NCBI GenBank assembly: GCA_944326335.1
Contig: CALVDM010000002.1
Span: 50,526-114,525 of the forward strand
DNA: 64,000 nt
Direction: 5' to 3'
Origin: an uncultured Bacteroidales bacterium
Lineage (GTDB): Bacteria; Bacteroidota; Bacteroidia; Bacteroidales; UBA932
Positions 1-64,000 of this stretch are shown piece by piece; positions within the stretch are counted from its first letter, which is position 1; every line of letters begins with the position of its first letter. The position numbers and the translations under genes were made by a program. A model generated the notes under the pieces. That model ran no database searches. It saw only the letters and a program-made list of their open reading frames with translations, and was not told the DNA's origin.

Positions 1-585
1 AACCCTGAGTTTTTTTATCAGGCTCACCACCGGAAGCTGCCACTCCCTGTCCCTTATGCACCTGTCCTTCAGGCTGAGGTCGGACACGGCTCCAGAAGGG
101 AAAATCCCGAGAGGATGCCCTGCAAGCACATGCCTCATAGCTTCCTTTATCCCGGCGATGCTGTCCCCGGTAGGGGCTGTATGCTCCTTTCCGGCAGGCG
201 TGACCCTGATGAAATTCTCGCCGAGAGCCTCTATCCTCGACAGCATCTTGTTGACAATTATCTTGTAGTCTTTCCTCAGGTGGCCGAAAAGGTCGGCAAG
301 GATTATCCCGTCGATACTTCCGTAAGGGTGGTTGCTGACCGTTATGAAAGCCCCTTCAGGAAGAGAGTCGAGCACTTCCCTGTTATAGACCTTGTATCTT
401 ACACCGATGTCTTCCAGTATCGCTTTTGCGAACTCGGGGCCGCTGTACATGGAATTCCTGTCGTACAGGTCGTTTATCTTGTCTACTGACAGCATCCTCA
501 TAAGCGAGGACGCCACTGCATTGCCTGCCCTGCCCCTGAAAACAGGTGAGGCTTTCTCCAACTCTTCCAATGTCAAAAGTGGCAT
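1..585 (-). CDS. Lysophospholipid acyltransferase family protein (putative hemolysin type), C-terminus cut by window edge
   Basis: 195 residues are visible, starting at an ATG (MPLLTLEELEKASPVF). The acyltransferase motif NHPYGSIDG lies near residue 84 (the HPxGxxD form of the PlsC-like HX4D motif), and FPSGAVS near residue 167 corresponds to the FPSGEVS block of the family. The group includes enzymes that O-acylate lysolipids and, in Bacteroides, the glycine-lipid enzyme GlsA; which substrate applies here is an inference I cannot settle. It is probably cytoplasmic and membrane-associated. The C-terminus lies outside the window. The 134 bases upstream are T-rich and separate it from the divergent lipoprotein gene. 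Confidence 0.85.
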   Translation of the reverse strand, partial: MPLLTLEELEKASPVFRGRAGNAVASSLMRMLSVDKINDLYDRNSMYSGPEFAKAILEDIGVRYKVYNREVLDSLPEGAFITVSNHPYGSIDGIILADLFGHLRKDYKIIVNKMLSRIEALGENFIRVTPAGKEHTAPTGDSIAGIKEAMRHVLAGHPLGIFPSGAVSDLSLKDRCIRDREWQLPVVSLIKKLRV

Positions 586-685
586 AATCGCTTTTTTCCG
601 TAAAGATATTTCTCTTTTTTGATGTTTTTTCTTTTTCTGTCCAATTATTTTTCTCTTTCCGAAGGTCCGTAAAATCCTTCCGCCC

Positions 686-693
686 TACATTTG
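686..693 (+). promoter_or_regulatory. Possible -7 element for the DUF4906-like lipoprotein gene
   Basis: TACATTTG matches the Bacteroidota -7 consensus TAnnTTTG and sits 26 bases before the start codon. No TTTG is present at the expected -33 distance, so this is only a weak call. Confidence 0.3.
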
Positions 694-719
694 CCGGTGA
701 AAAAATTTGACAGGAAATT

Positions 720-2564
720 ATGGGAATGAGATTTTCAAGACCTGGCCGCCCCGGCATCAGCGCAGGGATACTGGCATGTATTTTCATCGCTGCCGTGTCA
801 ATCAGCGGCTCCGGCTGCAGTAAAATGGCGGAAGAGGTGCTTCAGACCCTCCCCGGGAAGGAAGATAATGCAGAGGAAGGTGAGGGAGACGGAGGCGGGA
901 CAGCGGTGAAAGAAGCCGTGACAGTGAGATTCCGCCTTCCGGCAAAGGACGCCGCATCGTGGTTCGAGGAAAACATCCGGACGCTTCAGCTGCTTGTCTA
1001 CTGTAACGGCGTGCTCGTGGAGGAAGTGTGTCCGGAAGGGCATGAGACCGAAATACAGCTCTTTCCGGGCGAGGAATACTCTTTCTATGCCATAGCCAAC
1101 ACCGCGGCCGAGGCGAAACTCCATGAAGAGGAGTTCCGCAAGACAAGAATAGTCTCAAGCCGGCCGGATGCGGCAGGAAGTTTCCCGATGGCGGGATGCG
1201 GCTCGTTCACGGCAGGGAAAGGTGGGAGCACGGTGGATCTGGTGCTCGAGAGGCTGCATGCAATGATTGCGTTCAGCATGGACAAGTCCGGGGCTCCCGG
1301 CCTCGAGGTGTCATCCGTCAGAATCATGCAGCAGGCATCAAGCATATCGCTTTTTGAGGAGAACTGCGCGACTGAAGTCTCAGACGGGCCGGCTGCGACG
1401 GCGGAGCAGCTGGCTGCAGTCAATTCCGGAGACGAGGCCGTGTTCTACGTCCCGGAGAATTGCCAGGGTGTCCTGCTCCCGGACAACACCGATTCCTGGG
1501 CGAAAGTGCCGGACAACATCCCGGGGAAAGCCGGCCTGTGTACCTACATAGAGGTCGAGGGGACATTCAACGGGGAAGATGTGCTCAACGGGGATGTCGT
1601 GTACAGGTTCTACCTCGGAGAAGACGTGACCTCGGACTTCAATATTTTCAGGAACAGCGAAAACCATGTCTCGCTTGTCCCGACAAGGGACGCCATGACC
1701 AGGCCGTCGTGGAAAATCGATGCGGGGAAAGTGTACGCGGACGTCCCTTTCCTGGCCGTGGACTCTAACGGAAAGATATATTACAGGAGAGGCGACGACG
1801 TCAATATCCTGCAACCGTTCCCGAGCATCCTTTACAAGGTTCTCAACACGGGCAGGAAATACATCGCGGCAGGCCATCTCCGCAGCGGGGCGTCGGCCTT
1901 TGTCGCATCAAGCACGAACGGCCTGATATGGAATCAGTGCATCATAGAAGGACATGAATACATATTCGACATCGCATACGGCAACGGCACGTATGTGGCC
2001 GTGTGCAGCGGAAGCGGTCTGGCAGTGTCCTCCGATGAGAATAACTGGAGCATGACGGAGGAGGAAAAGGTTTTCAGAAAAATAGATTTCGGCAACGGAC
2101 GGTTTGTGGCGATATGCACAAACGGAGAAATAGGCACTTCGGCAGACGGGCTCACATGGGAATACCGGCAGACAGGCACGGACCTGAATGAGGTCGTGGC
2201 AGGGGACGGGGAGTTCCTTGTGCATGGAGACAGCGGAATCCTGAAATCGGAAGACGGGCTGGACTGGACCTTGCATGAGGAGACGCCTTCAATAAGCGGA
2301 AGAACCCTTGAAATCAGATACGGCAACGGGATATATCTGGCGGCAGACGGCAAGTGGCTTTACACAAGCACTGACGGCATCACATGGGAACAGAACGAGG
2401 ACACCTTCACAAAGGGGAAGATAGATTTCAGGGACGGGGTATTCATCATGTCTTACTTCAGCAGAAGCCCGACCATATTTTCAACCAGCATCGACGGGAA
2501 GACCTGGACAGAGATTGACAGGGAGCTCTCTTTCGATGCCGGAGGGTCAATATGCATCATGTGA
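720..2564 (+). CDS. Lipoprotein: DUF4906/Mfa2-like N-terminal part plus Asp-box-like repeat domain
   Basis: 614 residues. A type II signal peptide ends at Cys33 (GSGC), so the product should be a surface or periplasmic lipoprotein; Met3 is an alternative start. Residues ~60-340 resemble the DUF4906/fimbrillin-associated group: an Ig-like beta region, then YRFYLGEDVTSDFNIFRN, typical of the DUF4906 end. Residues ~345-614 hold six related blocks at about 396, 436, 474, 510, 549 and 590 (TNGLIW, DENNW, ADGLTW, EDGLDW, TDGITW, IDGKTW), 36-41 residues apart, like Asp-box (BNR) blades of a beta-propeller. I infer a surface adhesin or glycan-binding protein; no sialidase catalytic residues are evident. 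It stands alone between an acyltransferase and a YciO gene. Confidence 0.75.
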   Translation: MGMRFSRPGRPGISAGILACIFIAAVSISGSGCSKMAEEVLQTLPGKEDNAEEGEGDGGGTAVKEAVTVRFRLPAKDAASWFEENIRTLQLLVYCNGVLVEEVCPEGHETEIQLFPGEEYSFYAIANTAAEAKLHEEEFRKTRIVSSRPDAAGSFPMAGCGSFTAGKGGSTVDLVLERLHAMIAFSMDKSGAPGLEVSSVRIMQQASSISLFEENCATEVSDGPAATAEQLAAVNSGDEAVFYVPENCQGVLLPDNTDSWAKVPDNIPGKAGLCTYIEVEGTFNGEDVLNGDVVYRFYLGEDVTSDFNIFRNSENHVSLVPTRDAMTRPSWKIDAGKVYADVPFLAVDSNGKIYYRRGDDVNILQPFPSILYKVLNTGRKYIAAGHLRSGASAFVASSTNGLIWNQCIIEGHEYIFDIAYGNGTYVAVCSGSGLAVSSDENNWSMTEEEKVFRKIDFGNGRFVAICTNGEIGTSADGLTWEYRQTGTDLNEVVAGDGEFLVHGDSGILKSEDGLDWTLHEETPSISGRTLEIRYGNGIYLAADGKWLYTSTDGITWEQNEDTFTKGKIDFRDGVFIMSYFSRSPTIFSTSIDGKTWTEIDRELSFDAGGSICIM

Positions 2565-2587
2565 CGGCAGACCGGACCTCAACAGGT

Positions 2588-2619
2588 ATTGCAAGTCTGA
2601 AGGAAAAAGCATATAATTG
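2588..2619 (+). promoter_or_regulatory. Weak promoter for the YciO/Sua5 gene
   Basis: ATTG, then 20 bases, then TATAATTG: one mismatch in each box of the TTTG / TAnnTTTG pattern. Transcription would begin about 2624, which argues for the ATG at 2647 rather than the upstream TTG at 2617. Confidence 0.35.
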
Positions 2620-2646
2620 CGTGATGTCAAAAAACAACGGCAAGAT

Positions 2647-3258
2647 ATGCTTATCAGACTTTACGACAAGGACAACAGCGCTGTCACAATGGAAAAGATA
2701 TCCGAAGCCCTGGATGAAGGACAGCTTGTAATCTACCCCACCGACACCATGTACGCCATAGGCTGCCACGCCCTGAAGGAGAGGGCTGTCGAGAAAATTT
2801 GCAGGCTGAAGGATATCGACCCCAAAAAGAACAATCTCTCCATAATCTGCTACGACCTGAGCGCAGTGAGCAGGTATGCGAAGATGGACAACGCCACATT
2901 CAAGCTGATGAAACGGAATCTGCCTGGCCCGTTCACCTTCATACTCGAAGGGACTTCCCGCCTTCCCAAGATATTCAGGAACAGGAAGGAAGTCGGCATA
3001 AGGATGCCGGACAACCCGATAATCCGGGAAATAGCGAGATATCTCGACGCCCCCATCATGACCACGACCATACCGTACAGCGAAGATGAGGACCCGGGAT
3101 ACGCAACCGACCCCGGACTTATCGAGGAAAAATGGGGCAGGACTGTGGACATGGTCATCGACGGAGGTCCGGGGAACCTCGGCATGTCCACAGTTGTCGA
3201 CTGCACCGGTGACGGATTCACTGTCGTCCGTCAGGGAATAGGAATCCTGGAATACTGA
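2647..3258 (+). CDS. Sua5/YciO/YrdC family protein, YciO type
   Basis: 203 residues from the ATG giving MLIRLYDKDN; an upstream in-frame TTG overlaps the putative promoter and was not used. The single YrdC domain fills the protein: VIYPTDTMYAIGC near residue 30, the RLKDIDPKKN basic stretch near 57, PGPFTFILEG near 95, and a C-terminal VVRQGIG. There is no extra Sua5 C-terminal domain. The family binds ATP and L-threonine; true TsaC/Sua5 makes threonylcarbamoyl-AMP for tRNA t6A. The residue pattern here (RLKD, TTTIPYSEDE) is closer to YciO, whose in vivo role is less certain. It converges on carB. Confidence 0.85.
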   Translation: MLIRLYDKDNSAVTMEKISEALDEGQLVIYPTDTMYAIGCHALKERAVEKICRLKDIDPKKNNLSIICYDLSAVSRYAKMDNATFKLMKRNLPGPFTFILEGTSRLPKIFRNRKEVGIRMPDNPIIREIARYLDAPIMTTTIPYSEDEDPGYATDPGLIEEKWGRTVDMVIDGGPGNLGMSTVVDCTGDGFTVVRQGIGILEY

Positions 3259-3277
3259 AAAGCCCGTACAGGGTTTC

Positions 3278-6200
3278 CTAATACTGGTCCCAGGACTTTA
3301 TCTGGATGTCGTCGATACTCATGCTGCAGAACGCCCTTATGAAAGCTGTCGCCAGACGCGCATTCGTTATGAGCGGGATGTTGAAGTCTATGGCGGCGCG
3401 GCGTATCTTGTAACCGTTGGCGAGTTCCTCGCTCGAGAAGTTCTTAGGGATGTTCACCACAAGGTCTATCTCCTTGTCCTGAAGCATCTTCAATGCAGAC
3501 TCGAACTGGGACGACAGAAGCGGGTCCTCGCACTCGCTCGGCCACAGCACCCTCTTGGACGACACTTCATTCTCCACAAGGTATCTGTATGTCCCTGCTG
3601 TCGCATAGATTGTATATCCGTGTGAAGCAAGGAGCCTGCAGGCATTCAGAAGATCTGCCTTCTGAAGCGCGTCTCCCGATGAAACAAGTATGTTTTTCTC
3701 AGGAATCCTGTATCCGACGGAAAGTATCGACTTCAGGAGAGCCTCGTTGAAGTCATCGCCGAGACATCCCACTTCGCCGGTTGAAGCCATGTCGACACCG
3801 AGCACCGGGTCGGCCTGATGCAGTCTCGAGAATGAGAACTGGGAAGCCTTTATGCCCACGTAGTCCAAATCGAACGCGCTCTTGTGCGGAGCCGCCGGCT
3901 TCAGGCCGAGCATCACCTTCGTGGCAAGCTCTATGAAGTTTATCTTCAGAATCTTTGATACGAACGGGAAACTTCTCGAAGCCCTCAGGTTGCACTCTAT
4001 GACCTTTATCTCGTTCTCCTTTGCCAGGAACTGGATATTGAACGGGCCGGAAATCTCGAGTGCCGCCGCAATCTTCTTCGCGATTTTCTTGATGCGACGC
4101 ACGGTCTCGATATAGAGCTTCTGCGGAGGGAACTGTATCGTAGCATCTCCGGAATGCACACCTGCAAACTCGACATGCTCGGAAATGGCATAAACTATCA
4201 CTTCACCGTTGTCTGCCACAGCATCGAACTCAATCTCCTTGCACCTCTGCATGAATTCGCTTATGACCACAGGATGCTTCTTGGAAACCTCCGCGGCAAG
4301 AGACAGGAAGCGTCTGAGCTCGTCCTCATTGTAGCAGACATTCATTGCTGCGCCGGAGAGCACGTATGACGGCCTCACAAGCACAGGGTAGCCGACCTTT
4401 GCCACGAAACCATGCACGTCATCGAGGGTGGTGAGCTCCCTCCACTTAGGCTGGTCTATGCCGAGGGCGTCAACTATGGACGAGAACTTGTGCCTGTCCT
4501 CCGCCTTGTCTATGCTCGTGGCCCTGGTGCCGAGGATGTTCACACCGCTGCGGTCCAGCCTGAGGGCAAGGTTGTTCGGAATCTGTCCTCCCACCGACAC
4601 CACAAGCCCGTATGGCTGCTCCATCTCGTAGATGTCCATCACCCTCTCGAAAGTGAGTTCGTCGAAGTAAAGACGGTCGCTCATGTCGTAGTCCGTGGAG
4701 ACGGTCTCCGGGTTGTAGTTTATCATCACTCCCCTGTAGCCTTCGTTGCGGATGGTCTGGAGGGCATTCACGGAACACCAGTCGAACTCTACGGAAGAGC
4801 CGATTCTGTATGCACCTGAACCGAGCACGATGACTGACTTGCCGTCATGCTGGTATTTCACGTCGTTGTAGTTCCCGTTGTATGTCAGATACAGATAATT
4901 GGTCGCAGCAGGGAATTCGGCTGCAAGCGTGTCAATCTGCTTGACGCAAGGCACGATGCCGTGGGATTTCCTGAACTCGCGCACGAGACTCTGGGCATCT
5001 TCCCCGTCGATATTGTCCTTGTAGAGGGCCCTGCCTATCTGGAAATCCGAAAATCCCTGTTTCTTGGCCGTTCTGAGCAGCTCTACAGGCATCTCCTCGC
5101 AGTTGCCGTATGTCAGCATCTCGTTGAAGGTGTCCACTATGTGCTGCAGCTTGCTGAGGAACCACTTGTCTATCTTGGTCAGGTCATGGATGTGGTCTAT
5201 CGTGTAGCCGGCCCTCATAGCCTTGGATATCACGAATATACGGTTGTCGGTAGGCTCCTTCAGAGCTTCGTCGATGTCGTCCACCTTCAGCTCCTTGTTG
5301 CCGACGAATCCGTGGGCTCCCTGCCCTATCATTCTCAGACCTTTCTGGATGGCCTCCTCGAAGCTGCGCCCGATAGACATGACCTCTCCGACGCTCTTCA
5401 TGCTCGAGCCTATCTTCCTCGATACGCCGTGGAACTTGGAAAGGTCCCAGCGCGGTATCTTGCAGACTATGTAGTCGATTGCCGGCTCGAAAAATGCCGG
5501 GGTCACCTTCGTCACGGAGTTCTTCAGGTCGAACAGGCCGTAGCCGAGCCCCAGCTTGGCGGCGACGAAGGCAAGCGGATAACCTGTGGCCTTCGATGCC
5601 AGCGCAGAGGAGCGGCTGAGTCTTGCATTGACTTCAATGACCCTGTATTCCATGGAGTTCGGATCGTATGCGAACTGTACGTTGCACTCTCCCACTATAC
5701 CCACATGTCTCACAATCCTTATCGCGAGGTCGCGGAGATATTCCACGTCGTCATTGTCGAGAGTCTGGCACGGAGCCACGACGATGCTCTCCCCGGTATG
5801 GATTCCGAGAGGGTCGAAATTCTCCATGTTGCAGACGGTTATGCAGTTGTCATACCTGTCTCTCACAACCTCGTACTCTATTTCCTTCCAGCCTTTGAGG
5901 GATTTCTCCACAAGCACCTGCGGAGAGAACGAGAAAGCCTTCTCCGCCACTTCGAAAAGCTGGGATTCATCGTCGCAGAATCCTGACCCGAGACCGCCGA
6001 GTGCGTATGCGGCACGCAGAATCACCGGATAACCGAGTTCCCTTGCAGCGGCCCTTGCCTGCTCGATGTTTTCTGTGGCATGGGACTTTATGGTCTTGAC
6101 TCCTATCTGGTCAAGTTTCTCGATGAACAGCTCCCTGTCTTCCGTGTCGATTATGGCCTGCACCGGAGTGCCGAGCACCTTTACGTTATACTTCTCGAGT

Positions 6201-6517
6201 ATGCCGGACTTGTAGAGCTCGACGCCGCAGTTCAGGGCTGTCTGACCGCCGAACGCAAGGAGGATTCCCTGCGGTGCCTCCTTCTTTATGACCTTCTCCA
6301 CGAAATACGGAGTGACCGGCAGGAAATAGATTTTGTCGGCCACCTTGTCGGAAGTCTGCACAGTCGCGATGTTCGGATTTATGAGGATGGTCTCTATCCC
6401 CTCTTCCTTCATCGCCTTCAGGGCCTGTGAACCAGAATAGTCGAACTCGCCGGCCTCACCGATTTTCAGGGCACCGGAACCGAGCAGAAGCACTTTCTTT
6501 ATATCGTTGTCAATCAT
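3278..6517 (-). CDS. carB: Carbamoyl-phosphate synthase large subunit
   Basis: 1079 residues, full length. It makes carbamoyl phosphate from bicarbonate, ammonia (channelled from CarA) and two ATP, for pyrimidine and arginine synthesis. Two homologous ATP-grasp halves are visible: residues ~1-400 begin with KKVLLLGSGALKIGEAGEFD, and the second half repeats as VIVLGSGAYRIGSSVEFDW near residue 565. VIEVNARLSRSSALASKATG and IECNLRASRSFPFVSK are the matching metal/ATP motifs. An MGS-like allosteric domain (NILVSSGDALQKADLLNAC) forms the last ~140 residues. It follows carA by 37 bases and is read from the carA promoter. Confidence 0.97.
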   Translation of the reverse strand: MIDNDIKKVLLLGSGALKIGEAGEFDYSGSQALKAMKEEGIETILINPNIATVQTSDKVADKIYFLPVTPYFVEKVIKKEAPQGILLAFGGQTALNCGVELYKSGILEKYNVKVLGTPVQAIIDTEDRELFIEKLDQIGVKTIKSHATENIEQARAAARELGYPVILRAAYALGGLGSGFCDDESQLFEVAEKAFSFSPQVLVEKSLKGWKEIEYEVVRDRYDNCITVCNMENFDPLGIHTGESIVVAPCQTLDNDDVEYLRDLAIRIVRHVGIVGECNVQFAYDPNSMEYRVIEVNARLSRSSALASKATGYPLAFVAAKLGLGYGLFDLKNSVTKVTPAFFEPAIDYIVCKIPRWDLSKFHGVSRKIGSSMKSVGEVMSIGRSFEEAIQKGLRMIGQGAHGFVGNKELKVDDIDEALKEPTDNRIFVISKAMRAGYTIDHIHDLTKIDKWFLSKLQHIVDTFNEMLTYGNCEEMPVELLRTAKKQGFSDFQIGRALYKDNIDGEDAQSLVREFRKSHGIVPCVKQIDTLAAEFPAATNYLYLTYNGNYNDVKYQHDGKSVIVLGSGAYRIGSSVEFDWCSVNALQTIRNEGYRGVMINYNPETVSTDYDMSDRLYFDELTFERVMDIYEMEQPYGLVVSVGGQIPNNLALRLDRSGVNILGTRATSIDKAEDRHKFSSIVDALGIDQPKWRELTTLDDVHGFVAKVGYPVLVRPSYVLSGAAMNVCYNEDELRRFLSLAAEVSKKHPVVISEFMQRCKEIEFDAVADNGEVIVYAISEHVEFAGVHSGDATIQFPPQKLYIETVRRIKKIAKKIAAALEISGPFNIQFLAKENEIKVIECNLRASRSFPFVSKILKINFIELATKVMLGLKPAAPHKSAFDLDYVGIKASQFSFSRLHQADPVLGVDMASTGEVGCLGDDFNEALLKSILSVGYRIPEKNILVSSGDALQKADLLNACRLLASHGYTIYATAGTYRYLVENEVSSKRVLWPSECEDPLLSSQFESALKMLQDKEIDLVVNIPKNFSSEELANGYKIRRAAIDFNIPLITNARLATAFIRAFCSMSIDDIQIKSWDQY

Positions 6518-6554
6518 GTTGGTCGTGAGATTATACTGTTCGTGAAATTCGGGA

Positions 6555-7631
6555 TTATAGCTTGCTCAGGAATTCGTCGAAAAGGAACTCCGTGTCTGTC
6601 GGCCCGCTCGATGCCTCCGGATGGAACTGGGCGGAGAAGAAAGGCTTCGACTTGTGCCTTATGCCCTCGTTGGTACCGTCATTCATGTTTATGAAATACG
6701 GCTCCCAGTCCTTGTCGAGGGTCGATGTATCCACTGCATACCCGTGGTTCTGGGAGGTCACGAAACATTTGTTGGACCCCACCATCCTCACCGGCTGGTT
6801 ATGGCTCCTGTGTCCGTATTTGAGCTTGTAAGTGCTTGCTCCGGCAGCCCGGCTGAGCAGCTGGTTCCCCATGCAGATGCCGAATATCGGTTTTCCGGTC
6901 TTCATGGCCTCCCGTATGTGGGCAACAGTCACATCGCAGAATTCCGGATTGCCCGGACCGTTTGAGATGAACAGCCCGTCGTAATCCAGGGTATTGAAAT
7001 CATAATCCCACGGCACACGGATTATCTCCACGTCCCGGTTCATGAAACATCTCAGGATATTGTGCTTCACGCCGCAGTCCACAAGGACTATCTTCCGGCT
7101 CCCGTGCCCGTACCTTATCACCTCCTTGCAGCTTACTGCAGCAACCTGGTTCTCCTTGTTCGGGTCCGGCACAGGAAAATCCCTGGAGACATCCTGGGTC
7201 TCGATGATGCCGAGCATTGAACCGTTGTCCCTCAGCACTTTCGTCAACTCCCTCGTGTCGATGCCGTAAATACCAGGCACCTTGTGCTCCTCGAGCCAGC
7301 TGCCGAGACTTTTCGCTGCATTCCAGTGGCTGAAATCGGCGGAATAGTCCGACACAATCAGACCTCTCACATAGATGTCGTCCGATTCCATGAATCTTGA
7401 AATGCCGTTTTCGTCGAATGCCTCTTCCGGAACGCCGTAGTTTCCCACTATAGGATATGTAATACACAGAATCTGACCGGAATAGGACGGGTCTGTCAGG
7501 CTCTCGGTGTAGCCGACCATGGCTGTCGAGAAAACTACCTCCCCGTCACATGCTCCGTTGTAACCGAAAGAATAGCCCTGGAACACCATCCCGTTTTCCA
7601 ACTTGAGAGTGGCTCGAATTTTTTGCACCAT
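6555..7631 (-). CDS. carA: Carbamoyl-phosphate synthase small (glutaminase) subunit
   Basis: 358 residues. It hydrolyses glutamine and passes ammonia to CarB. The N-terminal CPSase small domain includes GYTESLTDPSYSGQI near residue 41 and FSTAMVGY. The class I glutamine amidotransferase domain carries ISNGPGNP, the nucleophile Cys in GICMGNQLL (about residue 250), and the His/Glu pair in AQFHPEAS (about residues 338-340). It lies immediately upstream of carB, with a good promoter in the gap after rpe, so carAB can be transcribed apart from the dnaA-pepD-rpe genes. Confidence 0.96.
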   Translation of the reverse strand: MVQKIRATLKLENGMVFQGYSFGYNGACDGEVVFSTAMVGYTESLTDPSYSGQILCITYPIVGNYGVPEEAFDENGISRFMESDDIYVRGLIVSDYSADFSHWNAAKSLGSWLEEHKVPGIYGIDTRELTKVLRDNGSMLGIIETQDVSRDFPVPDPNKENQVAAVSCKEVIRYGHGSRKIVLVDCGVKHNILRCFMNRDVEIIRVPWDYDFNTLDYDGLFISNGPGNPEFCDVTVAHIREAMKTGKPIFGICMGNQLLSRAAGASTYKLKYGHRSHNQPVRMVGSNKCFVTSQNHGYAVDTSTLDKDWEPYFINMNDGTNEGIRHKSKPFFSAQFHPEASSGPTDTEFLFDEFLSKL

Positions 7632-7661
7632 TACCTTAAGAATTTCTGAATTTCAATCTGG

Positions 7662-7693
7662 CGAAAATAATACAAATACTCCGAATTCTCAAA
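7662..7693 (-). promoter_or_regulatory. carAB promoter
   Basis: Read on the minus strand: TTTG, exactly 20 bases, then TATTTTCG (one mismatch to TAnnTTTG). It lies in the 91-base gap between rpe and carA, about 31 bases before the carA start codon. Confidence 0.6.
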
Positions 7694-7722
7694 ATTAAAA
7701 AGAATAAAGTGCCGGAAATATT

Positions 7723-8364
7723 CTATCCTCTCAGGAAATCTATCTCAGCAGCAGGATTCTCCGCCCTGAACACGGCACTCCCCGACACGAGTATCCCGGC
7801 CCCTGCGGACACGAGAGCCCGCGCATTATGCCTCGAGACACCCCCGTCCACCTCTATCGGGCAGCTGAGCCCCCTGCGGTCGATTTCCGCCTTCAGCGTA
7901 CTTATCCTGCCGTAAGACTCCTCTATGAATTTCTGTCCTCCGAACCCTGCGAACACCGACATCAGCAGCACGAAATCGCAGGAATCGAGATACGGATAGA
8001 GCTTCCCGACAGGTATGTCCGGATTTATTGCGAGCCCTGCCTTTACGCCCCTGCCCCTGATTATGGAAAGCACCTCGGACGGTTTCTCCGCAGCATCGAG
8101 ATGGAAACTGAGCATGGAGACGCCGGAGTCCGCGAAGCGTTCCACGTACCGTTCCGGATGGACTATCATCAGATGTGCATCCATCGGCTTTTCAGCCACG
8201 GCGGATATGGCATCGACTACCGGAAAGCCGTATGATATGTTAGGCACGAATACCCCGTCCATTATGTCGAGATGGAAAATGTCTGCATGCCTGTTGACCA
8301 GTCCGGCACCTTCTTCGAGATGCAGGAAATCGGCTGCGAGCATTGATACGGCTACCTTTGTCAT
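7723..8364 (-). CDS. rpe: Ribulose-phosphate 3-epimerase
   Basis: 213 residues, usual length for the family. It interconverts ribulose 5-phosphate and xylulose 5-phosphate in the pentose phosphate pathway. The TIM-barrel metal-site motifs are present: FHLDIMDGVFVPN (His and Asp near residues 31-33), DAHLMIVHPE, SVFAGFGGQKF and the phosphate-side IEVDGGVS. It starts 8 bases after the pepD stop, so it is read as the last gene of dnaA-pepD-rpe. Confidence 0.96.
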   Translation of the reverse strand: MTKVAVSMLAADFLHLEEGAGLVNRHADIFHLDIMDGVFVPNISYGFPVVDAISAVAEKPMDAHLMIVHPERYVERFADSGVSMLSFHLDAAEKPSEVLSIIRGRGVKAGLAINPDIPVGKLYPYLDSCDFVLLMSVFAGFGGQKFIEESYGRISTLKAEIDRRGLSCPIEVDGGVSRHNARALVSAGAGILVSGSAVFRAENPAAEIDFLRG

Positions 8365-8372
8365 GGCTTGTG

Positions 8373-9806
8373 TCAGCGGAAATTTGTCATTACGTCTGTA
8401 AGCAGTGCCACGAACTTGTCGAGAGATGCAAGCTCGAGCCTTTCACCGGGAGCATGGACACCCCTGATGGTCGGGCCGAACGAAATCATGTCGAGGTCCG
8501 GGTATATGTCAAGGAAAAGCCCGCACTCAAGGCCTGCATGTATCGCCCGGACAACAGGGTCTTTCCCGAAGAGTTTCCTGTAAGACTCCACACAGGCGTG
8601 CAGGACAGGAGAATTGACGTCCGGCTTCCAGCCCGGGTACTCCGACTCATGCGAGACTTCAGCCCCTGCCAGCCTGAATGCAGCTTCCACCTTCAGTGCG
8701 GCAGCCCGTCGCTCCGATGTCACGGAACTCCTCTGGCTCGTCCCGACACGTATGGTTCCGTCTCCGCGCATCTTCACCGAAGCGAGATTGGTCGAAGTCT
8801 CCACCAGCCCCTTCATGTCGCCGCTCATGGCAAGGACACCGTGCGGAGCCGCGAAGAGAGAGCGCACAAGTGCCACCGAGACCTCCGGCTCTATTGCACG
8901 GACGCCATCTCCCGGCATCGGGCACTCCACGCATTCCACGCTTATGCCGGAGTCAGTAGCGGCATATTCGCCCTTCAGGGCTTCCCCGAAAAGAGCGGCC
9001 TCCTTCATGAAACCGGCTGCAGAGTCCGGTGCAAGGGCAACCAGAGCCTCCGCCTCCCTCGCTATCGCATTTCTCTTGTTTCCTCCGTCCAGCTCTACTA
9101 CAGCCGCTTCAGGGAAGGAATACAGGAAACGTGCGAGAAGCTGGACCGCATTTGCCCGGCCCTTGTCTATGTCGTCTCCGCTATGGCCTCCGACACCGTT
9201 GAAAACCCTTACTCTGAAAAGTTTGCTGTCTCCGGCCACAGGCACCTCCCTGTAATTGAACACGGCAGTTGTGTCCATGCCTCCGGCACAGCCCACAAAG
9301 AGCTCGCCCTCGTCTTCCGAGTCGAGATTTATCAATGTCTTTCCCGTGATGAATCCAGGCTTGAGGGCCTTGGCACCGTCCATGCCTGTCTCCTCGGAGA
9401 CCGTGAAAAGGCATTCCACCTTCCCGAGCCTCAGGTCGCTTTCAAGGATTGCGAGCTGTGCAGCCATGCCAATCCCGCAGTCCGCCCCGAGGGTGGTGTC
9501 CTCGGCAATCATCCAGCCGTCTCTGAAGACATATTTTATGGGATCTCTGGAGAAATCGTGCTTCACTCCCGAATTTTTCTCGCAGACCATGTCCGAATGG
9601 CTCTGGAGGACAATGACCGGGATATCCCCGCAGCCCTCGGAAGCCTCCCTTACAATGACAACGTTGCCGGCCGCGTCAGTCCTGCATTCAAGGGACCTGG
9701 ACCTGGCGAACTCCTGGAGGAAAGCGGTAATCTTCTCCTCATGTCCGGACTCGCGGGGGATTTCCGTAATCCTCTCGAACAAGTCCAATACTTTATCTGA
9801 CAGCAT
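8373..9806 (-). CDS. pepD: Aminoacyl-histidine dipeptidase (peptidase M20C, PepD)
   Basis: 477 residues from the ATG giving MLSDKVLDLFERI, 17 bases after the dnaA stop; the open frame continues upstream into dnaA without a plausible start. It hydrolyses Xaa-His and related dipeptides in the cytoplasm. Di-zinc site: QSHSDMVCEK (His), TTLGADCGIGMA (bridging Asp), SEETGMDGA (catalytic and metal Glu), NLDSEDEGE and, at the end, AIHAGLECGLF (His). The lid domain carries FNGVGGHSGDD. Together with the M20 dipeptidase and S9 peptidase elsewhere in the window it suggests active peptide use. Confidence 0.95.
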   Translation of the reverse strand: MLSDKVLDLFERITEIPRESGHEEKITAFLQEFARSRSLECRTDAAGNVVIVREASEGCGDIPVIVLQSHSDMVCEKNSGVKHDFSRDPIKYVFRDGWMIAEDTTLGADCGIGMAAQLAILESDLRLGKVECLFTVSEETGMDGAKALKPGFITGKTLINLDSEDEGELFVGCAGGMDTTAVFNYREVPVAGDSKLFRVRVFNGVGGHSGDDIDKGRANAVQLLARFLYSFPEAAVVELDGGNKRNAIAREAEALVALAPDSAAGFMKEAALFGEALKGEYAATDSGISVECVECPMPGDGVRAIEPEVSVALVRSLFAAPHGVLAMSGDMKGLVETSTNLASVKMRGDGTIRVGTSQRSSVTSERRAAALKVEAAFRLAGAEVSHESEYPGWKPDVNSPVLHACVESYRKLFGKDPVVRAIHAGLECGLFLDIYPDLDMISFGPTIRGVHAPGERLELASLDKFVALLTDVMTNFR

Positions 9807-9823
9807 AATATGCGGTAATAAAA

Positions 9824-11245
9824 TCAGCCTCTCGCAGGGACCAGCATCTTCTCTATGTCGAGGACATACTGCCTGAACGTCTTGTCGATGCTCATCAGGT
9901 CCTGCACGGTAGAACATGCATGGAGAACGGTGGAATGGTCTTTCCCCCCTATCTCGGCACCGATTGTGGAAAGAGGGCATTTCAGGAGATTGCGGCTCAT
10001 GTACATTGCAATCTGCCTCGCCTGCACTATCTGACGCTTGCGGGACTTGGACAGAAGATTGTCCATGGTGATGTTGAAATACTGGCACACGGCCTTCTGC
10101 ACCTTGTCAATCGTGACATCGGACTTCTGCTCACCGACTATCTTGTCTGTGATTTTCCCGGCAAGCTCGACGGAAATCTCCTTGTGCGCGAATGTAGCAT
10201 TTGCTATCAGCGAAATCAACGCCCCTTCCAGTTCCCTGAAATTGGATGTTATGTGGCTCGCAAGATAGATGAGCACATCATCGCTGAGCTTCACGCCCTC
10301 CCTGAAACTGCGGGCCTTCAGCATGGAGAGCCTCGTGGCGAAATCAGGTCTCTGAAGCTCAACGGAAAGCCCCCACTTGAGGCGTGACAGAAGCCTCTCC
10401 TCGAAGTTCTGCAAATCCACCGGAGCCCTGTCCGATGTGAATATCAACTGCTTCCCGGACTGGTGCAGATGGTTGAATATCTGGAAGAAGGCATTCTGGG
10501 TCCCCGGAGAGGACATGTCCTGGATATCATCCATGATAAGCACATCCATCCGCATGTAGAACGCGAGGAAGTCCGTCAGATTGTTCTGGACATTCACGGC
10601 ATTCATGTACTGCGCCTTGAACCGGTTGGCCGGGACGTAAAGCACCACGAGCTCAGGATATTTCTCCTTTATTGCAATACCGATGGCCTGGGCGATATGC
10701 GTCTTGCCGAGCCCCGGGCCTCCGAACAGGAAAAGCGGATTGAACGCAGTCTTTCCCGGATATTGCGCGATGCTTTCACCGGCGGTGATGCCCATCTTGT
10801 TGCACTCCCCTTCCACAAGGTTTCCGAAACAATAGTTCGGATTGAGCTGGGTGTTCACCTTCACCCTCTGGAGACCGGGAATCACGAACGGATTCGGCGC
10901 TCCGGACTGCCTGTACGTAGGCACGGAGATAGGCTTGTTCTCCGGCGTGTTGCAATGCGCCGCAGGATACTCCATCGGAGGCTGCACCTTCACCGGAGCT
11001 ACCCGGTAGACCAGCTTGGCGTCCGCCCCTATCTCCCTCTTGAGAGTCTTCTTCAGCACATCGAGATAATACTCCTCGAGATACTCCCTGAAAAATTCGG
11101 AAGGGACACCCACTGTCAGCACACCGTTCTCGAAAGAGACAGGAGTGATAGGCTTGAACCAGGTCTCGAAAGCCCTCCGGTTCACTATCTGCTCTATCAT
11201 CTTGAGACAGCGCGACCATATAAGTATGTGAGTATCCTGTGACAT
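9824..11245 (-). CDS. dnaA: Chromosomal replication initiator DnaA
   Basis: 473 residues from the ATG giving MSQDTHILIWSRC; an in-frame TTG 18 bases upstream is less likely. N-terminal domain I (residues ~1-85) is followed by a short variable linker. The AAA+ domain has Walker A FGGPGLGKTHI and Walker B VLIMDDIQD, with the sensor/arginine-finger region LLSRLKWGLSVEL. Domain IV ends with the DnaA-box-binding signature GGKDHSTVLHA. It binds DnaA boxes and opens oriC. The neighbours are pepD and rpe, not dnaN/recF, as is common in Bacteroidota. Confidence 0.97.
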   Translation of the reverse strand: MSQDTHILIWSRCLKMIEQIVNRRAFETWFKPITPVSFENGVLTVGVPSEFFREYLEEYYLDVLKKTLKREIGADAKLVYRVAPVKVQPPMEYPAAHCNTPENKPISVPTYRQSGAPNPFVIPGLQRVKVNTQLNPNYCFGNLVEGECNKMGITAGESIAQYPGKTAFNPLFLFGGPGLGKTHIAQAIGIAIKEKYPELVVLYVPANRFKAQYMNAVNVQNNLTDFLAFYMRMDVLIMDDIQDMSSPGTQNAFFQIFNHLHQSGKQLIFTSDRAPVDLQNFEERLLSRLKWGLSVELQRPDFATRLSMLKARSFREGVKLSDDVLIYLASHITSNFRELEGALISLIANATFAHKEISVELAGKITDKIVGEQKSDVTIDKVQKAVCQYFNITMDNLLSKSRKRQIVQARQIAMYMSRNLLKCPLSTIGAEIGGKDHSTVLHACSTVQDLMSIDKTFRQYVLDIEKMLVPARG

Positions 11246-11509
11246 CCGTATTTTAGGTTGCAATTATATCCTTAGAAAACCGATGACAAAGATGATGAAA
11301 AAAAAGTTAGAAAAAATTTTATATTCTATTGTTTATTATCTTTTTTTTACATCTAAACGTTTGCACATTGCCAAAACGGTTGACTTATAAAAAGTTAATT
11401 ATCAATAAATTGCAACTTCAATTTTCGCTAACGACGTTGACGGACACCCATTTACGAATTTATAATGATTCTAAATTGGGATTTATTTTGCAAACCCTTT
11501 TGCAGGGCA
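11246..11509. other. AT-rich gap between mlaD and dnaA
   Basis: 264 bases without a gene, much richer in A/T than its surroundings. It should hold the dnaA promoter (minus strand) but no clean TTTG/TAnnTTTG pair was found. No DnaA box of the TTATNCACA type was seen on either strand, so there is no positive evidence for an origin here. Confidence 0.5.
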
Positions 11510-12415
11510 TCAGAACACCGATATTTTCAAATATTTCCTTGGATTCTTCTCGATTTTCCGAACAAGAGAATCGATGTTGGAAATAAGCGAATCGAGAGAA
11601 TCGTACAAAGTCCCTTCATTCATGAGACGTCCCACTGTCCCGTCGGGGTTCTGCACCTGCTCGAGCAGGGAGTTGATGTTGGAGACAGTCCCCTTGAAGT
11701 CGGCCTCTCCGAGCTGCCCTGCGACCTTCTCCACATCGGACATGGCCGAGTCGGCCTTCGCGACAACCGCCTCGAGCTGCTCCGATATGGAATTCATGTT
11801 CGTGATGAAAGCCTCTATGTCTCCGGTGCGGCCCTCCACTGATGCGGCCACTTCCCTGGCCCGTGCCACGGTGTTGTCGAGATTCTCCAGAATGCTGCGG
11901 AAATGCTCCCTGTTCCCGGGCGACATCGTCAGATTCAGGTTTGTCAAGGCGGAATCGAGGTTGTCAAGCACCTCGGAACCCCTGCTGATGAGGGGCTCGA
12001 TACCGGCGGCTATCGAAGAAAGCATGTCCGGAGACACAGACGGGACAAGACGGGCCCCGTCAGCCGCACAGGTAGCGGAAGAGCCGAGGTCTATCCTCAC
12101 GGCCTTGCCTCCCATAAGGTCTGCACTGTAAATCGTCATCCTCGAATCTTCCGGCACTGGGAAATCTTTCGATATGGAGCACACCACATCAAATCCGCCC
12201 TTTTCCTTGTCATAGTCCACCTCTGACACCGTACCGGCCTTGAAACCTTTTATATAGACAGGAGACGAAGGCAGAAGCCCCTGCACGTCCCCGTAGAAGG
12301 AGACAAGTTCGTATTCCCTGTTCAGGATATCTTTTCCGCGGAGAAAGTTGATGACGAAGAATGTCGCCGCAAGCACCACGATGGCGAGAATCCCGATTTT
12401 CAGTTCCTTTTTCAT
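11510..12415 (-). CDS. mlaD: MlaD-like MCE domain protein
   Basis: 301 residues. It is probably the substrate-binding subunit of an Mla-type phospholipid transport system between the two membranes. One N-terminal membrane anchor (residues ~5-25, KIGILAIVVLAATFFVINFL) is followed by an MCE domain at ~36-115 (SSPVYIKGFKAGTVSEVDYD, then DSRMTIYSADLMGGKAVRIDLG). A long helical, coiled-coil-prone tail to the C-terminus contains LDNLDSALTNLN. The partner ATPase and permease genes are not in the window. It starts 30 bases after the amidase stop, so the two are probably co-transcribed. Confidence 0.88.
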   Translation of the reverse strand: MKKELKIGILAIVVLAATFFVINFLRGKDILNREYELVSFYGDVQGLLPSSPVYIKGFKAGTVSEVDYDKEKGGFDVVCSISKDFPVPEDSRMTIYSADLMGGKAVRIDLGSSATCAADGARLVPSVSPDMLSSIAAGIEPLISRGSEVLDNLDSALTNLNLTMSPGNREHFRSILENLDNTVARAREVAASVEGRTGDIEAFITNMNSISEQLEAVVAKADSAMSDVEKVAGQLGEADFKGTVSNINSLLEQVQNPDGTVGRLMNEGTLYDSLDSLISNIDSLVRKIEKNPRKYLKISVF

Positions 12416-12445
12416 ATTAATATAGTATAAAAGAAATGCATCCTG

Positions 12446-13552
12446 TCAATTCTGCAGGGCGGAGACCGTACCGGACTTCACCTGCACCGGGAAGGAACCC
12501 GGGAACTCCTTGCGGACTTTCCTGAAAAGCTTCCTTGCACGGTCCGCAGAAGTCTCCATTATCACATATTTATATACGCTGCCGGCCCTGAACGACTTCA
12601 CATCATATCCCCTGAAAGCTTCGTCGCCGGCCTTCAGCTGCTTGCCCAACACGAAAATCTGCACTCCGTAACCATCCTGGACCGCAGTCACCGGCTGCGA
12701 CGGCTGTTCCCGGACGGGAGGCTGCACGGAAGAAGGCTCGGCAGTGAAGTCGAGGCTCGCGTCATATTCCTTCTTGAAGGTCCTGAAAGCGTTGTAAAGG
12801 CTTCTTGCAATCCCGCTCCGCGAAGTGGCCGAATTGAGCACCTTCAGGTCCGAGGGATTGGACATGAAACCGACCTCCACAAGCACGGCAGGCATCGTCG
12901 TCCGCCAGAGGACTATGAAAAGGTTCTGAGACACTCCCCTGCTGTGCGGAATCGGCCCGGACTTCATCTCCTTGTCGGCTTCCGCGGCGAAGGAAAGGCT
13001 CTGCTCGTAGTAGGCGTTCTGCATCAGGTTGAAGAAGATGAACGACTCCGGGTCATCAGGGTCGAAACCCTGGTAGTTGGTGGAATAGTCGTCCTCGAGA
13101 AGTATCACCGAATTCTCCCTGCGCACAAGGTCCTGGTTCGAGGAGAACTTGTCCTTGCCGAGTATATGGGTCGAAAAACCGTGGGCCTGGGTTGAGGTCG
13201 CGGCATTCACGTGAATCGAAATGAACAGATTGGCATTATTTCTGTTGGCAATGTCCGCTCTTGTTATCAGAGGCACGAAAACATCGGTGGTCCTTGTGTA
13301 GATGACCTTCACGTCAGGGTATCCCGCACTTATCATGGCTCCGAGCTTCTTGGCTATGTCGAGGTTTATGTCCTTCTCCCTGGTACGGCCGTCCTTGCTG
13401 ACACACCCGGGGTCATGGCCTCCGTGGCCGGCGTCTATGACCACTGTGGAGAACTTCAGGTCACCGTTGCCGGCATGCACCGGCAAAGCCCTGGAGGCAA
13501 GGAAAACGGCAGACAGAAGCAGGAAGCCTGAAATATGTCGGAGAGTCTTCAT
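12446..13552 (-). CDS. N-acetylmuramoyl-L-alanine amidase (Amidase_3) with C-terminal SPOR-like region
   Basis: 368 residues. It cuts the amide bond between MurNAc and the peptide stem, typically during cell separation. A signal peptide covers residues ~1-28 (ending VHAGNG). The zinc amidase domain (~33-255) has VVIDAGHGGHDPG (His), TREKDINLDIAKKL (Glu), FISIHVNA (His) and VLVEVGFMSNPSD (catalytic Glu). After a Pro/Gln-rich linker, the last ~85 residues (GYGVQIFVLGKQL...) look like a SPOR peptidoglycan-binding domain. A minus-strand -7-like TATTTTTG lies at 13605-13612, sharing the gap with the lptD promoter. Confidence 0.93.
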   Translation of the reverse strand: MKTLRHISGFLLLSAVFLASRALPVHAGNGDLKFSTVVIDAGHGGHDPGCVSKDGRTREKDINLDIAKKLGAMISAGYPDVKVIYTRTTDVFVPLITRADIANRNNANLFISIHVNAATSTQAHGFSTHILGKDKFSSNQDLVRRENSVILLEDDYSTNYQGFDPDDPESFIFFNLMQNAYYEQSLSFAAEADKEMKSGPIPHSRGVSQNLFIVLWRTTMPAVLVEVGFMSNPSDLKVLNSATSRSGIARSLYNAFRTFKKEYDASLDFTAEPSSVQPPVREQPSQPVTAVQDGYGVQIFVLGKQLKAGDEAFRGYDVKSFRAGSVYKYVIMETSADRARKLFRKVRKEFPGSFPVQVKSGTVSALQN

Positions 13553-13565
13553 TCGGACTTGGGCA

Positions 13566-13597
13566 TTTGGTAATATTTGAAAATAGTTTTAACTTTG
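13566..13597 (+). promoter_or_regulatory. lptD promoter
   Basis: TTTG, 20 bases, then TAACTTTG: exact match to both boxes of the Bacteroidota promoter. The start codon of lptD is 45 bases downstream. The gap also serves the divergent amidase-mlaD pair. Confidence 0.7.
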
Positions 13598-13641
13598 CGT
13601 CTTGCAAAAATATGAATTTTTTGCTGAAATAGAGAGATTTG

Positions 13642-16395
13642 ATGTCACAATATACTTCAGGCCCACTAAACAGGAAAAGGGACAAGCTGTTTCTTGCCAT
13701 GATCGTGATGCTGATTCTCAGTTCCTTCACGGTGTCCTCGCAAGATGACAGAAGGCCCCGCCGTAACCGTCAGCGGGCGGAACGTATCGAAGCCAGGGCG
13801 GATTCCGTCCCGGCCATAAGCGACTCCCTGCAGGCAGTGCTCGACTCCACGGCCTACGCCGATTCGGTGGCGAGGCAGGACTCTCTCGACATGCTCAGCA
13901 AAAGCTCCCTCGACCAGCCGGCATTCACCACGGCAAGAGACTCAATCATTGAGGATTTCACCGACGGGAAAAGGATGATATACTACTACGGCGACGTGAA
14001 GGTGAAATACGGGGACATGGAACTCGCCGCGGACTACATGGAATACGACCTCCAGACAAAGACCGTTTACGCGAGGGGGACAAAGGACTCCACAGGCCTC
14101 ATAACCGGCATGCCGACCATGACGCAGGGCGAAAAGACCTACACGATGGAGGAGCTGAGGTACAACTTCGACACCGGCAAGGCACGCATAAGCAACATGG
14201 TGACGCAGGAGCAGGACGGGATACTGCACGGCAAGAACATAAAGATGATGCCCGACAAGTCCATCAACATCACGAACGGCAAATACACCGTCTGCGATGC
14301 GGAGCACCCTCACTACTACCTTCACCTGACCGCAGCCAAGGTCATCACGAAACCGTCGCAGAAGACGGTGTTCGGGCCGGCATACCCGGTAATCGAGGAT
14401 GTGCCGCTCTTCCCGGTGATTCTTCCGTTCGGCTTCATCCCGAAACGTCCCGACAGGGCTACGGGACTTCTGATGCCGACCTTCGGAGAGGAGGCCGCCA
14501 GAGGTTTCTACCTGCGCGATGCCGGCATGTACTTCGTGATAGGAGACTATTTCGACCTGTCCCTCACCGGCGACATATACACACTCGGCTCATGGAGCGT
14601 GCAGGTGGACTCGAGATACAAGGTGAACTACAAATGCAACGGCAACTTCTCCATAACCTACTCGAACGACCAGACAGGAGAGAGGGGAAGCACGGATTTC
14701 GTGCAGATGAGGAACTTCGGTGTGAGATGGAGCCATTCGCAGGATGCCAAGGCACGGCCGGGGACCACATTCAGCGCATCCGTGAACTTCTCCAGCCCGT
14801 CCAACAGCCGCTACAACTCGTCTTCCGTTAACGAAGCCCTTCAGAACCAGATTTCATCGTCCATATCCTACTCGAAGAACTGGAACGGGAAATTCAACCT
14901 GTCAGTGAACGCGCTCCACAGCCAGAACTCGATAGACAGTTCCTATTCATTCACGCTGCCTAACCTGACGTTCTCGGTGAGCCGGTTCTACCCGTTCAAA
15001 AGGAAGAACAGGGTCGGAAAGGAGAGGTTCTACGAACAGTTCTCCCTCGGGTACAGCACCACGTTGCAGAACAAGGTGAACTTCAAGGCCTCAGAATTCA
15101 ACCAGCCGGGCTTCCTGGACAAGTTCCAGAACGGTATGACACACAATTTCCAGATAGGTCTCCCGAACTTCACCCTTTTCAAGTACATCAACTTCACGCC
15201 GAGCATCAGCTACGGCATGAACTGGTACTTCAACTCCACGGAGAGGGTGTACAATGCGGACACGGGGCAAGTCGAGGAAGTGAACAGCGGGCAGTTCAGC
15301 ACATTCGGGGCGACGCACACCTATTCGGGAAGCATATCCATGAACACGAGGCTGTACGGTCTCTTCAACTTCGGCAAACACAGGAAGATACAGGCCATCC
15401 GGCATGTGATATCGCCATCCATATCATTCTCGTTCAGCCCGGAAAAGGGCAAATACTTCAACGGATGGCGTACGCTCAACTATGTGGATGCCAACGGAGA
15501 GCAGCAGAGCCTGGACTACAACATATACGCCGGCCAGATATACTCCCCGCCGGGAAAGGGCCGTACCGCATCCATGAACCTGTCGATTGGCAACAATCTC
15601 GAGGCGAAGGTGCGCGACCTCAGGGACACGACAGGCAAGGGCGAGAAGAAAATCAAGCTGATAGACCAGCTCACGATAAGCACAGGCTACAACTTCCTCG
15701 CAGACTCACTGAATCTCAGCAACATAGGCATTTCCATGTCCACTTCCGTGTTCGGGAAGGTCGGAATCAGTGCGAACGTGAACCTCGACCCGTATGCAGT
15801 GGACGAGAGAGGGCGTAAATACAACAAGTTCAACGTACAGACGGAAGGCTGGACCAAACCGGTGAGGCTCACCAACGCAAGCGCATCAGTATCATACTCC
15901 CTGTCCGGAGAAGGGAAGATAAACGGGGACGACGGGAGCGCGCAGGCAGGAGGGAATCCCGCCTCCGACTACACGAGAATCTACTACCACCCGGTCACAG
16001 GAGAGTACATCCCGGGAGGATGGCTGTACTACATGAACCCAAATGCCCCGTGGTCCGTCAACTTCAACTACTCGTACAGCTACAGCCGGTCGTACCAGTA
16101 TTCCAACAACCAGCTGATAACGAACCACAGGCATACGCAGACACTCGGAGTGTCCGGAAACGTGAAACTCACCCCGGCACTGTCGTTAAACCTGTCCACA
16201 AACTTCGATATCATGGCATTCAGGATGTCCACCACGCAGTTGAGCGCGACATACGACCTGCACTGCTTCAGCATAACCTTCTCATGGATTCCGAACGGAC
16301 AATGGGAGTCGTGGTCGTTCAAAATCGCGGCAAAGGCGGCGGCCCTGTCAGACCTTCTGAGATTCAAGAAAAGCACGAGCTACTGGGACAACTGA
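13642..16395 (+). CDS. lptD: LPS-assembly outer-membrane protein LptD
   Basis: 917 residues from the ATG; the TTG just before it is in frame but not needed. A signal anchor at ~14-33 (KLFLAMIVMLILSSFTVSS) is followed by a linker with repeated Asp-Ser pairs. An LptA/OstA-like beta-jellyroll at ~80-230 carries RMIYYYGDVKVKYGDMELAA and YMEYDLQTKTVYARG. The rest is a large C-terminal barrel rich in alternating aromatic strands. PFGFIPKRPDRATGLLMPTFG is the conserved stretch where Bacteroidota LptD enters the barrel. It inserts LPS into the outer leaflet with LptE, which is not seen here. Confidence 0.9.
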   Translation: MSQYTSGPLNRKRDKLFLAMIVMLILSSFTVSSQDDRRPRRNRQRAERIEARADSVPAISDSLQAVLDSTAYADSVARQDSLDMLSKSSLDQPAFTTARDSIIEDFTDGKRMIYYYGDVKVKYGDMELAADYMEYDLQTKTVYARGTKDSTGLITGMPTMTQGEKTYTMEELRYNFDTGKARISNMVTQEQDGILHGKNIKMMPDKSINITNGKYTVCDAEHPHYYLHLTAAKVITKPSQKTVFGPAYPVIEDVPLFPVILPFGFIPKRPDRATGLLMPTFGEEAARGFYLRDAGMYFVIGDYFDLSLTGDIYTLGSWSVQVDSRYKVNYKCNGNFSITYSNDQTGERGSTDFVQMRNFGVRWSHSQDAKARPGTTFSASVNFSSPSNSRYNSSSVNEALQNQISSSISYSKNWNGKFNLSVNALHSQNSIDSSYSFTLPNLTFSVSRFYPFKRKNRVGKERFYEQFSLGYSTTLQNKVNFKASEFNQPGFLDKFQNGMTHNFQIGLPNFTLFKYINFTPSISYGMNWYFNSTERVYNADTGQVEEVNSGQFSTFGATHTYSGSISMNTRLYGLFNFGKHRKIQAIRHVISPSISFSFSPEKGKYFNGWRTLNYVDANGEQQSLDYNIYAGQIYSPPGKGRTASMNLSIGNNLEAKVRDLRDTTGKGEKKIKLIDQLTISTGYNFLADSLNLSNIGISMSTSVFGKVGISANVNLDPYAVDERGRKYNKFNVQTEGWTKPVRLTNASASVSYSLSGEGKINGDDGSAQAGGNPASDYTRIYYHPVTGEYIPGGWLYYMNPNAPWSVNFNYSYSYSRSYQYSNNQLITNHRHTQTLGVSGNVKLTPALSLNLSTNFDIMAFRMSTTQLSATYDLHCFSITFSWIPNGQWESWSFKIAAKAAALSDLLRFKKSTSYWDN

Positions 16396-16423
16396 TGCCC
16401 TCAGAAGGCTCCTGGAAAGATTT

Positions 16424-16454
16424 TTTGGAAATACGGAGCATTTTACTATATTTG
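16424..16454 (+). promoter_or_regulatory. rho promoter
   Basis: TTTG, 19 bases, TATATTTG: exact match to both boxes. The start codon is 81 bases further on, leaving an untranslated leader of roughly 75 bases, which would allow the Rho autoregulation known in other bacteria. Confidence 0.7.
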
Positions 16455-16535
16455 CAAGGTCTTTTAGCGGAATGTCCCCGCTATATTTTAATCCTTGGAT
16501 TATAACCTGTTTTCATTGAATATATTACTTTACGT

Positions 16536-18464
16536 ATGCACAATATTTTCGATTTGAATGAAATGGATATCGAACAGGTCCGTTCGATAGCGAAGGAGCT
16601 CGGAATCCATATTAACAAGAAGATGGAGAAAAAGGATATAGCCTACCTCATACTCGACAAGGAAGCGGCAATCAATGCCCACACCCCGCAGGCAGAAAAA
16701 CCAAAGAGGGGCAGACCGAGGAAACAGCCGGTGCAGCCGGCCCAGGCCGAAGTTTCAGCTCAGGACAAGGAAGCCGCTGGACAGGCAGCTGCCCAGAACG
16801 AGCCGGCCGCCCAGGAGAAGACCAGGAAGAAGAGAGGGCCAAGGAAGCGTCAGGACGAGACTCCTGCCGAAGGAGCGGCCCAGAGCACAGAGACCGCCCA
16901 GAGCCAGGACACTCAGGCAGCTTCGGGAAAGAGAAGAGGAAGAGGCAGGAAAATCGAAAACGAAAACACCGCAGACGAACAGGGGAACACAGCACCTGCG
17001 GCCGAAGCGGCACAGGAAACTGCAGCTGAAACAGCCGGAAAGCCGGCAATGCAAGGCAGGCGTGCGCGTATCCGCAGGACAGGCAGCAACTCAGGCGCTG
17101 CGGAAATGGTCGAGATAAATCAGCCCGTCGGGAATGAAAACGAGCAGAGGAACGCGCAGCCGGCACAGGCGGCACTTCCTGCACCGTCAGCCCCTCAACC
17201 TCAGAACAACAGATATCAGGAAAGAAGAGCCGAGGAGATGCCTCAGCAGAACGGCCAGAACGTACAGAACGGGCAGGGCATCCAGGGCAACCAGCAGCCC
17301 CAGCAGAAGCCGCAGCAGCGTCAGAGGATAGAATTCGAAGGTGTCATAGAAGCCACGGGAGTCCTCGAGATAATGCCGGACGGATACGGATTCCTCCGGT
17401 CTTCCGACTACAACTACCTCAACTCTCCAGACGACATATACGTGTCAGTGGGGCAGATAAAGACAAACGCCCTCAAGACAGGAGACACGGTCACCGGCGA
17501 AATCAGGCCGCCGCGCGAAGGGGACAAGTTCTTCCCTCTCGTGAAGATAAAGTCCGTGAACGGACGTTCCCCGGAGTTCATCCGCGACAGGATTCCTTTC
17601 GATTTCCTCACCCCGCTTTTCCCTGACGAGAAATTCAATCTGCTCGGGAAGGGACACAACGACCTCTCATGCAGGGTTGTGGACATGTTCACGCCGATAG
17701 GCAAAGGGCAGAGGGGGCTCATAGTGGCACAGCCGAAGACAGGTAAGACAATGCTCCTCAAGTCCATAGCCAATGCAATCGCTGACAACCACCCGGAAGT
17801 CTACATGATTGTGCTGCTGATTGACGAACGTCCTGAAGAGGTGACGGACATGGCGCGGAGCGTGAAGGCTGAAGTAGTGGCATCCACGTTTGACGAACCG
17901 GCCGAAAAGCATGTCAAAGTGGCGAACATGGTGCTCGAAAAGGCAAAGAGACTTGTGGAATGCGGACACGATGTGGTGATATTCCTCGACTCGATTACAC
18001 GTCTTGCCCGTGCATACAACACGGTGCAGCCGGCATCCGGGAAAGTGCTGTCAGGAGGTGTGGACGCAAATGCCCTCCACAAGCCGAAGAGGTTCTTCGG
18101 TGCGGCAAGGAACATCGAGAACGGAGGGTCGCTCACCATCCTTGCGACAGCCCTCACCGACACGGGCTCGAAGATGGACGATGTGATATTCGAGGAATTC
18201 AAGGGTACGGGCAACATGGAGCTTCAGCTTGACAGGAGGCTTGCCAACAAGCGCATCTTCCCTGCAGTCGATGTCACATTGAGCAGCACGCGCCGCGACG
18301 ACCTCCTCTACACGCAGGAGCAGAGCAACAGGATATGGATTCTCAGGAACTATCTTGCCGACATGAATTCAGTAGAAGCCATGGAATTCCTCAAGGACAG
18401 GCTCGAGAAGACGGTATCGAACGAAGAATTCTTAGCCACAATGAATGGAGACAAGCTCATGTAA
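16536..18464 (+). CDS. rho: Transcription termination factor Rho with long low-complexity insertion
   Basis: 642 residues, against ~420 in E. coli Rho. Residues 1-45 form the Rho N-terminal helical domain ([19 protein letters not shown]). Residues ~50-265 are a Gln/Ala/Pro/Arg/Glu-rich stretch with RGRPRKQ and KRRGRGRK basic patches and no obvious fold. The RNA-binding cold-shock-like domain follows ([16 protein letters not shown]), then the hexameric ATPase with Walker [11 protein letters not shown], Walker [17 protein letters not shown] and the Q/R-loop SGGVDANAL. It is an RNA-dependent helicase that ends transcription. Its last 20 bases overlap the MATE gene. Confidence 0.96.
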
Positions 18465-19779
18465 GTACACAAGGCATTACAAGCCGCTGCTAAGTCTGGG
18501 GCTTCCAATAATAATAGGTCAGCTGGGCATCATCCTTGTCGGATTTGCAGACACGGTAATGGTGGGGCACTACACCACTGACTCCCTGGCGGCGGCAAGT
18601 TTCGCCAACAATATTTTCAACCTCGTCATAATATTCTCGACGGGGTTTTCCTATGGACTCACCCCCGTGGTCGGCAAGATGTTCGGTCGCGGAGACTTCC
18701 AGGACATCGGCAGGATGCTCAGGAACAGCATTGCGGCCAACTCGGCCGTTGCATTGCTCCTGATTGGCATAATGACGGCCCTGTACCTGAACCTGGACAG
18801 TCTCGGCCAGCCAGAGGAGCTCATGCCTCTCATAAAGCCGTATTACATAGTGCTGCTCGTGTCCCTGCTTCCGGTACTGCTTTTCAATGCATTCAAGCAG
18901 TTCGCAGACGGGATATCCGACACCATAACACCCATGTGGATACTTCTGCTCGGGAATGTCGTGAACATATTCGGGAACTGGTGCCTGATTTTCGGAAAGC
19001 TCGGATTTCCGGAGCTCGGACTGCTCGGCGCAGGAATCTCCACCCTGTTCTCCAGGATATTGACTCTGATTGTGTTTGCATGCATGTTCTTCTTCTCCGG
19101 AAAATATGCCGTGTTCAGGAAAGGATTCATGCAGAGCAGGGTTAACAGACAGGATTTCAAGACATTGAACAAGCTCGGCTGGCCTGTGGGACTTCAGATG
19201 GGGATGGAGACCGGCTCCTTCAGCATCGCCACGATAATGGTGGGATGGCTCGGGACGCTTCCGCTCGCGGCCCATCAGGTGATGCTGACGACAGGACAGC
19301 TCGGCTTCATGCTCTACTACGGCATGGCGGCAGCAATAGCCGTGCGGACAAGCCACTTCGCCGGACAGGGAGACATGAAGAACGTGAGGGCTTCCGCCGG
19401 GGCCGGCTTCCAGCTGATAATGATAATGGCGGCCGTCGTGTCCACAATCATATTCCTGTCCAGGGAGCGTCTCGGCGGCATCTTCTCCGACAATCCGGAA
19501 GTCGGGGCAATCGTGGCACAACTCACGATACCTTTCATAATATACCAGTTCGGCGACGGGATGCAATGTGCCTATTCCAACGCGCTGAGAGGAATTGCAG
19601 ACGTGAAACCTGTAGTGCTGATAGCATTCATAGCCTATTTCGTGATATCCCTCCCGGCCAGCTACCTTTTCGGGTTCGTATGCGGATGGGGAATCACGGG
19701 AATCTGGCTGTCATTCCCGCTCGGGCTCACAAGTGCCGGGCTGATGTTCATGTGGAGATTCCGCCGCAGGGTTGCATGA
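18445..19779 (+). CDS. MATE family efflux transporter
   Basis: 444 residues with about 12 hydrophobic segments in two six-helix halves, the size typical of MATE (MatE/NorM-DinF) transporters. These exchange Na+ or H+ for drugs and metabolites. Motifs include [25 protein letters not shown] at the first helix pair (typical of the family) and [19 protein letters not shown] at the start of the second half. The ATG lies inside rho, giving a 20-base overlap in another frame, so translation may be coupled to rho. Substrate unknown. Confidence 0.92.
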
Positions 19780-19788
19780 AACATGCAT

Positions 19789-19825
19789 AAAAAAAATGAG
19801 CGTCGGCACTCCCGTGCGGACCCTC
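19789..19825 (-). terminator. Rho-independent terminator on the topB side
   Basis: On the minus strand a GC-rich stem (GAG/CTC, GTC/GAC and GCAC/GTGC pairs with a short GGGA-type loop) is followed by A and eight T residues. It lies ~115 bases past the topB stop codon and just after the convergent MATE stop. Confidence 0.7.
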
Positions 19826-19869
19826 ATACTAACCACATAATTAATAACACTAAAACTAATAACCAACAT

Positions 19870-19901
19870 GCGGTAAAAGTCTTGGAATACTTTTGACCCG
19901 C
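19870..19901 (-). other. Hairpin in the topB 3' untranslated stretch
   Basis: GCGG-AAAAGT pairs with ACTTTT-CCGC around an 8-base loop (10 base pairs, with a 1/3-base internal loop). It sits between the topB stop and the terminator, so the topB 3' end may carry two stem-loops; function unknown. Confidence 0.45.
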
Positions 19902-19940
19902 ACGACCATGAATTATACAATATCCGTGCCAAAATGTGTA

Positions 19941-21713
19941 TCAGGAATTGTCCGACAAAACATTCACCACGATTTTCTTTGCCATGGCCTTCAGTTCGTC
20001 TATGAAATCACCTGCACGGTAAGTCCCGTTTTCTATCATCCGCAGTTTCTTCTCCCACATTCCGGTGAGCTCCGCGCTTTTAAGCAGTTCCTCGTGGATT
20101 GTCCCGATGAGTTCCTTGCCAGTCTGCGTCGGATACAGATTCTTCTTCTCCTTGCGGATATAGTTCCGCCTGAAAAGAGTCTCTATTATTGCGGCGCGCG
20201 TCGAAGGGCGGCCTATACCGTTCTCTTTCAGGGCATCCCTGAGCTCCTCGTCCCCGACAAACTTCCCGGCTGTCTCCATGGCTCTGAGGAGTGTGGCTTC
20301 CGTGTATGGTTTCGGAGGCGTGGTCCATGTCTCCTTCAGCTGAGGTGAATGAGGTCCGCTCTCCCCTGCCTTGAAATCCGGCAGGACAGCATTGCCCGTG
20401 CCGGAGTCCCGGTCTCCGGCGTCTTCCGACGACGAGAAGACAGCCCGCCAGCCCTGCTTCACTATGAGCTTGCCTGTGGCCTTGAACTCCACGTCCTCCA
20501 CCTTTCCGATGACTGTGGTCGTGGAGATTTCGCAATCCGGATAGAACGCTGCCACAAAACGCCGCGCCACAAGGTCGTAGACCATGGACTCTTCAGCCGT
20601 CATGTTTGAGGAAGCGGCCCCGGTCGGGATTATGGCATGATGGTCCGTTACCTTGGAGTTGTCGAAAACCTTCCTGCTCTTGGGCAGTTTGCTCCCTTTC
20701 AGGGGAGCCACAAGGGCGTCATAGCCCCTGAGCCCGGCCAGAATCGACGGGACCTTGGGATATATGTCGTCGCTGAGATACGTCGTGTCCACCCTCGGAT
20801 ACGTGACCGCCTTCTTCTCGTACAGGGACTGTACGAGTTTCAATGTCTCGTCTGCGCTGAACGAGAATTTCCTGTTGCATTCCACCTGCAGGGATGTAAG
20901 GTCGAACAGCCTCGGAGGGGCCTCCCTGCCTTTCTTCCCTGTCACGGAAACGATTGTGAAATCCGCTCCCTGCACCTTTGCAAGCATCTCTTCACCGGCT
21001 TCCTTGCTGTCGTACCGGCCTTTTGTGGAGGAAAAGACGGTGCCCCTGTACTCAGTCTTCAGCTCCCAGTAGGGGGATGGGACGAAATTGTCTATCTCGG
21101 CCTGGCGGTTCACTATCATGGCAAGCGTTGGAGTCTGCACCCTGCCGATGGAAAGCACCTGCCTGTTCCCCGAATACCTCAGAGTGTACAGTCTTGTGGC
21201 ATTTATACCCAGTATCCAGTCCCCTATCGCCCTCGCGAGACCGGCGTCATAGAGTCTGGCGAAATCAGACTCCGGCCTCAGATTCCGGAATCCCTCCCTT
21301 ATGGACTCCTCGGTCAGAGATGAAATCCACAGCCTTCTGACAGGACATCTGGCCCCGGCCTTGAGCATCACCCATCTCTGTATCAGCTCACCTTCCTGGC
21401 CGGCATCTCCGCAATTCACAATCTCGTCGGCCTTGCCCATGAGTTCCCTTATGATATTGAACTGCTTGACATAAACGTCATTGTCAATCAGCTTTATGCC
21501 GAATCTCGCAGGTATGACCGGAAGGGAGGAGAGCATCCACGTCTTCCACCCCGGGTTGTAGTCATGCGGTTCCTTCAGAGTACACAGATGGCCGAATGTC
21601 CACGTGACCTGGTAGCCGTTGCCCTCAAGGTAGCCCGGCATTTTCGTAGTCGCCCCGAGGACAGCGGCAATCTCCCTCGCCACGCTCGGCTTCTCTGCAA
21701 TGCATACTATCAT
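19941..21713 (-). CDS. topB: DNA topoisomerase III (type IA)
   Basis: 590 residues. It relaxes and decatenates DNA through a single-strand break. The N-terminal Toprim domain has MIVCIAEKPSVAREIA, and the acidic triplet region is NCGDAGQEGELIQR. The core domain contains SIGRVQTPTLAMIV. The catalytic Tyr is about residue 305 in VTYPRVDTTYL, a slight variant of the usual TYPRTDS. The C-terminus includes ENGIGRPSTRAAIIETL and ends without zinc ribbons, so it is shorter than the ~690-residue forms. It has its own promoter and terminator. Confidence 0.94.
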   Translation of the reverse strand: MIVCIAEKPSVAREIAAVLGATTKMPGYLEGNGYQVTWTFGHLCTLKEPHDYNPGWKTWMLSSLPVIPARFGIKLIDNDVYVKQFNIIRELMGKADEIVNCGDAGQEGELIQRWVMLKAGARCPVRRLWISSLTEESIREGFRNLRPESDFARLYDAGLARAIGDWILGINATRLYTLRYSGNRQVLSIGRVQTPTLAMIVNRQAEIDNFVPSPYWELKTEYRGTVFSSTKGRYDSKEAGEEMLAKVQGADFTIVSVTGKKGREAPPRLFDLTSLQVECNRKFSFSADETLKLVQSLYEKKAVTYPRVDTTYLSDDIYPKVPSILAGLRGYDALVAPLKGSKLPKSRKVFDNSKVTDHHAIIPTGAASSNMTAEESMVYDLVARRFVAAFYPDCEISTTTVIGKVEDVEFKATGKLIVKQGWRAVFSSSEDAGDRDSGTGNAVLPDFKAGESGPHSPQLKETWTTPPKPYTEATLLRAMETAGKFVGDEELRDALKENGIGRPSTRAAIIETLFRRNYIRKEKKNLYPTQTGKELIGTIHEELLKSAELTGMWEKKLRMIENGTYRAGDFIDELKAMAKKIVVNVLSDNS

Positions 21714-21754
21714 TATTACTATCCATGCCCGGGTTCCACCTCCCGGACGGAGCG

Positions 21755-21785
21755 CAAAAATACTCCAAAAATCATCAATACCAAA
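21755..21785 (-). promoter_or_regulatory. topB promoter
   Basis: On the minus strand: TTTG, 19 bases, TATTTTTG, both boxes exact; 42 bases before the topB start. Confidence 0.65.
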
Positions 21786-21808
21786 GCAGGTGATATGAGA
21801 TTTTTGAG

Positions 21809-21816
21809 TAACTTTG
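21809..21816 (+). promoter_or_regulatory. Possible -7 element for the TlpA operon
   Basis: TAACTTTG matches TAnnTTTG and lies 23 bases before the start codon. No TTTG is found at the -33 distance. Confidence 0.4.
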
Positions 21817-21838
21817 TCTGGATATAAACATCAACGAA

Positions 21839-22957
21839 ATGAAAAGCATCATCAAATCAGCCGCTGCCGCCGCAGCAGCGATAGCAGGAATCCTTGCAGC
21901 AAGCAGCTGCAACAGCGGCAACCAGATTTCGGGGACGCTGACCGGCGTGCAGAGCGACTCAATCAGACTGTTCGTGAATGACGCCGTGAGCAACAGGCTG
22001 GTGAAGACAGACACCGTGGCAATTGTGGACGGCAAGTTCAAGGTGAATTTCCCGGACACGGCAATGTACATTGTCTACATCGCAGACCTGCATCAGACCG
22101 GAAACGATATGTCAGACCCTATATTCATGCTTCCGGGAGACAAGCTCAAAGTGAGCGGAAGCCTCTCCGAGCCGGTATTCAGCGGCACAAGGATATATGA
22201 CGGCCTCTCAAGGTTCGAAGGGCACAGGATAATATCGGAAAAGCTCGACTCGCTTTATGAGAAGGCGCAGTCTGTCGCAAAGGACGACATCGTGGGAAGG
22301 CAGGCGATAAACGCCGAGCATGAAAAGCTGTCGGCCCAGAGGGACAGCATCTATGCGGAATATGTGAAGAACAATCCGGACGACATCACCTCGGGCTATC
22401 TCACCATATTCATGAATCCGGAAAAGGGTCTCGAATCATACAACCTCCTCGGCTCCACCGTGAAGGAAAGCGCGATGGGCGAATTTCTCGACATGATAGC
22501 CGGCCAGTTCACGACATGGCTCGAGAAAGAGAAGAACAAGGCCAACATCCAGCCGGGCAAGGCTGCTCCTGACTTCAGCCTGAAGGACATCGACGGGAAC
22601 ATCCGCACGCTCGCATCCTTCAAAGGCAAGTATGCGCTGCTCGACTTCTGGGGCAAATGGTGCTATTGGTGCATGAAGGGCATGCCTGACATGAAGAAAT
22701 ACTACGACAAGTACAGCGGCAGGATAGAGTTCGTCGGCATAAACTGCGGAGACACGGAAGAAGTCTGGAAGGAGACCGTGGAGAAGGAAGGCCTGAAGTG
22801 GACCAACCTCTACAACGGGGATTCGGATGAAATCACCACGAAATATGCCATCGAAGGATTCCCTACAAAGGTGCTCATCGACAAGGAAGGCATGATAGTG
22901 GAGGTGTTCGTCGGCGAAAGCGAGGAGCTGTACAGGAAGCTCGACGAACTTTTCTAA
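21839..22957 (+). CDS. TlpA-family thioredoxin lipoprotein with DUF4369-like N-terminal domain
   Basis: 372 residues. A lipoprotein signal ends at Cys24 (ASSCNSG), so it should act in the periplasm. A DUF4369-like beta domain occupies ~30-130 (ISGTLTGVQSDSIRLFVND), then a helical linker. The AhpC/TlpA thioredoxin fold starts near residue 240 (GKAAPDFSLKDIDGN) and has the redox motif WCYWC in DFWGKWCYWCMKGMPDM. The usual role is thiol-disulfide reduction or response to oxidative stress. It is the first gene of an operon with the AI-2E protein and the glycosylase-like gene. Confidence 0.9.
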   Translation: MKSIIKSAAAAAAAIAGILAASSCNSGNQISGTLTGVQSDSIRLFVNDAVSNRLVKTDTVAIVDGKFKVNFPDTAMYIVYIADLHQTGNDMSDPIFMLPGDKLKVSGSLSEPVFSGTRIYDGLSRFEGHRIISEKLDSLYEKAQSVAKDDIVGRQAINAEHEKLSAQRDSIYAEYVKNNPDDITSGYLTIFMNPEKGLESYNLLGSTVKESAMGEFLDMIAGQFTTWLEKEKNKANIQPGKAAPDFSLKDIDGNIRTLASFKGKYALLDFWGKWCYWCMKGMPDMKKYYDKYSGRIEFVGINCGDTEEVWKETVEKEGLKWTNLYNGDSDEITTKYAIEGFPTKVLIDKEGMIVEVFVGESEELYRKLDELF

Positions 22958-22969
22958 AAAGGTTTCCAG

Positions 22970-24052
22970 ATGTCAGGAAACAACAGGAATATTATCAGCA
23001 GGGAGCTTATATGGGAGTATGCCCTGCTGATTTTGATTTTCGTTCTGGGCTACATCCTGTTCAGGCAGGCGCAGATATTCATCAGCGGTGCGCTCGGGGC
23101 GTTCGCCCTGTACACCCTGCTGAGGAATGTCTCCTTCAAGCTCACGGAAAAGACCGGGAAGGCCACATTGTCGGCTGCAATCATAGTCGTTTGCGTCCTG
23201 CTGTTCATCGTGATTCCGCTGTCCCTGCTGGCATGGTTCATAGTGGCGCAGCTTCAGAAGATAAACTGGGATACCGCCAGCATCATCTCTCCGGCGATGC
23301 AGGCCATCGACATCATCAAGGAGAAATACCATGTGGACCTCATATCCGAAAAGACCATAACCTTCGTAGCAGGCAAGATAACGAGTCTCGGACAGTCCCT
23401 TATCAACGGCATAGGAGATTTCGTGATTAACGTGATCGCCGCCATGATACTGCTCTTCTTCCTGCTCACCGGCGGGCGGAAGATGGAGAACTACCTGTCC
23501 TCCCTGATTCCGATGAAGAACGTGAACAAGAAGGAGACCATCGAGAAGGTGAGCGTGATGGTGAAGTCCAATACGATAGGTATTCCGCTCGTGGCCCTTC
23601 TCCAGGGGGTAATCTCGTGGATAGGCTACATCAGTTTCGGTGTGCCATACGCCTTCCTCGCCGCATTCCTTACAGGTCTGTGCTCAGTCGTGCCTATCGT
23701 CGGGACAATGGTGGTGTGGATTCCGATAGGGATTTACTTCGCAGTGCTCGGCCTGTGGGGGAAAGCTGCAGGAATCGTGCTTTTCGGGGCAATCTGCATC
23801 TCCCAGAGTGACAATCTCCTCAGATTCATACTCCAGAAGAAAATAGCGAACACACATCCGCTCATCACAATATCCGGAGTGGTGATAGGACTCCCGCTAT
23901 TCGGGTTCATGGGAATAATATTCGGGCCTCTGCTCGTGTCCCTTTTCCTGCTGTTCGTGGACATGTTCAGGAAAGAGTACCTCTGCGACGGGAACGAGAC
24001 GGCGGAAACCGGGGAAGACAGGAAAGAGGGGGATGATGGAAGCGGCAGCTGA
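22970..24052 (+). CDS. AI-2E family transporter (UPF0118/PerM type)
   Basis: 360 residues with about eight membrane segments: a tight N-terminal trio (LILIFVLGYILF, ISGALGAFALYTLL, AAIIVVCVLLFIVIPLSLLAWF), a soluble loop, then four or five helices. GVISWIGYISFGVPYAFLAAFLTGLCSVVPIVGT is the conserved family region. Members have been linked to AI-2 export, Na+/H+ antiport or general transport; the substrate here is unknown. The C-terminal tail is acidic. It starts 12 bases after the thioredoxin gene and overlaps the next gene by 20 bases. Confidence 0.88.
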   Translation: MSGNNRNIISRELIWEYALLILIFVLGYILFRQAQIFISGALGAFALYTLLRNVSFKLTEKTGKATLSAAIIVVCVLLFIVIPLSLLAWFIVAQLQKINWDTASIISPAMQAIDIIKEKYHVDLISEKTITFVAGKITSLGQSLINGIGDFVINVIAAMILLFFLLTGGRKMENYLSSLIPMKNVNKKETIEKVSVMVKSNTIGIPLVALLQGVISWIGYISFGVPYAFLAAFLTGLCSVVPIVGTMVVWIPIGIYFAVLGLWGKAAGIVLFGAICISQSDNLLRFILQKKIANTHPLITISGVVIGLPLFGFMGIIFGPLLVSLFLLFVDMFRKEYLCDGNETAETGEDRKEGDDGSGS

Positions 24053-24635
24053 AATACCGGTGGAGACGCATCCGCTCGAGCCTTTCCTTCCCGAAGATGC
24101 AAGGCTGCTGATGCTCGGCAGCTTTCCTCCGAAACGGGAAAGATGGTCCATGGACTTCTTCTACCCAAACTTCAACAACGACATGTGGAGAATCTTCGGC
24201 CTTGTGTTCTTCTCGGACAGGGCGGCGTTCATAGCCCCGGACGGTAAGCATTTCGACAAGGATGCCATAACGGGGTTCTGCCGGGAAAGGAAAATCGCCC
24301 TGTCGGACACTGCCCTCAAGGTGAGAAGGCTGAAAGACAACGCCTCGGACAAATTTCTCGAGGTGGGGAGCCCCATGGACATCGGCTGGATTGCCGGACG
24401 GCTTCCGGAATGCAAGGCGATTGTCACCACAGGACTGAAAGCGGCAGAGATTGCAGCGGAAGCCCTGCATTGCAGCCTCCCGGCTCCCGGATGCTTCTCG
24501 GAGGGGAGCTTTATCCGGGGACAGGAAAAGAAAAGGCTCTGGAGAATGCCGTCTTCATCCAGAGCCTATCCGCTGTCTCTCGAAAAGAAGGCGGAATGCT
24601 ACCGCAGCATGTTCATGCACGAGGGTTTGATATGA
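24033..24635 (+). CDS. Uracil-DNA glycosylase superfamily protein
   Basis: 200 residues. The UDG fold begins with LLMLGSFPPKRERWSMDFFYPNFNNDMW, where LGSFPP is the motif 1 position and FYPNFNNDMW matches the family that binds the extruded base. RMPSSSRAY near residue 175 fits motif 2 (MPSTSP-like). It most resembles the UDG family 6/hypothetical G:T-mismatch group, so it may remove uracil or hypoxanthine; the substrate is unproven. The two Met codons at the start overlap the AI-2E gene by 20 bases, and it converges on lpdA. Confidence 0.75.
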   Translation: MMEAAAEIPVETHPLEPFLPEDARLLMLGSFPPKRERWSMDFFYPNFNNDMWRIFGLVFFSDRAAFIAPDGKHFDKDAITGFCRERKIALSDTALKVRRLKDNASDKFLEVGSPMDIGWIAGRLPECKAIVTTGLKAAEIAAEALHCSLPAPGCFSEGSFIRGQEKKRLWRMPSSSRAYPLSLEKKAECYRSMFMHEGLI

Positions 24636-24643
24636 GCCTGCAG

Positions 24644-26005
24644 CTAAAGGCCGGACTGCAGGACTTCACCCAAAGTCGGATGTATGTGCACGGCATGAGC
24701 CAGTTCCTCTATACCGGCTCCGGCCGACATCAGCACTGAGACCTCCTGTACAAGGGCCGAGGCATGAGGGCCGAGAACGTGGCATCCGAGGATGTCCCCG
24801 TCCTGTCCGGCCACGATTTTGCACAGCCCGTCCGTCTGTCCGAGGCACACCGCCTTGCCGTTATTCCGGAAAAACGACTTGAATGTCCTGAAAGGAATGC
24901 CTTTTTCCCTGCATGCATCTTCAGTGAGCCCTACGGCGGCTGCTTCAGGCATCGTGAATACGGCCGACGGTATCAACGGGGAAGATGTCCGGGACACATC
25001 TCCTGCAGAGATGGCATCCAGAGCCGTCTTTCCCTGGTGCACTGCGGCATGTGCGAGCATCTGCCCTCCGGTGACGTCTCCTATTGCAAAAATGCCCGGG
25101 ACAGATGTCCTCATGCAGCTGTCTACGACTATGGCGCCCCGGTCCGTCGCTATTCCGGCCGCATCGACGCACAACCGGCTGCAGTCCGGCTTCCTGCCGG
25201 CAGCCACCAGCACCTTGTCGGCCATGCAGCTTTCCATGCCCCCCTTCCTGAGCCACTTCACCTCAAGAGGGCGGGATGCCGGAGGAGTCCCCGGGACTTC
25301 GTCAGCCTCCTCCACCGCAATGACCCCGGAGCCGAGGCTGAACTTCACTCCCCTCTTCGAAAGGCTCTGCCTGAGCCGTTTTGCAATGTCATGGTCGAAA
25401 TTCGGCAACACTTCCCTGCAATACTCCACGACTGTGACATCGCTTCCGAAACTTCTGAACACGGACGCGAACTCGAGACCTATCACTCCGCCACCTATGA
25501 TGCACAGCCGTGCAGGAAGCGAGTCAAGGGCAAGCAGGCCTGCCGAGTCCACCACTCCGGGGAGATCCATTCCCGGCAGCGGAAGCATTGAAGGCCTCGA
25601 CCCCGTGGCTATGACAATGAAGTCCGCAGTGTACGCGTCTTCTCCGACAAGGACTGTCCCCGCATCCCGGAATCTGGCCATACCCCTGACAAGACGGACT
25701 CCGGAAGCCTCGAGAAGAGCCTCCACGTTGCCTCTCAGCTCCGCCACAATCCTGTCCTTGCGAGCCTTCACTGATGCGAAATCGACATGGCACTCCCCTG
25801 CGGAAATGCCGAATTCCCCGCATGCCCTTATCTCTTCGACGATTTCAGCCGAACGGCAATAAGCCTTTGTAGGTATGCAGCCCTCGTTGAGACATACGCC
25901 TCCCACATGTCCGCCCTCCACAAGGGTGACTTTCCACCCTCTCCGTGCAGCTTCCAGGGCAGTCTCATAGCCGCCGGGGCCGGCACCGATTATCAGGATT
26001 TCCAT
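24644..26005 (-). CDS. lpdA: Dihydrolipoyl dehydrogenase (L protein of glycine cleavage)
   Basis: 453 residues. It reoxidises dihydrolipoyl groups on GcvH with NAD+. FAD site IIGAGPGGYETALEAARRG at the N-terminus; redox disulfide CLNEGC (Cys38/Cys43); NAD site CIIGGGVIGLEFASVF near residue 172; second FAD motif GIFAIGDVTGGQMLAHAAVHQG; C-terminal catalytic HIHPTLGE with the active-site His/Glu pair. It is the last gene of the bile-salt-hydrolase/glycine operon and overlaps gcvPB by 13 bases, which ties it to glycine cleavage rather than to a 2-oxoacid dehydrogenase. Confidence 0.95.
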   Translation of the reverse strand: MEILIIGAGPGGYETALEAARRGWKVTLVEGGHVGGVCLNEGCIPTKAYCRSAEIVEEIRACGEFGISAGECHVDFASVKARKDRIVAELRGNVEALLEASGVRLVRGMARFRDAGTVLVGEDAYTADFIVIATGSRPSMLPLPGMDLPGVVDSAGLLALDSLPARLCIIGGGVIGLEFASVFRSFGSDVTVVEYCREVLPNFDHDIAKRLRQSLSKRGVKFSLGSGVIAVEEADEVPGTPPASRPLEVKWLRKGGMESCMADKVLVAAGRKPDCSRLCVDAAGIATDRGAIVVDSCMRTSVPGIFAIGDVTGGQMLAHAAVHQGKTALDAISAGDVSRTSSPLIPSAVFTMPEAAAVGLTEDACREKGIPFRTFKSFFRNNGKAVCLGQTDGLCKIVAGQDGDILGCHVLGPHASALVQEVSVLMSAGAGIEELAHAVHIHPTLGEVLQSGL

Positions 26006-27411
26006 GTGAGTTTCAGATGAGTTGCGGCAAGTGTCTCGTCGGGACGGCGCACCGGTGTGGTGTGCGGGGCGGACTTCAGCAGTCCGAGAGAAGACTCTGC
26101 CTCATCGGCAATCCTGCGCATGGCGTCAATGAACGCATCGAGCGTCTCGAGCGACTCTGTCTCGGTAGGCTCTATCATTATGGACTGGTGGAAAAGCAGA
26201 GGGAAATAGATGGTGGGTGCATGGAAACCGTAGTCGAGCAGACGCTTGGCGATGTCCAGCGTGGTCACCTGCTGTCCGTCGCCGGCATCCTGCCTTGCAA
26301 GACCGTCGTAAACGAATTCATGCTTGCACAGCGACGGCACCGGCAGCCTGTACCTGTCTTTCAGGGACTCCTTCACATAGTTGGCGGCAAGCACGGCCAG
26401 CGGCCCTACCCTGCCTATGTTCTGCCTCCCGAGGGAGAGGATGTATGCGTATGCCTTCATGAGAACGCCGAAATTGCCGTGAAATGCAGACACGCGACCG
26501 ATTTCGGGAATGAGGCCGGCAAGGGAGGCCGTAACGCCGACAGGTCCGGCCCCGGGACCTCCGCCGCCATGCGGGGTGGAGAATGTCTTGTGGAGGTTCA
26601 GATGCATGATGTCGAAACCCATGTCGGCTGGGCGCACCTTCCCGAGCAGCGCGTTCATGTTGGCACCGTCGTAGTAAAGCAGTCCCCCTGCCTCGTGTAC
26701 GCACTTCACTATCTCCCGGATTCCCGTCTCGAAAAGGCCGAGAGTATTGGGGTTGGTCATCATTATTCCTGCCACTGTATCGTCGAGCAGAGGGCGCAGA
26801 TGGTCCATGTCTATCAGCCCCTCCGGAGTGGAACGGACCTGGACTACCTCCAGGCCGCAGACGGCTGCGCTTGCCGGGTTGGTCCCGTGTGCGCTGTCAG
26901 GGACTATTATCCTTGTCCTTTTCAGGTCTCCCCGCGAGATGTGGTACTGCCGCATTATCATGAGCCCCGTGAGTTCACCGTGGGCCCCGGCACAGGGGTT
27001 CAGGGTGAAGGCTGCCATGCCTGTCAGCTTGCAAAGGCAGTCGGAGAGCTCCCTGCACAGCTGCAATGCCCCCTGCACAGTCTCTTCCGGCTGGAGCGGA
27101 TGCAGATGTGCGAATCCGGGATGGGAGGCAAGTTCCTCGTCTATCCTCGGGTTGTACTTCATCGTGCAGCTGCCGAGCGGGTAGAAACCGGTGTCCACAC
27201 TGTAATTCATGCCTGAAAGGTTGACATAGTGGCGGACCACATCAGGCTCGCTGACCTGCGGCAGTGCGGGTCTGGTTTCCCGCCTCAGGTTCTGTGGCAG
27301 ACAGCCGGTGTTTTCTTCCCAGCTGCCTTCCGGCAGAGAGTAGCCGCAGCGGCCCTCTCTGGAAAGTTCGAATATCAGTCTGTCGTAATTTTTCATTACC
27401 GGAAAATTCAA
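25993..27411 (-). CDS. gcvPB: Glycine dehydrogenase (decarboxylating) subunit 2
   Basis: 472 residues, the C-terminal half of P protein as a separate polypeptide. With GcvPA it decarboxylates glycine and loads the aminomethyl group onto lipoyl-GcvH. PLP-binding Lys about residue 275 in MHLNLHKTFSTPHGGGGPG, with the glycine-rich loop that follows. YPLGSCTMKYNPRIDE near residue 75 and GQNIGRVGPLAVLAANY are also family hallmarks. It starts 7 bases after gcvPA. Confidence 0.95.
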   Translation of the reverse strand: MNFPVMKNYDRLIFELSREGRCGYSLPEGSWEENTGCLPQNLRRETRPALPQVSEPDVVRHYVNLSGMNYSVDTGFYPLGSCTMKYNPRIDEELASHPGFAHLHPLQPEETVQGALQLCRELSDCLCKLTGMAAFTLNPCAGAHGELTGLMIMRQYHISRGDLKRTRIIVPDSAHGTNPASAAVCGLEVVQVRSTPEGLIDMDHLRPLLDDTVAGIMMTNPNTLGLFETGIREIVKCVHEAGGLLYYDGANMNALLGKVRPADMGFDIMHLNLHKTFSTPHGGGGPGAGPVGVTASLAGLIPEIGRVSAFHGNFGVLMKAYAYILSLGRQNIGRVGPLAVLAANYVKESLKDRYRLPVPSLCKHEFVYDGLARQDAGDGQQVTTLDIAKRLLDYGFHAPTIYFPLLFHQSIMIEPTETESLETLDAFIDAMRRIADEAESSLGLLKSAPHTTPVRRPDETLAATHLKLTWKS

Positions 27412-27418
27412 GTTAACG

Positions 27419-28750
27419 TCAGTTCGCTTTCAATGATGAAACGGCGTCCACAAGGGCGTCTATTTCTTCTCTGGACCTGTTCTCGGTGACGCAGAACGAG
27501 ACGAGGCCGTCTCCGCATGACAGGGCTCCGAAAAACCCTTTCTCCACAAGGGTCTTCTGGAGAAGCCCGGCAGGCACCTTGCTCCGGAGCACGAACTCCT
27601 TCAGGAAAGGCTTGTCGAAGGCTTCTGAAAAGAGGCCTGTTGCGAGAAGCCTCGAATGCAGGTAGTGCGCCCCGCCATAGGAAAGGTCATTGACGCGTTT
27701 CAGCCCGTCCGGCCCCATCAGGGACAGGTACACAGTGACATAGAGAGCCATGAGGGATTCGTTGGAGCAGATGTTGCTCGTGGCCTTCTCCCTTCTGATA
27801 TGCTGCTCGCGGGCCTGGAGGGTGAGGACGAATGCCCGTCTGCCGTCCGCATCAACAGTCTCTCCCACGATGCGCCCGGGCAGTTTCCTCACATGCTCCT
27901 GACGGCAGCAAAGGAAGCCGATATACGGACCGCCGAACGAGAGAGGTATGCCGAGAGTCTGGGCATCTCCGCAGGCTATATCCGCGCCCCACCCGGCCGG
28001 AGTGGTCAAGACGGCGAGGGAAGACGGGTCCGAATAGACAATCAGCAGGGCTTTTGCATCATGGACGGCATCCGCAAAGCCCGACAGGTCCTCGATGATG
28101 CCGAAACGGTTGATGCCCGGAACCATGACTCCGGCGACATCCCCTGCCTGGAGCTCCCGCCTTATCGCCTCAAGGTCCGACACGCCGGAGCGATGAGGTA
28201 TGACCGTGAGACCGACACCGTGGAATCTGCAATATGTGCCGGCGACCTGCAGGACATGAGGCAGCAGGGTTCCGGAGACCAGTACCCGGCGTTTCTTCCT
28301 CGTGCATGCCACCGACATCAGCAGGGCCTCGGCCGCCGATGTGGGACCGTCGTACATGGACGCGTTGGAGCAGTCGAGCCCCGTGAGCATGCACATCATG
28401 GTCTGGAATTCGAAGATATAGCGCAATGTGCCCTGCGAAACCTCGGCCTGGTACGGCGTATAGGATGTAAGGAATTCCGCACGGGAGATTATCGCCGGGA
28501 CCACGGCCGGAGAATAATGGTCGTATGCCCCTGCCCCGCAGAACACCTTGAGGGGGATATTCATTGAAGCAAGGCCGTCGAATTTCCTGCGCAGCTCCAT
28601 CTCGGACATGGCGTCCGGGATGTCGAAACTTCCCTTGAAAAGCATGTCCCCCGGGACATCTGCATAGAGGTCGTCCAGAGAAACCGCCCCTATCTTCGAA
28701 AGCATTGCCCTGATGTCCTCGTCCGTGTGGGGAAAATATGCGAATGCCAT
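27419..28750 (-). CDS. gcvPA: Glycine dehydrogenase (decarboxylating) subunit 1
   Basis: 443 residues from the ATG giving MAFAYFPHTDEDIRAML; the frame opens further upstream, but only inside gcvH. N-terminal half of P protein. Typical motifs: SYTPYQAEVSQGTLRYIFEFQTM near residue 112, YDGPTSAAEALLMS, and SFGGPYIGFLCCRQEHVRKLPGR. It has no PLP Lys of its own, as expected for this subunit. It starts 13 bases after gcvH. The split PA/PB arrangement is normal for many bacteria, unlike the single ~950-residue GcvP of Bacteroides and E. coli. Confidence 0.94.
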   Translation of the reverse strand: MAFAYFPHTDEDIRAMLSKIGAVSLDDLYADVPGDMLFKGSFDIPDAMSEMELRRKFDGLASMNIPLKVFCGAGAYDHYSPAVVPAIISRAEFLTSYTPYQAEVSQGTLRYIFEFQTMMCMLTGLDCSNASMYDGPTSAAEALLMSVACTRKKRRVLVSGTLLPHVLQVAGTYCRFHGVGLTVIPHRSGVSDLEAIRRELQAGDVAGVMVPGINRFGIIEDLSGFADAVHDAKALLIVYSDPSSLAVLTTPAGWGADIACGDAQTLGIPLSFGGPYIGFLCCRQEHVRKLPGRIVGETVDADGRRAFVLTLQAREQHIRREKATSNICSNESLMALYVTVYLSLMGPDGLKRVNDLSYGGAHYLHSRLLATGLFSEAFDKPFLKEFVLRSKVPAGLLQKTLVEKGFFGALSCGDGLVSFCVTENRSREEIDALVDAVSSLKAN

Positions 28751-28763
28751 ATCGACTCTGTCT

Positions 28764-29150
28764 TTATTCCTGTCCGGCAACAAATTCCGAATATGCCGCG
28801 GCATCCATGAGAGCCTCGATCTCGGCAGGATTGTCCATCCTCACCCTGATTATCCAGTTCGTGTACGGGTCCTTGTTCAGGAGCCCCGGCTCGTCTTCAA
28901 GGGCGGCATTCCTTTCCGTGACCACACCGGACACGGGAGAATAGAGGTCACTCGCAGCCTTGACGCTTTCGACAGCGCCGAATTCCTCATTCTGTTCAAT
29001 CCTGTCGTCTTCTTCCGGCATGTCCACATAGACTATGCTGCCCATGGATTTCTGTGCGAAATCCGAAATGCCTATAGTGGCAATGTCTCCGTCGACCTTT
29101 ACCCACTCATGTGATTCGCTGTATGACAGCCCTTCAATTATCCTGCTCAT
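28764..29150 (-). CDS. gcvH: Glycine cleavage system H protein
   Basis: 128 residues from the ATG giving MSRIIEGLSYSESHEW. It carries the aminomethyl group between P, T and L on a lipoyl arm; the lipoylated Lys is Lys64 in GAVESVKAAS, the same position as in E. coli. The biotinyl/lipoyl fold also shows DFAQKSMGSIVYVDMP and SPVSGVV. It lies 19 bases after gcvT. The upstream lplA in the same operon is the likely enzyme that lipoylates it. Confidence 0.96.
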   Translation of the reverse strand: MSRIIEGLSYSESHEWVKVDGDIATIGISDFAQKSMGSIVYVDMPEEDDRIEQNEEFGAVESVKAASDLYSPVSGVVTERNAALEDEPGLLNKDPYTNWIIRVRMDNPAEIEALMDAAAYSEFVAGQE

Positions 29151-29169
29151 ATCCTTGTTGTTATATTGG

Positions 29170-30264
29170 TTATTTCCTGTATCTGCATTCGTAGAATCTC
29201 CTTGCACACACGGTGCCCGGGAAAAGTTTCCTGCGTATCCTGACCCCGACCATGGTCCCTTTTTCAGCAAAAGCGGTGTCGATGAAAGCCATGCATACGC
29301 TCTTTCCCGTGGAAATCGAGATATAGCCTGTGGTCACCGTGCCCACCTGTGCGCTGTCGTGCTCCACCGGATAGCCCGCACGCGGCACGGCCTTGTCCTG
29401 AAGTTCTATCCCGACGAGCTTCCGTTCCAGTCCGGCTTCCTTCAAGGCGAGGACGGCGGATTTCCCTATGAAGTCCGGCTTCGATGTCTTGACAAAGATG
29501 CCGAGACCTGCCTCGAGCGGCGATATGTCCGGGCCGAGCTCGTGGCCGTAGAGCGGCAGACCGGCCTCGAAACGCAGAGTGTCCCGACAGCCGAGGCCGC
29601 AAGGTGTGACCTTGGCGGCAAGAAGCGCAGACCATATCCGCCTTATCACTGAAGGGGAACCGTAAAATTCAAATCCGTCTTCACCGGTGTAGCCTGAACG
29701 GCTCGCCACCACCTTTTCTCCCTCGAACTCTGTTTCGCAGAAAGTGTAGAAGACCAGGGAGGAGAGGTCCATCCCGAGCTCTTTAGCGGCTACGGCTTCG
29801 GAATCAGGCCCCTGCAGGGCAATCTGCCCGAAGTCTCCGGACCTGTCCTTCACCTGCACGTCACGGCCTGCCGCGGCGGCACAAATCCATTCGAAATCCT
29901 TCTCAATGTTCGAGGCATTGACCACAAGCATATAGGAGCCAGGCGCGTCAAGCCTGTAAACCAGGAGGTCGTCAACGACACCTCCGTCCGGGTAAAGCAT
30001 CATGCCGTATCTTGCATGCCATGGCTCGAGACCGGAAACGTCGTTCGTGAAAATGTAGTCCAGGAATGCGGCGGCATCCGGGCCGGACACCGAAATCTCC
30101 CCCATGTGCGACACGTCGAACATTCCGCAATGCTGCCTTACGGCATTGTGCTCGGGAATGATGCCGGAATACTGGATAGGCATGATGAAACCGCCGAACG
30201 GGCTCATCTGTGCGCCCAATGCCAGATGGCTGTCATAAAGACATGTTTCCTTCAGATTTTCCAT
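29170..30264 (-). CDS. gcvT: Glycine cleavage system T protein (aminomethyltransferase)
   Basis: 364 residues. It transfers the methylene unit from aminomethyl-lipoyl GcvH to tetrahydrofolate, releasing ammonia. Motifs: GGFIMPIQYSGIIPEHNAVR at the N-terminus, FDVSHMGEISVSGPDA, LALQGPDS-like IALQGPDSEAV, RSGYTGEDGFEFY, and RDTLRFEAGLPLYGHEL for folate and substrate binding, followed by the C-terminal barrel. It overlaps the end of lplA by 32 bases, a long overlap that implies coupled translation. Confidence 0.95.
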   Translation of the reverse strand: MENLKETCLYDSHLALGAQMSPFGGFIMPIQYSGIIPEHNAVRQHCGMFDVSHMGEISVSGPDAAAFLDYIFTNDVSGLEPWHARYGMMLYPDGGVVDDLLVYRLDAPGSYMLVVNASNIEKDFEWICAAAAGRDVQVKDRSGDFGQIALQGPDSEAVAAKELGMDLSSLVFYTFCETEFEGEKVVASRSGYTGEDGFEFYGSPSVIRRIWSALLAAKVTPCGLGCRDTLRFEAGLPLYGHELGPDISPLEAGLGIFVKTSKPDFIGKSAVLALKEAGLERKLVGIELQDKAVPRAGYPVEHDSAQVGTVTTGYISISTGKSVCMAFIDTAFAEKGTMVGVRIRRKLFPGTVCARRFYECRYRK

Positions 30265-31012
30265 TGTGTTTCAGTCCTTTTATGAATTTATCGTCGAGAT
30301 ATGGCTCCATAATCCTCTCTATCGCGGCCATGTCATCTCCGGAAAGCGTGAGGAGAGAACTGCAGAAACGGTCCTTCAGGGTCTTCCCGATTGCCGGAAG
30401 CCCCGCGGCATGGAAGTCCTTCAGGTTGGCGACCCGCTGCCTCACGGATGATATGCCCTTTGAGCCGAGTTTCGCGGCAGAAGGTGTTATGGCATTCTGC
30501 ATCATCTCCAGATTGACATCGTAGAGAAGGGTGGCATGAATGATATCCCTGCCGCCCAGGCCATAGAACGCGCTCCCGGAAACCTTTCTCCCCGAGACTA
30601 GTATGTCGTTCCTCCCGGAAGGGTCCGCATCGTAGCCGAGATCCCGGAGGCACTGCGCCATGGCGGAAATGAATCTGTTGAAAAGCCTTGTCCCTCCGTT
30701 CCCTCCTGTCACGAAAGAGACCATCAGATTCCCCTCGTCGGCATACACGCAACCCCCTCCGCTCTTGCGCCGGAACATCCGGATTCCATTGCATTCGCAG
30801 AAAGGCACGTTGACTTCCGCTTCCATGTCCTGATGCCTTCCGAAAATGACTGTCGGAGGCACTTTCCAGAGAAAGAAGAATGTCCCGTCACGCTTCCTTG
30901 CCAGATATTCCTCCGCTGCAAGGTAGAACACGAGAAGACGCCCTGCCGCGTCTCTGGGAAACACGACGTATGAAGCACGAGGCAGAATGTCATCCGGGAG
31001 CGTGACCGTCAT
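30233..31012 (-). CDS. lplA: Lipoate-protein ligase A
   Basis: 259 residues. It activates lipoate with ATP and attaches it to lysines such as Lys64 of GcvH. Lipoate-binding loop RRKSGGGCVYADEGN (Arg81-Gly87 onward) and the catalytic Lys about residue 143 in SGRKVSGSA; HATLLYDVN follows. It is shorter than the 338-residue E. coli enzyme, so the C-terminal accessory domain is missing or much reduced. The start codon overlaps the stop of the bile salt hydrolase gene (ATGA), and the end overlaps gcvT, so all three are translated from one message. Confidence 0.92.
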   Translation of the reverse strand: MTVTLPDDILPRASYVVFPRDAAGRLLVFYLAAEEYLARKRDGTFFFLWKVPPTVIFGRHQDMEAEVNVPFCECNGIRMFRRKSGGGCVYADEGNLMVSFVTGGNGGTRLFNRFISAMAQCLRDLGYDADPSGRNDILVSGRKVSGSAFYGLGGRDIIHATLLYDVNLEMMQNAITPSAAKLGSKGISSVRQRVANLKDFHAAGLPAIGKTLKDRFCSSLLTLSGDDMAAIERIMEPYLDDKFIKGLKHNGKSEGNMSL

Positions 31013-32100
31013 TTCACCTTGATGAATTCAACCGGCTGGTCCATGACCTTGTCAAGGGGTGCGGAAGTGAATTTCACCTTGTCGAAGTTTATGGATTTCA
31101 AGTCGATACACCTGATTGTGGAATTCCACGCCGTCCTGTAGTAGAACCTCAGGGCCTTGAGGTCCGAAGATGTTGTCCATTGGGTCGCGCTCGGAAGATT
31201 GTCAGGCACTGTCCCTGAGGAAGGGTCGTGCTCTATGCCGATAGGTATATCGAAATTGTTGAGAATCTGGAATGTCTCCTTCACGGTCTCGAACCCTGTC
31301 GCATACCGGGGAGCCGTGGTCTGATAGAAAGCGGCCCTCACGAAGCGTGACGGAGGAGTCACGTCTCCAGGGATGCCCCTGAAACCTGTGCCTGCACCGA
31401 AAGAGGAAAGTTCCACCCCCTCTGCCAGCTTCTGCGGCCTGGCATTGCCGGGATACAGGTTCACATAGTTGTTCAGGTTGGTCATCTGCCACTCGAAACC
31501 CGGCGAATTGGTGAGCACCCCGAGACGGTTCTCGTGGAAAGTCGGCTTCTGTCCGACAATCTCAAGGACCACCTGACGGCCGGAAGCGTCGCAGATACGC
31601 CAGTGTGCCGTACCGGTCTCCGGAGTCAGGGCCACCACCCTTATCCGGTCTATGGAGGAAATGACTTCCTCAACAGTGGAGAAGTTGCCGAGAATCCATG
31701 CTGCAAGCTGCACATCCACAAGGGTGCCGGAGCTCCGGGCAGGGTCATAGTCCTCGTACTCGCCGTAACCCGGGAAGAAGAACAGCCCGGCGGAAAGCCC
31801 GGCCTCGTTCAACCCTTCGGTGACGAAGCTGTCCTGCATGACAGATATTCCGGCATAGCCGTACCTGGCCGTAAATTCGAGACCGGGAGCCCCGTCCGGC
31901 GTCATGGCCGTCTGGGTATAGCCTCTCGGCACAATCACATATCTGCTCTGGAGATAACTTCCACCCCATTCGCATGTCCTTGCAAGGACACGGCTGCTGT
32001 CTTTCGACATCAATGTTATGCCTGTACAGGCACGGGATTCACCCGATGCGGCCATGAAAAGCGCGATGGCCGACAAAACCAGAATTCCAGCTTTCATCAT
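31009..32100 (-). CDS. Secreted choloylglycine hydrolase / linear amide C-N hydrolase (bile salt hydrolase-like)
   Basis: 363 residues; the start is the first of two adjacent ATGs. A signal peptide (residues 1-24, ending GESRA) is followed directly by Cys25, so cleavage would expose the N-terminal nucleophile of the Ntn fold. By alignment from memory with Clostridium perfringens CBAH (Cys2, Arg18, Asp21, Asn82, Asn175, Arg228) the equivalents are Cys25, Arg41, Glu44 (Glu for Asp), Asn98 in EGLNEAGL, Asn198 in LTNSPGFEW and Arg252 in SRFVRAA. TPDGAPGLEFTARYGYAG places it in the Gram-negative cluster that includes Brucella CGH. That cluster hydrolyses conjugated bile salts, but some members prefer penicillin V or acyl-homoserine lactones. 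It is the first gene of the glycine operon. Confidence 0.88.
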   Translation of the reverse strand: MMKAGILVLSAIALFMAASGESRACTGITLMSKDSSRVLARTCEWGGSYLQSRYVIVPRGYTQTAMTPDGAPGLEFTARYGYAGISVMQDSFVTEGLNEAGLSAGLFFFPGYGEYEDYDPARSSGTLVDVQLAAWILGNFSTVEEVISSIDRIRVVALTPETGTAHWRICDASGRQVVLEIVGQKPTFHENRLGVLTNSPGFEWQMTNLNNYVNLYPGNARPQKLAEGVELSSFGAGTGFRGIPGDVTPPSRFVRAAFYQTTAPRYATGFETVKETFQILNNFDIPIGIEHDPSSGTVPDNLPSATQWTTSSDLKALRFYYRTAWNSTIRCIDLKSINFDKVKFTSAPLDKVMDQPVEFIKVK

Positions 32101-32117
32101 GTTATCAATTTGTGGTC

Positions 32118-32168
32118 GGCAGGTGAGCGGAGAGGGAGTCTGCAATCCCTTCTTTCCGGACACCTGCC
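32118..32168 (-). promoter_or_regulatory. Long imperfect hairpin before the bile salt hydrolase gene
   Basis: An outer 8-bp stem (GGCAGGTG/CACCTGCC), then CGGA/TCCG and AGGGA/TCCCT, closes on an 8-base loop: 17 base pairs in 51 bases. It begins 18 bases upstream of the start codon and ends 1 base from the -7 box. It would therefore be either a 5'-terminal RNA structure or a DNA inverted repeat at the promoter. It lacks glycine-riboswitch consensus features. Confidence 0.55.
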
Positions 32169-32169
32169 A

Positions 32170-32201
32170 TAAATGTACGCAGTTATTCATAATTAAACAA
32201 T
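32170..32201 (-). promoter_or_regulatory. Promoter of the bile salt hydrolase-lplA-gcv-lpdA operon
   Basis: On the minus strand: ATTG, 20 bases, TACATTTA, each box with one mismatch to TTTG / TAnnTTTG. No other promoter was seen within the seven-gene run, whose genes overlap or lie within 19 bases of each other. Confidence 0.5.
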
Positions 32202-32208
32202 ATTTTTG
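32201..32208 (+). promoter_or_regulatory. Possible -7 element for the DPP-IV-like gene
   Basis: TATTTTTG matches TAnnTTTG, 31 bases before the start codon, but has no TTTG at -33. It touches the divergent operon promoter, so the two units may compete for RNA polymerase. Confidence 0.35.
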
Positions 32209-32238
32209 AATAACTTCGCAACACAAAAAACGGTTCTT

Positions 32239-34398
32239 ATGAAAAGAGAGATAAAGTACGAGATTCTGCCGCTTGCCATTGCCCTTGCGGCATCGACCCA
32301 GCTTCCGGCCCAGGACGGCGTATTCGCCACAAGACCGCAGGAGACTGAAGCTGCAAGGCTGCTTACGATGGAGGAGTCCGAGCTCGGGAACCACCTCAAG
32401 CCTGCCGACATGAGCATAATCTGGAGACCCGGCACCTCGACGTTGACAGTGTTCGAAAACGGAAGCCTGACAGGCAGGAAGCCTCTTGAAGGAACCGTGG
32501 AAGTGATTCTTGCCGCAGACGATATCCGGACCGCCGCGGAAGGAGAGGAAGCCGCCTTCGAAGGATGGCTCGACTCCGCTCATGCAGTGTTCAAGACCGG
32601 AAGGACATACATCATCATGGACACGGAAGGGAAACGGTGCACCGGCAAGGTGACGCTTCCGGAAGGGGCGGCTTCCCTCACGCTCAACCCCGCCGGCAAC
32701 CATCCGTACACGTCAGGCAACAGCCTGTATTTCTGCGACAACTCCGGGAACAGCTACCCCATAGCCGTAAGCGAGGACAGCAACATAATATACGGGCAGA
32801 CTGTCAGCCGCAATGAATTCGGCATAAGCGGGGGAATTTTCCTCAGCGGAACAGGAAAGAAGGTGGCTTTCTACAGGAAGGACGAGTCCGCCGTGGGCAC
32901 ATTCCCTCTGCTTGACATAAATTCGCGTACAGGCTCTCTCAGAGAGATAAAATACCCGATGGCAGGCATGGCATCCGAGAATGTCCGGATAGGGATTTAC
33001 GATTTCGCGGCAGGCACGACGGTCTGGCTCGGATGCGACGATTTCGGGCATGACCAGTATCTGACCGGAGTGACATGGTCTCCGGACGGGAACCACATCC
33101 TCGTCCAGGTCCTCGACAGGAGCCAGAAGCACCTGAGGCTGAACATGTACGACTCCTCGACCGGAAGATATGTCAGGACCATACTCACGGAGGACAACGA
33201 CAGGTACGTCGAGCCTCAGGACCCGGTATGGTTCCTTGAAGGCAGCGACGACACCTTCATATACAGGACCGACAACCGCGACGGCTACAGGAACCTCTAT
33301 CTTTGTGATTTCGACGGGAATGTCAGGAGGCTCACGCAGACCGATGCCGATGTGGCTTACATAGGCAACGACGGGAAAAACGTATATTACACCTCTGCCG
33401 AAGTCTCCCCGGTGGAGAACCATCTGTTCAGGGTCGGGGTAAGGAACGGGAAAACGGCAAGGCTCACAAGCCAGACCGGCTGGCATACGGTAAGCCTCAG
33501 CCCGGACTGCAGCTGCTTTGCGGACAGCTACAGCAGCCTGTGCGTCCCGAGGGTGATAGACGTCTGCTCCACATCAGGAAACGGAAGGACCAACCTGCTG
33601 ACCGCACCCGACCCAGTGTCGGAGTACAGGTACGGCGAGATATCCCTCGGGAAGATACGGAGTGCCGACGGGAAATACGACAACTACTACAGGCTGGTAA
33701 AGCCGGTGGATTTCGACCCGGAGAAGAAATACCCCGTGATAGTCTATGTCTATGGAGGTCCGCATTCACAGCTTGTGAAGAATACCTGGCTCGGGGAGCT
33801 GCGCAGATGGGAGATGGTGATGGCACAGAAAGGATACATCGTCTATGTACAGGACAACAGGGGCACGCAGAACCGCGGGGCCGAGTTCGAGAAGGCCATT
33901 TACGGACAGTGCGGACAGGCCGAGATGGCGGACCAGATGGAAGGCGTCAGGATGCTTTGCGGACTGCCGTATGTGGACAGGGACCGCATCGGCGTCCACG
34001 GCTGGAGCTACGGAGGGTTCATGACGATATCGCTTGTCACGAACTATCCTGACGTGTTCAAGGTGGCCGTGGCCGGAGGGCCCGTGATAGACTGGAAATG
34101 GTACGAGGTGATGTACGGTGAAAGATACATGGGCAACCCCGCCGTCAACAGCGAGGGCTACGCAAAGACGAGCCTCCTGGCGAAGGCTGCAGACCTGAAA
34201 GGCAGGCTGCTTATATGCCAGGGCATGGTGGACGACGTGGTGGTGCCCGAGCACAGCATGAGTTTCGTCGAGGAGTGCATCAGGCACAATGTCCAGGTGG
34301 ACTACTTCCCTTATCCATGCTCGAAGCACAACATGACCGGAACGGCCAGGGTGCATCTCATGGACAAGGTCACAATGTATTTCGAGAATAACCTATAG
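32239..34398 (+). CDS. Dipeptidyl peptidase IV-like serine peptidase (S9B)
   Basis: 719 residues from the ATG giving MKREIKYEILP; the in-frame TTG at 32206 overlaps the -7 element. A short signal peptide ends near LPAQDG. Residues ~40-480 form a beta-propeller (LTQTDADVAYIGNDGKNVYY and similar blades); ~490-719 are the alpha/beta hydrolase domain. Catalytic triad: Ser590 in GWSYGGFM, Asp665 in MVDDVV, His697 in CSKHNM. It removes dipeptides, usually Xaa-Pro, in the periplasm. It runs divergently from the bile salt hydrolase operon, and its end overlaps the convergent pyrF stop by 6 bases. Confidence 0.93.
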   Translation: MKREIKYEILPLAIALAASTQLPAQDGVFATRPQETEAARLLTMEESELGNHLKPADMSIIWRPGTSTLTVFENGSLTGRKPLEGTVEVILAADDIRTAAEGEEAAFEGWLDSAHAVFKTGRTYIIMDTEGKRCTGKVTLPEGAASLTLNPAGNHPYTSGNSLYFCDNSGNSYPIAVSEDSNIIYGQTVSRNEFGISGGIFLSGTGKKVAFYRKDESAVGTFPLLDINSRTGSLREIKYPMAGMASENVRIGIYDFAAGTTVWLGCDDFGHDQYLTGVTWSPDGNHILVQVLDRSQKHLRLNMYDSSTGRYVRTILTEDNDRYVEPQDPVWFLEGSDDTFIYRTDNRDGYRNLYLCDFDGNVRRLTQTDADVAYIGNDGKNVYYTSAEVSPVENHLFRVGVRNGKTARLTSQTGWHTVSLSPDCSCFADSYSSLCVPRVIDVCSTSGNGRTNLLTAPDPVSEYRYGEISLGKIRSADGKYDNYYRLVKPVDFDPEKKYPVIVYVYGGPHSQLVKNTWLGELRRWEMVMAQKGYIVYVQDNRGTQNRGAEFEKAIYGQCGQAEMADQMEGVRMLCGLPYVDRDRIGVHGWSYGGFMTISLVTNYPDVFKVAVAGGPVIDWKWYEVMYGERYMGNPAVNSEGYAKTSLLAKAADLKGRLLICQGMVDDVVVPEHSMSFVEECIRHNVQVDYFPYPCSKHNMTGTARVHLMDKVTMYFENNL

Positions 34399-35235
34399 GA
34401 TGCGTGCGGTCTGCGAAGCCACCTTCGCAGCCGACTTCGCAAAATTCTGGGTGGAATCGGCGTAAAGTATGCCGCGGGAAGAATTGATGAGGAGGCCACC
34501 CTTGTCGTTTGCCCCGTGTCTCATCACTTCCTCGGCAGAGCCGCCTTGTGCCCCCACACCCGGGACAAGAAGGAAATTGTCCGGGCAGAACGTCCTGATT
34601 TCGGCAAGTTTCTCCGCCTTTGTCGCACCTACGACGAACATCATGTTGTCCGGGCTCGAAATGGACATCATCTCCTCCATGACAGCCCTGTAGAGAGGCT
34701 TGCCGTCCTTCTCGGCGAGCTGGAACTGCTCGGCCGAAGAATTTGACGTGAGAGCGAGGACTATCGCCCACTTGCCTTCGTATTCCAGGAATGGCTCGAT
34801 GCTGTCCCTGCCCATGTATGGAGAAAGCGTCACCGCATCGAAATCCATGGTCTCGAAGAATGCCCTGGCATATTTCCTGGCGGTGTTCCCTATATCCCCC
34901 CTCTTGGCGTCCGCAATCAGGAACATTCCAGGATATGTGGTCCTGATATAGTCCACCGTGGCCTCGAGAGCCCGGATTCCGTCTTCCCCATAGCATTCAT
35001 AGAAAGCGAGATTGGGCTTGTATGCCACGCAATATTTGGCTGTCGCGTCGATTATGGCCTTGTTGAATTCTATGATGGAGCGGGTCTTCCCCCCGAAAAG
35101 GTGGCCCTTGATTGCTATTTCCGACGTTGCGAGTCCCTTTATGTGTTCCGGCATCTTGTCGTAGTCCACATCGAGGCCCACGCAGAGCATCGTCTTCTTT
35201 TCCTGAATCTGTCTGTACAAATCTTCCCTGTCCAT
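34393..35235 (-). CDS. pyrF: Orotidine 5'-phosphate decarboxylase (type 2)
   Basis: 280 residues, matching the longer PyrF2 form. It makes UMP from OMP, the last step of pyrimidine synthesis, a pathway fed by carAB in this window. Active-site motif IADAKRGDIGNTARKYA (the Lys/Asp network), N-terminal LCVGLDVDYDKMP, and phosphate loop LLVPGVGAQGG. It starts 30 bases after the M20 dipeptidase stop, so the pair is probably co-transcribed. Confidence 0.96.
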   Translation of the reverse strand: MDREDLYRQIQEKKTMLCVGLDVDYDKMPEHIKGLATSEIAIKGHLFGGKTRSIIEFNKAIIDATAKYCVAYKPNLAFYECYGEDGIRALEATVDYIRTTYPGMFLIADAKRGDIGNTARKYARAFFETMDFDAVTLSPYMGRDSIEPFLEYEGKWAIVLALTSNSSAEQFQLAEKDGKPLYRAVMEEMMSISSPDNMMFVVGATKAEKLAEIRTFCPDNFLLVPGVGAQGGSAEEVMRHGANDKGGLLINSSRGILYADSTQNFAKSAAKVASQTARIL

Positions 35236-35265
35236 GAGTAAATACGTATTGAGAAATCCTGCGAA

Positions 35266-36612
35266 TCAATAATAACGGTAGAAGAGGGCGATGGCTTCAA
35301 TCCCCTTGAAAAACTGGCTGAGCAGATAGCTCTCGTCCGGGGAATGGATGGTGTCGCGCTCGAGGCCGAAGCCCATCAGCAGAGGGTCTATGCCGAGTAT
35401 CTTCTGAAGGTCGGCAAGTATCGGGATGCTGCCTCCGCCGCGGCTCGGGACCGGCTCCACCCCGTAGACTTCCTCCATGGCCCTGGATGCAGCCTGGTAT
35501 GCATGCGAAGATATCGGGATGAGGAACCCGTTCCCTCCGTGATGCCTTGTCACCTCCACCTTCACGCAATCCGGGGCAATCGACATGATATGCTTCTCGA
35601 ACAGCCCGGCTATCTTTCCGCTGTCCTGGTCAGGGACAAGACGCATGGAGATTTTGGCGTGCGCTTCCGACGGGATTACGGTCTTTGCGCCCTCCCCGGT
35701 GTAGCCGCCCCAGATGCCGTTCACGTCGAGGCAAGGCCTTATGCCCGTGCGCTCGAGGGTGGTGTATCCCTTCTCCCCCTTCACGTCCCCGATGTCGAGG
35801 AATTTCTTGTACTCACCAAGGTCGAACGGGGCACGGGCCAGTTTTTCCCTGTCTTCTGCCGAAAGCTCCACGACATCATCGTAGAAGCCCTTGACAGTGA
35901 TGTGCCCGTCTTTGTCGATAAGGGAGGAAATCATGTCGCAGAGGATATTTATCGGGTTGGCCACGGCTCCGCCGTAATGCCCTGAATGAAGGTCCTTGTC
36001 TGGTCCGGTCACCTTTATCTCGAGATAGGCGAGGCCACGCATGCCGCAGTTTATGGAAGGCACCTGCTCAGATATCATGGTGGTGTCGGACACAAGTATG
36101 ATGTCTGCCTTCAGCATGTCCTTGTGCTGCTCCGCCCATGCGGCGAGGGACGGGCTCCCGATTTCCTCCTCCCCTTCGAAGATGAACTTCACATTGTGCC
36201 TCAGGCTGCCTGTCCTGACAAGGTATTCGAAGGCTTTCAGGTGCATGAAAAGCTGGCCCTTGTCGTCGTTGGCTCCGCGGGCATAGATGGCTCCGTCGCG
36301 TATCTGCGGCTCGAACGGGTCGGAATGCCAGAGTTCAAGCGGGTCTGCAGGCTGGACATCGTAGTGGCCGTAAACCAGGACTGTCCCGTACTGAGGACCG
36401 AGTATCTTTTGGGCGAAGACCACCGGATGGCCTGCCGTGGGAAAAATTTCCGCCGAGTCGGCCCCGGCTTCCCTGAGAAGCTCCGCAAGGCGTTCAGCAC
36501 ATCGTTGCATGTCCGGGCGGTGCTGCCCGAGAGAACTCACGGAAGGGATTCTGAGAAGGGAGAAAAGTTCGTCGAGGAATCTGTCCCTGTTTGCCTGGAT
36601 GTATTCTTTCAT
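35266..36612 (-). CDS. M20 family dipeptidase (CNDP/DUG1-like)
   Basis: 448 residues from the ATG giving MKEYIQANRDRFLDEL. It is a two-zinc dipeptidase, presumably cytoplasmic since no signal is seen. Metal and catalytic residues: VLVYGHYDVQPADP (His, Asp), RGANDDKGQLFMHL (bridging Asp), FEGEEEIGSPS (catalytic and metal Glu), VSDTTM (Asp). The dimerisation insert contains DLHSGHYGGAVANPI; the end has GGGSIPILADLQKILG. It has its own promoter, and pyrF follows it. Confidence 0.93.
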   Translation of the reverse strand: MKEYIQANRDRFLDELFSLLRIPSVSSLGQHRPDMQRCAERLAELLREAGADSAEIFPTAGHPVVFAQKILGPQYGTVLVYGHYDVQPADPLELWHSDPFEPQIRDGAIYARGANDDKGQLFMHLKAFEYLVRTGSLRHNVKFIFEGEEEIGSPSLAAWAEQHKDMLKADIILVSDTTMISEQVPSINCGMRGLAYLEIKVTGPDKDLHSGHYGGAVANPINILCDMISSLIDKDGHITVKGFYDDVVELSAEDREKLARAPFDLGEYKKFLDIGDVKGEKGYTTLERTGIRPCLDVNGIWGGYTGEGAKTVIPSEAHAKISMRLVPDQDSGKIAGLFEKHIMSIAPDCVKVEVTRHHGGNGFLIPISSHAYQAASRAMEEVYGVEPVPSRGGGSIPILADLQKILGIDPLLMGFGLERDTIHSPDESYLLSQFFKGIEAIALFYRYY

Positions 36613-36659
36613 GATGATTGTGGTTTTTCGCGTATCCTGGCGTGTGGATGCCATCTTTA

Positions 36660-36690
36660 CAAAGTTAGCAGGTTTTCATGGAAAAACAAT
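36660..36690 (-). promoter_or_regulatory. Promoter of the M20 dipeptidase-pyrF pair
   Basis: On the minus strand: ATTG, 19 bases, TAACTTTG (exact -7, one mismatch in -33), 47 bases before the start codon. Confidence 0.55.
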
Positions 36691-36696
36691 ATGAAG

Positions 36697-36747
36697 AAAG
36701 GGAAGGATTCCCGGCGGGACAAGGCCCGCAGGAAATTCCTTCCCTTT
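36697..36747 (-). terminator. Large stem-loop after the PCMD lipoprotein gene
   Basis: An 11-bp perfect outer stem (AAAGGGAAGGA/TCCTTCCCTTT), then TTCC/GGAA and GCGGG/CCCGC around a 6-base loop, totals 20 base pairs. It lies 25 bases past the lipoprotein stop and just before the next promoter. The T-run after it on the minus strand is broken, so it may stop RNA decay or block readthrough rather than act as a canonical terminator. Confidence 0.55.
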
Positions 36748-36772
36748 CCGTAAGCGTGTATGCCGGGCGGAA

Positions 36773-38700
36773 CTAATAGCCCCACGCGAAGTTGTCCGCC
36801 CAGAGTTTGTTGGTGGAGCAGCCGGTGAGGTAGTCGCCGCGCTTGCTCGTGGCGCATGATATTACGACAGAGTAGTTGCCGGATGCCGGCTTCGCCTCCT
36901 TGTCGTACCATGTGAACGGTATCGATGTTTCCACCAGGGCATCTCCCTCAGTGCTTTCAGTGATGTCGAGGATGGCATATCCGAGGATTGCGCCTTCTTC
37001 AAGACTCTTCACATTGGAAGGATCCCACATTCCGGTAGGAGTGACACCGAAGCCGGAATAGACTTCATGCTGCTTGGTCCAGTCCACCACAACGGCATAG
37101 ATGCATGAAACGTCCTGCTGTCCTTCATACTTGCCTGCCTCCGGGTCATTGCTGCCGACCTTGTTGATAACCCCGACATTAGCCTTGTATGACACCTTGA
37201 GAGCGGCAGGGCGGGCAGTCCAAGGATATACCTTTCCGAACTTTGCAGTACCAGTAACTCCAGACATTGTAAAATCTCCGGTGTACATGTTTCCAGGGGC
37301 AAAAAAACCCAAAGCCAATCTTGCCTGCATCTTAGCTGTTCCATTGTCTTCGCTGCAAAGGTCTTTAGTAAAAGTGTTATTCCCGCTGTCCCAGAAACTC
37401 TCTCCCTCGGCATTCGGAGCAGTAACACCTCTGGAATTGTTGCTCCACTTCGACATATCCCCGTTAGGAATTGCATCGCCTTCCTCTGCGGTATATGTGT
37501 ACTCCGCAACTTTGCCGTCCACCTGGAACTCGTATGTCTTGCCGGCCCAGATTCCGGTGAACTCGTCAGGATTATATACATCCAGTCCAGCAGCATTCTG
37601 TCTTGGTGTCCAGGTCGGAGCTATGGTGTAGTTCCCGTCGGTGCCTGCCGTAAGGCTGTTCCAGTCTGTCTCTCCCTTCACCCTGTAGGCAACGGAAGAC
37701 GGATTTCCCGAAACGGTGAGGACTGCCGTGTTTGCCCAGAGATCCACCTGAGTGAGTCTCAGCTCAGCAGTCTCGTTGATCTTTTCGAAAGTAAGGTTCG
37801 CTTCGGCTTTCTGGTCGGCGTTGTCGGTGACAGTGAGGGTGAAAGTGTAGGAGCCGGCCGCAAGTCCATTTGATATCATGTTAAGCATCGGCTGCATGTC
37901 CAATTTCACTGACGTTGCACCCTTAAGTTCCGAGCCGACTGTATAGTCCATAGACGAAAGTATGGCGACCAGTTTCTCGTCATTTATGAAATCAAGGGTG
38001 GTAGTAAGTCTGAAAACACCAAGTATGGTTTCGAGGCTCTGCGGGGCAGTGACCACGAATGTCTTGATTCCACCTGCTGCAGTGATGTCAAGCTCTGCCT
38101 GCATGTCCGGTGATATCGGCATGGAAGCGAAAGTGGAATTGTTTGGCCAGGCTATCGTCGGCTTCGCAGGAGTCTCATCACCAGGCTCGTCTGCACCCCC
38201 TGCAGGTGTGCTGTGGAATGTGCAGGTGGCGGAGACACTCTTGCCGTTGTTGTCGGTAATCGTGACAGTGAAGCTGTGGTTTGCATCCTCGTCTTTTGCT
38301 ACCGCAAGAATCATCTTGGCAAGAGAAGTGATGTCGAAATTCACTTCCGTCTCTTCCTGAGAGCATCTCCGGTAGGAAGACTCGAAGCCACTTCAGCCAG
38401 CACCCCTATCACCTTCGCATCATTCACGAGGTCAAGGGTGGAAGACCCGAACATGCCGGTAAGGGACTCCATAAATAATTCAGACTCGGACTCCACCTTC
38501 ACAATCAGGGACTGGATTCCTGCAGGAGCCGTCACTATCAATGTGGCATCGAGGTCCTCGTCAATCTCGGCAACGCTGAAATCGGAGTTCGAAGGCCATG
38601 CAATCGAAGGGCCTTCGAGTTCAGGAGTGTCCTCCTTACATGAGGTGACAGCAAGGGCAACTGTAGCCGCTGCTGCCAGAATGGTTAAAAATCTTTTCAT
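36773..38700 (-). pseudogene. PCMD-like surface lipoprotein, interrupted by a frameshift
   Basis: Two overlapping frames make one protein. The first 119 codons encode a lipoprotein signal (Cys20 in AVTSCKED) and most of an Ig-like repeat starting PSIAWPSNSDF. That frame ends at a TGA where the other frame opens with VNFDITSLAK and finishes the repeat. A second copy follows (PTIAWPNNSTF), with the same FINDEKLVAIL versus LVNDAKVIGVL block. Adding one base near 38351-38358 restores a ~642-residue product. The C-terminal ~230 residues (NGDMSKW, SFWDSGNNTF, KMQARLALGFFAPGNMYTGDF) resemble the PCMD carbohydrate-associated domain of Bacteroidota. It could be real decay, a sequencing error or recoding. 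Function unknown, probably surface glycan binding. Confidence 0.7.
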
Positions 38701-38748
38701 CTTATACGAATTTTGTTAATAGGTTTCATTTTCATATTCCGGATGTCA

Positions 38749-39975
38749 TCATGACACCTTGCCCAGATGCTCCCTGGCATAATCGAGCGTCAGGTCGAAA
38801 GTCTTCTTTCTGGAACTCGGCGCCTCGTACATGGCATCCGTCATTATCTTCTCGCAGATGGCTCTCAGCCCCCGGGCGCCGAGCCTGTTCTCGATTGCCG
38901 TATCCACGATGAGTTCGAGGACACCTGGCTCAATCTCGAGTTTAAGCCCGTCCAGCTCGAACATCTTCCCATACTGGCGTATGATGGCATTTTTCGGTTC
39001 GGTAAGGATACGGAGCAATGCCTTCCTGTCCAGCTGGTCGAGATAGGTTATCACCGGAAGCCTTCCGATGATTTCCGGAATGAGCCCGTAGGCTCTGAGG
39101 TCCTGTGCGGATACGTACTGCAGGAGATTGTCCTTGTCCACCTGCTGCCTGTGCATGGAGCCGTAGCCTATCACCTGTGTGTTGAGACGCTGCGCTATTC
39201 TGCGCTCTATCCCTTCGAAAGCCCCTCCGCAAATGAAGAGGATGTTCTGGGTGTTGACCTGTATGAATTCCTGCTCCGGATGCTTGCGGCCTCCCTTGGG
39301 CGGGACGTTCACCACACTTCCCTCGAGGAGCTTCAGCAGAGCCTGCTGCACCCCTTCGCCGGAGACATCCCTCGTAATGGAAGGATTGTCGCTCTTGCGG
39401 GCTATCTTGTCTATCTCGTCTATGAAGACTATCCCGCGCTCGGCCATCTTCACATTGTAGTCCGCCTCCTGCAGGAGCCTGGTGAGTATGCTCTCCACAT
39501 CCTCCCCGACGTAGCCCGCCTCCGTAAGGACAGTGGCGTCAACAATGGTGAAGGGCACTTCGAGAAGCCTGGCGATGGTCTTAGCCATCAGTGTCTTTCC
39601 GGTCCCTGTAGGCCCAACCATGAGGATGTTGGATTTCTCGAGTTCGAGCCCGTCGTCAGAGCCTGGGGAAAGGTTGTTGTTTATCCGCTTGTAGTGGTTG
39701 TAGACCGCTACCGAAAGAAGTTTCTTGGCCCTGTCCTGCCCTATCACATACTGGTCGAGATATGCCTTTATCTCCTTGGGCTTCATCAGCTTGTCGATTT
39801 TGTCAGGGACAGGCTGCGAGGCTTTCTCAAGGTTGGCGACATAGTCGCTGCATATCTTCACGCAGTCGCTGCAGATTGCCGACTCCATGCCCTGGAGAAG
39901 GAGAGGAACTTCGCTCTCGCTCCTTCCGCAGAACACGCAGTGTCTTTCTTCATCGTTATGCCTGCTTTTTGCCAT
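38749..39975 (-). CDS. clpX: ATP-dependent Clp protease ATPase subunit ClpX
   Basis: 408 residues. It unfolds tagged proteins and feeds them into ClpP. The N-terminal C4 zinc domain is CVFCGRSE...CSDCVKIC (residues ~14-45). Walker [16 protein letters not shown], Walker [15 protein letters not shown], the pore loop GYVGEDVES and sensor 2 GARGLRAI are all intact. The IGF-type ClpP-binding loop region lies in the stretch before HRQQVDKDN. It lies 48 bases downstream of clpP in the usual tig-clpP-clpX order. Confidence 0.97.
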
Positions 39976-40023
39976 TCACTCCTTGTTTAAGTCCGACAGG
40001 TCCGCTGCCCTGCGCAGGGCGCC

Positions 40024-40695
40024 TCACTTCTTCCTGCCGGAAAGTATCTCGTCTATCATTCCGTATTCCTTCGCCTCTGGGGCTGTCATCCAATAGTCCC
40101 TGTCTGCATCGGCGGCAATGTCCGCATACGGCTTTCCGGTATGTTCCGAAAGGATGTTGTAGAGCTCCTCCTTCACCTTCTGTATCTCTCTCGCGGCAAT
40201 CTCTATGTCGGAAGCCTGTCCGCGCGCGCCGCCGAGCGGCTGGTGAATCATCACTCTCGAATGCGGCAGGGCGGAGCGTTTGCCCCGGGCACCGGCGCAG
40301 AGCAGCACCGCACCCATGGATGCAGCCATGCCGGTGCAGATAGTGGCGACTTCCGGCTCAATCAGCTGCATCGTGTCATATATCCCGAGCCCCGCAGAGA
40401 CAGAGCCTCCGGGAGTGTTGAGATAGATGGACACATCGCCTGCGCTGTCCGTAGAGGCGAGGAAAAGCAGCTGCGCCTGGACGATATTGGCCACATCGTC
40501 GTCGATAGGGACTCCGAGGAAAATTATCCTGTCCATCAGAAGACGGCTGAACACATCCATGGAGGCCACATTCAGCTTCCGCTCCTCGATGACGGTGGGA
40601 TTGATGTACGAGTCCATGGCGGCCCCGTACCTGTCCAGTGTCATGGAGCTGATTCCGCAATGCTTCACGGCATATTTGCCGAACTCCTTGTCCAT
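40024..40695 (-). CDS. clpP: ATP-dependent Clp protease proteolytic subunit ClpP
   Basis: 223 residues. Serine peptidase that forms the barrel docked by ClpX. Nucleophile Ser at about residue 126 in [11 protein letters not shown], His about 151 in [17 protein letters not shown], and a downstream Asp. It has ~25 extra N-terminal residues relative to E. coli mature ClpP, compatible with a propeptide. It begins 24 bases after the trigger factor stop. Confidence 0.97.
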
Positions 40696-40719
40696 ATCAG
40701 GGTCGTTTTGTCCTTGGGA

Positions 40720-42036
40720 TTATTTCAGTTCACGGAATTTCTCGACGGAGATTTTCTTCTCCTTCACGGTTACGGCACCCTTGACAGCGGCAAGGGTCTT
40801 GGAATCCTCCACCTGCTCGAGGACACGGCGGCTCTCCTTCTCCTGGGAAAGGATTGTCCTTGCGTAGGACTCGAGCTGGTCGTCAGGCACGTTGCCGATA
40901 CCGTACATGGCGAACTGATATGCAGCGTAACCCTTTGCGCTTGCGAGAAGGTCAGCCTCCTCTATCTTCACGGAGAATTTCTCCATGAGGTAGTCCCTGA
41001 CCATCTGCCAGCGGTAGTCCTCGATGAAGAGAGGGAATTCCTTCTCGATGTCTTCCTTTGTGAACTTGCCGTCGTTTGCGACATATATCCACCTCTTGAG
41101 GAATTTCTCCGGAAGCGCGATATCGGCCTTCTTCACGAGATAGTCCTTCGCATCCTTGCCGAACCTGAACTCTGACTCCTGGGCGTATTCGGCGGCAAGC
41201 CTTTCCTCTATCTTCGCGTCAAATTCCTCCTCGGACTTCACATTGCCTTCCCCGAATATCTTGTCGAAAGTCTCCTGTGTGAGAGGTGCGGACACGAATG
41301 TCTTGACGTTCTTCACGGTCATCCTGTACACAGGCTCGAGCCCTGCGAGCTCCTCCTTCCTGACTTTCAGCATGGCAGCCCTGTCCTCCTCGTTCACGAA
41401 AGCCTCGTTCACGTTCACGTCGATGGAGTCTCCTGCCTTGAGGCCTACAAAAGAAGGCCTTACCGGCTCGGCCACGCTGCGGAGAGCCACGTATGTGCCC
41501 TCTACCTTGGTGTCACCCTGCTCGAAATCGGCAATGATGAAATCTTCGGCCTTGGCTGCCCCGCCTTCCTCGAGGGAACCGTACTGCTTGAGAAGGTTCT
41601 CCTTCATTTCAGCCTTGGCCTCCTTGGTGATGTTTATCCTGTAATAAGGTATCTCATCCTTTGCCGAGAGCTCGAAATCCACCTTTGGAGCAAGGGCTAT
41701 ATCGAACTTGAACGAGAAGTCGTTGCCGTCCTTCCACTCGACCTGCGGCTGGTCCTCCGCCGGGAGCGGCTCGCCTATGACCTTGAGGCCGTTCTCCTTT
41801 ATGTAATTGTTCAGGGACTCCGAGATGAGGTCGTTCACCGCATCCACGAGGCAGGACTGCCCGTAAATCTTCTCTATAAGCCCCATGGGCACCATGCCCT
41901 TCCTGAAGCCTTTTATCTCGGCTGTCCTCCTGTGCTCGTTGAGCTTCTTCTTCCTCTTGTCCTGGTAATCGTCCTTCACTATGTGGAGCGAGAGTTCAAC
42001 GTTCAGCTCATCTGTTCTGTTCTGTTCAACTTTCAT
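40720..42036 (-). CDS. tig: Trigger factor
   Basis: 438 residues. Ribosome-associated chaperone for nascent chains. The ribosome-binding signature is present in the N-terminal domain as IKGFRKGMVPMGLIEKIYG. A central PPIase-like (FKBP) region at ~150-245 is diverged, as in other Bacteroidota, and a helical C-terminal domain makes up the rest. It heads the tig-clpP-clpX operon behind a clear promoter. Confidence 0.94.
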   Translation of the reverse strand: MKVEQNRTDELNVELSLHIVKDDYQDKRKKKLNEHRRTAEIKGFRKGMVPMGLIEKIYGQSCLVDAVNDLISESLNNYIKENGLKVIGEPLPAEDQPQVEWKDGNDFSFKFDIALAPKVDFELSAKDEIPYYRINITKEAKAEMKENLLKQYGSLEEGGAAKAEDFIIADFEQGDTKVEGTYVALRSVAEPVRPSFVGLKAGDSIDVNVNEAFVNEEDRAAMLKVRKEELAGLEPVYRMTVKNVKTFVSAPLTQETFDKIFGEGNVKSEEEFDAKIEERLAAEYAQESEFRFGKDAKDYLVKKADIALPEKFLKRWIYVANDGKFTKEDIEKEFPLFIEDYRWQMVRDYLMEKFSVKIEEADLLASAKGYAAYQFAMYGIGNVPDDQLESYARTILSQEKESRRVLEQVEDSKTLAAVKGAVTVKEKKISVEKFRELK

Positions 42037-42078
42037 GGTCTGCTATATGTTAAATTTTCATTATCCGGTGCAAGGCCG

Positions 42079-42109
42079 CAAAGATAAGAAATCTCCGTTT
42101 AATATCAAA
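42079..42109 (-). promoter_or_regulatory. tig-clpP-clpX promoter
   Basis: On the minus strand: TTTG, 19 bases, TATCTTTG, both boxes exact. It lies 43 bases before the tig start and overlaps the last codons of the upstream HD-domain gene. Confidence 0.68.
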
Positions 42110-44168
42110 ATCCGGTCTTTCTGGAGGCGGACTGCATCTTCTTCGGATATTCTATGCGGGCATGGTAGACCTGCTGGAGATAGGACTTGAGCACATTCTT
42201 CACCACATTCAGCTCCTTCAGGGAGATGTCGGCATCCTCGAACTGGCCGTCGGCCATCTTGGATTTCACTATATTCTCCACAAGAGCCGACATGGTCCTG
42301 GACGAGTTGTCCTTCGCCGTCCTCGAGGCCGCCTCGAGCGTGTCGCAGAGCATTATTATTATCTGCTCCTTGGTGGTCGGCTTCCTGCCCTTGTAGAAGA
42401 AGTCGTCGGCGTCGGCCTTGTCCCCTCCTTCATTTATGTACTTGTTGTAGAAGTAGGCGGTGCATGTGGTGCCGTGATGCGTGATTATGAACTCCCTGAC
42501 TATGTCCGGGAGCTTGTATTTCTCAGCAAGGGCCATGCCGTCCGGGACATGCTTGATTATCTCCCTCGCGCTTTCCCTCGGGGACAGGCCGTCGTGGTAG
42601 CGCGCACCGAGCGTCTCGTTCTCGATGAAGCACTGCGGGTTGAGCATCTTCCCTATGTCGTGGTAAAGGGCCCCGGCCCGCACAAGAAGCACGTTGGCGT
42701 CTATCGAACGGGCTGCGGCATCTGCAAGGTTCATCACCTGGAGCGAATGCTGGAATGTGCCCGGGGCCTTGTGCGCAAGCTCCCTCAGGAGGGTGTTGTT
42801 GGTGTCGGTCAGCTCTGCAAGCCTGTTGTTGGACACAAGGTTGAAGATGCGCTCGAACAGGTATATGAGAGGATAGCCGGCGACAGAAAGAAAGGAGCCG
42901 ATGAACAGGAACAGGATGGTCCTGTAGTCGTGGAAGCTGTCAATCCCTTCGATGAGACGGAATCCGACATAGACTAACAGCAGCACTCCGAAAACAATCA
43001 GCGCGGTTATGAACTGCTTCCAGCCCCTGTTGAACTTCTCGGCGAAGAATATGCAGATGACCCCTGCGGAAAGGAACATCACGAAAAGCTCCACCCCGTT
43101 ATGGGAGAACATCAGGAGCGGCAGGAGGGAAATGATATATACCGGAAGTACGACCCTCTTCTTGAAGAAGGCCACGAGGTACATGGCTATCAGGGTGAAC
43201 GGTGTCATGTACAGAAGAGCCGGGTCCGCCTTCTCGACAACGAGTGCAAGCACTGTGGAGAGAAGGAAGATGACGAGCAGGTAGATGTATTTGTTGAATT
43301 CGTCGAACACCCAATAGTTCGTGTAGTATATGGCGAAGAAGAGGACCACCGTCACGGCGAGGGCCAGCAGGATGTTTCCGAGCCACAGCCAGACCCTCGG
43401 GCCGCTGTAGCCGAGACTGTTCTCGAATTCCGCCTTGTATGAATCCAGAAGCTGCTCTATCTCCGCGGTGATTATCTCGCCGTTGGAGACAATCAGCTGT
43501 CCTGCGTTCACCACTCCGGCAGTCGGAGACACATAGTCCACGGACTCCTCGTGGACAAGGTCGGTGGTCGGCTTGTCGAAATTGAGGTTTGGCTTCAGCA
43601 TGTCGTATATCCCGGCCGCCAGGCAGAGGGAATCGGCATTGCATCCGACTCCAGCCTCAGTCAGGAACAGCAGCAGGAAATCCTTGGCCTCCTGCACGGT
43701 GTAGACCTCGGAAGAAGGCACCTTCCTTGCCCTGCGGTCTTTCTGGACGAATATCACGTTGCTGTTGAAATTTTTCCCTTCGGCAAGGTACTCGGAGCCT
43801 GCGGGGGACACGATGCCGCTGCCGTAAAGCCTGCCGAATGCGTTGAGTATCTCAGGCTTGACATTGTTGCACTTCCCGAGGTCCAGGCTCTCCACGAGGG
43901 CTATCTGGTCGTGGACCACCGCATCGGAATAGCGGAAATACGGGATGATGCTCGAGCCGAGGGCGGATTTCTCCGCCTCTATCTGCGCCTCTGTCTTGAG
44001 TATCGGGAAATCGAACTGCGCGATAAGGGACTCGTACATCCACGGCGAGCCTTTCTTGTAGTCGTAGTTGAACTTCCCCATCCTCGGAAATATGAGGAGC
44101 ATGATCACGAACAGTATCGCGAGCGGCAGATATATCTTCCAGGACAGGTTTATCTTAGTCTTCTTCAT
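42105..44168 (-). CDS. 7TM-HD phosphodiesterase (PgpH-like, putative c-di-AMP hydrolase)
   Basis: 687 residues. An N-terminal membrane helix (~10-28) precedes an extracytoplasmic 7TMR-HDED-like domain (~30-270). Seven membrane helices follow (~275-455: GNILLALAVTVVLFFAIYY through LFLFIGSFLSVAGYPLIYLF), then a cytoplasmic HD domain with GTFQHSLQVMNLA (metal His), ALYHDIGKM (HD pair) and ITHHGTT. Listeria PgpH with this layout hydrolyses c-di-AMP; the same role is inferred. It overlaps the end of the acyltransferase-like gene by 14 bases, so it is the last gene of the lipid-base operon. Confidence 0.9.
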   Translation of the reverse strand: MKKTKINLSWKIYLPLAILFVIMLLIFPRMGKFNYDYKKGSPWMYESLIAQFDFPILKTEAQIEAEKSALGSSIIPYFRYSDAVVHDQIALVESLDLGKCNNVKPEILNAFGRLYGSGIVSPAGSEYLAEGKNFNSNVIFVQKDRRARKVPSSEVYTVQEAKDFLLLFLTEAGVGCNADSLCLAAGIYDMLKPNLNFDKPTTDLVHEESVDYVSPTAGVVNAGQLIVSNGEIITAEIEQLLDSYKAEFENSLGYSGPRVWLWLGNILLALAVTVVLFFAIYYTNYWVFDEFNKYIYLLVIFLLSTVLALVVEKADPALLYMTPFTLIAMYLVAFFKKRVVLPVYIISLLPLLMFSHNGVELFVMFLSAGVICIFFAEKFNRGWKQFITALIVFGVLLLVYVGFRLIEGIDSFHDYRTILFLFIGSFLSVAGYPLIYLFERIFNLVSNNRLAELTDTNNTLLRELAHKAPGTFQHSLQVMNLADAAARSIDANVLLVRAGALYHDIGKMLNPQCFIENETLGARYHDGLSPRESAREIIKHVPDGMALAEKYKLPDIVREFIITHHGTTCTAYFYNKYINEGGDKADADDFFYKGRKPTTKEQIIIMLCDTLEAASRTAKDNSSRTMSALVENIVKSKMADGQFEDADISLKELNVVKNVLKSYLQQVYHARIEYPKKMQSASRKTGF

Positions 44169-45474
44169 TGCACTGGAGTTTGGTTGTCAACGGGAGATGC
44201 ATGTAACTTTCAGAGATGTAGGCAGGCATGTCATACCGCTTCAGCAGGGAGACGAACCTCGCACAAACGTCACCTGAAGCCTCGGCAGAGGATACCGTGA
44301 CCACAAGTTCCCCCTTGAAATTGATGGCTGTCATGCCATAGGGGAACACAGGCACGGGCACAACCGGATAAAACTCCGTTATGTACCTCTGCATGCTCTC
44401 AGGCATTATCACGCTGCCTATGTTGCAGACCGAAAATGTCGCCGACGAGGCCATGTCCGAAAACATGCTGTCCGCCTCGGCTACCTTCGACCGGAGGTCC
44501 TTCCCTCCGATAATCCGCTCTATCCTGCCTATCTTCTGCTGCGCATTGTATGCGAGGGCATCTGTCCTGAGCTGGGCCTCGAGCAGTTTTTTCTGGGACA
44601 TCAGCACCGTCGCCACGGGATAGTCCGGCAGCCTCCTGTTGTAGGCAAGCGGGAGATTCACGAAGAACGGACGCAACGTCGTGGTCGGGAAATATTGCCT
44701 GAGGTTTATCTGGATGTAGGCGATGGCATATTCTCCAGGCACCGCATCTTCCGGATGGGTTTCGAGCAGAGCCTCTGCAAAGAACGGGGACAGTATTGTA
44801 GAAGGCATGGAAAGGTAGTCCCTGACAACCCCCTTCATCTTGGCGGTCGGAATATGCACCCTCGTGACCCTGAACGGACCCGTGCCGGGCTGCACGGACA
44901 GTTTCAACGCTTTTGCGTCCATGTACCATACAGGTCTCGATGCAGGGATGTCGTCGAGCTTCACGAAAGCGTCGCATGCCTCGATAGGATGGAACTCCCC
45001 GTCCACCGTGATGATGCTTCCGTCGTTCTCGACTTCATAGCCGGCCTTCACGAGATAGTGGAAAAGGACGGCCCTGACAAACGGGACCACCCCCTTCTCA
45101 TCCGTCAGGGCGCGGTGGAAATCGAAGAAGACGGTCTTGTGCCTCACATAGACAGCGAAAAGGAAATCCCTGCCGAAAACGCCACGGTCCGGGCAGGACT
45201 TCCCGCGCTCACCGGCATCGAACACGGGCACCCGCGCCGACATCTTCCCGTAAACCATTTCTTCACCCTTGCGCGTCACCTTCAGGGCGAACTGGGGGAA
45301 ACGGTTCAGGAGTCCGGCCACCGATTCCTCAAGCAGGCTCATGTCCACGGCCATCGTCAGGCTTGCAACGTATGTGAAAGCCTCGCCCGCCGCAGCAGAA
45401 CTGGAATACAGGTATGCGCTTCCGAGCAGGTCTGGTGTAAGGTATTCCGGATTCTCGTTCATCTGAAAAGTCAT
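44155..45474 (-). CDS. Condensation-domain / alcohol-acetyltransferase-like acyltransferase
   Basis: 439 residues with the two-lobed layout of condensation and BAHD-type acyl transferases. A diverged HxxxD active-site motif is seen as FHRALTDEKG near residue 120, and a C-terminal lobe strand as SSATFSVCNIGSV. No carrier or adenylation domains are attached, so it probably acts as a stand-alone acyltransferase on a soluble or lipid acceptor. Its ATG overlaps the stop of the SDR gene (ATGA), and its end overlaps the HD-phosphodiesterase gene. The context suggests N- or O-acylation of a long-chain base; this is inference. Confidence 0.65.
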   Translation of the reverse strand: MTFQMNENPEYLTPDLLGSAYLYSSSAAAGEAFTYVASLTMAVDMSLLEESVAGLLNRFPQFALKVTRKGEEMVYGKMSARVPVFDAGERGKSCPDRGVFGRDFLFAVYVRHKTVFFDFHRALTDEKGVVPFVRAVLFHYLVKAGYEVENDGSIITVDGEFHPIEACDAFVKLDDIPASRPVWYMDAKALKLSVQPGTGPFRVTRVHIPTAKMKGVVRDYLSMPSTILSPFFAEALLETHPEDAVPGEYAIAYIQINLRQYFPTTTLRPFFVNLPLAYNRRLPDYPVATVLMSQKKLLEAQLRTDALAYNAQQKIGRIERIIGGKDLRSKVAEADSMFSDMASSATFSVCNIGSVIMPESMQRYITEFYPVVPVPVFPYGMTAINFKGELVVTVSSAEASGDVCARFVSLLKRYDMPAYISESYMHLPLTTKLQCNEED

Positions 45475-46292
45475 TTATGGAACGGGCTGTCAGGCTCCTT
45501 GGCCATATAGCTGAACTCGAGTTTGTCTGTAAGGGACGGCCAGAGATTGTGCATCAGCACCGTCAGCTTGCCGATTGGAGTCAGAATCATGTGGGACTTC
45601 CTGCGTATCAGGCCTTTGGCCATATATTCAGCGACCTTCTCCGCAGTCATCATCCTGCCTTCGTCGCGAGGCGTCCTGCCCTGCGCCGTACCGTCTGCCG
45701 TAAGAGCCGCGTTCCTCACATTCGATGCGGTGAAGCCCGGTGCGAACACCATGACATGGAGACCGTCGTAGAGATGTTCTATCCTGAGGGTGTCGAGGAA
45801 TCCCCTTATGGCATACTTCGACGAGGAATAGCCTGTCCTTCCGGGGAGCCCGGAATACCCTGCTATGGATATCACACCCACAACCGACCCCTTGCTCTCG
45901 AGCAGATACGGAAGCGCGAACTTGGTGCAATAGACAGTGCCCCAGAAATTGACATCCATCAGAGTCTTTATCACCGACAGGTCCAGGTCACGGAACATGG
46001 CCCTCATGGACAGTCCGGCATTGTTCACGAGTATGTCTATCCGCCCGAAGCGTTCCACTGCCCTGGCCACAAGGGCCCTGCAGTCCTCCTCCACGGACAC
46101 GTCCGTCTTCACGCACAGCACCTTCCCCGGGTCCGGGAGGGATGCGGCAAGAGCCTCGAGCTTGTCCATGGACCTTGCGGCAAGGACCAGCCGTGCCCCG
46201 CAAGAGGCGAATAATTCAGCAGAAGCCAACCCAATTCCTGAGCTGGCTCCCGTTATTATCATCACCTTGTCTTCAAAGAATTTCCTGTTCAT
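45471..46292 (-). CDS. Short-chain dehydrogenase/reductase, candidate 3-keto long-chain base reductase
   Basis: 273 residues. Classical SDR: NAD(P) motif TGASSGIG near residue 15, NNAGLS, catalytic Ser in ISIAGYSG and YSSSKYA (Tyr/Lys). FAPGFTASNVRNAAL follows. A C-terminal hydrophobic patch (PIGKLTVLMHNLW) may sit at the membrane. The gene lies 32 bases after the alpha-oxoamine synthase, where a 3-ketosphinganine or 3-ketocapnine reductase would be expected; substrate not shown by sequence alone. Confidence 0.85.
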   Translation of the reverse strand: MNRKFFEDKVMIITGASSGIGLASAELFASCGARLVLAARSMDKLEALAASLPDPGKVLCVKTDVSVEEDCRALVARAVERFGRIDILVNNAGLSMRAMFRDLDLSVIKTLMDVNFWGTVYCTKFALPYLLESKGSVVGVISIAGYSGLPGRTGYSSSKYAIRGFLDTLRIEHLYDGLHVMVFAPGFTASNVRNAALTADGTAQGRTPRDEGRMMTAEKVAEYMAKGLIRRKSHMILTPIGKLTVLMHNLWPSLTDKLEFSYMAKEPDSPFHK

Positions 46293-46324
46293 CTCGAAAA
46301 TCCCGGATAAGATAAGGCATGCCG

Positions 46325-47584
46325 TCAGTGGATGGCCATGTCGACGATGTCATCGCCGTCATATTCACCTCTTTCGAGCTTGGCCCTGATTTCGGCAAAT
46401 GTCTTGAGGGTGTATTCCACATCTTCCATCGAGTGTGCGGCCGTAGGGATGACCCTGAAGATAATCATGCCCTTAGGTATCACAGGGTAGATGACTATCG
46501 AGCAGAATATGCCGTAGTTCTCCCTGAGGTCCACAGCCATCTTGGTCGCCTGGCCGACTCCGCCCTTGATTGCCACAGGTGTCACGCATGCCTCGGCCGG
46601 TCCGATATCGAAGCCGAGCTCGCGGAAACCGTTCTGCAGGGCGCGTGTCACGGTGAAGAGCTTCTTCCTGAGCTCGTCGCCTTCCGCGCTGCGGATTATC
46701 TCGAGCCTCTTGAGCCCTCCTTCCACGAATGCCATAGGGAGCGATTTCGCGTATATCTGCGAACGGAGGTTGTACCTGAGGTAGTCGATGATGACCTTGG
46801 GACCTGCCACGAACCCTCCGATGCTTGCCATGGACTTGGCGTATGCGCCGATGTAGAGGTCCACGCCGTCCATCACACCGAAATGCTCGGATGTGCCGCG
46901 TCCGTGCTCTCCCATCACGCCGAATCCGTGCGCGTCGTCGATGAGTATCCTGAAATTGTATTTCTTCTTGAGGGCGACAATCTGGTCGAGTATCCCGAGG
47001 GCACCTGTCATGCCATAGACGCCTTCGGTTATGAGGAGGATTCCGCCGCCTGTCTCCTCGCAGAGCTTGGTCGCCCTCTTGAGGGTGGCTTCACAGCTCT
47101 CGATGTCGTTGTGGCGGTAGGTCATCCTTTTACCCATGTGAAGCCTGGCACCGTCTATGAGGCAGGCATGGGCCTCCGAGTCATAGACAATGATGTCGTG
47201 CCTGTCCATCAGGGCGTCTATTGTGGAGATGATTCCCTGGTAGCCGAAATTGAAGAGGAACGCATCCTCCTTTTTCTCGAAATCGGCAAGCTCCCTCTCG
47301 AACTGCTCGTGGAGGGAAGTATGTCCGGACATCATACGGCTGCCCATAGGGTATGCAAGCCCCCATTTCGCCGCAGCCTCGGCGTCCGCCTTCCTCACTT
47401 CCGGATGATTGGCAAGGCCGAGATAATTGTTGAGACTCCAGCAGAGGACTTCCTTGCCCCTGAATTTCATGTGTGGGCCTATCTCCCCTTCGAGCTTCGG
47501 ATACATGTAATAACCGAAAGCCTTCTGTCTGTACTGGCCGAGAGGACCGCCCGAGTCTCTCGCAATTCTGTCGAAAATATCCAT
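46325..47584 (-). CDS. Alpha-oxoamine synthase (serine/cysteate acyltransferase or KBL-like)
   Basis: 419 residues, PLP fold type I. N-terminal KEVLCWSLNNYLGLANHPEV, YDSEAHACLIDGARL (His stacking on PLP), DDAHGFGVMGEHG, and the PLP Lys in GAYAKSMASIGGF near residue 244. The family condenses an amino acid with an acyl-CoA or acyl-ACP: serine in sphingolipid synthesis, cysteate in sulfonolipid synthesis, glycine in KBL. The sequence is of the longer Bacteroidota type, not the ~395-residue Bacteroides serine palmitoyltransferase type, so the amino-acid substrate is open. It heads the operon with SDR, acyltransferase and PgpH-like genes. Confidence 0.88.
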   Translation of the reverse strand: MDIFDRIARDSGGPLGQYRQKAFGYYMYPKLEGEIGPHMKFRGKEVLCWSLNNYLGLANHPEVRKADAEAAAKWGLAYPMGSRMMSGHTSLHEQFERELADFEKKEDAFLFNFGYQGIISTIDALMDRHDIIVYDSEAHACLIDGARLHMGKRMTYRHNDIESCEATLKRATKLCEETGGGILLITEGVYGMTGALGILDQIVALKKKYNFRILIDDAHGFGVMGEHGRGTSEHFGVMDGVDLYIGAYAKSMASIGGFVAGPKVIIDYLRYNLRSQIYAKSLPMAFVEGGLKRLEIIRSAEGDELRKKLFTVTRALQNGFRELGFDIGPAEACVTPVAIKGGVGQATKMAVDLRENYGIFCSIVIYPVIPKGMIIFRVIPTAAHSMEDVEYTLKTFAEIRAKLERGEYDGDDIVDMAIH

Positions 47585-47629
47585 AATATCTTTAATTGTA
47601 TTTAGATTTCAATACATTCCTAATCAGTG

Positions 47630-47653
47630 AAATTCCCTTTCGGCAAGGGATTT
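47630..47653 (-). terminator. Stem-loop after gyrB
   Basis: AAATCCCTT pairs with AAGGGAATTT (one bulge) around a 5-base loop, 20 bases past the gyrB stop. On the minus strand it is followed by a short, interrupted T stretch, so termination is plausible but weak. Confidence 0.4.
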
Positions 47654-47672
47654 CAAGGCTCGCGCAGCATAG

Positions 47673-49664
<1,992 letters not shown>

Positions 49665-49741
49665 TTAACATCGGCCCGGAGAATTTCTGTCACCTGCCTT
49701 CCGCCGGACCGTCAATGAAACGGGCAAATTTAATAATTTTC

Positions 49742-51487
49742 TCAGAAATTCAAGCAGATTCCTCCCGTAAAATATATGCCGCTTTCAGAATAGAGAGGGA
49801 TACGCTGTATCGTCGCCCCGAGCAGATTGCCGCCCCGCAGCCACAGTGAGAACCTGCGGGTGAACACATACTCGAGAGACACTCCGAGGTCGGCATAGCC
49901 TGGAATCCGGAATTCCTGTCCGGACAGTCCCGAAAGCGGTGCGACGGCCGTCAGTCCTCTGCGGGAAGTCGAGAATCCGCAGTCCGCCCCGACATATATC
50001 CTTCCCTTCCAGTTGTACTCCGCTTCTATCCGGCCGGAGAACGCCGCAGGGGCGACTACAGCCGCCTCTCGCCCTGAAAGGTCGGTGGCCCTGTAGTCCA
50101 GCCGCCCTCCAAGCCTCACATCCTGGGAAGTCCATGAAAAGTCGAGGCCGGCAAAGAACATCTGCATCGGCGAATATCCGATACCTGCCGAATAGCCGCC
50201 GGGCAATGCGCATACGGCCGGCAGCGGGATGGCCGAGAAATTCCTGTAGCCCGTGCTGATGTCGTAGCTGAACCTCGAGGCGATGTTCCCCTTGAACCCG
50301 ACCGCAGCCGACACCCTTTCCACAGTGCTGCCGAGCAGCGGTGTCCCCATACCCGAGTTGTACACCGGCGTGACGTGCCGGTTCTCCATGAGCAGGGATG
50401 AATATCTGTTTATGTCGGTGCCGCCGCCGATTGCGAGATATATGTCGAGATGGTTCCTTATGGCATTCAGCGACACACGGATGTCCGGATAGACTATCTG
50501 CCCCGGCATGTTGTCTCCGGAAATTGACGTGCCGTCGCCGCTGCCCCTGAAGAGGACGGCCAGCTTCACGCCGAGATTGACATCCCACCTCCCCTTCGAG
50601 TAGAGATACCGCGGGATGAGGGTCACGTCTCCGGCACCGGCCGAAATGGCCCCGCCGTAATGTGCATAGTCCACCCCTGCATCAACGAGGACGGAATGTC
50701 CGGTCTTGAAGGAGCTCCCGGCAGACGCGCCGAAGCTGAAATCGTGTCCGGACATGTAGCCTTTCCCGCAGGCCGGAGCGGTGAACTTGTCTTCAGCGAA
50801 CATGTAGGAGACATCGACATCATATATCACATGGGAGCCGAGATTTTCCTTGGAGGAAACTCCGAGGTTCACGGCTACACCGTCATATCCTCTGCGGACC
50901 GTGGTGTCCCTGAGGGCGGTGCCCACATAGCCGGCGCGGAACGAGAACACCCCCTTGTCCCAGTCCAAAGTGCCGTCGGCTCCGGCTTCCGTCACCATGT
51001 CATGCCCTGAATACCTGCCTCCGTCGGACGTGAATACAGGAACATTGCCGGTGAGGACAGGCCCGACAGACCTGTACTTGCCTATGTATGACCTGTGCCG
51101 CGCATAAAGCGACATCCTGAACTTCCTGCCTCGTACCGGAGTCCATGTGAAATCCAGCTCCGGATGAAGGGTGTAGCCGGCGCCGGCCCTGAGATAGAGG
51201 CTCTTCTCCCCGGAATATGCCGGGGACAGGTCCATGTCCATCAGGAAAGGCCGGAACTCGTACGAGCCCTTGAACGGATTGTCGAAGACCGAATAGTCGA
51301 ACTCGAGGTCGAACCTGAGGACACTGTCCGGCATCGCCATCGGCACGGACGGCTTCTCGGAATCAAGGAGGGACCCCCTGTACTGTCTTGACACCTCAAC
51401 GGTAGGGTTCAGGTCCTGCGCCGCCGTCTTCAACGGGAATGGCAGCAGGCAGAAAAGCAAGGCGGCTGCGATTGTATGTCTTCTCAT
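49742..51487 (-). CDS. Outer-membrane beta-barrel protein, partner of the TPR protein
   Basis: 581 residues. A signal peptide ends at TAAQ. No TonB plug domain is seen. Residues ~55-581 alternate hydrophobic and polar residues in many amphipathic strands, ending in a C-terminal Phe, as in outer-membrane barrels. Near residue 70, VFDNPFKGSYEFRPFLMDMDLSP is a stretch I associate with Bacteroidota barrels encoded beside TPR proteins. Its ATG overlaps the TPR gene stop (ATGA), so the two should be made together. Cargo unknown. Confidence 0.75.
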   Translation of the reverse strand: MRRHTIAAALLFCLLPFPLKTAAQDLNPTVEVSRQYRGSLLDSEKPSVPMAMPDSVLRFDLEFDYSVFDNPFKGSYEFRPFLMDMDLSPAYSGEKSLYLRAGAGYTLHPELDFTWTPVRGRKFRMSLYARHRSYIGKYRSVGPVLTGNVPVFTSDGGRYSGHDMVTEAGADGTLDWDKGVFSFRAGYVGTALRDTTVRRGYDGVAVNLGVSSKENLGSHVIYDVDVSYMFAEDKFTAPACGKGYMSGHDFSFGASAGSSFKTGHSVLVDAGVDYAHYGGAISAGAGDVTLIPRYLYSKGRWDVNLGVKLAVLFRGSGDGTSISGDNMPGQIVYPDIRVSLNAIRNHLDIYLAIGGGTDINRYSSLLMENRHVTPVYNSGMGTPLLGSTVERVSAAVGFKGNIASRFSYDISTGYRNFSAIPLPAVCALPGGYSAGIGYSPMQMFFAGLDFSWTSQDVRLGGRLDYRATDLSGREAAVVAPAAFSGRIEAEYNWKGRIYVGADCGFSTSRRGLTAVAPLSGLSGQEFRIPGYADLGVSLEYVFTRRFSLWLRGGNLLGATIQRIPLYSESGIYFTGGICLNF

Positions 51488-54400
51488 TGCATTGTCTGGT
51501 TTATCGTTTCCTCTGACATCAGGTCCGAAAGTTTCTTCAGGCGCATATCCACGCTCTGCGGGATGTCATCATCGTCTCCGGAAGGAGTGTATCCCTGCGC
51601 CACACTCTCGAAGGTGGCCTTTGCCTGTTCGAGGTTGTCCATCTCCACGAACGCGTCTCCGAGCACTATGAATGCCTTGGCAAGCCAGTAGACCTGGCCG
51701 GTGCCGGAATCGGAGAATGCATATACCCTGTCCTCCACCTCCTCGAACGCTCCCCTGTCGTAGCTGTCCTGTATGAGGAGATATGAAGCCTCGGCACCCT
51801 CTGCCGTGGAAGGTTCGGACGCAAGAGCCGCAAGTATGGCGAACGCTTCCTCCCTGCGCGAGGTGGCAAGCAGGGATTTGGCCTTGACATATTCAGCCTC
51901 CCTGGCAAGAGCCTTGTCGTCCGAGCCGGTCAGCAGGCCTGCATACTGTATGGCATCGTCGAGGTAACGCGCCCTGAAAGCCGAGCGCATAAGGCCGGCA
52001 AGGGCACCGGAACGGACGGATGAAGAGCCTGCCGATTCGTACAGAGTCCTGTATGCGGAGAACGCTTCCGCGTATTTCTGCATCGAGTAGGACAAGTCCG
52101 CATAATGCCCTGTCGCAGAATCCCTGAAAGAGCACTCCGGGGCATTCATGGCCTTGCGGTAGTGGTCGCAGGCCGTTTCCGGCTGGCCTGCCTGCCGGTA
52201 GCATTCCCCGATGTAGTATTCCGCATCGGGCACCATCTTCCCGGCAGGGTATTTCGACACGTATGATTCGAGGGATGCGAGGGCCTTAGGGTAATTGCCC
52301 GATAGGAAAATCTGTTCCGCGGCGTTGTAGAGCATGGACTCCCTCTCGGCCTCGGATTTCAGGGATGCCCTCCCTATGCTCCCGATGTAGGCAAGGTATT
52401 CCTCCGGGGTGTTCATGGTCTTGTATATGGACTCTATGGCGAGAAGGGATGCGTCGGCATATTCCGAAGACGGCATCTTCTCCACCACTCCCTTGTAGTA
52501 GCCGAGAGCCTTGGCATTGTCGCCCCTGTTGCGGTATATCATGCCCAGTTCAATCCACGACATGGCTATGTAGGAACTGTCCTTCACGTTGGCGGCGAGG
52601 GTGTTGAAGCAGGACTCTGCCTTGGACGTGTTTCCGGACACCACCAGGGCGCGGCCGTACTCGTACATTGCCTCAGGGTAGAACGCCGACGACGGGGATG
52701 CCTCCAGGACGTTTGAAAGCAGGCTGACCTTTCTGTCGAGATTCCCGGAAAGTCCGTATGCCATGGCATCCTGATAATAAGGGTAGATGTCGTCCGGGCT
52801 GAACCAGTCCGCGAGCACCTGGTCGTAAGAGGCGATGGCCTCCCCGTAGCGTTGCATCATGAACATGCAGTCCCCTCGGCGCAGCAGGGCGTCTTTCCTG
52901 AATGCGGGGTCGCCGTCTTCGAGATAGGACGAGAACCAGTTGGCCGCAGCAGTGTACTCGTTCTGCTTCAGATAACAGTAGGCGATGTTCAGCGGAATCA
53001 TCGAAGACTCCTGCTTGCCATACAGGGCGGAGGTATTGTACAGGTCGGTGAGCACCTTCAGGGCCATGTCATACTGCCCGCTCCTGTAATAAGCCTCGGC
53101 GAGCCAGTATCTCGACATCTGGTTGAAATATGTGCGTCTGTCCGAGTAGTAGGCGGCAGCCCTCAGACAGTCCGCCGCAGCCCTCCACGAGCCGCTGGAC
53201 ATGAGCTGGGAAGCCCTGAGATAATTGGCTTTCATGTAGTTCGCCTTCATGTCGCCGTCGAGCTCGTCTATCTGGTCATAGGCATCTATCGCTCCGGCGT
53301 AATCCCTCCCGTAGAGGGCTGCAAGGGCGATGTAACTGTATATCTTGGCGCTTCTGCCCTTGTCGGAATACTCCCGGAGATATTCCTGGAACACCGACGA
53401 ATCGGCATTGAGGTCGAACGAGAGCTTGGCGTAATTGAAGAATGCATCTTCCCTTATGTCAGGGTCTGCACCGGCTGACGAGGCATCCTTGAAGGCCCCC
53501 ATGGCGGAGACCTTGTCGCCGGTCTGGATATAGCAATAGCCGAGATTGTAGTTCGCTATCTGACCGATCGAGTCCGTCCTGTCCGTCATCTTCGAGAAAT
53601 TCTCTATGGCCTGACGGTAGTCTTTCAGGGCATAAAGCACGGAACCGGCATAGAAGTAGTCCGACCTCGACATGGCAGAGAGGGAGGCCTTGCCCATGTC
53701 GAAATATTTCCCTGCATTCTCCGCATTCCCGAGCACGAGCCAGGACTCGGATATGAAGCGGGCCACATAAGGCTTCTTGTCAGCCGAGACAGTCTCAAGA
53801 ATCCCGGGGCCGTCTTTCACTACCCTTCCGTACTCCTTGAGCATGAAGCGGCATTCGAGAAGATAGAAAGAGGCTATCTCGGTGAACCTGTTGTCCTTTG
53901 CGGCCTTCCCGAACCATTCCACGGCATCCTTGAATTTCTTCTGCTCGTAATATATGTAGCCTGTCGCGTATTCTGCCGGGGCCGTATAGTCGGTGTGTGC
54001 ACGCATGGTCAGGTCCCGGAACCTGAGGACAGCCCTGTCGTAGTACCTCAGCTCGAAATCGCAGTATGCTCTCTTGAACTGGAACTCCGGCACCTGGCTG
54101 CGGTAGAGATTATGCCTCGACAAGAAGGCGAACTGCTCCGCCGCCCCTTTGAAGTCCATGTCGTCGAAAAGATTGAGGGCATATCTGTACCTTATCTGGG
54201 GAATAAGTCCGGATGAACCGTTGCGCGAGACGAACTCGTCGATGAGCTCCTCATAGCCCGGAACACGGAGGTACACGGCATTCAGGACATAGTAGCCATA
54301 GGCATCCCCGTCGGAAGTCATGCCGGCTATCTCCTTGAACAGCTGCATGGACCTGGCATACATCCCGTTGCGGAACAAATCCACAGCCTCGTCGTACTTT

Positions 54401-54513
54401 TCCCTGTACAGCCGTCGGCCATCCCCTTCGCGGCTTGCATAAGGCAGTATCTGGGCGGAAGCCAGAAAGGAGCAGCAGGTCAGGATGAAAACAGCGGCAA
54501 ACTTCAATCTCAT
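51484..54513 (-). CDS. Large periplasmic tetratricopeptide-repeat protein
   Basis: 1009 residues. A signal peptide ends at SFLASAQ. The rest is helical repeat after repeat: RLYREKYDEAVDLFRNGMYARSMQLFKEIA near the start, YYIGECYRQAGQPETACDHYRKAM near residue 780 and many similar TPR units (about twenty or more by eye). Such proteins scaffold complexes at the outer membrane; the coupled barrel gene supports an envelope role. A -7-like TATTTTTG is at 54529-54536 on the minus strand, in the shared divergent gap with ftsE. Confidence 0.85.
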   Translation of the reverse strand: MRLKFAAVFILTCCSFLASAQILPYASREGDGRRLYREKYDEAVDLFRNGMYARSMQLFKEIAGMTSDGDAYGYYVLNAVYLRVPGYEELIDEFVSRNGSSGLIPQIRYRYALNLFDDMDFKGAAEQFAFLSRHNLYRSQVPEFQFKRAYCDFELRYYDRAVLRFRDLTMRAHTDYTAPAEYATGYIYYEQKKFKDAVEWFGKAAKDNRFTEIASFYLLECRFMLKEYGRVVKDGPGILETVSADKKPYVARFISESWLVLGNAENAGKYFDMGKASLSAMSRSDYFYAGSVLYALKDYRQAIENFSKMTDRTDSIGQIANYNLGYCYIQTGDKVSAMGAFKDASSAGADPDIREDAFFNYAKLSFDLNADSSVFQEYLREYSDKGRSAKIYSYIALAALYGRDYAGAIDAYDQIDELDGDMKANYMKANYLRASQLMSSGSWRAAADCLRAAAYYSDRRTYFNQMSRYWLAEAYYRSGQYDMALKVLTDLYNTSALYGKQESSMIPLNIAYCYLKQNEYTAAANWFSSYLEDGDPAFRKDALLRRGDCMFMMQRYGEAIASYDQVLADWFSPDDIYPYYQDAMAYGLSGNLDRKVSLLSNVLEASPSSAFYPEAMYEYGRALVVSGNTSKAESCFNTLAANVKDSSYIAMSWIELGMIYRNRGDNAKALGYYKGVVEKMPSSEYADASLLAIESIYKTMNTPEEYLAYIGSIGRASLKSEAERESMLYNAAEQIFLSGNYPKALASLESYVSKYPAGKMVPDAEYYIGECYRQAGQPETACDHYRKAMNAPECSFRDSATGHYADLSYSMQKYAEAFSAYRTLYESAGSSSVRSGALAGLMRSAFRARYLDDAIQYAGLLTGSDDKALAREAEYVKAKSLLATSRREEAFAILAALASEPSTAEGAEASYLLIQDSYDRGAFEEVEDRVYAFSDSGTGQVYWLAKAFIVLGDAFVEMDNLEQAKATFESVAQGYTPSGDDDDIPQSVDMRLKKLSDLMSEETINQTMQ

Positions 54514-54524
54514 ACCTTATTTTT

Positions 54525-54556
54525 TCTGCAAAAATAGACTTTTTTACCTATATTTG
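54525..54556 (+). promoter_or_regulatory. ftsE-nth promoter
   Basis: TCTG, 20 bases, TATATTTG: exact -7 and one mismatch in -33; 25 bases before the ftsE start. Confidence 0.55.
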
Positions 54557-54581
54557 TGAAATGTACGCGAATTTTTAGACA

Positions 54582-55259
54582 ATGGAAAACGGAAAGACCG
54601 TCATAAAATTCAAGGACGCTGAGATATGCGGCGGCGAAAACACTGTGATATACGGGCTTGACATGGAAGTCAGGGAGGGGGATTTCCTCTATATCGTGGG
54701 GAAGGTCGGGACAGGCAAGACTTCGATAATCAAGACCATAATTGCAGAGAACCCGCTCAGGAAAGGTGAAGGCACGGTCTGCGGCTACGACCTCAGGACA
54801 ATCAGGGAGAAGGACATCCCCTACCTGAGACGCCGTCTCGGGGTTGTGTTCCAGGATTTCCAGCTTCTGATGGACCGGACAGTGGAGGAGAACCTGTCGT
54901 TCGTGCTCCGGGCAACGGGCTGGAAGAACGGGTACGACATGGACAGGCGCATCGGAGAGGTCCTGGATGCAGTGGGAATGGCTCACAAGGCGCATCGCAT
55001 GCCTCACCAGCTTTCCGGAGGAGAGCAGCAGAGGATAGCCATAGCAAGGGCGTTGCTGAACACCCCGGAAGTGATACTCGCCGACGAGCCGACAGGGAAC
55101 CTGGACCCGGAAACGGCGGACGGGATAATGTCCCTTCTCACAGGCATAAACAGGGAAAAGGGCACAGCCGTGGTGATGGTGACCCACAATGTCTCCATAT
55201 TCGACAAGTACAAGGGACGGGTCATGGAGTGCAGGGACGAAGTGTGCAGGGAAATATGA
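54582..55259 (+). CDS. ftsE: Cell-division ATP-binding protein FtsE-like ABC ATPase
   Basis: 225 residues, a single ABC domain. Walker A GKVGTGKTSIIK near residue 40, Q-loop VVFQDFQLLMDRTVEENL (FtsE-type), signature LSGGEQQRIAIARALL, Walker B VILADEPTGNLDPE, H-loop VTHNVSIF. FtsE works with the membrane protein FtsX to control peptidoglycan hydrolases at division; ftsX is not next to it here. The stop overlaps the nth start (ATGA). Confidence 0.9.
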   Translation: MENGKTVIKFKDAEICGGENTVIYGLDMEVREGDFLYIVGKVGTGKTSIIKTIIAENPLRKGEGTVCGYDLRTIREKDIPYLRRRLGVVFQDFQLLMDRTVEENLSFVLRATGWKNGYDMDRRIGEVLDAVGMAHKAHRMPHQLSGGEQQRIAIARALLNTPEVILADEPTGNLDPETADGIMSLLTGINREKGTAVVMVTHNVSIFDKYKGRVMECRDEVCREI

Positions 55260-55894
55260 CCGGGGAAGAGAGATATGCAGGCCTGCTGGACTGGTTCGGA
55301 AAGAACATGCAGGACGCTGAGACGGAGCTGCATTACGACTCCGTATTCCACCTTCTGATAGCTGTCATCCTGTCCGCGCAGTGTACGGACAAGAGGGTGA
55401 ACATGCACACTCCTGAAATTTTCATGAAATACCCTACTCCGGAAAAGCTCGCCGAAGCGGATTTCGGGGAAGTCCTCGGGCTGATAAAGTCCATCACGTT
55501 CCCGAACAACAAGGCGAGGCACCTGATAGACATGGCGAAAATGCTCGTGGAGAATTACGGTGGTGAAGTACCTTCAGACCCTGACGAGCTCGTGAAGCTG
55601 CCTGGAGTCGGAAGGAAAACGGCCAATGTGGTGGCATCGGTGGTCTACGGAAAGCCCGTGATAGCGGTTGACACCCATGTGTTCAGGGTTGCAAGGAGAA
55701 TAGGTCTGTCCGACGGGAATACGGTAGAGGCGGTGGAGAAGGACCTGACAAAAAACATCGCCCCGGAATTGAGACCAAAGGCGCATCACTGGCTCATCCT
55801 GCACGGGAGGTATGTCTGCAAGGCAAGGAATCCGGAGTGCGGCAACTGCCAGATACGCCAATGGTGCAGGCACGCCGCCGACGGAAAGGATTAG
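55256..55894 (+). CDS. nth: Endonuclease III
   Basis: 212 residues from the ATG that overlaps the ftsE stop by 4 bases. It is a DNA glycosylase/AP lyase for oxidised pyrimidines. The HhH motif LPGVGRKTANVV contains the catalytic Lys, and AVDTHVFRVARRIGL the catalytic Asp. A C-terminal [4Fe-4S] site has exact Cys spacing, C-x6-C-x2-C-x5-C (CKARNPECGNCQIRQWC). Confidence 0.96.
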   Translation: MTGEERYAGLLDWFGKNMQDAETELHYDSVFHLLIAVILSAQCTDKRVNMHTPEIFMKYPTPEKLAEADFGEVLGLIKSITFPNNKARHLIDMAKMLVENYGGEVPSDPDELVKLPGVGRKTANVVASVVYGKPVIAVDTHVFRVARRIGLSDGNTVEAVEKDLTKNIAPELRPKAHHWLILHGRYVCKARNPECGNCQIRQWCRHAADGKD

Positions 55895-55928
55895 CCGGCG
55901 GAAAGGATTGAATTAAACACAAGAGACG

Positions 55929-57407
55929 ATGACATTCACTTCAGAGAACATACTGCTGGTGCTTTCTGTGCTGATTTTCAGCAGTATATTGATAAGCAAG
56001 GCCGGCTACCGGTTCGGGCTGCCTTCCCTCCTGCTGTTTCTCGTGGCCGGGATGCTTTTCGGCGTGGACGGTCTCGGGCTGAAGTTCGACAATGCTAGAC
56101 AGGCGCAGTTCATAGGCATGTGCTCGCTGTGCATAATCCTGTTCTCCGGAGGCATGGAGACAAAAATCAAGGAAATCAGGCCGGTGCTCGGGCCCGGGCT
56201 GATGCTCTCCACGTTCGGCGTCGTGCTCACCACCCTGTTCACGGGCCTTTTCATCTACGTGCTGTCGGTGTGGGAGAGCTGCCCCATAAGCCTTCCGCTT
56301 GTGACGTGCCTCCTTCTCGCAGCCACGATGTCCTCAACAGACTCGGCCTCGGTATTCAACATATTGAGGAACAGCAGGATGAGGCTCAAGAACAATCTAC
56401 AGCCAATGCTTGAGCTCGAAAGCGGAAGCAACGACCCGATGGCCTACATACTGACCATAATACTGATTCAGCTTGCGAACAGCCTCACCGGAGGAGACGC
56501 AGGAAGCATAAGTTCATGGGCAGTGGCAAAGGATGCCGCCACGACCCTGCTGCTGCAGTTCGGAGTGGGTGTGGCCGGAGGTGCGGTATTCGGATTCGCC
56601 AGCGTGTGGTTCCTGCGCAGGGTCGGGCTCAACAACGCCCCGCTCTACGCGATACTCCTGCTCAGCGTGATGTTCTTCTCTTACACGACCACCACATATC
56701 TCTCGGGCAACGGCTACCTTGCCGTATATATCGCAGGAATAATAATCGGCAACAACAGCATCCCTTACCGCAAGGATATATCCTCGTTCTTCGACGGCAT
56801 AACCTGGCTTGTGCAGATACTGATGTTCCTCATCCTCGGGCTGCTTGTCAATCCTCACGAAATGCTGAAGACAGCGCCGGTGGCCCTGCTGATAGGGGTG
56901 TTCATGATACTGGTGGCGCGTCCTCTCAGCGTGTTCATCTCCCTTGCGCCGTTCAGGAAGATATCCACCGCATCCAAGACCTTCATATCGTGGGTGGGGC
57001 TCAGGGGAGCTGCCCCGATACTGTTCGCCACATACCCGGTAGTAGAGAACGTGGAGGGTGCGGACCTGATATTCAACATCGTGTTCTTCATAACACTTCT
57101 CTCCCTCGTGATACAGGGCAGTTCCATAACCGGCAGCGCAAGGCTGCTGAAACTCGGCGAGGACATACCTGAAGAAGCCGACACATTCGGGGTCGAGGTG
57201 CCGGAGGAAGCCGGGAAGCTGGCCGAGATAACGCTTACCGAAGATTCCCTGGCACACGGCAACACGCTCAAGGAGCTGAGACTGCCTGAAGGGATGCTCG
57301 TGATGATGATAAAGCGGGAAGACAAGTTTATCGTGCCGAACGGGAGCGTCGAGCTCAAGTCCGGAGACAGGCTGCTCATCATATCCGACCATGAAGCCGG
57401 TGCATAG
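55929..57407 (+). CDS. Potassium/proton antiporter (CvrA/NhaP2 type, CPA1)
   Basis: 492 residues. About twelve membrane helices in the first ~390 residues, starting NILLVLSVLIFSSILIS. LAATMSSTDSASVFNIL is the conserved ion-binding Asp helix and ELESGSNDPMAYILTI the second acidic motif; SWVGLRGAAPILFAT is also typical. The last ~90 residues (LAEITLTEDSLAHGNTLKELRLPEG) form a TrkA-C domain, which regulates K+ and nucleotide responses. It starts 34 bases after nth, and its end overlaps the convergent ABC gene by 29 bases. Confidence 0.92.
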   Translation: MTFTSENILLVLSVLIFSSILISKAGYRFGLPSLLLFLVAGMLFGVDGLGLKFDNARQAQFIGMCSLCIILFSGGMETKIKEIRPVLGPGLMLSTFGVVLTTLFTGLFIYVLSVWESCPISLPLVTCLLLAATMSSTDSASVFNILRNSRMRLKNNLQPMLELESGSNDPMAYILTIILIQLANSLTGGDAGSISSWAVAKDAATTLLLQFGVGVAGGAVFGFASVWFLRRVGLNNAPLYAILLLSVMFFSYTTTTYLSGNGYLAVYIAGIIIGNNSIPYRKDISSFFDGITWLVQILMFLILGLLVNPHEMLKTAPVALLIGVFMILVARPLSVFISLAPFRKISTASKTFISWVGLRGAAPILFATYPVVENVEGADLIFNIVFFITLLSLVIQGSSITGSARLLKLGEDIPEEADTFGVEVPEEAGKLAEITLTEDSLAHGNTLKELRLPEGMLVMMIKREDKFIVPNGSVELKSGDRLLIISDHEAGA

Positions 57408-58764
57408 TCTTGAATTTTGTCACGCACTGAGGAATCTCGTCCATGTAGTGCGTCACATAGATGAGTGTCACGGCCGGGTCTGAGCAATATTTCCCTATAA
57501 TCCCGAGAGCAAGATTCTTCCTGCCCGTGTCCAGGCCGTGCAGCGGCTCGTCGAGCACAAGAAGTTCCGGAGATTTCACAAATGCCCTCGCAAGAAGCAC
57601 GAGACGCTGTTCCCCGTATGAAATCCTGACAAAAGAGCGTTCAGCAAGATGTGACGCCCCGAAAATCTCCATCCAGCGGGCGGCAGCCGCATATTCGCTT
57701 CCCGAACACTCCCCCGAGAGCCCCACCGAATCGGAGAATCCGCTTGCCACTACCTTTATGCACGGGATATCCTCAAGGTAACATGAATGGACATCAGGGC
57801 TCAGATACCCTATCCGCCTCTTAATCTCCCAGATGCTGTCCCCGGAGCCGCGGCGGCGGCCGAATACTGATATGTCATTGGCGTATGCCTGAGGATTGTC
57901 TCCGCACACAAGGCTCAGCAGAGTGGATTTTCCGGAGCCGTTCTCCCCGAGCAGGGCCCAGTGCTCTCCCCTGCGCACAGTCCAGTTCTCGTCCCTCAGG
58001 ATGTCGTGTCCCGAATAGCGCACGCGGACATTCCTCATTTCCAGGGCATTTTCGTAATCCACGCCTGCGGCTTCCGGGGCAGGCAGTACGGGGATATTGC
58101 AGGAAGCCTCCGGAAAGAGCATTCCGGCATGATGCGGGTCCGACAGGAATACATCCCCCGGCACCGGTGCCATGACTCTCATGTCCGATATGGGAAGTAC
58201 CTTGTCGGCCCATGAAGGGATGTCCTTGACCTGGCTGAGCAGAAGCAGGGTCCCCAGCCCCGTCTCACGGCTCAAGGTCCGGAGCATGGAGCAGAGGGTC
58301 TTCCTCGAGCCTTCGTCGAGGCCGATGAACGGATTGTCGAGGACAAGCAGCGAAGGCCCGTACATGAGCGCACGCGTAATCAGGAGCTTCCTCAGCTCCC
58401 CGCCGGAAAGGGCGACAACCCTCCTGTCGAGCAGGTGTCCAATCCCGAAAAGTGACATGTACCTGTCCACAGTCCGGCTGTCGAACCCCCTGAAAAGCGA
58501 TGATACCTCCGGAGAGTTCCAGGAATCCGAGGAATTCCATCTCTGCTGGCTGTACAGGCTTTCCACACCTGTGACAGAGTATATGTCACGGAACGCAAGG
58601 GTGCGTATGCCGCCGCCCCGCAGCAGATTCGAGAAAAGCGTCTTCCCGGCTCCGTTGGGGCCGACCGCAACCCAGTTCTCGCCCTCGCGGAGGGTCAACG
58701 AAAAAGGCTCCCTGAACCTGCATTCAGGGAACCTCGCAAACGAACTTTCAACTATCGTATCCAT
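57379..58764 (-). CDS. Double ABC ATPase, ModF-like
   Basis: 461 residues with two ABC nucleotide-binding domains and no membrane segment. Domain 1 (~1-215): Walker A GPNGAGKTLF, signature LSGGELRKLL, Walker B LLVLDNPFIGLDE. Domain 2 (~235-461): Walker A GENGSGKSTLL, a diverged signature ISYGEQRLVLLA, Walker B LLVLDEPLHGLD, H-loop VTHYMDEI. The layout matches E. coli ModF (PhrA), whose role is unclear, rather than a transporter ATPase. It begins 16 bases after the phospho-sugar mutase, so the two form an operon. Confidence 0.85.
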   Translation of the reverse strand: MDTIVESSFARFPECRFREPFSLTLREGENWVAVGPNGAGKTLFSNLLRGGGIRTLAFRDIYSVTGVESLYSQQRWNSSDSWNSPEVSSLFRGFDSRTVDRYMSLFGIGHLLDRRVVALSGGELRKLLITRALMYGPSLLVLDNPFIGLDEGSRKTLCSMLRTLSRETGLGTLLLLSQVKDIPSWADKVLPISDMRVMAPVPGDVFLSDPHHAGMLFPEASCNIPVLPAPEAAGVDYENALEMRNVRVRYSGHDILRDENWTVRRGEHWALLGENGSGKSTLLSLVCGDNPQAYANDISVFGRRRGSGDSIWEIKRRIGYLSPDVHSCYLEDIPCIKVVASGFSDSVGLSGECSGSEYAAAARWMEIFGASHLAERSFVRISYGEQRLVLLARAFVKSPELLVLDEPLHGLDTGRKNLALGIIGKYCSDPAVTLIYVTHYMDEIPQCVTKFKTMHRLHGRI

Positions 58765-58780
58765 GCTGCAGCCGGACAGG

Positions 58781-60445
58781 TCATTTTATGAACTGTGCGC
58801 GGAGCTTCTCTATCTTGGCATCGGCATCGTTGCCCCTTGCCCCGAAATAGAACTTGATTTTAGGTTCCGTACCTGACGGACGTACAGACACCACATCACC
58901 GGCCTCGTTGAAGAACTGGAGGACATTGGATTTCGGAAGACCCGTTTCCTCCGGCCTGTTGTAGTCGATGACCTTCACCACAGGGGAACCGGCAAGCTCT
59001 GCAGGAGGGGTGGCCCTGTAGTCCGACATTATCTTTGCAATCTCCTCAACTCCCGACTTTCCCTTTCGGACAAGCGATGTGAGGGACTCCCTGTAATAGC
59101 CGAACTCCTTGTATATATTCTGGAGAAGCTGATAGAGGGTGAGGCCCTGCTCCGCAGCCCAGGCGGCGCATTCCGCTACCATGGCGCATGAGATAGGGGC
59201 GTCCTTGTCGCGGACGAATTCCCCGATATTGAAGCCGTAGCTTTCCTCGCCTCCGCAGATGAATTCACCCTTGCCTTCGTTGCGGCGGACGATGTCGGCT
59301 ATGTATTTGAAGCCGGTGAGCACATTATAGACCTTCACACCGTATTTTTCCGCTATCGCCCTGATGAGCTCCGTGGTGACGATGGTCTTCACGACATATT
59401 TCGTGCTGTCAAGCTTGCCGAGTTCCGACCAGCGTCTGAGGATATAGTAGGTGAGGACAGAACCTGTCTGGTTCCCGTTGAAAAGGACCATCTTTCCGTC
59501 ATTGTCGCGCACGGCGATTCCAAGACGGTCAGCATCCGGGTCGGTGGCCAGCACGAGGTCGGCTCCCTCCCTGTCCGCTACAGCCACGGCCATCTCAAGA
59601 GCCGAAGACTCCTCCGGATTCGGAGATTTCACGGTAGGGAAATTACCGTCGCTCACATCCTGCTCAGGCACATGGTATATGTTCTCGAACCCGAGTCTTT
59701 TCAGGATGGCAGGCACAATCTTCACGCCGGAACCATGCAGAGGAGTATAGACGATTTTCAGGTCCCTGTGCTTTGCACGGGCCTCAGGAGAAAGCATGAG
59801 TGTGAGGACATCGTCCATGTAGGCATTGTTCATCTCGTCGCCCATGACCTCGATTCCCCCCTCCTTGCCGTCTGCCTTGTATTTCACCATCGATGGGTCC
59901 GAGATGGCATTCACTTCAGCCACGATTTCCTTGTCCACAGGCGCGATTATCTGTGCCCCGTCGGACCAGTACACCTTGTAGCCGTTGTACTCTTTCGGAT
60001 TGTGGGAAGCCGTGACCATGACTCCTGCCGTGGCGTGCTTCTTCCTCACGGCATAGCTCAACAGAGGCACCGGATGAAGGCAGTCGTAGATATACACATG
60101 AATCCCGTTGGCTGAAAGAACCTCGGCCGTGATATGGGCGAATGCGTCGCTGTTGTTGCGGCTGTCGTAGGAAACGCACACGCTGTGGCTGTCTCCCGGG
60201 ACATGCTTGAGAATGTAGTTGGCAAGCCCCTGCGTTGCCATTGCCACAACATACTTGTTCATCCTGTTGGTGCCGACACCCATGACTCCTCTCAGTCCGC
60301 CGGTACCGAATTCAAGATTGCGGTAGAAAGCGTCCTCGAGTCCTGCAGGGTCATTTTCCATGAGATCCCTGACCTGAGCTTTTGTCTCCTCGTCATAATT
60401 GCCGTCAAGCCAGCTTTGGGCGACTGCCCTGAAATCCTTTTCCAT
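58781..60445 (-). CDS. Phospho-sugar mutase (phosphoglucomutase/phosphomannomutase)
   Basis: 554 residues. It moves phosphate between C1 and C6 of hexoses (glucose or mannose phosphates) for glycan and envelope precursors. Phosphoserine loop GVMVTASHNPKEYNGYKVYW with the Ser at about residue 145; Mg loop DPDADRLGIAV; substrate loop GGEESYGF; C-terminal phosphate-binding RPSGTEPKIKFYF. A -7-like TAACTTTG lies at 60488-60495 on the minus strand, without a clear -33 box. The sugar specificity is not certain from sequence. Confidence 0.94.
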   Translation of the reverse strand: MEKDFRAVAQSWLDGNYDEETKAQVRDLMENDPAGLEDAFYRNLEFGTGGLRGVMGVGTNRMNKYVVAMATQGLANYILKHVPGDSHSVCVSYDSRNNSDAFAHITAEVLSANGIHVYIYDCLHPVPLLSYAVRKKHATAGVMVTASHNPKEYNGYKVYWSDGAQIIAPVDKEIVAEVNAISDPSMVKYKADGKEGGIEVMGDEMNNAYMDDVLTLMLSPEARAKHRDLKIVYTPLHGSGVKIVPAILKRLGFENIYHVPEQDVSDGNFPTVKSPNPEESSALEMAVAVADREGADLVLATDPDADRLGIAVRDNDGKMVLFNGNQTGSVLTYYILRRWSELGKLDSTKYVVKTIVTTELIRAIAEKYGVKVYNVLTGFKYIADIVRRNEGKGEFICGGEESYGFNIGEFVRDKDAPISCAMVAECAAWAAEQGLTLYQLLQNIYKEFGYYRESLTSLVRKGKSGVEEIAKIMSDYRATPPAELAGSPVVKVIDYNRPEETGLPKSNVLQFFNEAGDVVSVRPSGTEPKIKFYFGARGNDADAKIEKLRAQFIK

Positions 60446-60538
60446 AATCGATTATAGTTTAGAATTAAATTATGTTCCAATATCATACAAAGTTAATAAA
60501 ATCCTTGAAACTGTTTCCGGAAGATTGGAAAATTGCGT

Positions 60539-60546
60539 TACTTTTG
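60539..60546 (+). promoter_or_regulatory. -7 element for the methyltransferase gene
   Basis: TACTTTTG matches TAnnTTTG, 24 bases before the chosen ATG. It lies inside a longer in-frame extension that begins at 60472, which argues against that longer start. No clear TTTG at -33. Confidence 0.45.
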
Positions 60547-60570
60547 CATCCGGACAAGGGGAAAGGGACG

Positions 60571-61860
60571 ATGACAGATTTCGCGAAATTCATAACGGAA
60601 AACGAGAATGCAGACATAGCCGGACTTCTGCTTTCCGGGAAAAGACACACGGACTTCGATATGGAGCTGGCTGTCAATACCATCGAAGTGCGCAGGAAGT
60701 TGAAGAAGAAGGTGCCGTCGTGGTATGCCGTTCCCGGGCTCGCCTACCCGTGCAGGCTCAGCGGAGAGCAGTGCAGTTCGGAAGCCGCGGCCATGTACAA
60801 GGCCGGTATTGTACGGCGTCTGTTTCCGGAAGGGAATGCCCGCGTGGCAGACTTGACAGGCGGTCTCGGAGTGGATTCCTGGGCATTTTCCACGGCGGCC
60901 GCATCAGTGCTTTACAATGAGATGAATCCCGGGCTCGCTTCCGCCGCCGAACATAATTTCAGGCTTCTGGGAAAGGACAACATATCCGTAGTATCGTTCA
61001 GACTCGTACCGGAGGGGCAGTGCGGCGGACATCCCGACATGACGGCCGGCGGGATTCTCGAGGGTTTCCGGCCCGACCTGATATATCTTGACCCTGCCCG
61101 CAGGGATGCCGGAGGGAAAAAAGTCTTTCTGATGGAAGATTGCAGCCCGGATGTGCTGGCCTTGAAGGCAGAGCTTTTCAGACAATGCCGGCATATCCTG
61201 CTGAAACTCTCTCCGATGGCGGACATTTCCATGATTTACGGCAGGCTGGGCAGACAATGCCGGGAAATCCGCATACTGGCTTCCGGCGGCGAGTGCAAGG
61301 AAATACTCGTCCTCATGGACAGGGAATTCGACGGGGAATGTACCGTCACGGCAGGTACTCCCCTCTCCTCCATGCAGTTCGGCTATGACGAATTAAGGCA
61401 TGCAGCCCCGCGTTTCCTGTCGTCAGAGGACAGCATCCGTCCGGGAGCAGTCCTTTACGAGCCGGGAAAAGCCCTGATGAAAGCCGGCGCCTTCAATGTC
61501 CTGTGCGAAAGATTCCCTCTGGAAAAACTTTCGAAGTTCACCCACTACTACATCATGGCATCTTCCGAGCATGCACACCTGGACACCGACGGACTGCCGG
61601 AGGAAGTGCTGGAAGAGCTCTCTGCCAACGGCAAATTCTTTGTCATAAGGGAAGTCCTTCCATTGAACAACCGGAATATCAAGGACATCGGCAAACGGTA
61701 TCCGCAGTGCGAAGTCACGGCACGCAACATAAAAATGGATACCGATACGCTACGTGGCAAACTCGGCGTCTCCTCCGGCGGAGACATCCACATATTCGCC
61801 CTGCATTGCGACCTGCCCGAATCCGGAGACCTCCTGCTCGTCACATCCCGGAAGGATTAG
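60571..61860 (+). CDS. Class I SAM methyltransferase with THUMP-like domain
   Basis: 429 residues from the ATG giving MTDFAKFITENENAD; a 33-codon longer frame overlaps the -7 element and lacks family similarity. The N-terminal helical part ends with KVPSWYAV and LSGEQCSSEAAAMYKA. The Rossmann domain has SAM motif I VADLTGGLGVDSWAFST near residue 95 and motif IV LIYLDPARRDAGGKK. The C-terminal ~180 residues match the THUMP-like domain of this Bacteroidota family. Probable RNA methyltransferase; target unknown. It converges on the PurF-like gene with a 4-base overlap. Confidence 0.85.
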   Translation: MTDFAKFITENENADIAGLLLSGKRHTDFDMELAVNTIEVRRKLKKKVPSWYAVPGLAYPCRLSGEQCSSEAAAMYKAGIVRRLFPEGNARVADLTGGLGVDSWAFSTAAASVLYNEMNPGLASAAEHNFRLLGKDNISVVSFRLVPEGQCGGHPDMTAGGILEGFRPDLIYLDPARRDAGGKKVFLMEDCSPDVLALKAELFRQCRHILLKLSPMADISMIYGRLGRQCREIRILASGGECKEILVLMDREFDGECTVTAGTPLSSMQFGYDELRHAAPRFLSSEDSIRPGAVLYEPGKALMKAGAFNVLCERFPLEKLSKFTHYYIMASSEHAHLDTDGLPEEVLEELSANGKFFVIREVLPLNNRNIKDIGKRYPQCEVTARNIKMDTDTLRGKLGVSSGGDIHIFALHCDLPESGDLLLVTSRKD

Positions 61861-63263
61861 AATCTGCTGCTGCCGTCGAAACAGTGTGTGCAGAGCTGGC
61901 ACCGCGGCAGGCCAATAGCCTCCACAAGAGTCTCTATAGTGTTGAATTTCAGGGAAGTCATGCCGAACATCTCCGCAATCCTGTCCACCATCCTCTTGTA
62001 CTCAGGGGTGGAAGGGTCGGAATATTTGTCGAGATTCCTGTCCGCGTCGCCCTCGAACTCCTTTATTATCCTTCTTGTAATCAGCTCCATGTCGGTCTTG
62101 CTGGCGGAGAACCCGATGAAAGGGCAGCCGTACACGAGAGGAGGACAGCCGATGCGCATGTGGACTTCCTTTGCGCCATAGTCGTAAAGCACCTTGACAT
62201 TGTCCTTGAGCTGGGTTCCTCTCACTATGGAATCGTCGCAGAAAATTATCTTCTTTCCCTGGAGCATCGCCCGGTTAGGAATCAGCTTCATTTTCGCCAC
62301 GAGGGAGCGGCGTTCCTGGTTGCTCGGGGTGAAGCTCCTCGGCCATGTCGGAGTGTATTTCGTGATGGCCCTGTGGTAAGGAATCCCTTTCCCTTCCGCA
62401 TATCCGAGCCCCTGGCCTATCCCGGAATCCGGGATTCCGCACACGAAATCCGCATCCGAAGTATCTCCCTTCCCCATCCTGTAACCGCTGCTGAAGCGGA
62501 CCTGCTCCACATTCCTGCCTTCGTAGCTTGAAGTCGGGAATCCGTAGTAGACCCACAGGAAGGAACATATCTGCATCTCCTTCTCCGGAGCCTTGATCTG
62601 CTCAATGCGGTCCGGAAAGAGCCTGACAATCTCCCCGGGGCCGACATATCCCTCGATTTCGTAGCCGAGGTTCGGCAAGCTGCAGGACTCGCTCGTGACA
62701 GCGTAGGCCCCGTCCTTCCGGCCGATGACTATCGGTGTGCGTCCGAGCCTGTCCCTGGCTGCTATTATTCCGTCTTCGGTGAGGATGAGCATGGAGCATG
62801 ACCCTTTCACCTTCGAGTACACGTTCTCAATCCCTTCCCGGAAAGTCCTGCCCTGGATTATGAGCAGGGCGATGAGTTCAGTCTGGTTGGTCTTTCCGGA
62901 ACTCAGTTCCGAGAAATGCATGTTGCTGTCGAGGAGTTCCTTCTCCAGCTCGGCCATGTTCGCCACCCGGGCCACGGTGACTATCGCGAACTTCCCAAGA
63001 TGCGAGTTGATTATTATCGGCTGCGGGTCCGTGTCGCTTATTACGCCTATACCGGACTTGCCGGGGAACTTGTCCAGCTCATCCTCGAACTTGCTGCGGA
63101 AATAATCGCTCTCGAGATTGTGTATGGACCGCCTGAAGCCGGCTTCCCTGCTGTATGTGGCCAGGCCGCCGCGCTTCGTGCCCATGTGGGAATTGTAGTC
63201 TGTCCCGTAGAACAGGTCGTTGATGCATTCCTCCTTTGCTATTGTTCCGAAAAAGCCTCCCAT
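61857..63263 (-). CDS. Amidophosphoribosyltransferase-like protein (PurF paralogue without catalytic Cys)
   Basis: 468 residues from the ATG giving MGGFFGTIAKEECIND; an upstream in-frame TTG sits in the promoter. PurF would begin MCG, with Cys as the glutaminase nucleophile; here the position is Gly. The rest of the Ntn domain is recognisable (GTDYNSHMGTKRGGLATY, SHLGKFAIV). The phosphoribosyltransferase part is intact, with IIFCDDSIVRGTQLKDN as PRPP loop, and CPPLVYGCPFIGFSAS. The C-terminus has a Cys-rich CQLCTHC. Without the nucleophile it may use free ammonia, have a different role or be regulatory. A similar protein is widespread in Bacteroidota. Confidence 0.88.
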   Translation of the reverse strand: MGGFFGTIAKEECINDLFYGTDYNSHMGTKRGGLATYSREAGFRRSIHNLESDYFRSKFEDELDKFPGKSGIGVISDTDPQPIIINSHLGKFAIVTVARVANMAELEKELLDSNMHFSELSSGKTNQTELIALLIIQGRTFREGIENVYSKVKGSCSMLILTEDGIIAARDRLGRTPIVIGRKDGAYAVTSESCSLPNLGYEIEGYVGPGEIVRLFPDRIEQIKAPEKEMQICSFLWVYYGFPTSSYEGRNVEQVRFSSGYRMGKGDTSDADFVCGIPDSGIGQGLGYAEGKGIPYHRAITKYTPTWPRSFTPSNQERRSLVAKMKLIPNRAMLQGKKIIFCDDSIVRGTQLKDNVKVLYDYGAKEVHMRIGCPPLVYGCPFIGFSASKTDMELITRRIIKEFEGDADRNLDKYSDPSTPEYKRMVDRIAEMFGMTSLKFNTIETLVEAIGLPRCQLCTHCFDGSSRF

Positions 63264-63287
63264 ATCACCGTATTTTGCTTGCAGGCG

Positions 63288-63317
63288 CAAAAGTACGAAA
63301 TCATTTCATAAATCAAA
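63288..63317 (-). promoter_or_regulatory. Promoter of the PurF-like gene
   Basis: On the minus strand: TTTG, 18 bases, TACTTTTG (both boxes exact, spacing slightly short), 24 bases before the ATG. It contains the alternative TTG codon, supporting the ATG as start. Confidence 0.5.
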
Positions 63318-63341
63318 GGAGACGGAGGTCTTTTTTCTTTC

Positions 63342-63707
63342 AATCCACGTCCTGCTTCAGGCGTTCTGCGTATGCGTCAATCCTACGCAGTTCGCCGGAT
63401 AACTCCGTTATCTACAGTGTCTTGTAATAGTGTCGAGCCGTGGATGATACCTGCCGACAGACTGTTCAACAGGCTGTCATCTACGCATTTGACAACGATT
63501 TCGGAAATTGACAACCCTGTCAAAAGGGCATTCTATGAAATGGAAACAATCAGAGGCTGCTGGTCTGTCAAGGAACTGGAGCGTCAGATACATTCCCTGT
63601 CTCGTGAAACCAGTTTGTCCTGCATAATATTTCCGTTTCCGCAAACGGTACTCAATCCATATGTGTCTGCCAAATTTCAAAGAGTGAGTTTGTACTTTAT
63701 CTTATAA
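63342..63707 (+). pseudogene. Remnant of a DUF1016 / PDDEXK-type nuclease gene
   Basis: One open frame resembles only the central part of DUF1016 (YhcG-like) proteins: RMRQSYAVRR, FNRLSSTHLTTI, NPVKRAFYEMETIRGCWSVKELERQIHSL, compared with the usual LSxSHxxxL...FYEVECIRGxWSVRELKRQI. The N-terminal helices and the C-terminal nuclease domain are missing, and similarity stops near 63630. The ATG at 63372 is not a convincing start. Such genes are usually accessory and often near restriction-modification or mobile DNA. The remnant ends in the first palindromic repeat. Confidence 0.5.
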
Positions 63708-63734
63708 AATATTTGAGTAAAAGTACAAACTCAC
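63684..63734. repeat. Palindromic repeat, copy 1
   Basis: Perfect 15-bp inverted repeat GTGAGTTTGTACTTT / AAAGTACAAACTCAC with a 21-base AT-rich centre. Its left arm continues as ATCT and shares GAGTTnnTACTTTATCT with copy 2, 66 bases away. Confidence 0.75.
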
Positions 63735-63749
63735 CAATACAACATAACA

Positions 63750-63795
63750 CCGAGTTACTACTTTATCTATGATTTTTTATGAGATAAAGTAACGG
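63750..63795. repeat. Palindromic repeat, copy 2
   Basis: TACTTTATCT / AGATAAAGTA, perfect 10-bp inverted repeat around 13 bases, with outer CCG/CGG. Left arm GAGTTACTACTTTATCT is 15 of 17 identical to copy 1. Confidence 0.7.
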
Positions 63796-64000
63796 TTCAG
63801 TATATAGTGGCATTCCATATTTGCCGGATGCTTTTCAGTTTTTCTCGGATAAGTTATGCGCCCAGCTTGCTGTTTCAAGTGGTACGCATCCCGCCGCCGA
63901 AAGGCGGTTGGGGTATTATGCTAATACCTTAATAAATAATATAATACATTTATAATCAAATAAATATATTATTTAATTGGTTTGTTAAGTAACATATAAG
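63796..64000. other. AT-rich end of window without a recognisable gene
   Basis: Apart from the hairpin at 63881-63928 I see no coding signal; the last 75 bases are almost entirely A and T. Composition differs sharply from the rest of the window. Confidence 0.5.
63881..63928 (+). other. Strong structured hairpin with GAAA tetraloop
   Basis: CCGCC-GAAA-GGCGG forms the tip. It extends through ATCCC/GGGGT, with further GC/GC and GGTA/TACC pairing. No T-run follows on either strand, so it does not look like a simple terminator; it could be part of a structured RNA or of a mobile-element end. Confidence 0.5.

Follow-up and report, generated by a model that had tools for sequence, protein, structure and literature searches.

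A bile-salt-hydrolase-like gene ahead of a lipoate ligase and glycine cleavage operon in Candidatus Cryptobacteroides: indications of local rearrangement and a taurine-type enzyme

In an uncultured bacterium of the genus Candidatus Cryptobacteroides, a gene for an exported hydrolase resembling bile salt hydrolases (BSHs) stands directly ahead of a lipoate ligase gene and a glycine cleavage system (GCS), raising the question of whether these genes form a dedicated pathway for bile-derived glycine or owe their proximity to the history of the locus. In a preliminary description of the window, the stretch of 64,000 nucleotides analysed here, the arrangement was read as such a pathway, in which the exported hydrolase would free glycine from bile salts and the glycine, once imported, would be converted by the GCS into one-carbon units, ammonia and NADH. 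The general idea that glycine released by BSHs feeds bacteria had been published previously (PMC7019666).

Layout of the locus

The genes concerned are the following:

31009-32100, minus strand: exported amide hydrolase of the CGH family, bile-salt-hydrolase-like, 363 aa (Pfam CBAH, 201 bits; cut-off 20.4)
30233-31012, minus strand: lplA, lipoate-protein ligase catalytic domain (Pfam LplA-B_cat, 159.7 bits), in an ATGA overlap with the hydrolase gene
29170-30264, minus strand: gcvT, aminomethyltransferase (NCBIfam TIGR00528, 362.3 bits; cut-off 235.85)
28764-29150, minus strand: gcvH, lipoyl carrier protein (NCBIfam TIGR00527, 151.6 bits; cut-off 115.85)
27419-28750, minus strand: gcvPA, glycine dehydrogenase subunit 1 (NCBIfam NF001696, 547.2 bits; cut-off 364)
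25993-27411, minus strand: gcvPB, glycine dehydrogenase subunit 2 (NCBIfam NF003346, 679.6 bits; cut-off 441)
24644-26005, minus strand: lpdA, dihydrolipoyl dehydrogenase (NCBIfam TIGR01350, 452 bits; cut-off 408.8)
32206-34398, plus strand: S9-family peptidase, divergent neighbour of the hydrolase gene, outside the operon (Pfam DPPIV_N and Peptidase_S9)

Coordinates and Pfam and NCBIfam assignments confirm the seven minus-strand genes in the order first proposed, as well as the overlaps of 4, 32 and 13 bases and the gaps of 19, 13 and 7 bases between them. The T, H, split P and L proteins of the GCS each score above their NCBIfam cut-offs, and LplA falls below that of TIGR00545 (207.8 against 280 bits). 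Judging from the spacing, the hydrolase gene is likely to be co-transcribed with the lplA-gcv genes. A scan of positions 23500-34500 on both strands for sigma-70-type promoters, whose consensus is not that of the Bacteroidota, gave 8 matches against 4.4 (sd 2.4) in shuffled sequences. Three weak minus-strand matches lie within the operon (30336, 29164 and 26016), and were rejected as internal promoters on account of their weakness, a match level near that of the shuffles and a consensus wrong for the phylum. Neither a glycine riboswitch nor any other Rfam element reached its gathering score in the window and seven related loci, and no tRNA or tmRNA was found in the window.

The hydrolase and its predicted selectivity

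Membership of the hydrolase in the CGH family of Ntn hydrolases (PF02275) follows from the Pfam score, a CGH fold and a catalytic cysteine that is made N-terminal: the leader, as read from the sequence, ends in SRA ahead of Cys25, which is probably exposed as the nucleophile once the signal peptide is removed. Alignment to the Clostridium perfringens enzyme reveals equivalents of its Cys, Arg18, Asn175 and Arg228, positions with known roles. The name bile salt hydrolase, as originally given to this protein, stands at the level of the family only, since the protein exceeds the Pfam CBAH cut-off and remains below those of the NCBIfam equivalogs for both bile salt hydrolase (NF038245, 181.3 against 350 bits) and penicillin V amidase/acylase (NF058572, 172.8 against 600 bits), models that may not cover its Bacteroidales subgroup. 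A structure model built from 42 sequences (pLDDT 81.8, with the loop region 234-248 still below 50) superseded a poor one built from 11 (pLDDT 61.6). Fold comparison was discarded as a means of discriminating between BSHs and penicillin V acylases, structures of both being close matches.

According to the rule of Foley et al., an S-R-X loop with a paired Glu marks glycine-preferring BSHs and a G-X-G loop taurine-preferring ones. The window enzyme carries G-A-G, aligned with the G-T-G of the taurine-preferring Ligilactobacillus salivarius enzyme, and Gly at the paired position, an assignment to be read in the light of the fact that the rule derives from tested enzymes only ~26-28% identical to it. 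The L. salivarius enzyme itself has Asp at the paired position. The G-A-G loop and the paired Gly recur in all 16 enzymes of the window's subclade. The S-R-X loop is absent from the 98 homologues of the genus and from 80 named enzymes, and the paired position in 96 enzymes of the genus is occupied by Gly (42), Ala (47), Ser (4) or Leu (3), and never by Glu. Furthermore, the one subclade species with a known host, also its one named member, comes from chicken, and the bile acids of chickens and broilers are mostly taurine-conjugated. These selectivity features point to taurine rather than glycine conjugates, and would be compatible with some activity on the latter. Going by published loop rules, the substrates of the hydrolase outside the cytoplasm are most likely taurine-conjugated or mixed bile salts.

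Distribution and origin of the gene order

The common unit in the genus is lplA-gcvT-gcvH-gcvPA-gcvPB-lpdA, and the same order is also found at loci where the hydrolase gene lies elsewhere or is absent. In 16 related species of one subclade, the window's and 15 others sharing its seven-gene order, the hydrolase gene is co-directional with this unit and directly 5' of lplA (gaps of -4 to 46 bases). The operon reported at the outset is thus conserved beyond chance within the subclade, where the synteny in relatives on which that reading depended is present. Among the 98 hydrolase-bearing genomes of the genus, direct adjacency to lplA occurs in 17, namely the 16 subclade species and G263. The other 81 comprise one with a 645-base interval (G068), six contig ends and 74 without lplA downstream in the stretch fetched. 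Outside the genus, neither lplA nor a gcv gene lies within ~1.5 kb of the hydrolase in any of 28 loci (from 35 hydrolase-bearing genomes, of which 7 without a locus were excluded). One named locus from outside the genus, L302, has an lpdA-like match (32% identity) in its flank, without lplA or a gcv gene.

In sister lineages, the slot upstream of lplA is filled by ppx or other unrelated genes, according to a survey of 31 chosen, non-random loci, 5 of them without a callable lplA ORF. Four of nine ppx cases lie within 13 bases of lplA, and the 4-base overlap seen in the window occurs twice with unrelated genes. Nor is the presence of the hydrolase associated with that of gcvPB in the genus (87/98 hydrolase-bearing genomes against 253/302 others, p=0.26), in counts based on draft genomes, so that some absences may be gaps. 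Neither linkage nor co-occurrence across hydrolase-bearing relatives is therefore what would mark a dedicated bile-glycine operon.

Lipoyl synthase (lipA) was above its cut-off in none of 50 genomes of the genus, with the control above it in 10 of 14, and PF00364 has a single match in the window's genome, a biotin carrier bearing EAMKM. The genus thus appears incapable of making lipoate, and its lplA is explained by the scavenging of lipoate for GcvH.

Several observations bear on how the hydrolase came to precede this unit. Among the 81 genomes that lack direct lplA adjacency, 16, including G068 and G260, have an S9 peptidase gene less than 1 kb from the hydrolase, and since this gene adjoins the hydrolase in nearer relatives with gcv genes elsewhere, it marks the older neighbourhood of the hydrolase. 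Where gcv is distant, as in G155 (~95 kb away on one contig), the hydrolase keeps its S9/pyrF/M20 neighbours. The gcv operon of the subclade has its downstream hypDG/topB flank in common with G143 and G271, in which ppx, not the hydrolase, precedes lplA. All 16 subclade species keep the hydrolase-lplA junction intact, yet the S9 gene on the far side of the hydrolase varies in orientation (tandem in 7, divergent in 9), which hints at constraint on the junction. G263 has the same junction, with a gap of 22 bases, and does not group with the subclade; the hydrolase tree rejects a single-clade origin of all 17 adjacent cases (p-AU 0.0024). Its junction is a possible second joining, and one old gain followed by two later losses may also lie behind the 17 cases. 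G263 forms a long branch both in the hydrolase tree, computed without the short pieces G288 and G361 (also outside the Asp21 count), and in the gcv tree, obtained by a quick method without G400, G308 and G198.

Competing explanations and known systems

The reading that we consider reasonably probable is that the GCS unit was joined by rearrangement to an older hydrolase/S9 pair whose hydrolase is of taurine or mixed type. The stable functional unit would be the six-gene glycine cleavage operon, in a lineage that, seemingly unable to make lipoate, would need to scavenge it to charge GcvH. A rearrangement in an ancestor of the subclade would have placed this operon directly 3' of the hydrolase and S9 peptidase pair, and the hydrolase, whose position is observed, would then have become the first gene of the transcript, as the spacing suggests. 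The hydrolase would be tied to glycine cleavage through a common promoter alone, and not through a dedicated catabolic route for bile glycine. Against this reading weigh the junction kept intact throughout the subclade, the similar junction in G263 and, for the taurine assignment, the low identity to the enzymes behind the loop rule, the varied residues at the paired position, the Asp of the L. salivarius enzyme there and a host known for only one of the 16 species.

By comparison, an identity as a penicillin V acylase-like enzyme or another acyl-amide hydrolase, with a natural substrate other than bile salts and an incidental place in the operon, is unlikely, given that a C. perfringens bile acid hydrolase is its closest counterpart by sequence and Foldseek and that its relatives occur in gut Bacteroidales. 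The dedicated bile-glycine pathway, in turn, is quite unlikely, being not supported by the evidence, though not refuted. It draws on the complete GCS directly downstream in 16 species, on the possible second joining in G263 and on the nutrient use of freed glycine proposed in print (PMC7019666). Against it stand the taurine-type loop and taurine-dominated chicken host, the 74/81 genomes without lplA downstream and the 0/28 loci outside the genus, the lack of association with gcvPB and the fact that sister lineages have unrelated genes ahead of lplA. Furthermore, PMC10783122 reports that glycine metabolism genes of Bacteroides thetaiotaomicron, which has a different enzyme type, are unchanged with bile acids.

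A further, improbable scenario is that hydrolase and GCS were joined more than once, in the 16-species clade and in G263, as their co-expression pays, with an exported amide hydrolase of a taurine-type, Glu21-bearing subgroup feeding a lipoate-auxotrophic GCS either an amino acid from bile or lipoate held in amide linkage. Bile acids and lipoate are both carboxylic acids with a pentanoyl-type chain in amide linkage, and this likeness, the joining of the hydrolase to lplA twice on the tree and the 50/50 genomes without lipA above cut-off would suit an enzyme that frees lipoate from lipoyl-lysine outside the cell for the neighbouring ligase, yet this is extremely improbable, as 11/98 hydrolase-bearing genomes, including G327 (listed completeness 100%), have no detectable lplA, many Bacteroidales have relatives of the enzyme with no lplA in the flank, and we know of no lipoamidase in the CGH family.

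The evidence as a whole favours a local rearrangement of genes and an enzyme of taurine type over a pathway for consuming bile glycine. A functional pairing would link bile deconjugation, or the recovery of lipoate, with a defined pathway for energy and one-carbon units in a gut genus rich in species, and would allow the old idea of deconjugation as a source of food for bacteria to be tested directly by growth. At present, the lesson is that an operon in one genome should not be taken for a pathway: sister species have polyphosphate genes in the same slot.

Among known systems, the locus matches the GCS operon with a lipoate-protein ligase in its four activities, split P protein and salvage ligase for GcvH, and differs from it in having an exported CGH-family hydrolase as first gene, in the window's subclade only. 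The conjugated bile acid hydrolase of C. perfringens (2BJF) is the top sequence match of the window enzyme (E 8.8e-44), and the two have their fold in common (Foldseek E 3.5e-25 to 2RF8). Unlike the C. perfringens and Lactobacillaceae BSHs, however, the window enzyme has a leader and is exported, and it departs from the former in carrying Glu at Asp21, Phe at Asn82, and G-A-G with Gly, instead of G-Q-G with a paired Glu, in the selectivity loop. The B. thetaiotaomicron BSH (3HBC, 6UFY) is distant from it by sequence (3HBC, E 6.4e-24), and BSHb of that species is reported to be without the selectivity loop (PMC10783122). Both enzyme types coexist in Parabacteroides distasonis, as WP_121956717.1 (55% to the window enzyme) and WP_121955847.1 (best match 6UFY).

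Gene content and distribution of the operon

The seven minus-strand genes, together with the overlaps and gaps given for them in the preliminary description, are borne out by their coordinates in the window:

24644-32100, minus strand: seven genes in the order hydrolase, lplA, gcvT, gcvH, gcvPA, gcvPB and lpdA
31009-32100, minus strand: choloylglycine-hydrolase (CGH)-family, bile-salt-hydrolase (BSH)-like gene
32206-34398: S9-family peptidase gene (S9) beside the hydrolase

GcvT, GcvH, GcvPA, GcvPB and the L protein each score above their NCBIfam cut-off, the ligase contains the LplA catalytic domain with a score below the TIGR00545 cut-off, and the product of the first gene belongs to the CGH family. 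The hydrolase falls below both NCBIfam cut-offs, for bile salt hydrolase and for penicillin V amidase, and fold comparison of the window enzyme does not tell these activities apart. As read from the sequence, its leader ends in ...SRA and is followed by Cys25, so that the enzyme is probably exported and uses cysteine as N-terminal nucleophile. Co-transcription of the genes is likely, and the arrangement is a real operon, common to one subclade and built from known parts.

Among 400 genomes of Candidatus Cryptobacteroides, the hydrolase (E<=1e-30) was found in 98, lplA (E<=1e-20) in 331 and gcvPB (E<=1e-50) in 340, and the surroundings of the hydrolase were retrieved and annotated for all 98 bearers, window included. 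The synteny with lplA and gcv, suggested as a check in relatives, holds in 16 species of one subclade, among them the window, where the hydrolase gene immediately precedes a co-directional lplA (gaps of -4 to 46 bases), and in one further genome, G263 (same strand, 22-base gap); it was not seen in 74 of the other 81 genomes, which have no lplA downstream of the hydrolase within the stretch covered. Six more (G260, G095, G198, G226, G282 and G408) have less than 1 kb of sequence downstream of the hydrolase. In G068, the sister species of the clade, hydrolase and lplA stand about 645 bases apart, and the interval holds an ORF on the antisense strand (locus L097, ~7100-10130).

Across the order, the hydrolase was detected in 37 of 314 genomes, two of them from this genus; loci were obtained for 28 of the 35 others, and none (0/28) has lplA or gcv within about 1.5 kb. 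Among 80 named loci kept from at least 526 relatives, lplA or gcv turned up in six when flanks of up to 6 kb were considered, and these are G366, G400, G252, G383, G130 and G363 again, not independent cases. Neither gene appears in the feature tables of two plasmid regions, one from Parabacteroides and one from E. coli. The E. coli conjugative plasmid NZ_CP010201.1 (L204, 3001-7062) carries a CGH-family gene, 43% identical, beside genes whose annotated products are an NAD-dependent malic enzyme and an anion permease; Escherichia accounts for 24 of 194 matching plasmid records. On an Enterococcus faecium plasmid (L208, 1-1275), bsh directly follows a gene for which the annotation gives a conjugated bile salt MFS transporter.

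Origin and stability of the hydrolase-lplA junction

In the hydrolase tree the 16 adjacent species cluster together (88/85), and the 15 with data also form a group in a gcv tree built by a quick method (SH-aLRT 100); G068 and G260 are sister to this clade in both. G263 groups in the hydrolase tree with six species lacking the adjacency. Its upstream neighbours, a perM homologue and then a putative arginine deiminase, are unlike those of the window, and S9, pyrF and M20 genes lie further on, as in the window; G263 may represent a second joining of hydrolase to lplA. A single clade of all 17 adjacent cases was rejected on the hydrolase tree (p-AU 0.0024).

Within the clade, S9 is divergent in nine species and tandem in seven, a pattern of repeated local inversion. 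The junction is unbroken in 16/16 species; its retention despite this variation, along with the possible second joining, may speak for a real link between hydrolase and lplA. The neighbours hypDG, perM and topB are likewise kept where contigs extend that far, and the stability is hence not specific to this pair.

Lipoate supply and the slot upstream of lplA

No lipoyl synthase gene, lipA, scored above cut-off in 50 genus genomes (controls, 10 of 14 above), and the genus therefore looks auxotrophic for lipoate; matches of 18-26 bits below threshold, present in 33/50, are read here as other radical-SAM proteins. In the window genome (2.34 Mb, 61 contigs, 89.7% complete), GcvH is the only lipoyl acceptor found, the sole PF00364 match being a biotin carrier with EAMKM. 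The presence of lplA in the gcv operon fits lipoate scavenging and needs no bile explanation.

The gene preceding lplA was surveyed in a chosen set of 31 loci, 26 with a callable ligase (gaps by longest ORF; ppk, ppx, YggS and YidC named here by reading of sequences). Immediately upstream lies ppx in 9/26 (gaps range from -4 to 165 and are <=13 in four cases), preceded by ppk wherever the contig continues, and a YggS-like gene with a YidC-like gene behind it in four; the rest comprise the hydrolase in G263, the antisense ORF in G068 and various genes in 11. The ppk-ppx loci belong to a sister subclade (L131, 5263-8313; L135, 8496-11608; seven more), and two overlap lplA by 4 bases; this arrangement joins unrelated functions just as oddly. 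The bile logic, applied here, would equally argue for a polyphosphate-glycine pathway. That unrelated genes such as ppx occupy this slot is the main reason why gene position is weak evidence of function.

Substrate features and the bile-glycine pathway

Foley et al. associate an S-R-X loop, with a conserved Glu, with glycine-preferring BSHs, and G-X-G, with Gly, with taurine-preferring ones, among which the L. salivarius enzyme is placed (PMC10066039). In our alignment, the loop is G-A-G in the window enzyme, G-T-G in that of L. salivarius (nearly identical to 5HKE, the structure of L. salivarius BSH) and S-R-G in those of L. intestinalis, E. hirae and E. faecalis. The paired Glu position holds Gly in the window enzyme and Asp in that of L. 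salivarius, so this second mark is not universal. S-R-X occurs in 0/98 genus enzymes (GAG 42, GHG 31, GGG 13, GGN 7, SGG 5) and 0/80 named relatives (of at least 526); the paired residue, in 96 genus enzymes, is Ala in 47, Gly in 42, Ser in four and Leu in three, and all 16 clade enzymes combine GAG with Gly. The loop rule may not carry over to the window enzyme, since identity to enzymes of the tested type is about 26-28% and, at the position where CGH enzymes have Asp21, Glu stands in 96/96 genus homologues scored, the window enzyme among them. Glu also occupies this position in 80/80 named relatives (of at least 526), and such enzymes are a subgroup possibly worth assaying. Host information covers one of the 16 clade species, Candidatus Cryptobacteroides intestinipullorum (G363), described from chicken gut (PMC8035907); broiler bile acids are mainly taurine-conjugated, with serum taurine:glycine about 92:1 (PMC8652638).

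The preliminary description saw the operon as dedicated to turning the glycine of glyco-conjugated bile salts into one-carbon units, nitrogen and reducing power. This pathway is unsupported and partly contradicted, although not refuted: adjacency is limited to 17/98 genus genomes and 0/28 loci outside the genus, ppx and other genes fill the same slot, and the loop features would, by the published rule, be taurine-type. Nor is the hydrolase associated with gcvPB (87/98 bearers vs. 253/302 other genus genomes; Fisher p=0.26); for lplA the counts are 87/98 and 244/302 (p=0.09), and G327, listed as 100% complete, has the hydrolase and lacks lplA and gcvPB at the thresholds used.

We found no paper on the hydrolase-lplA-gcv gene order in literature searches pairing BSH with glycine cleavage or with Cryptobacteroides. 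For B. thetaiotaomicron, the authors of PMC10783122 report that they saw no bile-acid effect on glycine metabolism genes, and the idea of freed glycine as a nutrient has already been published (PMC7019666).
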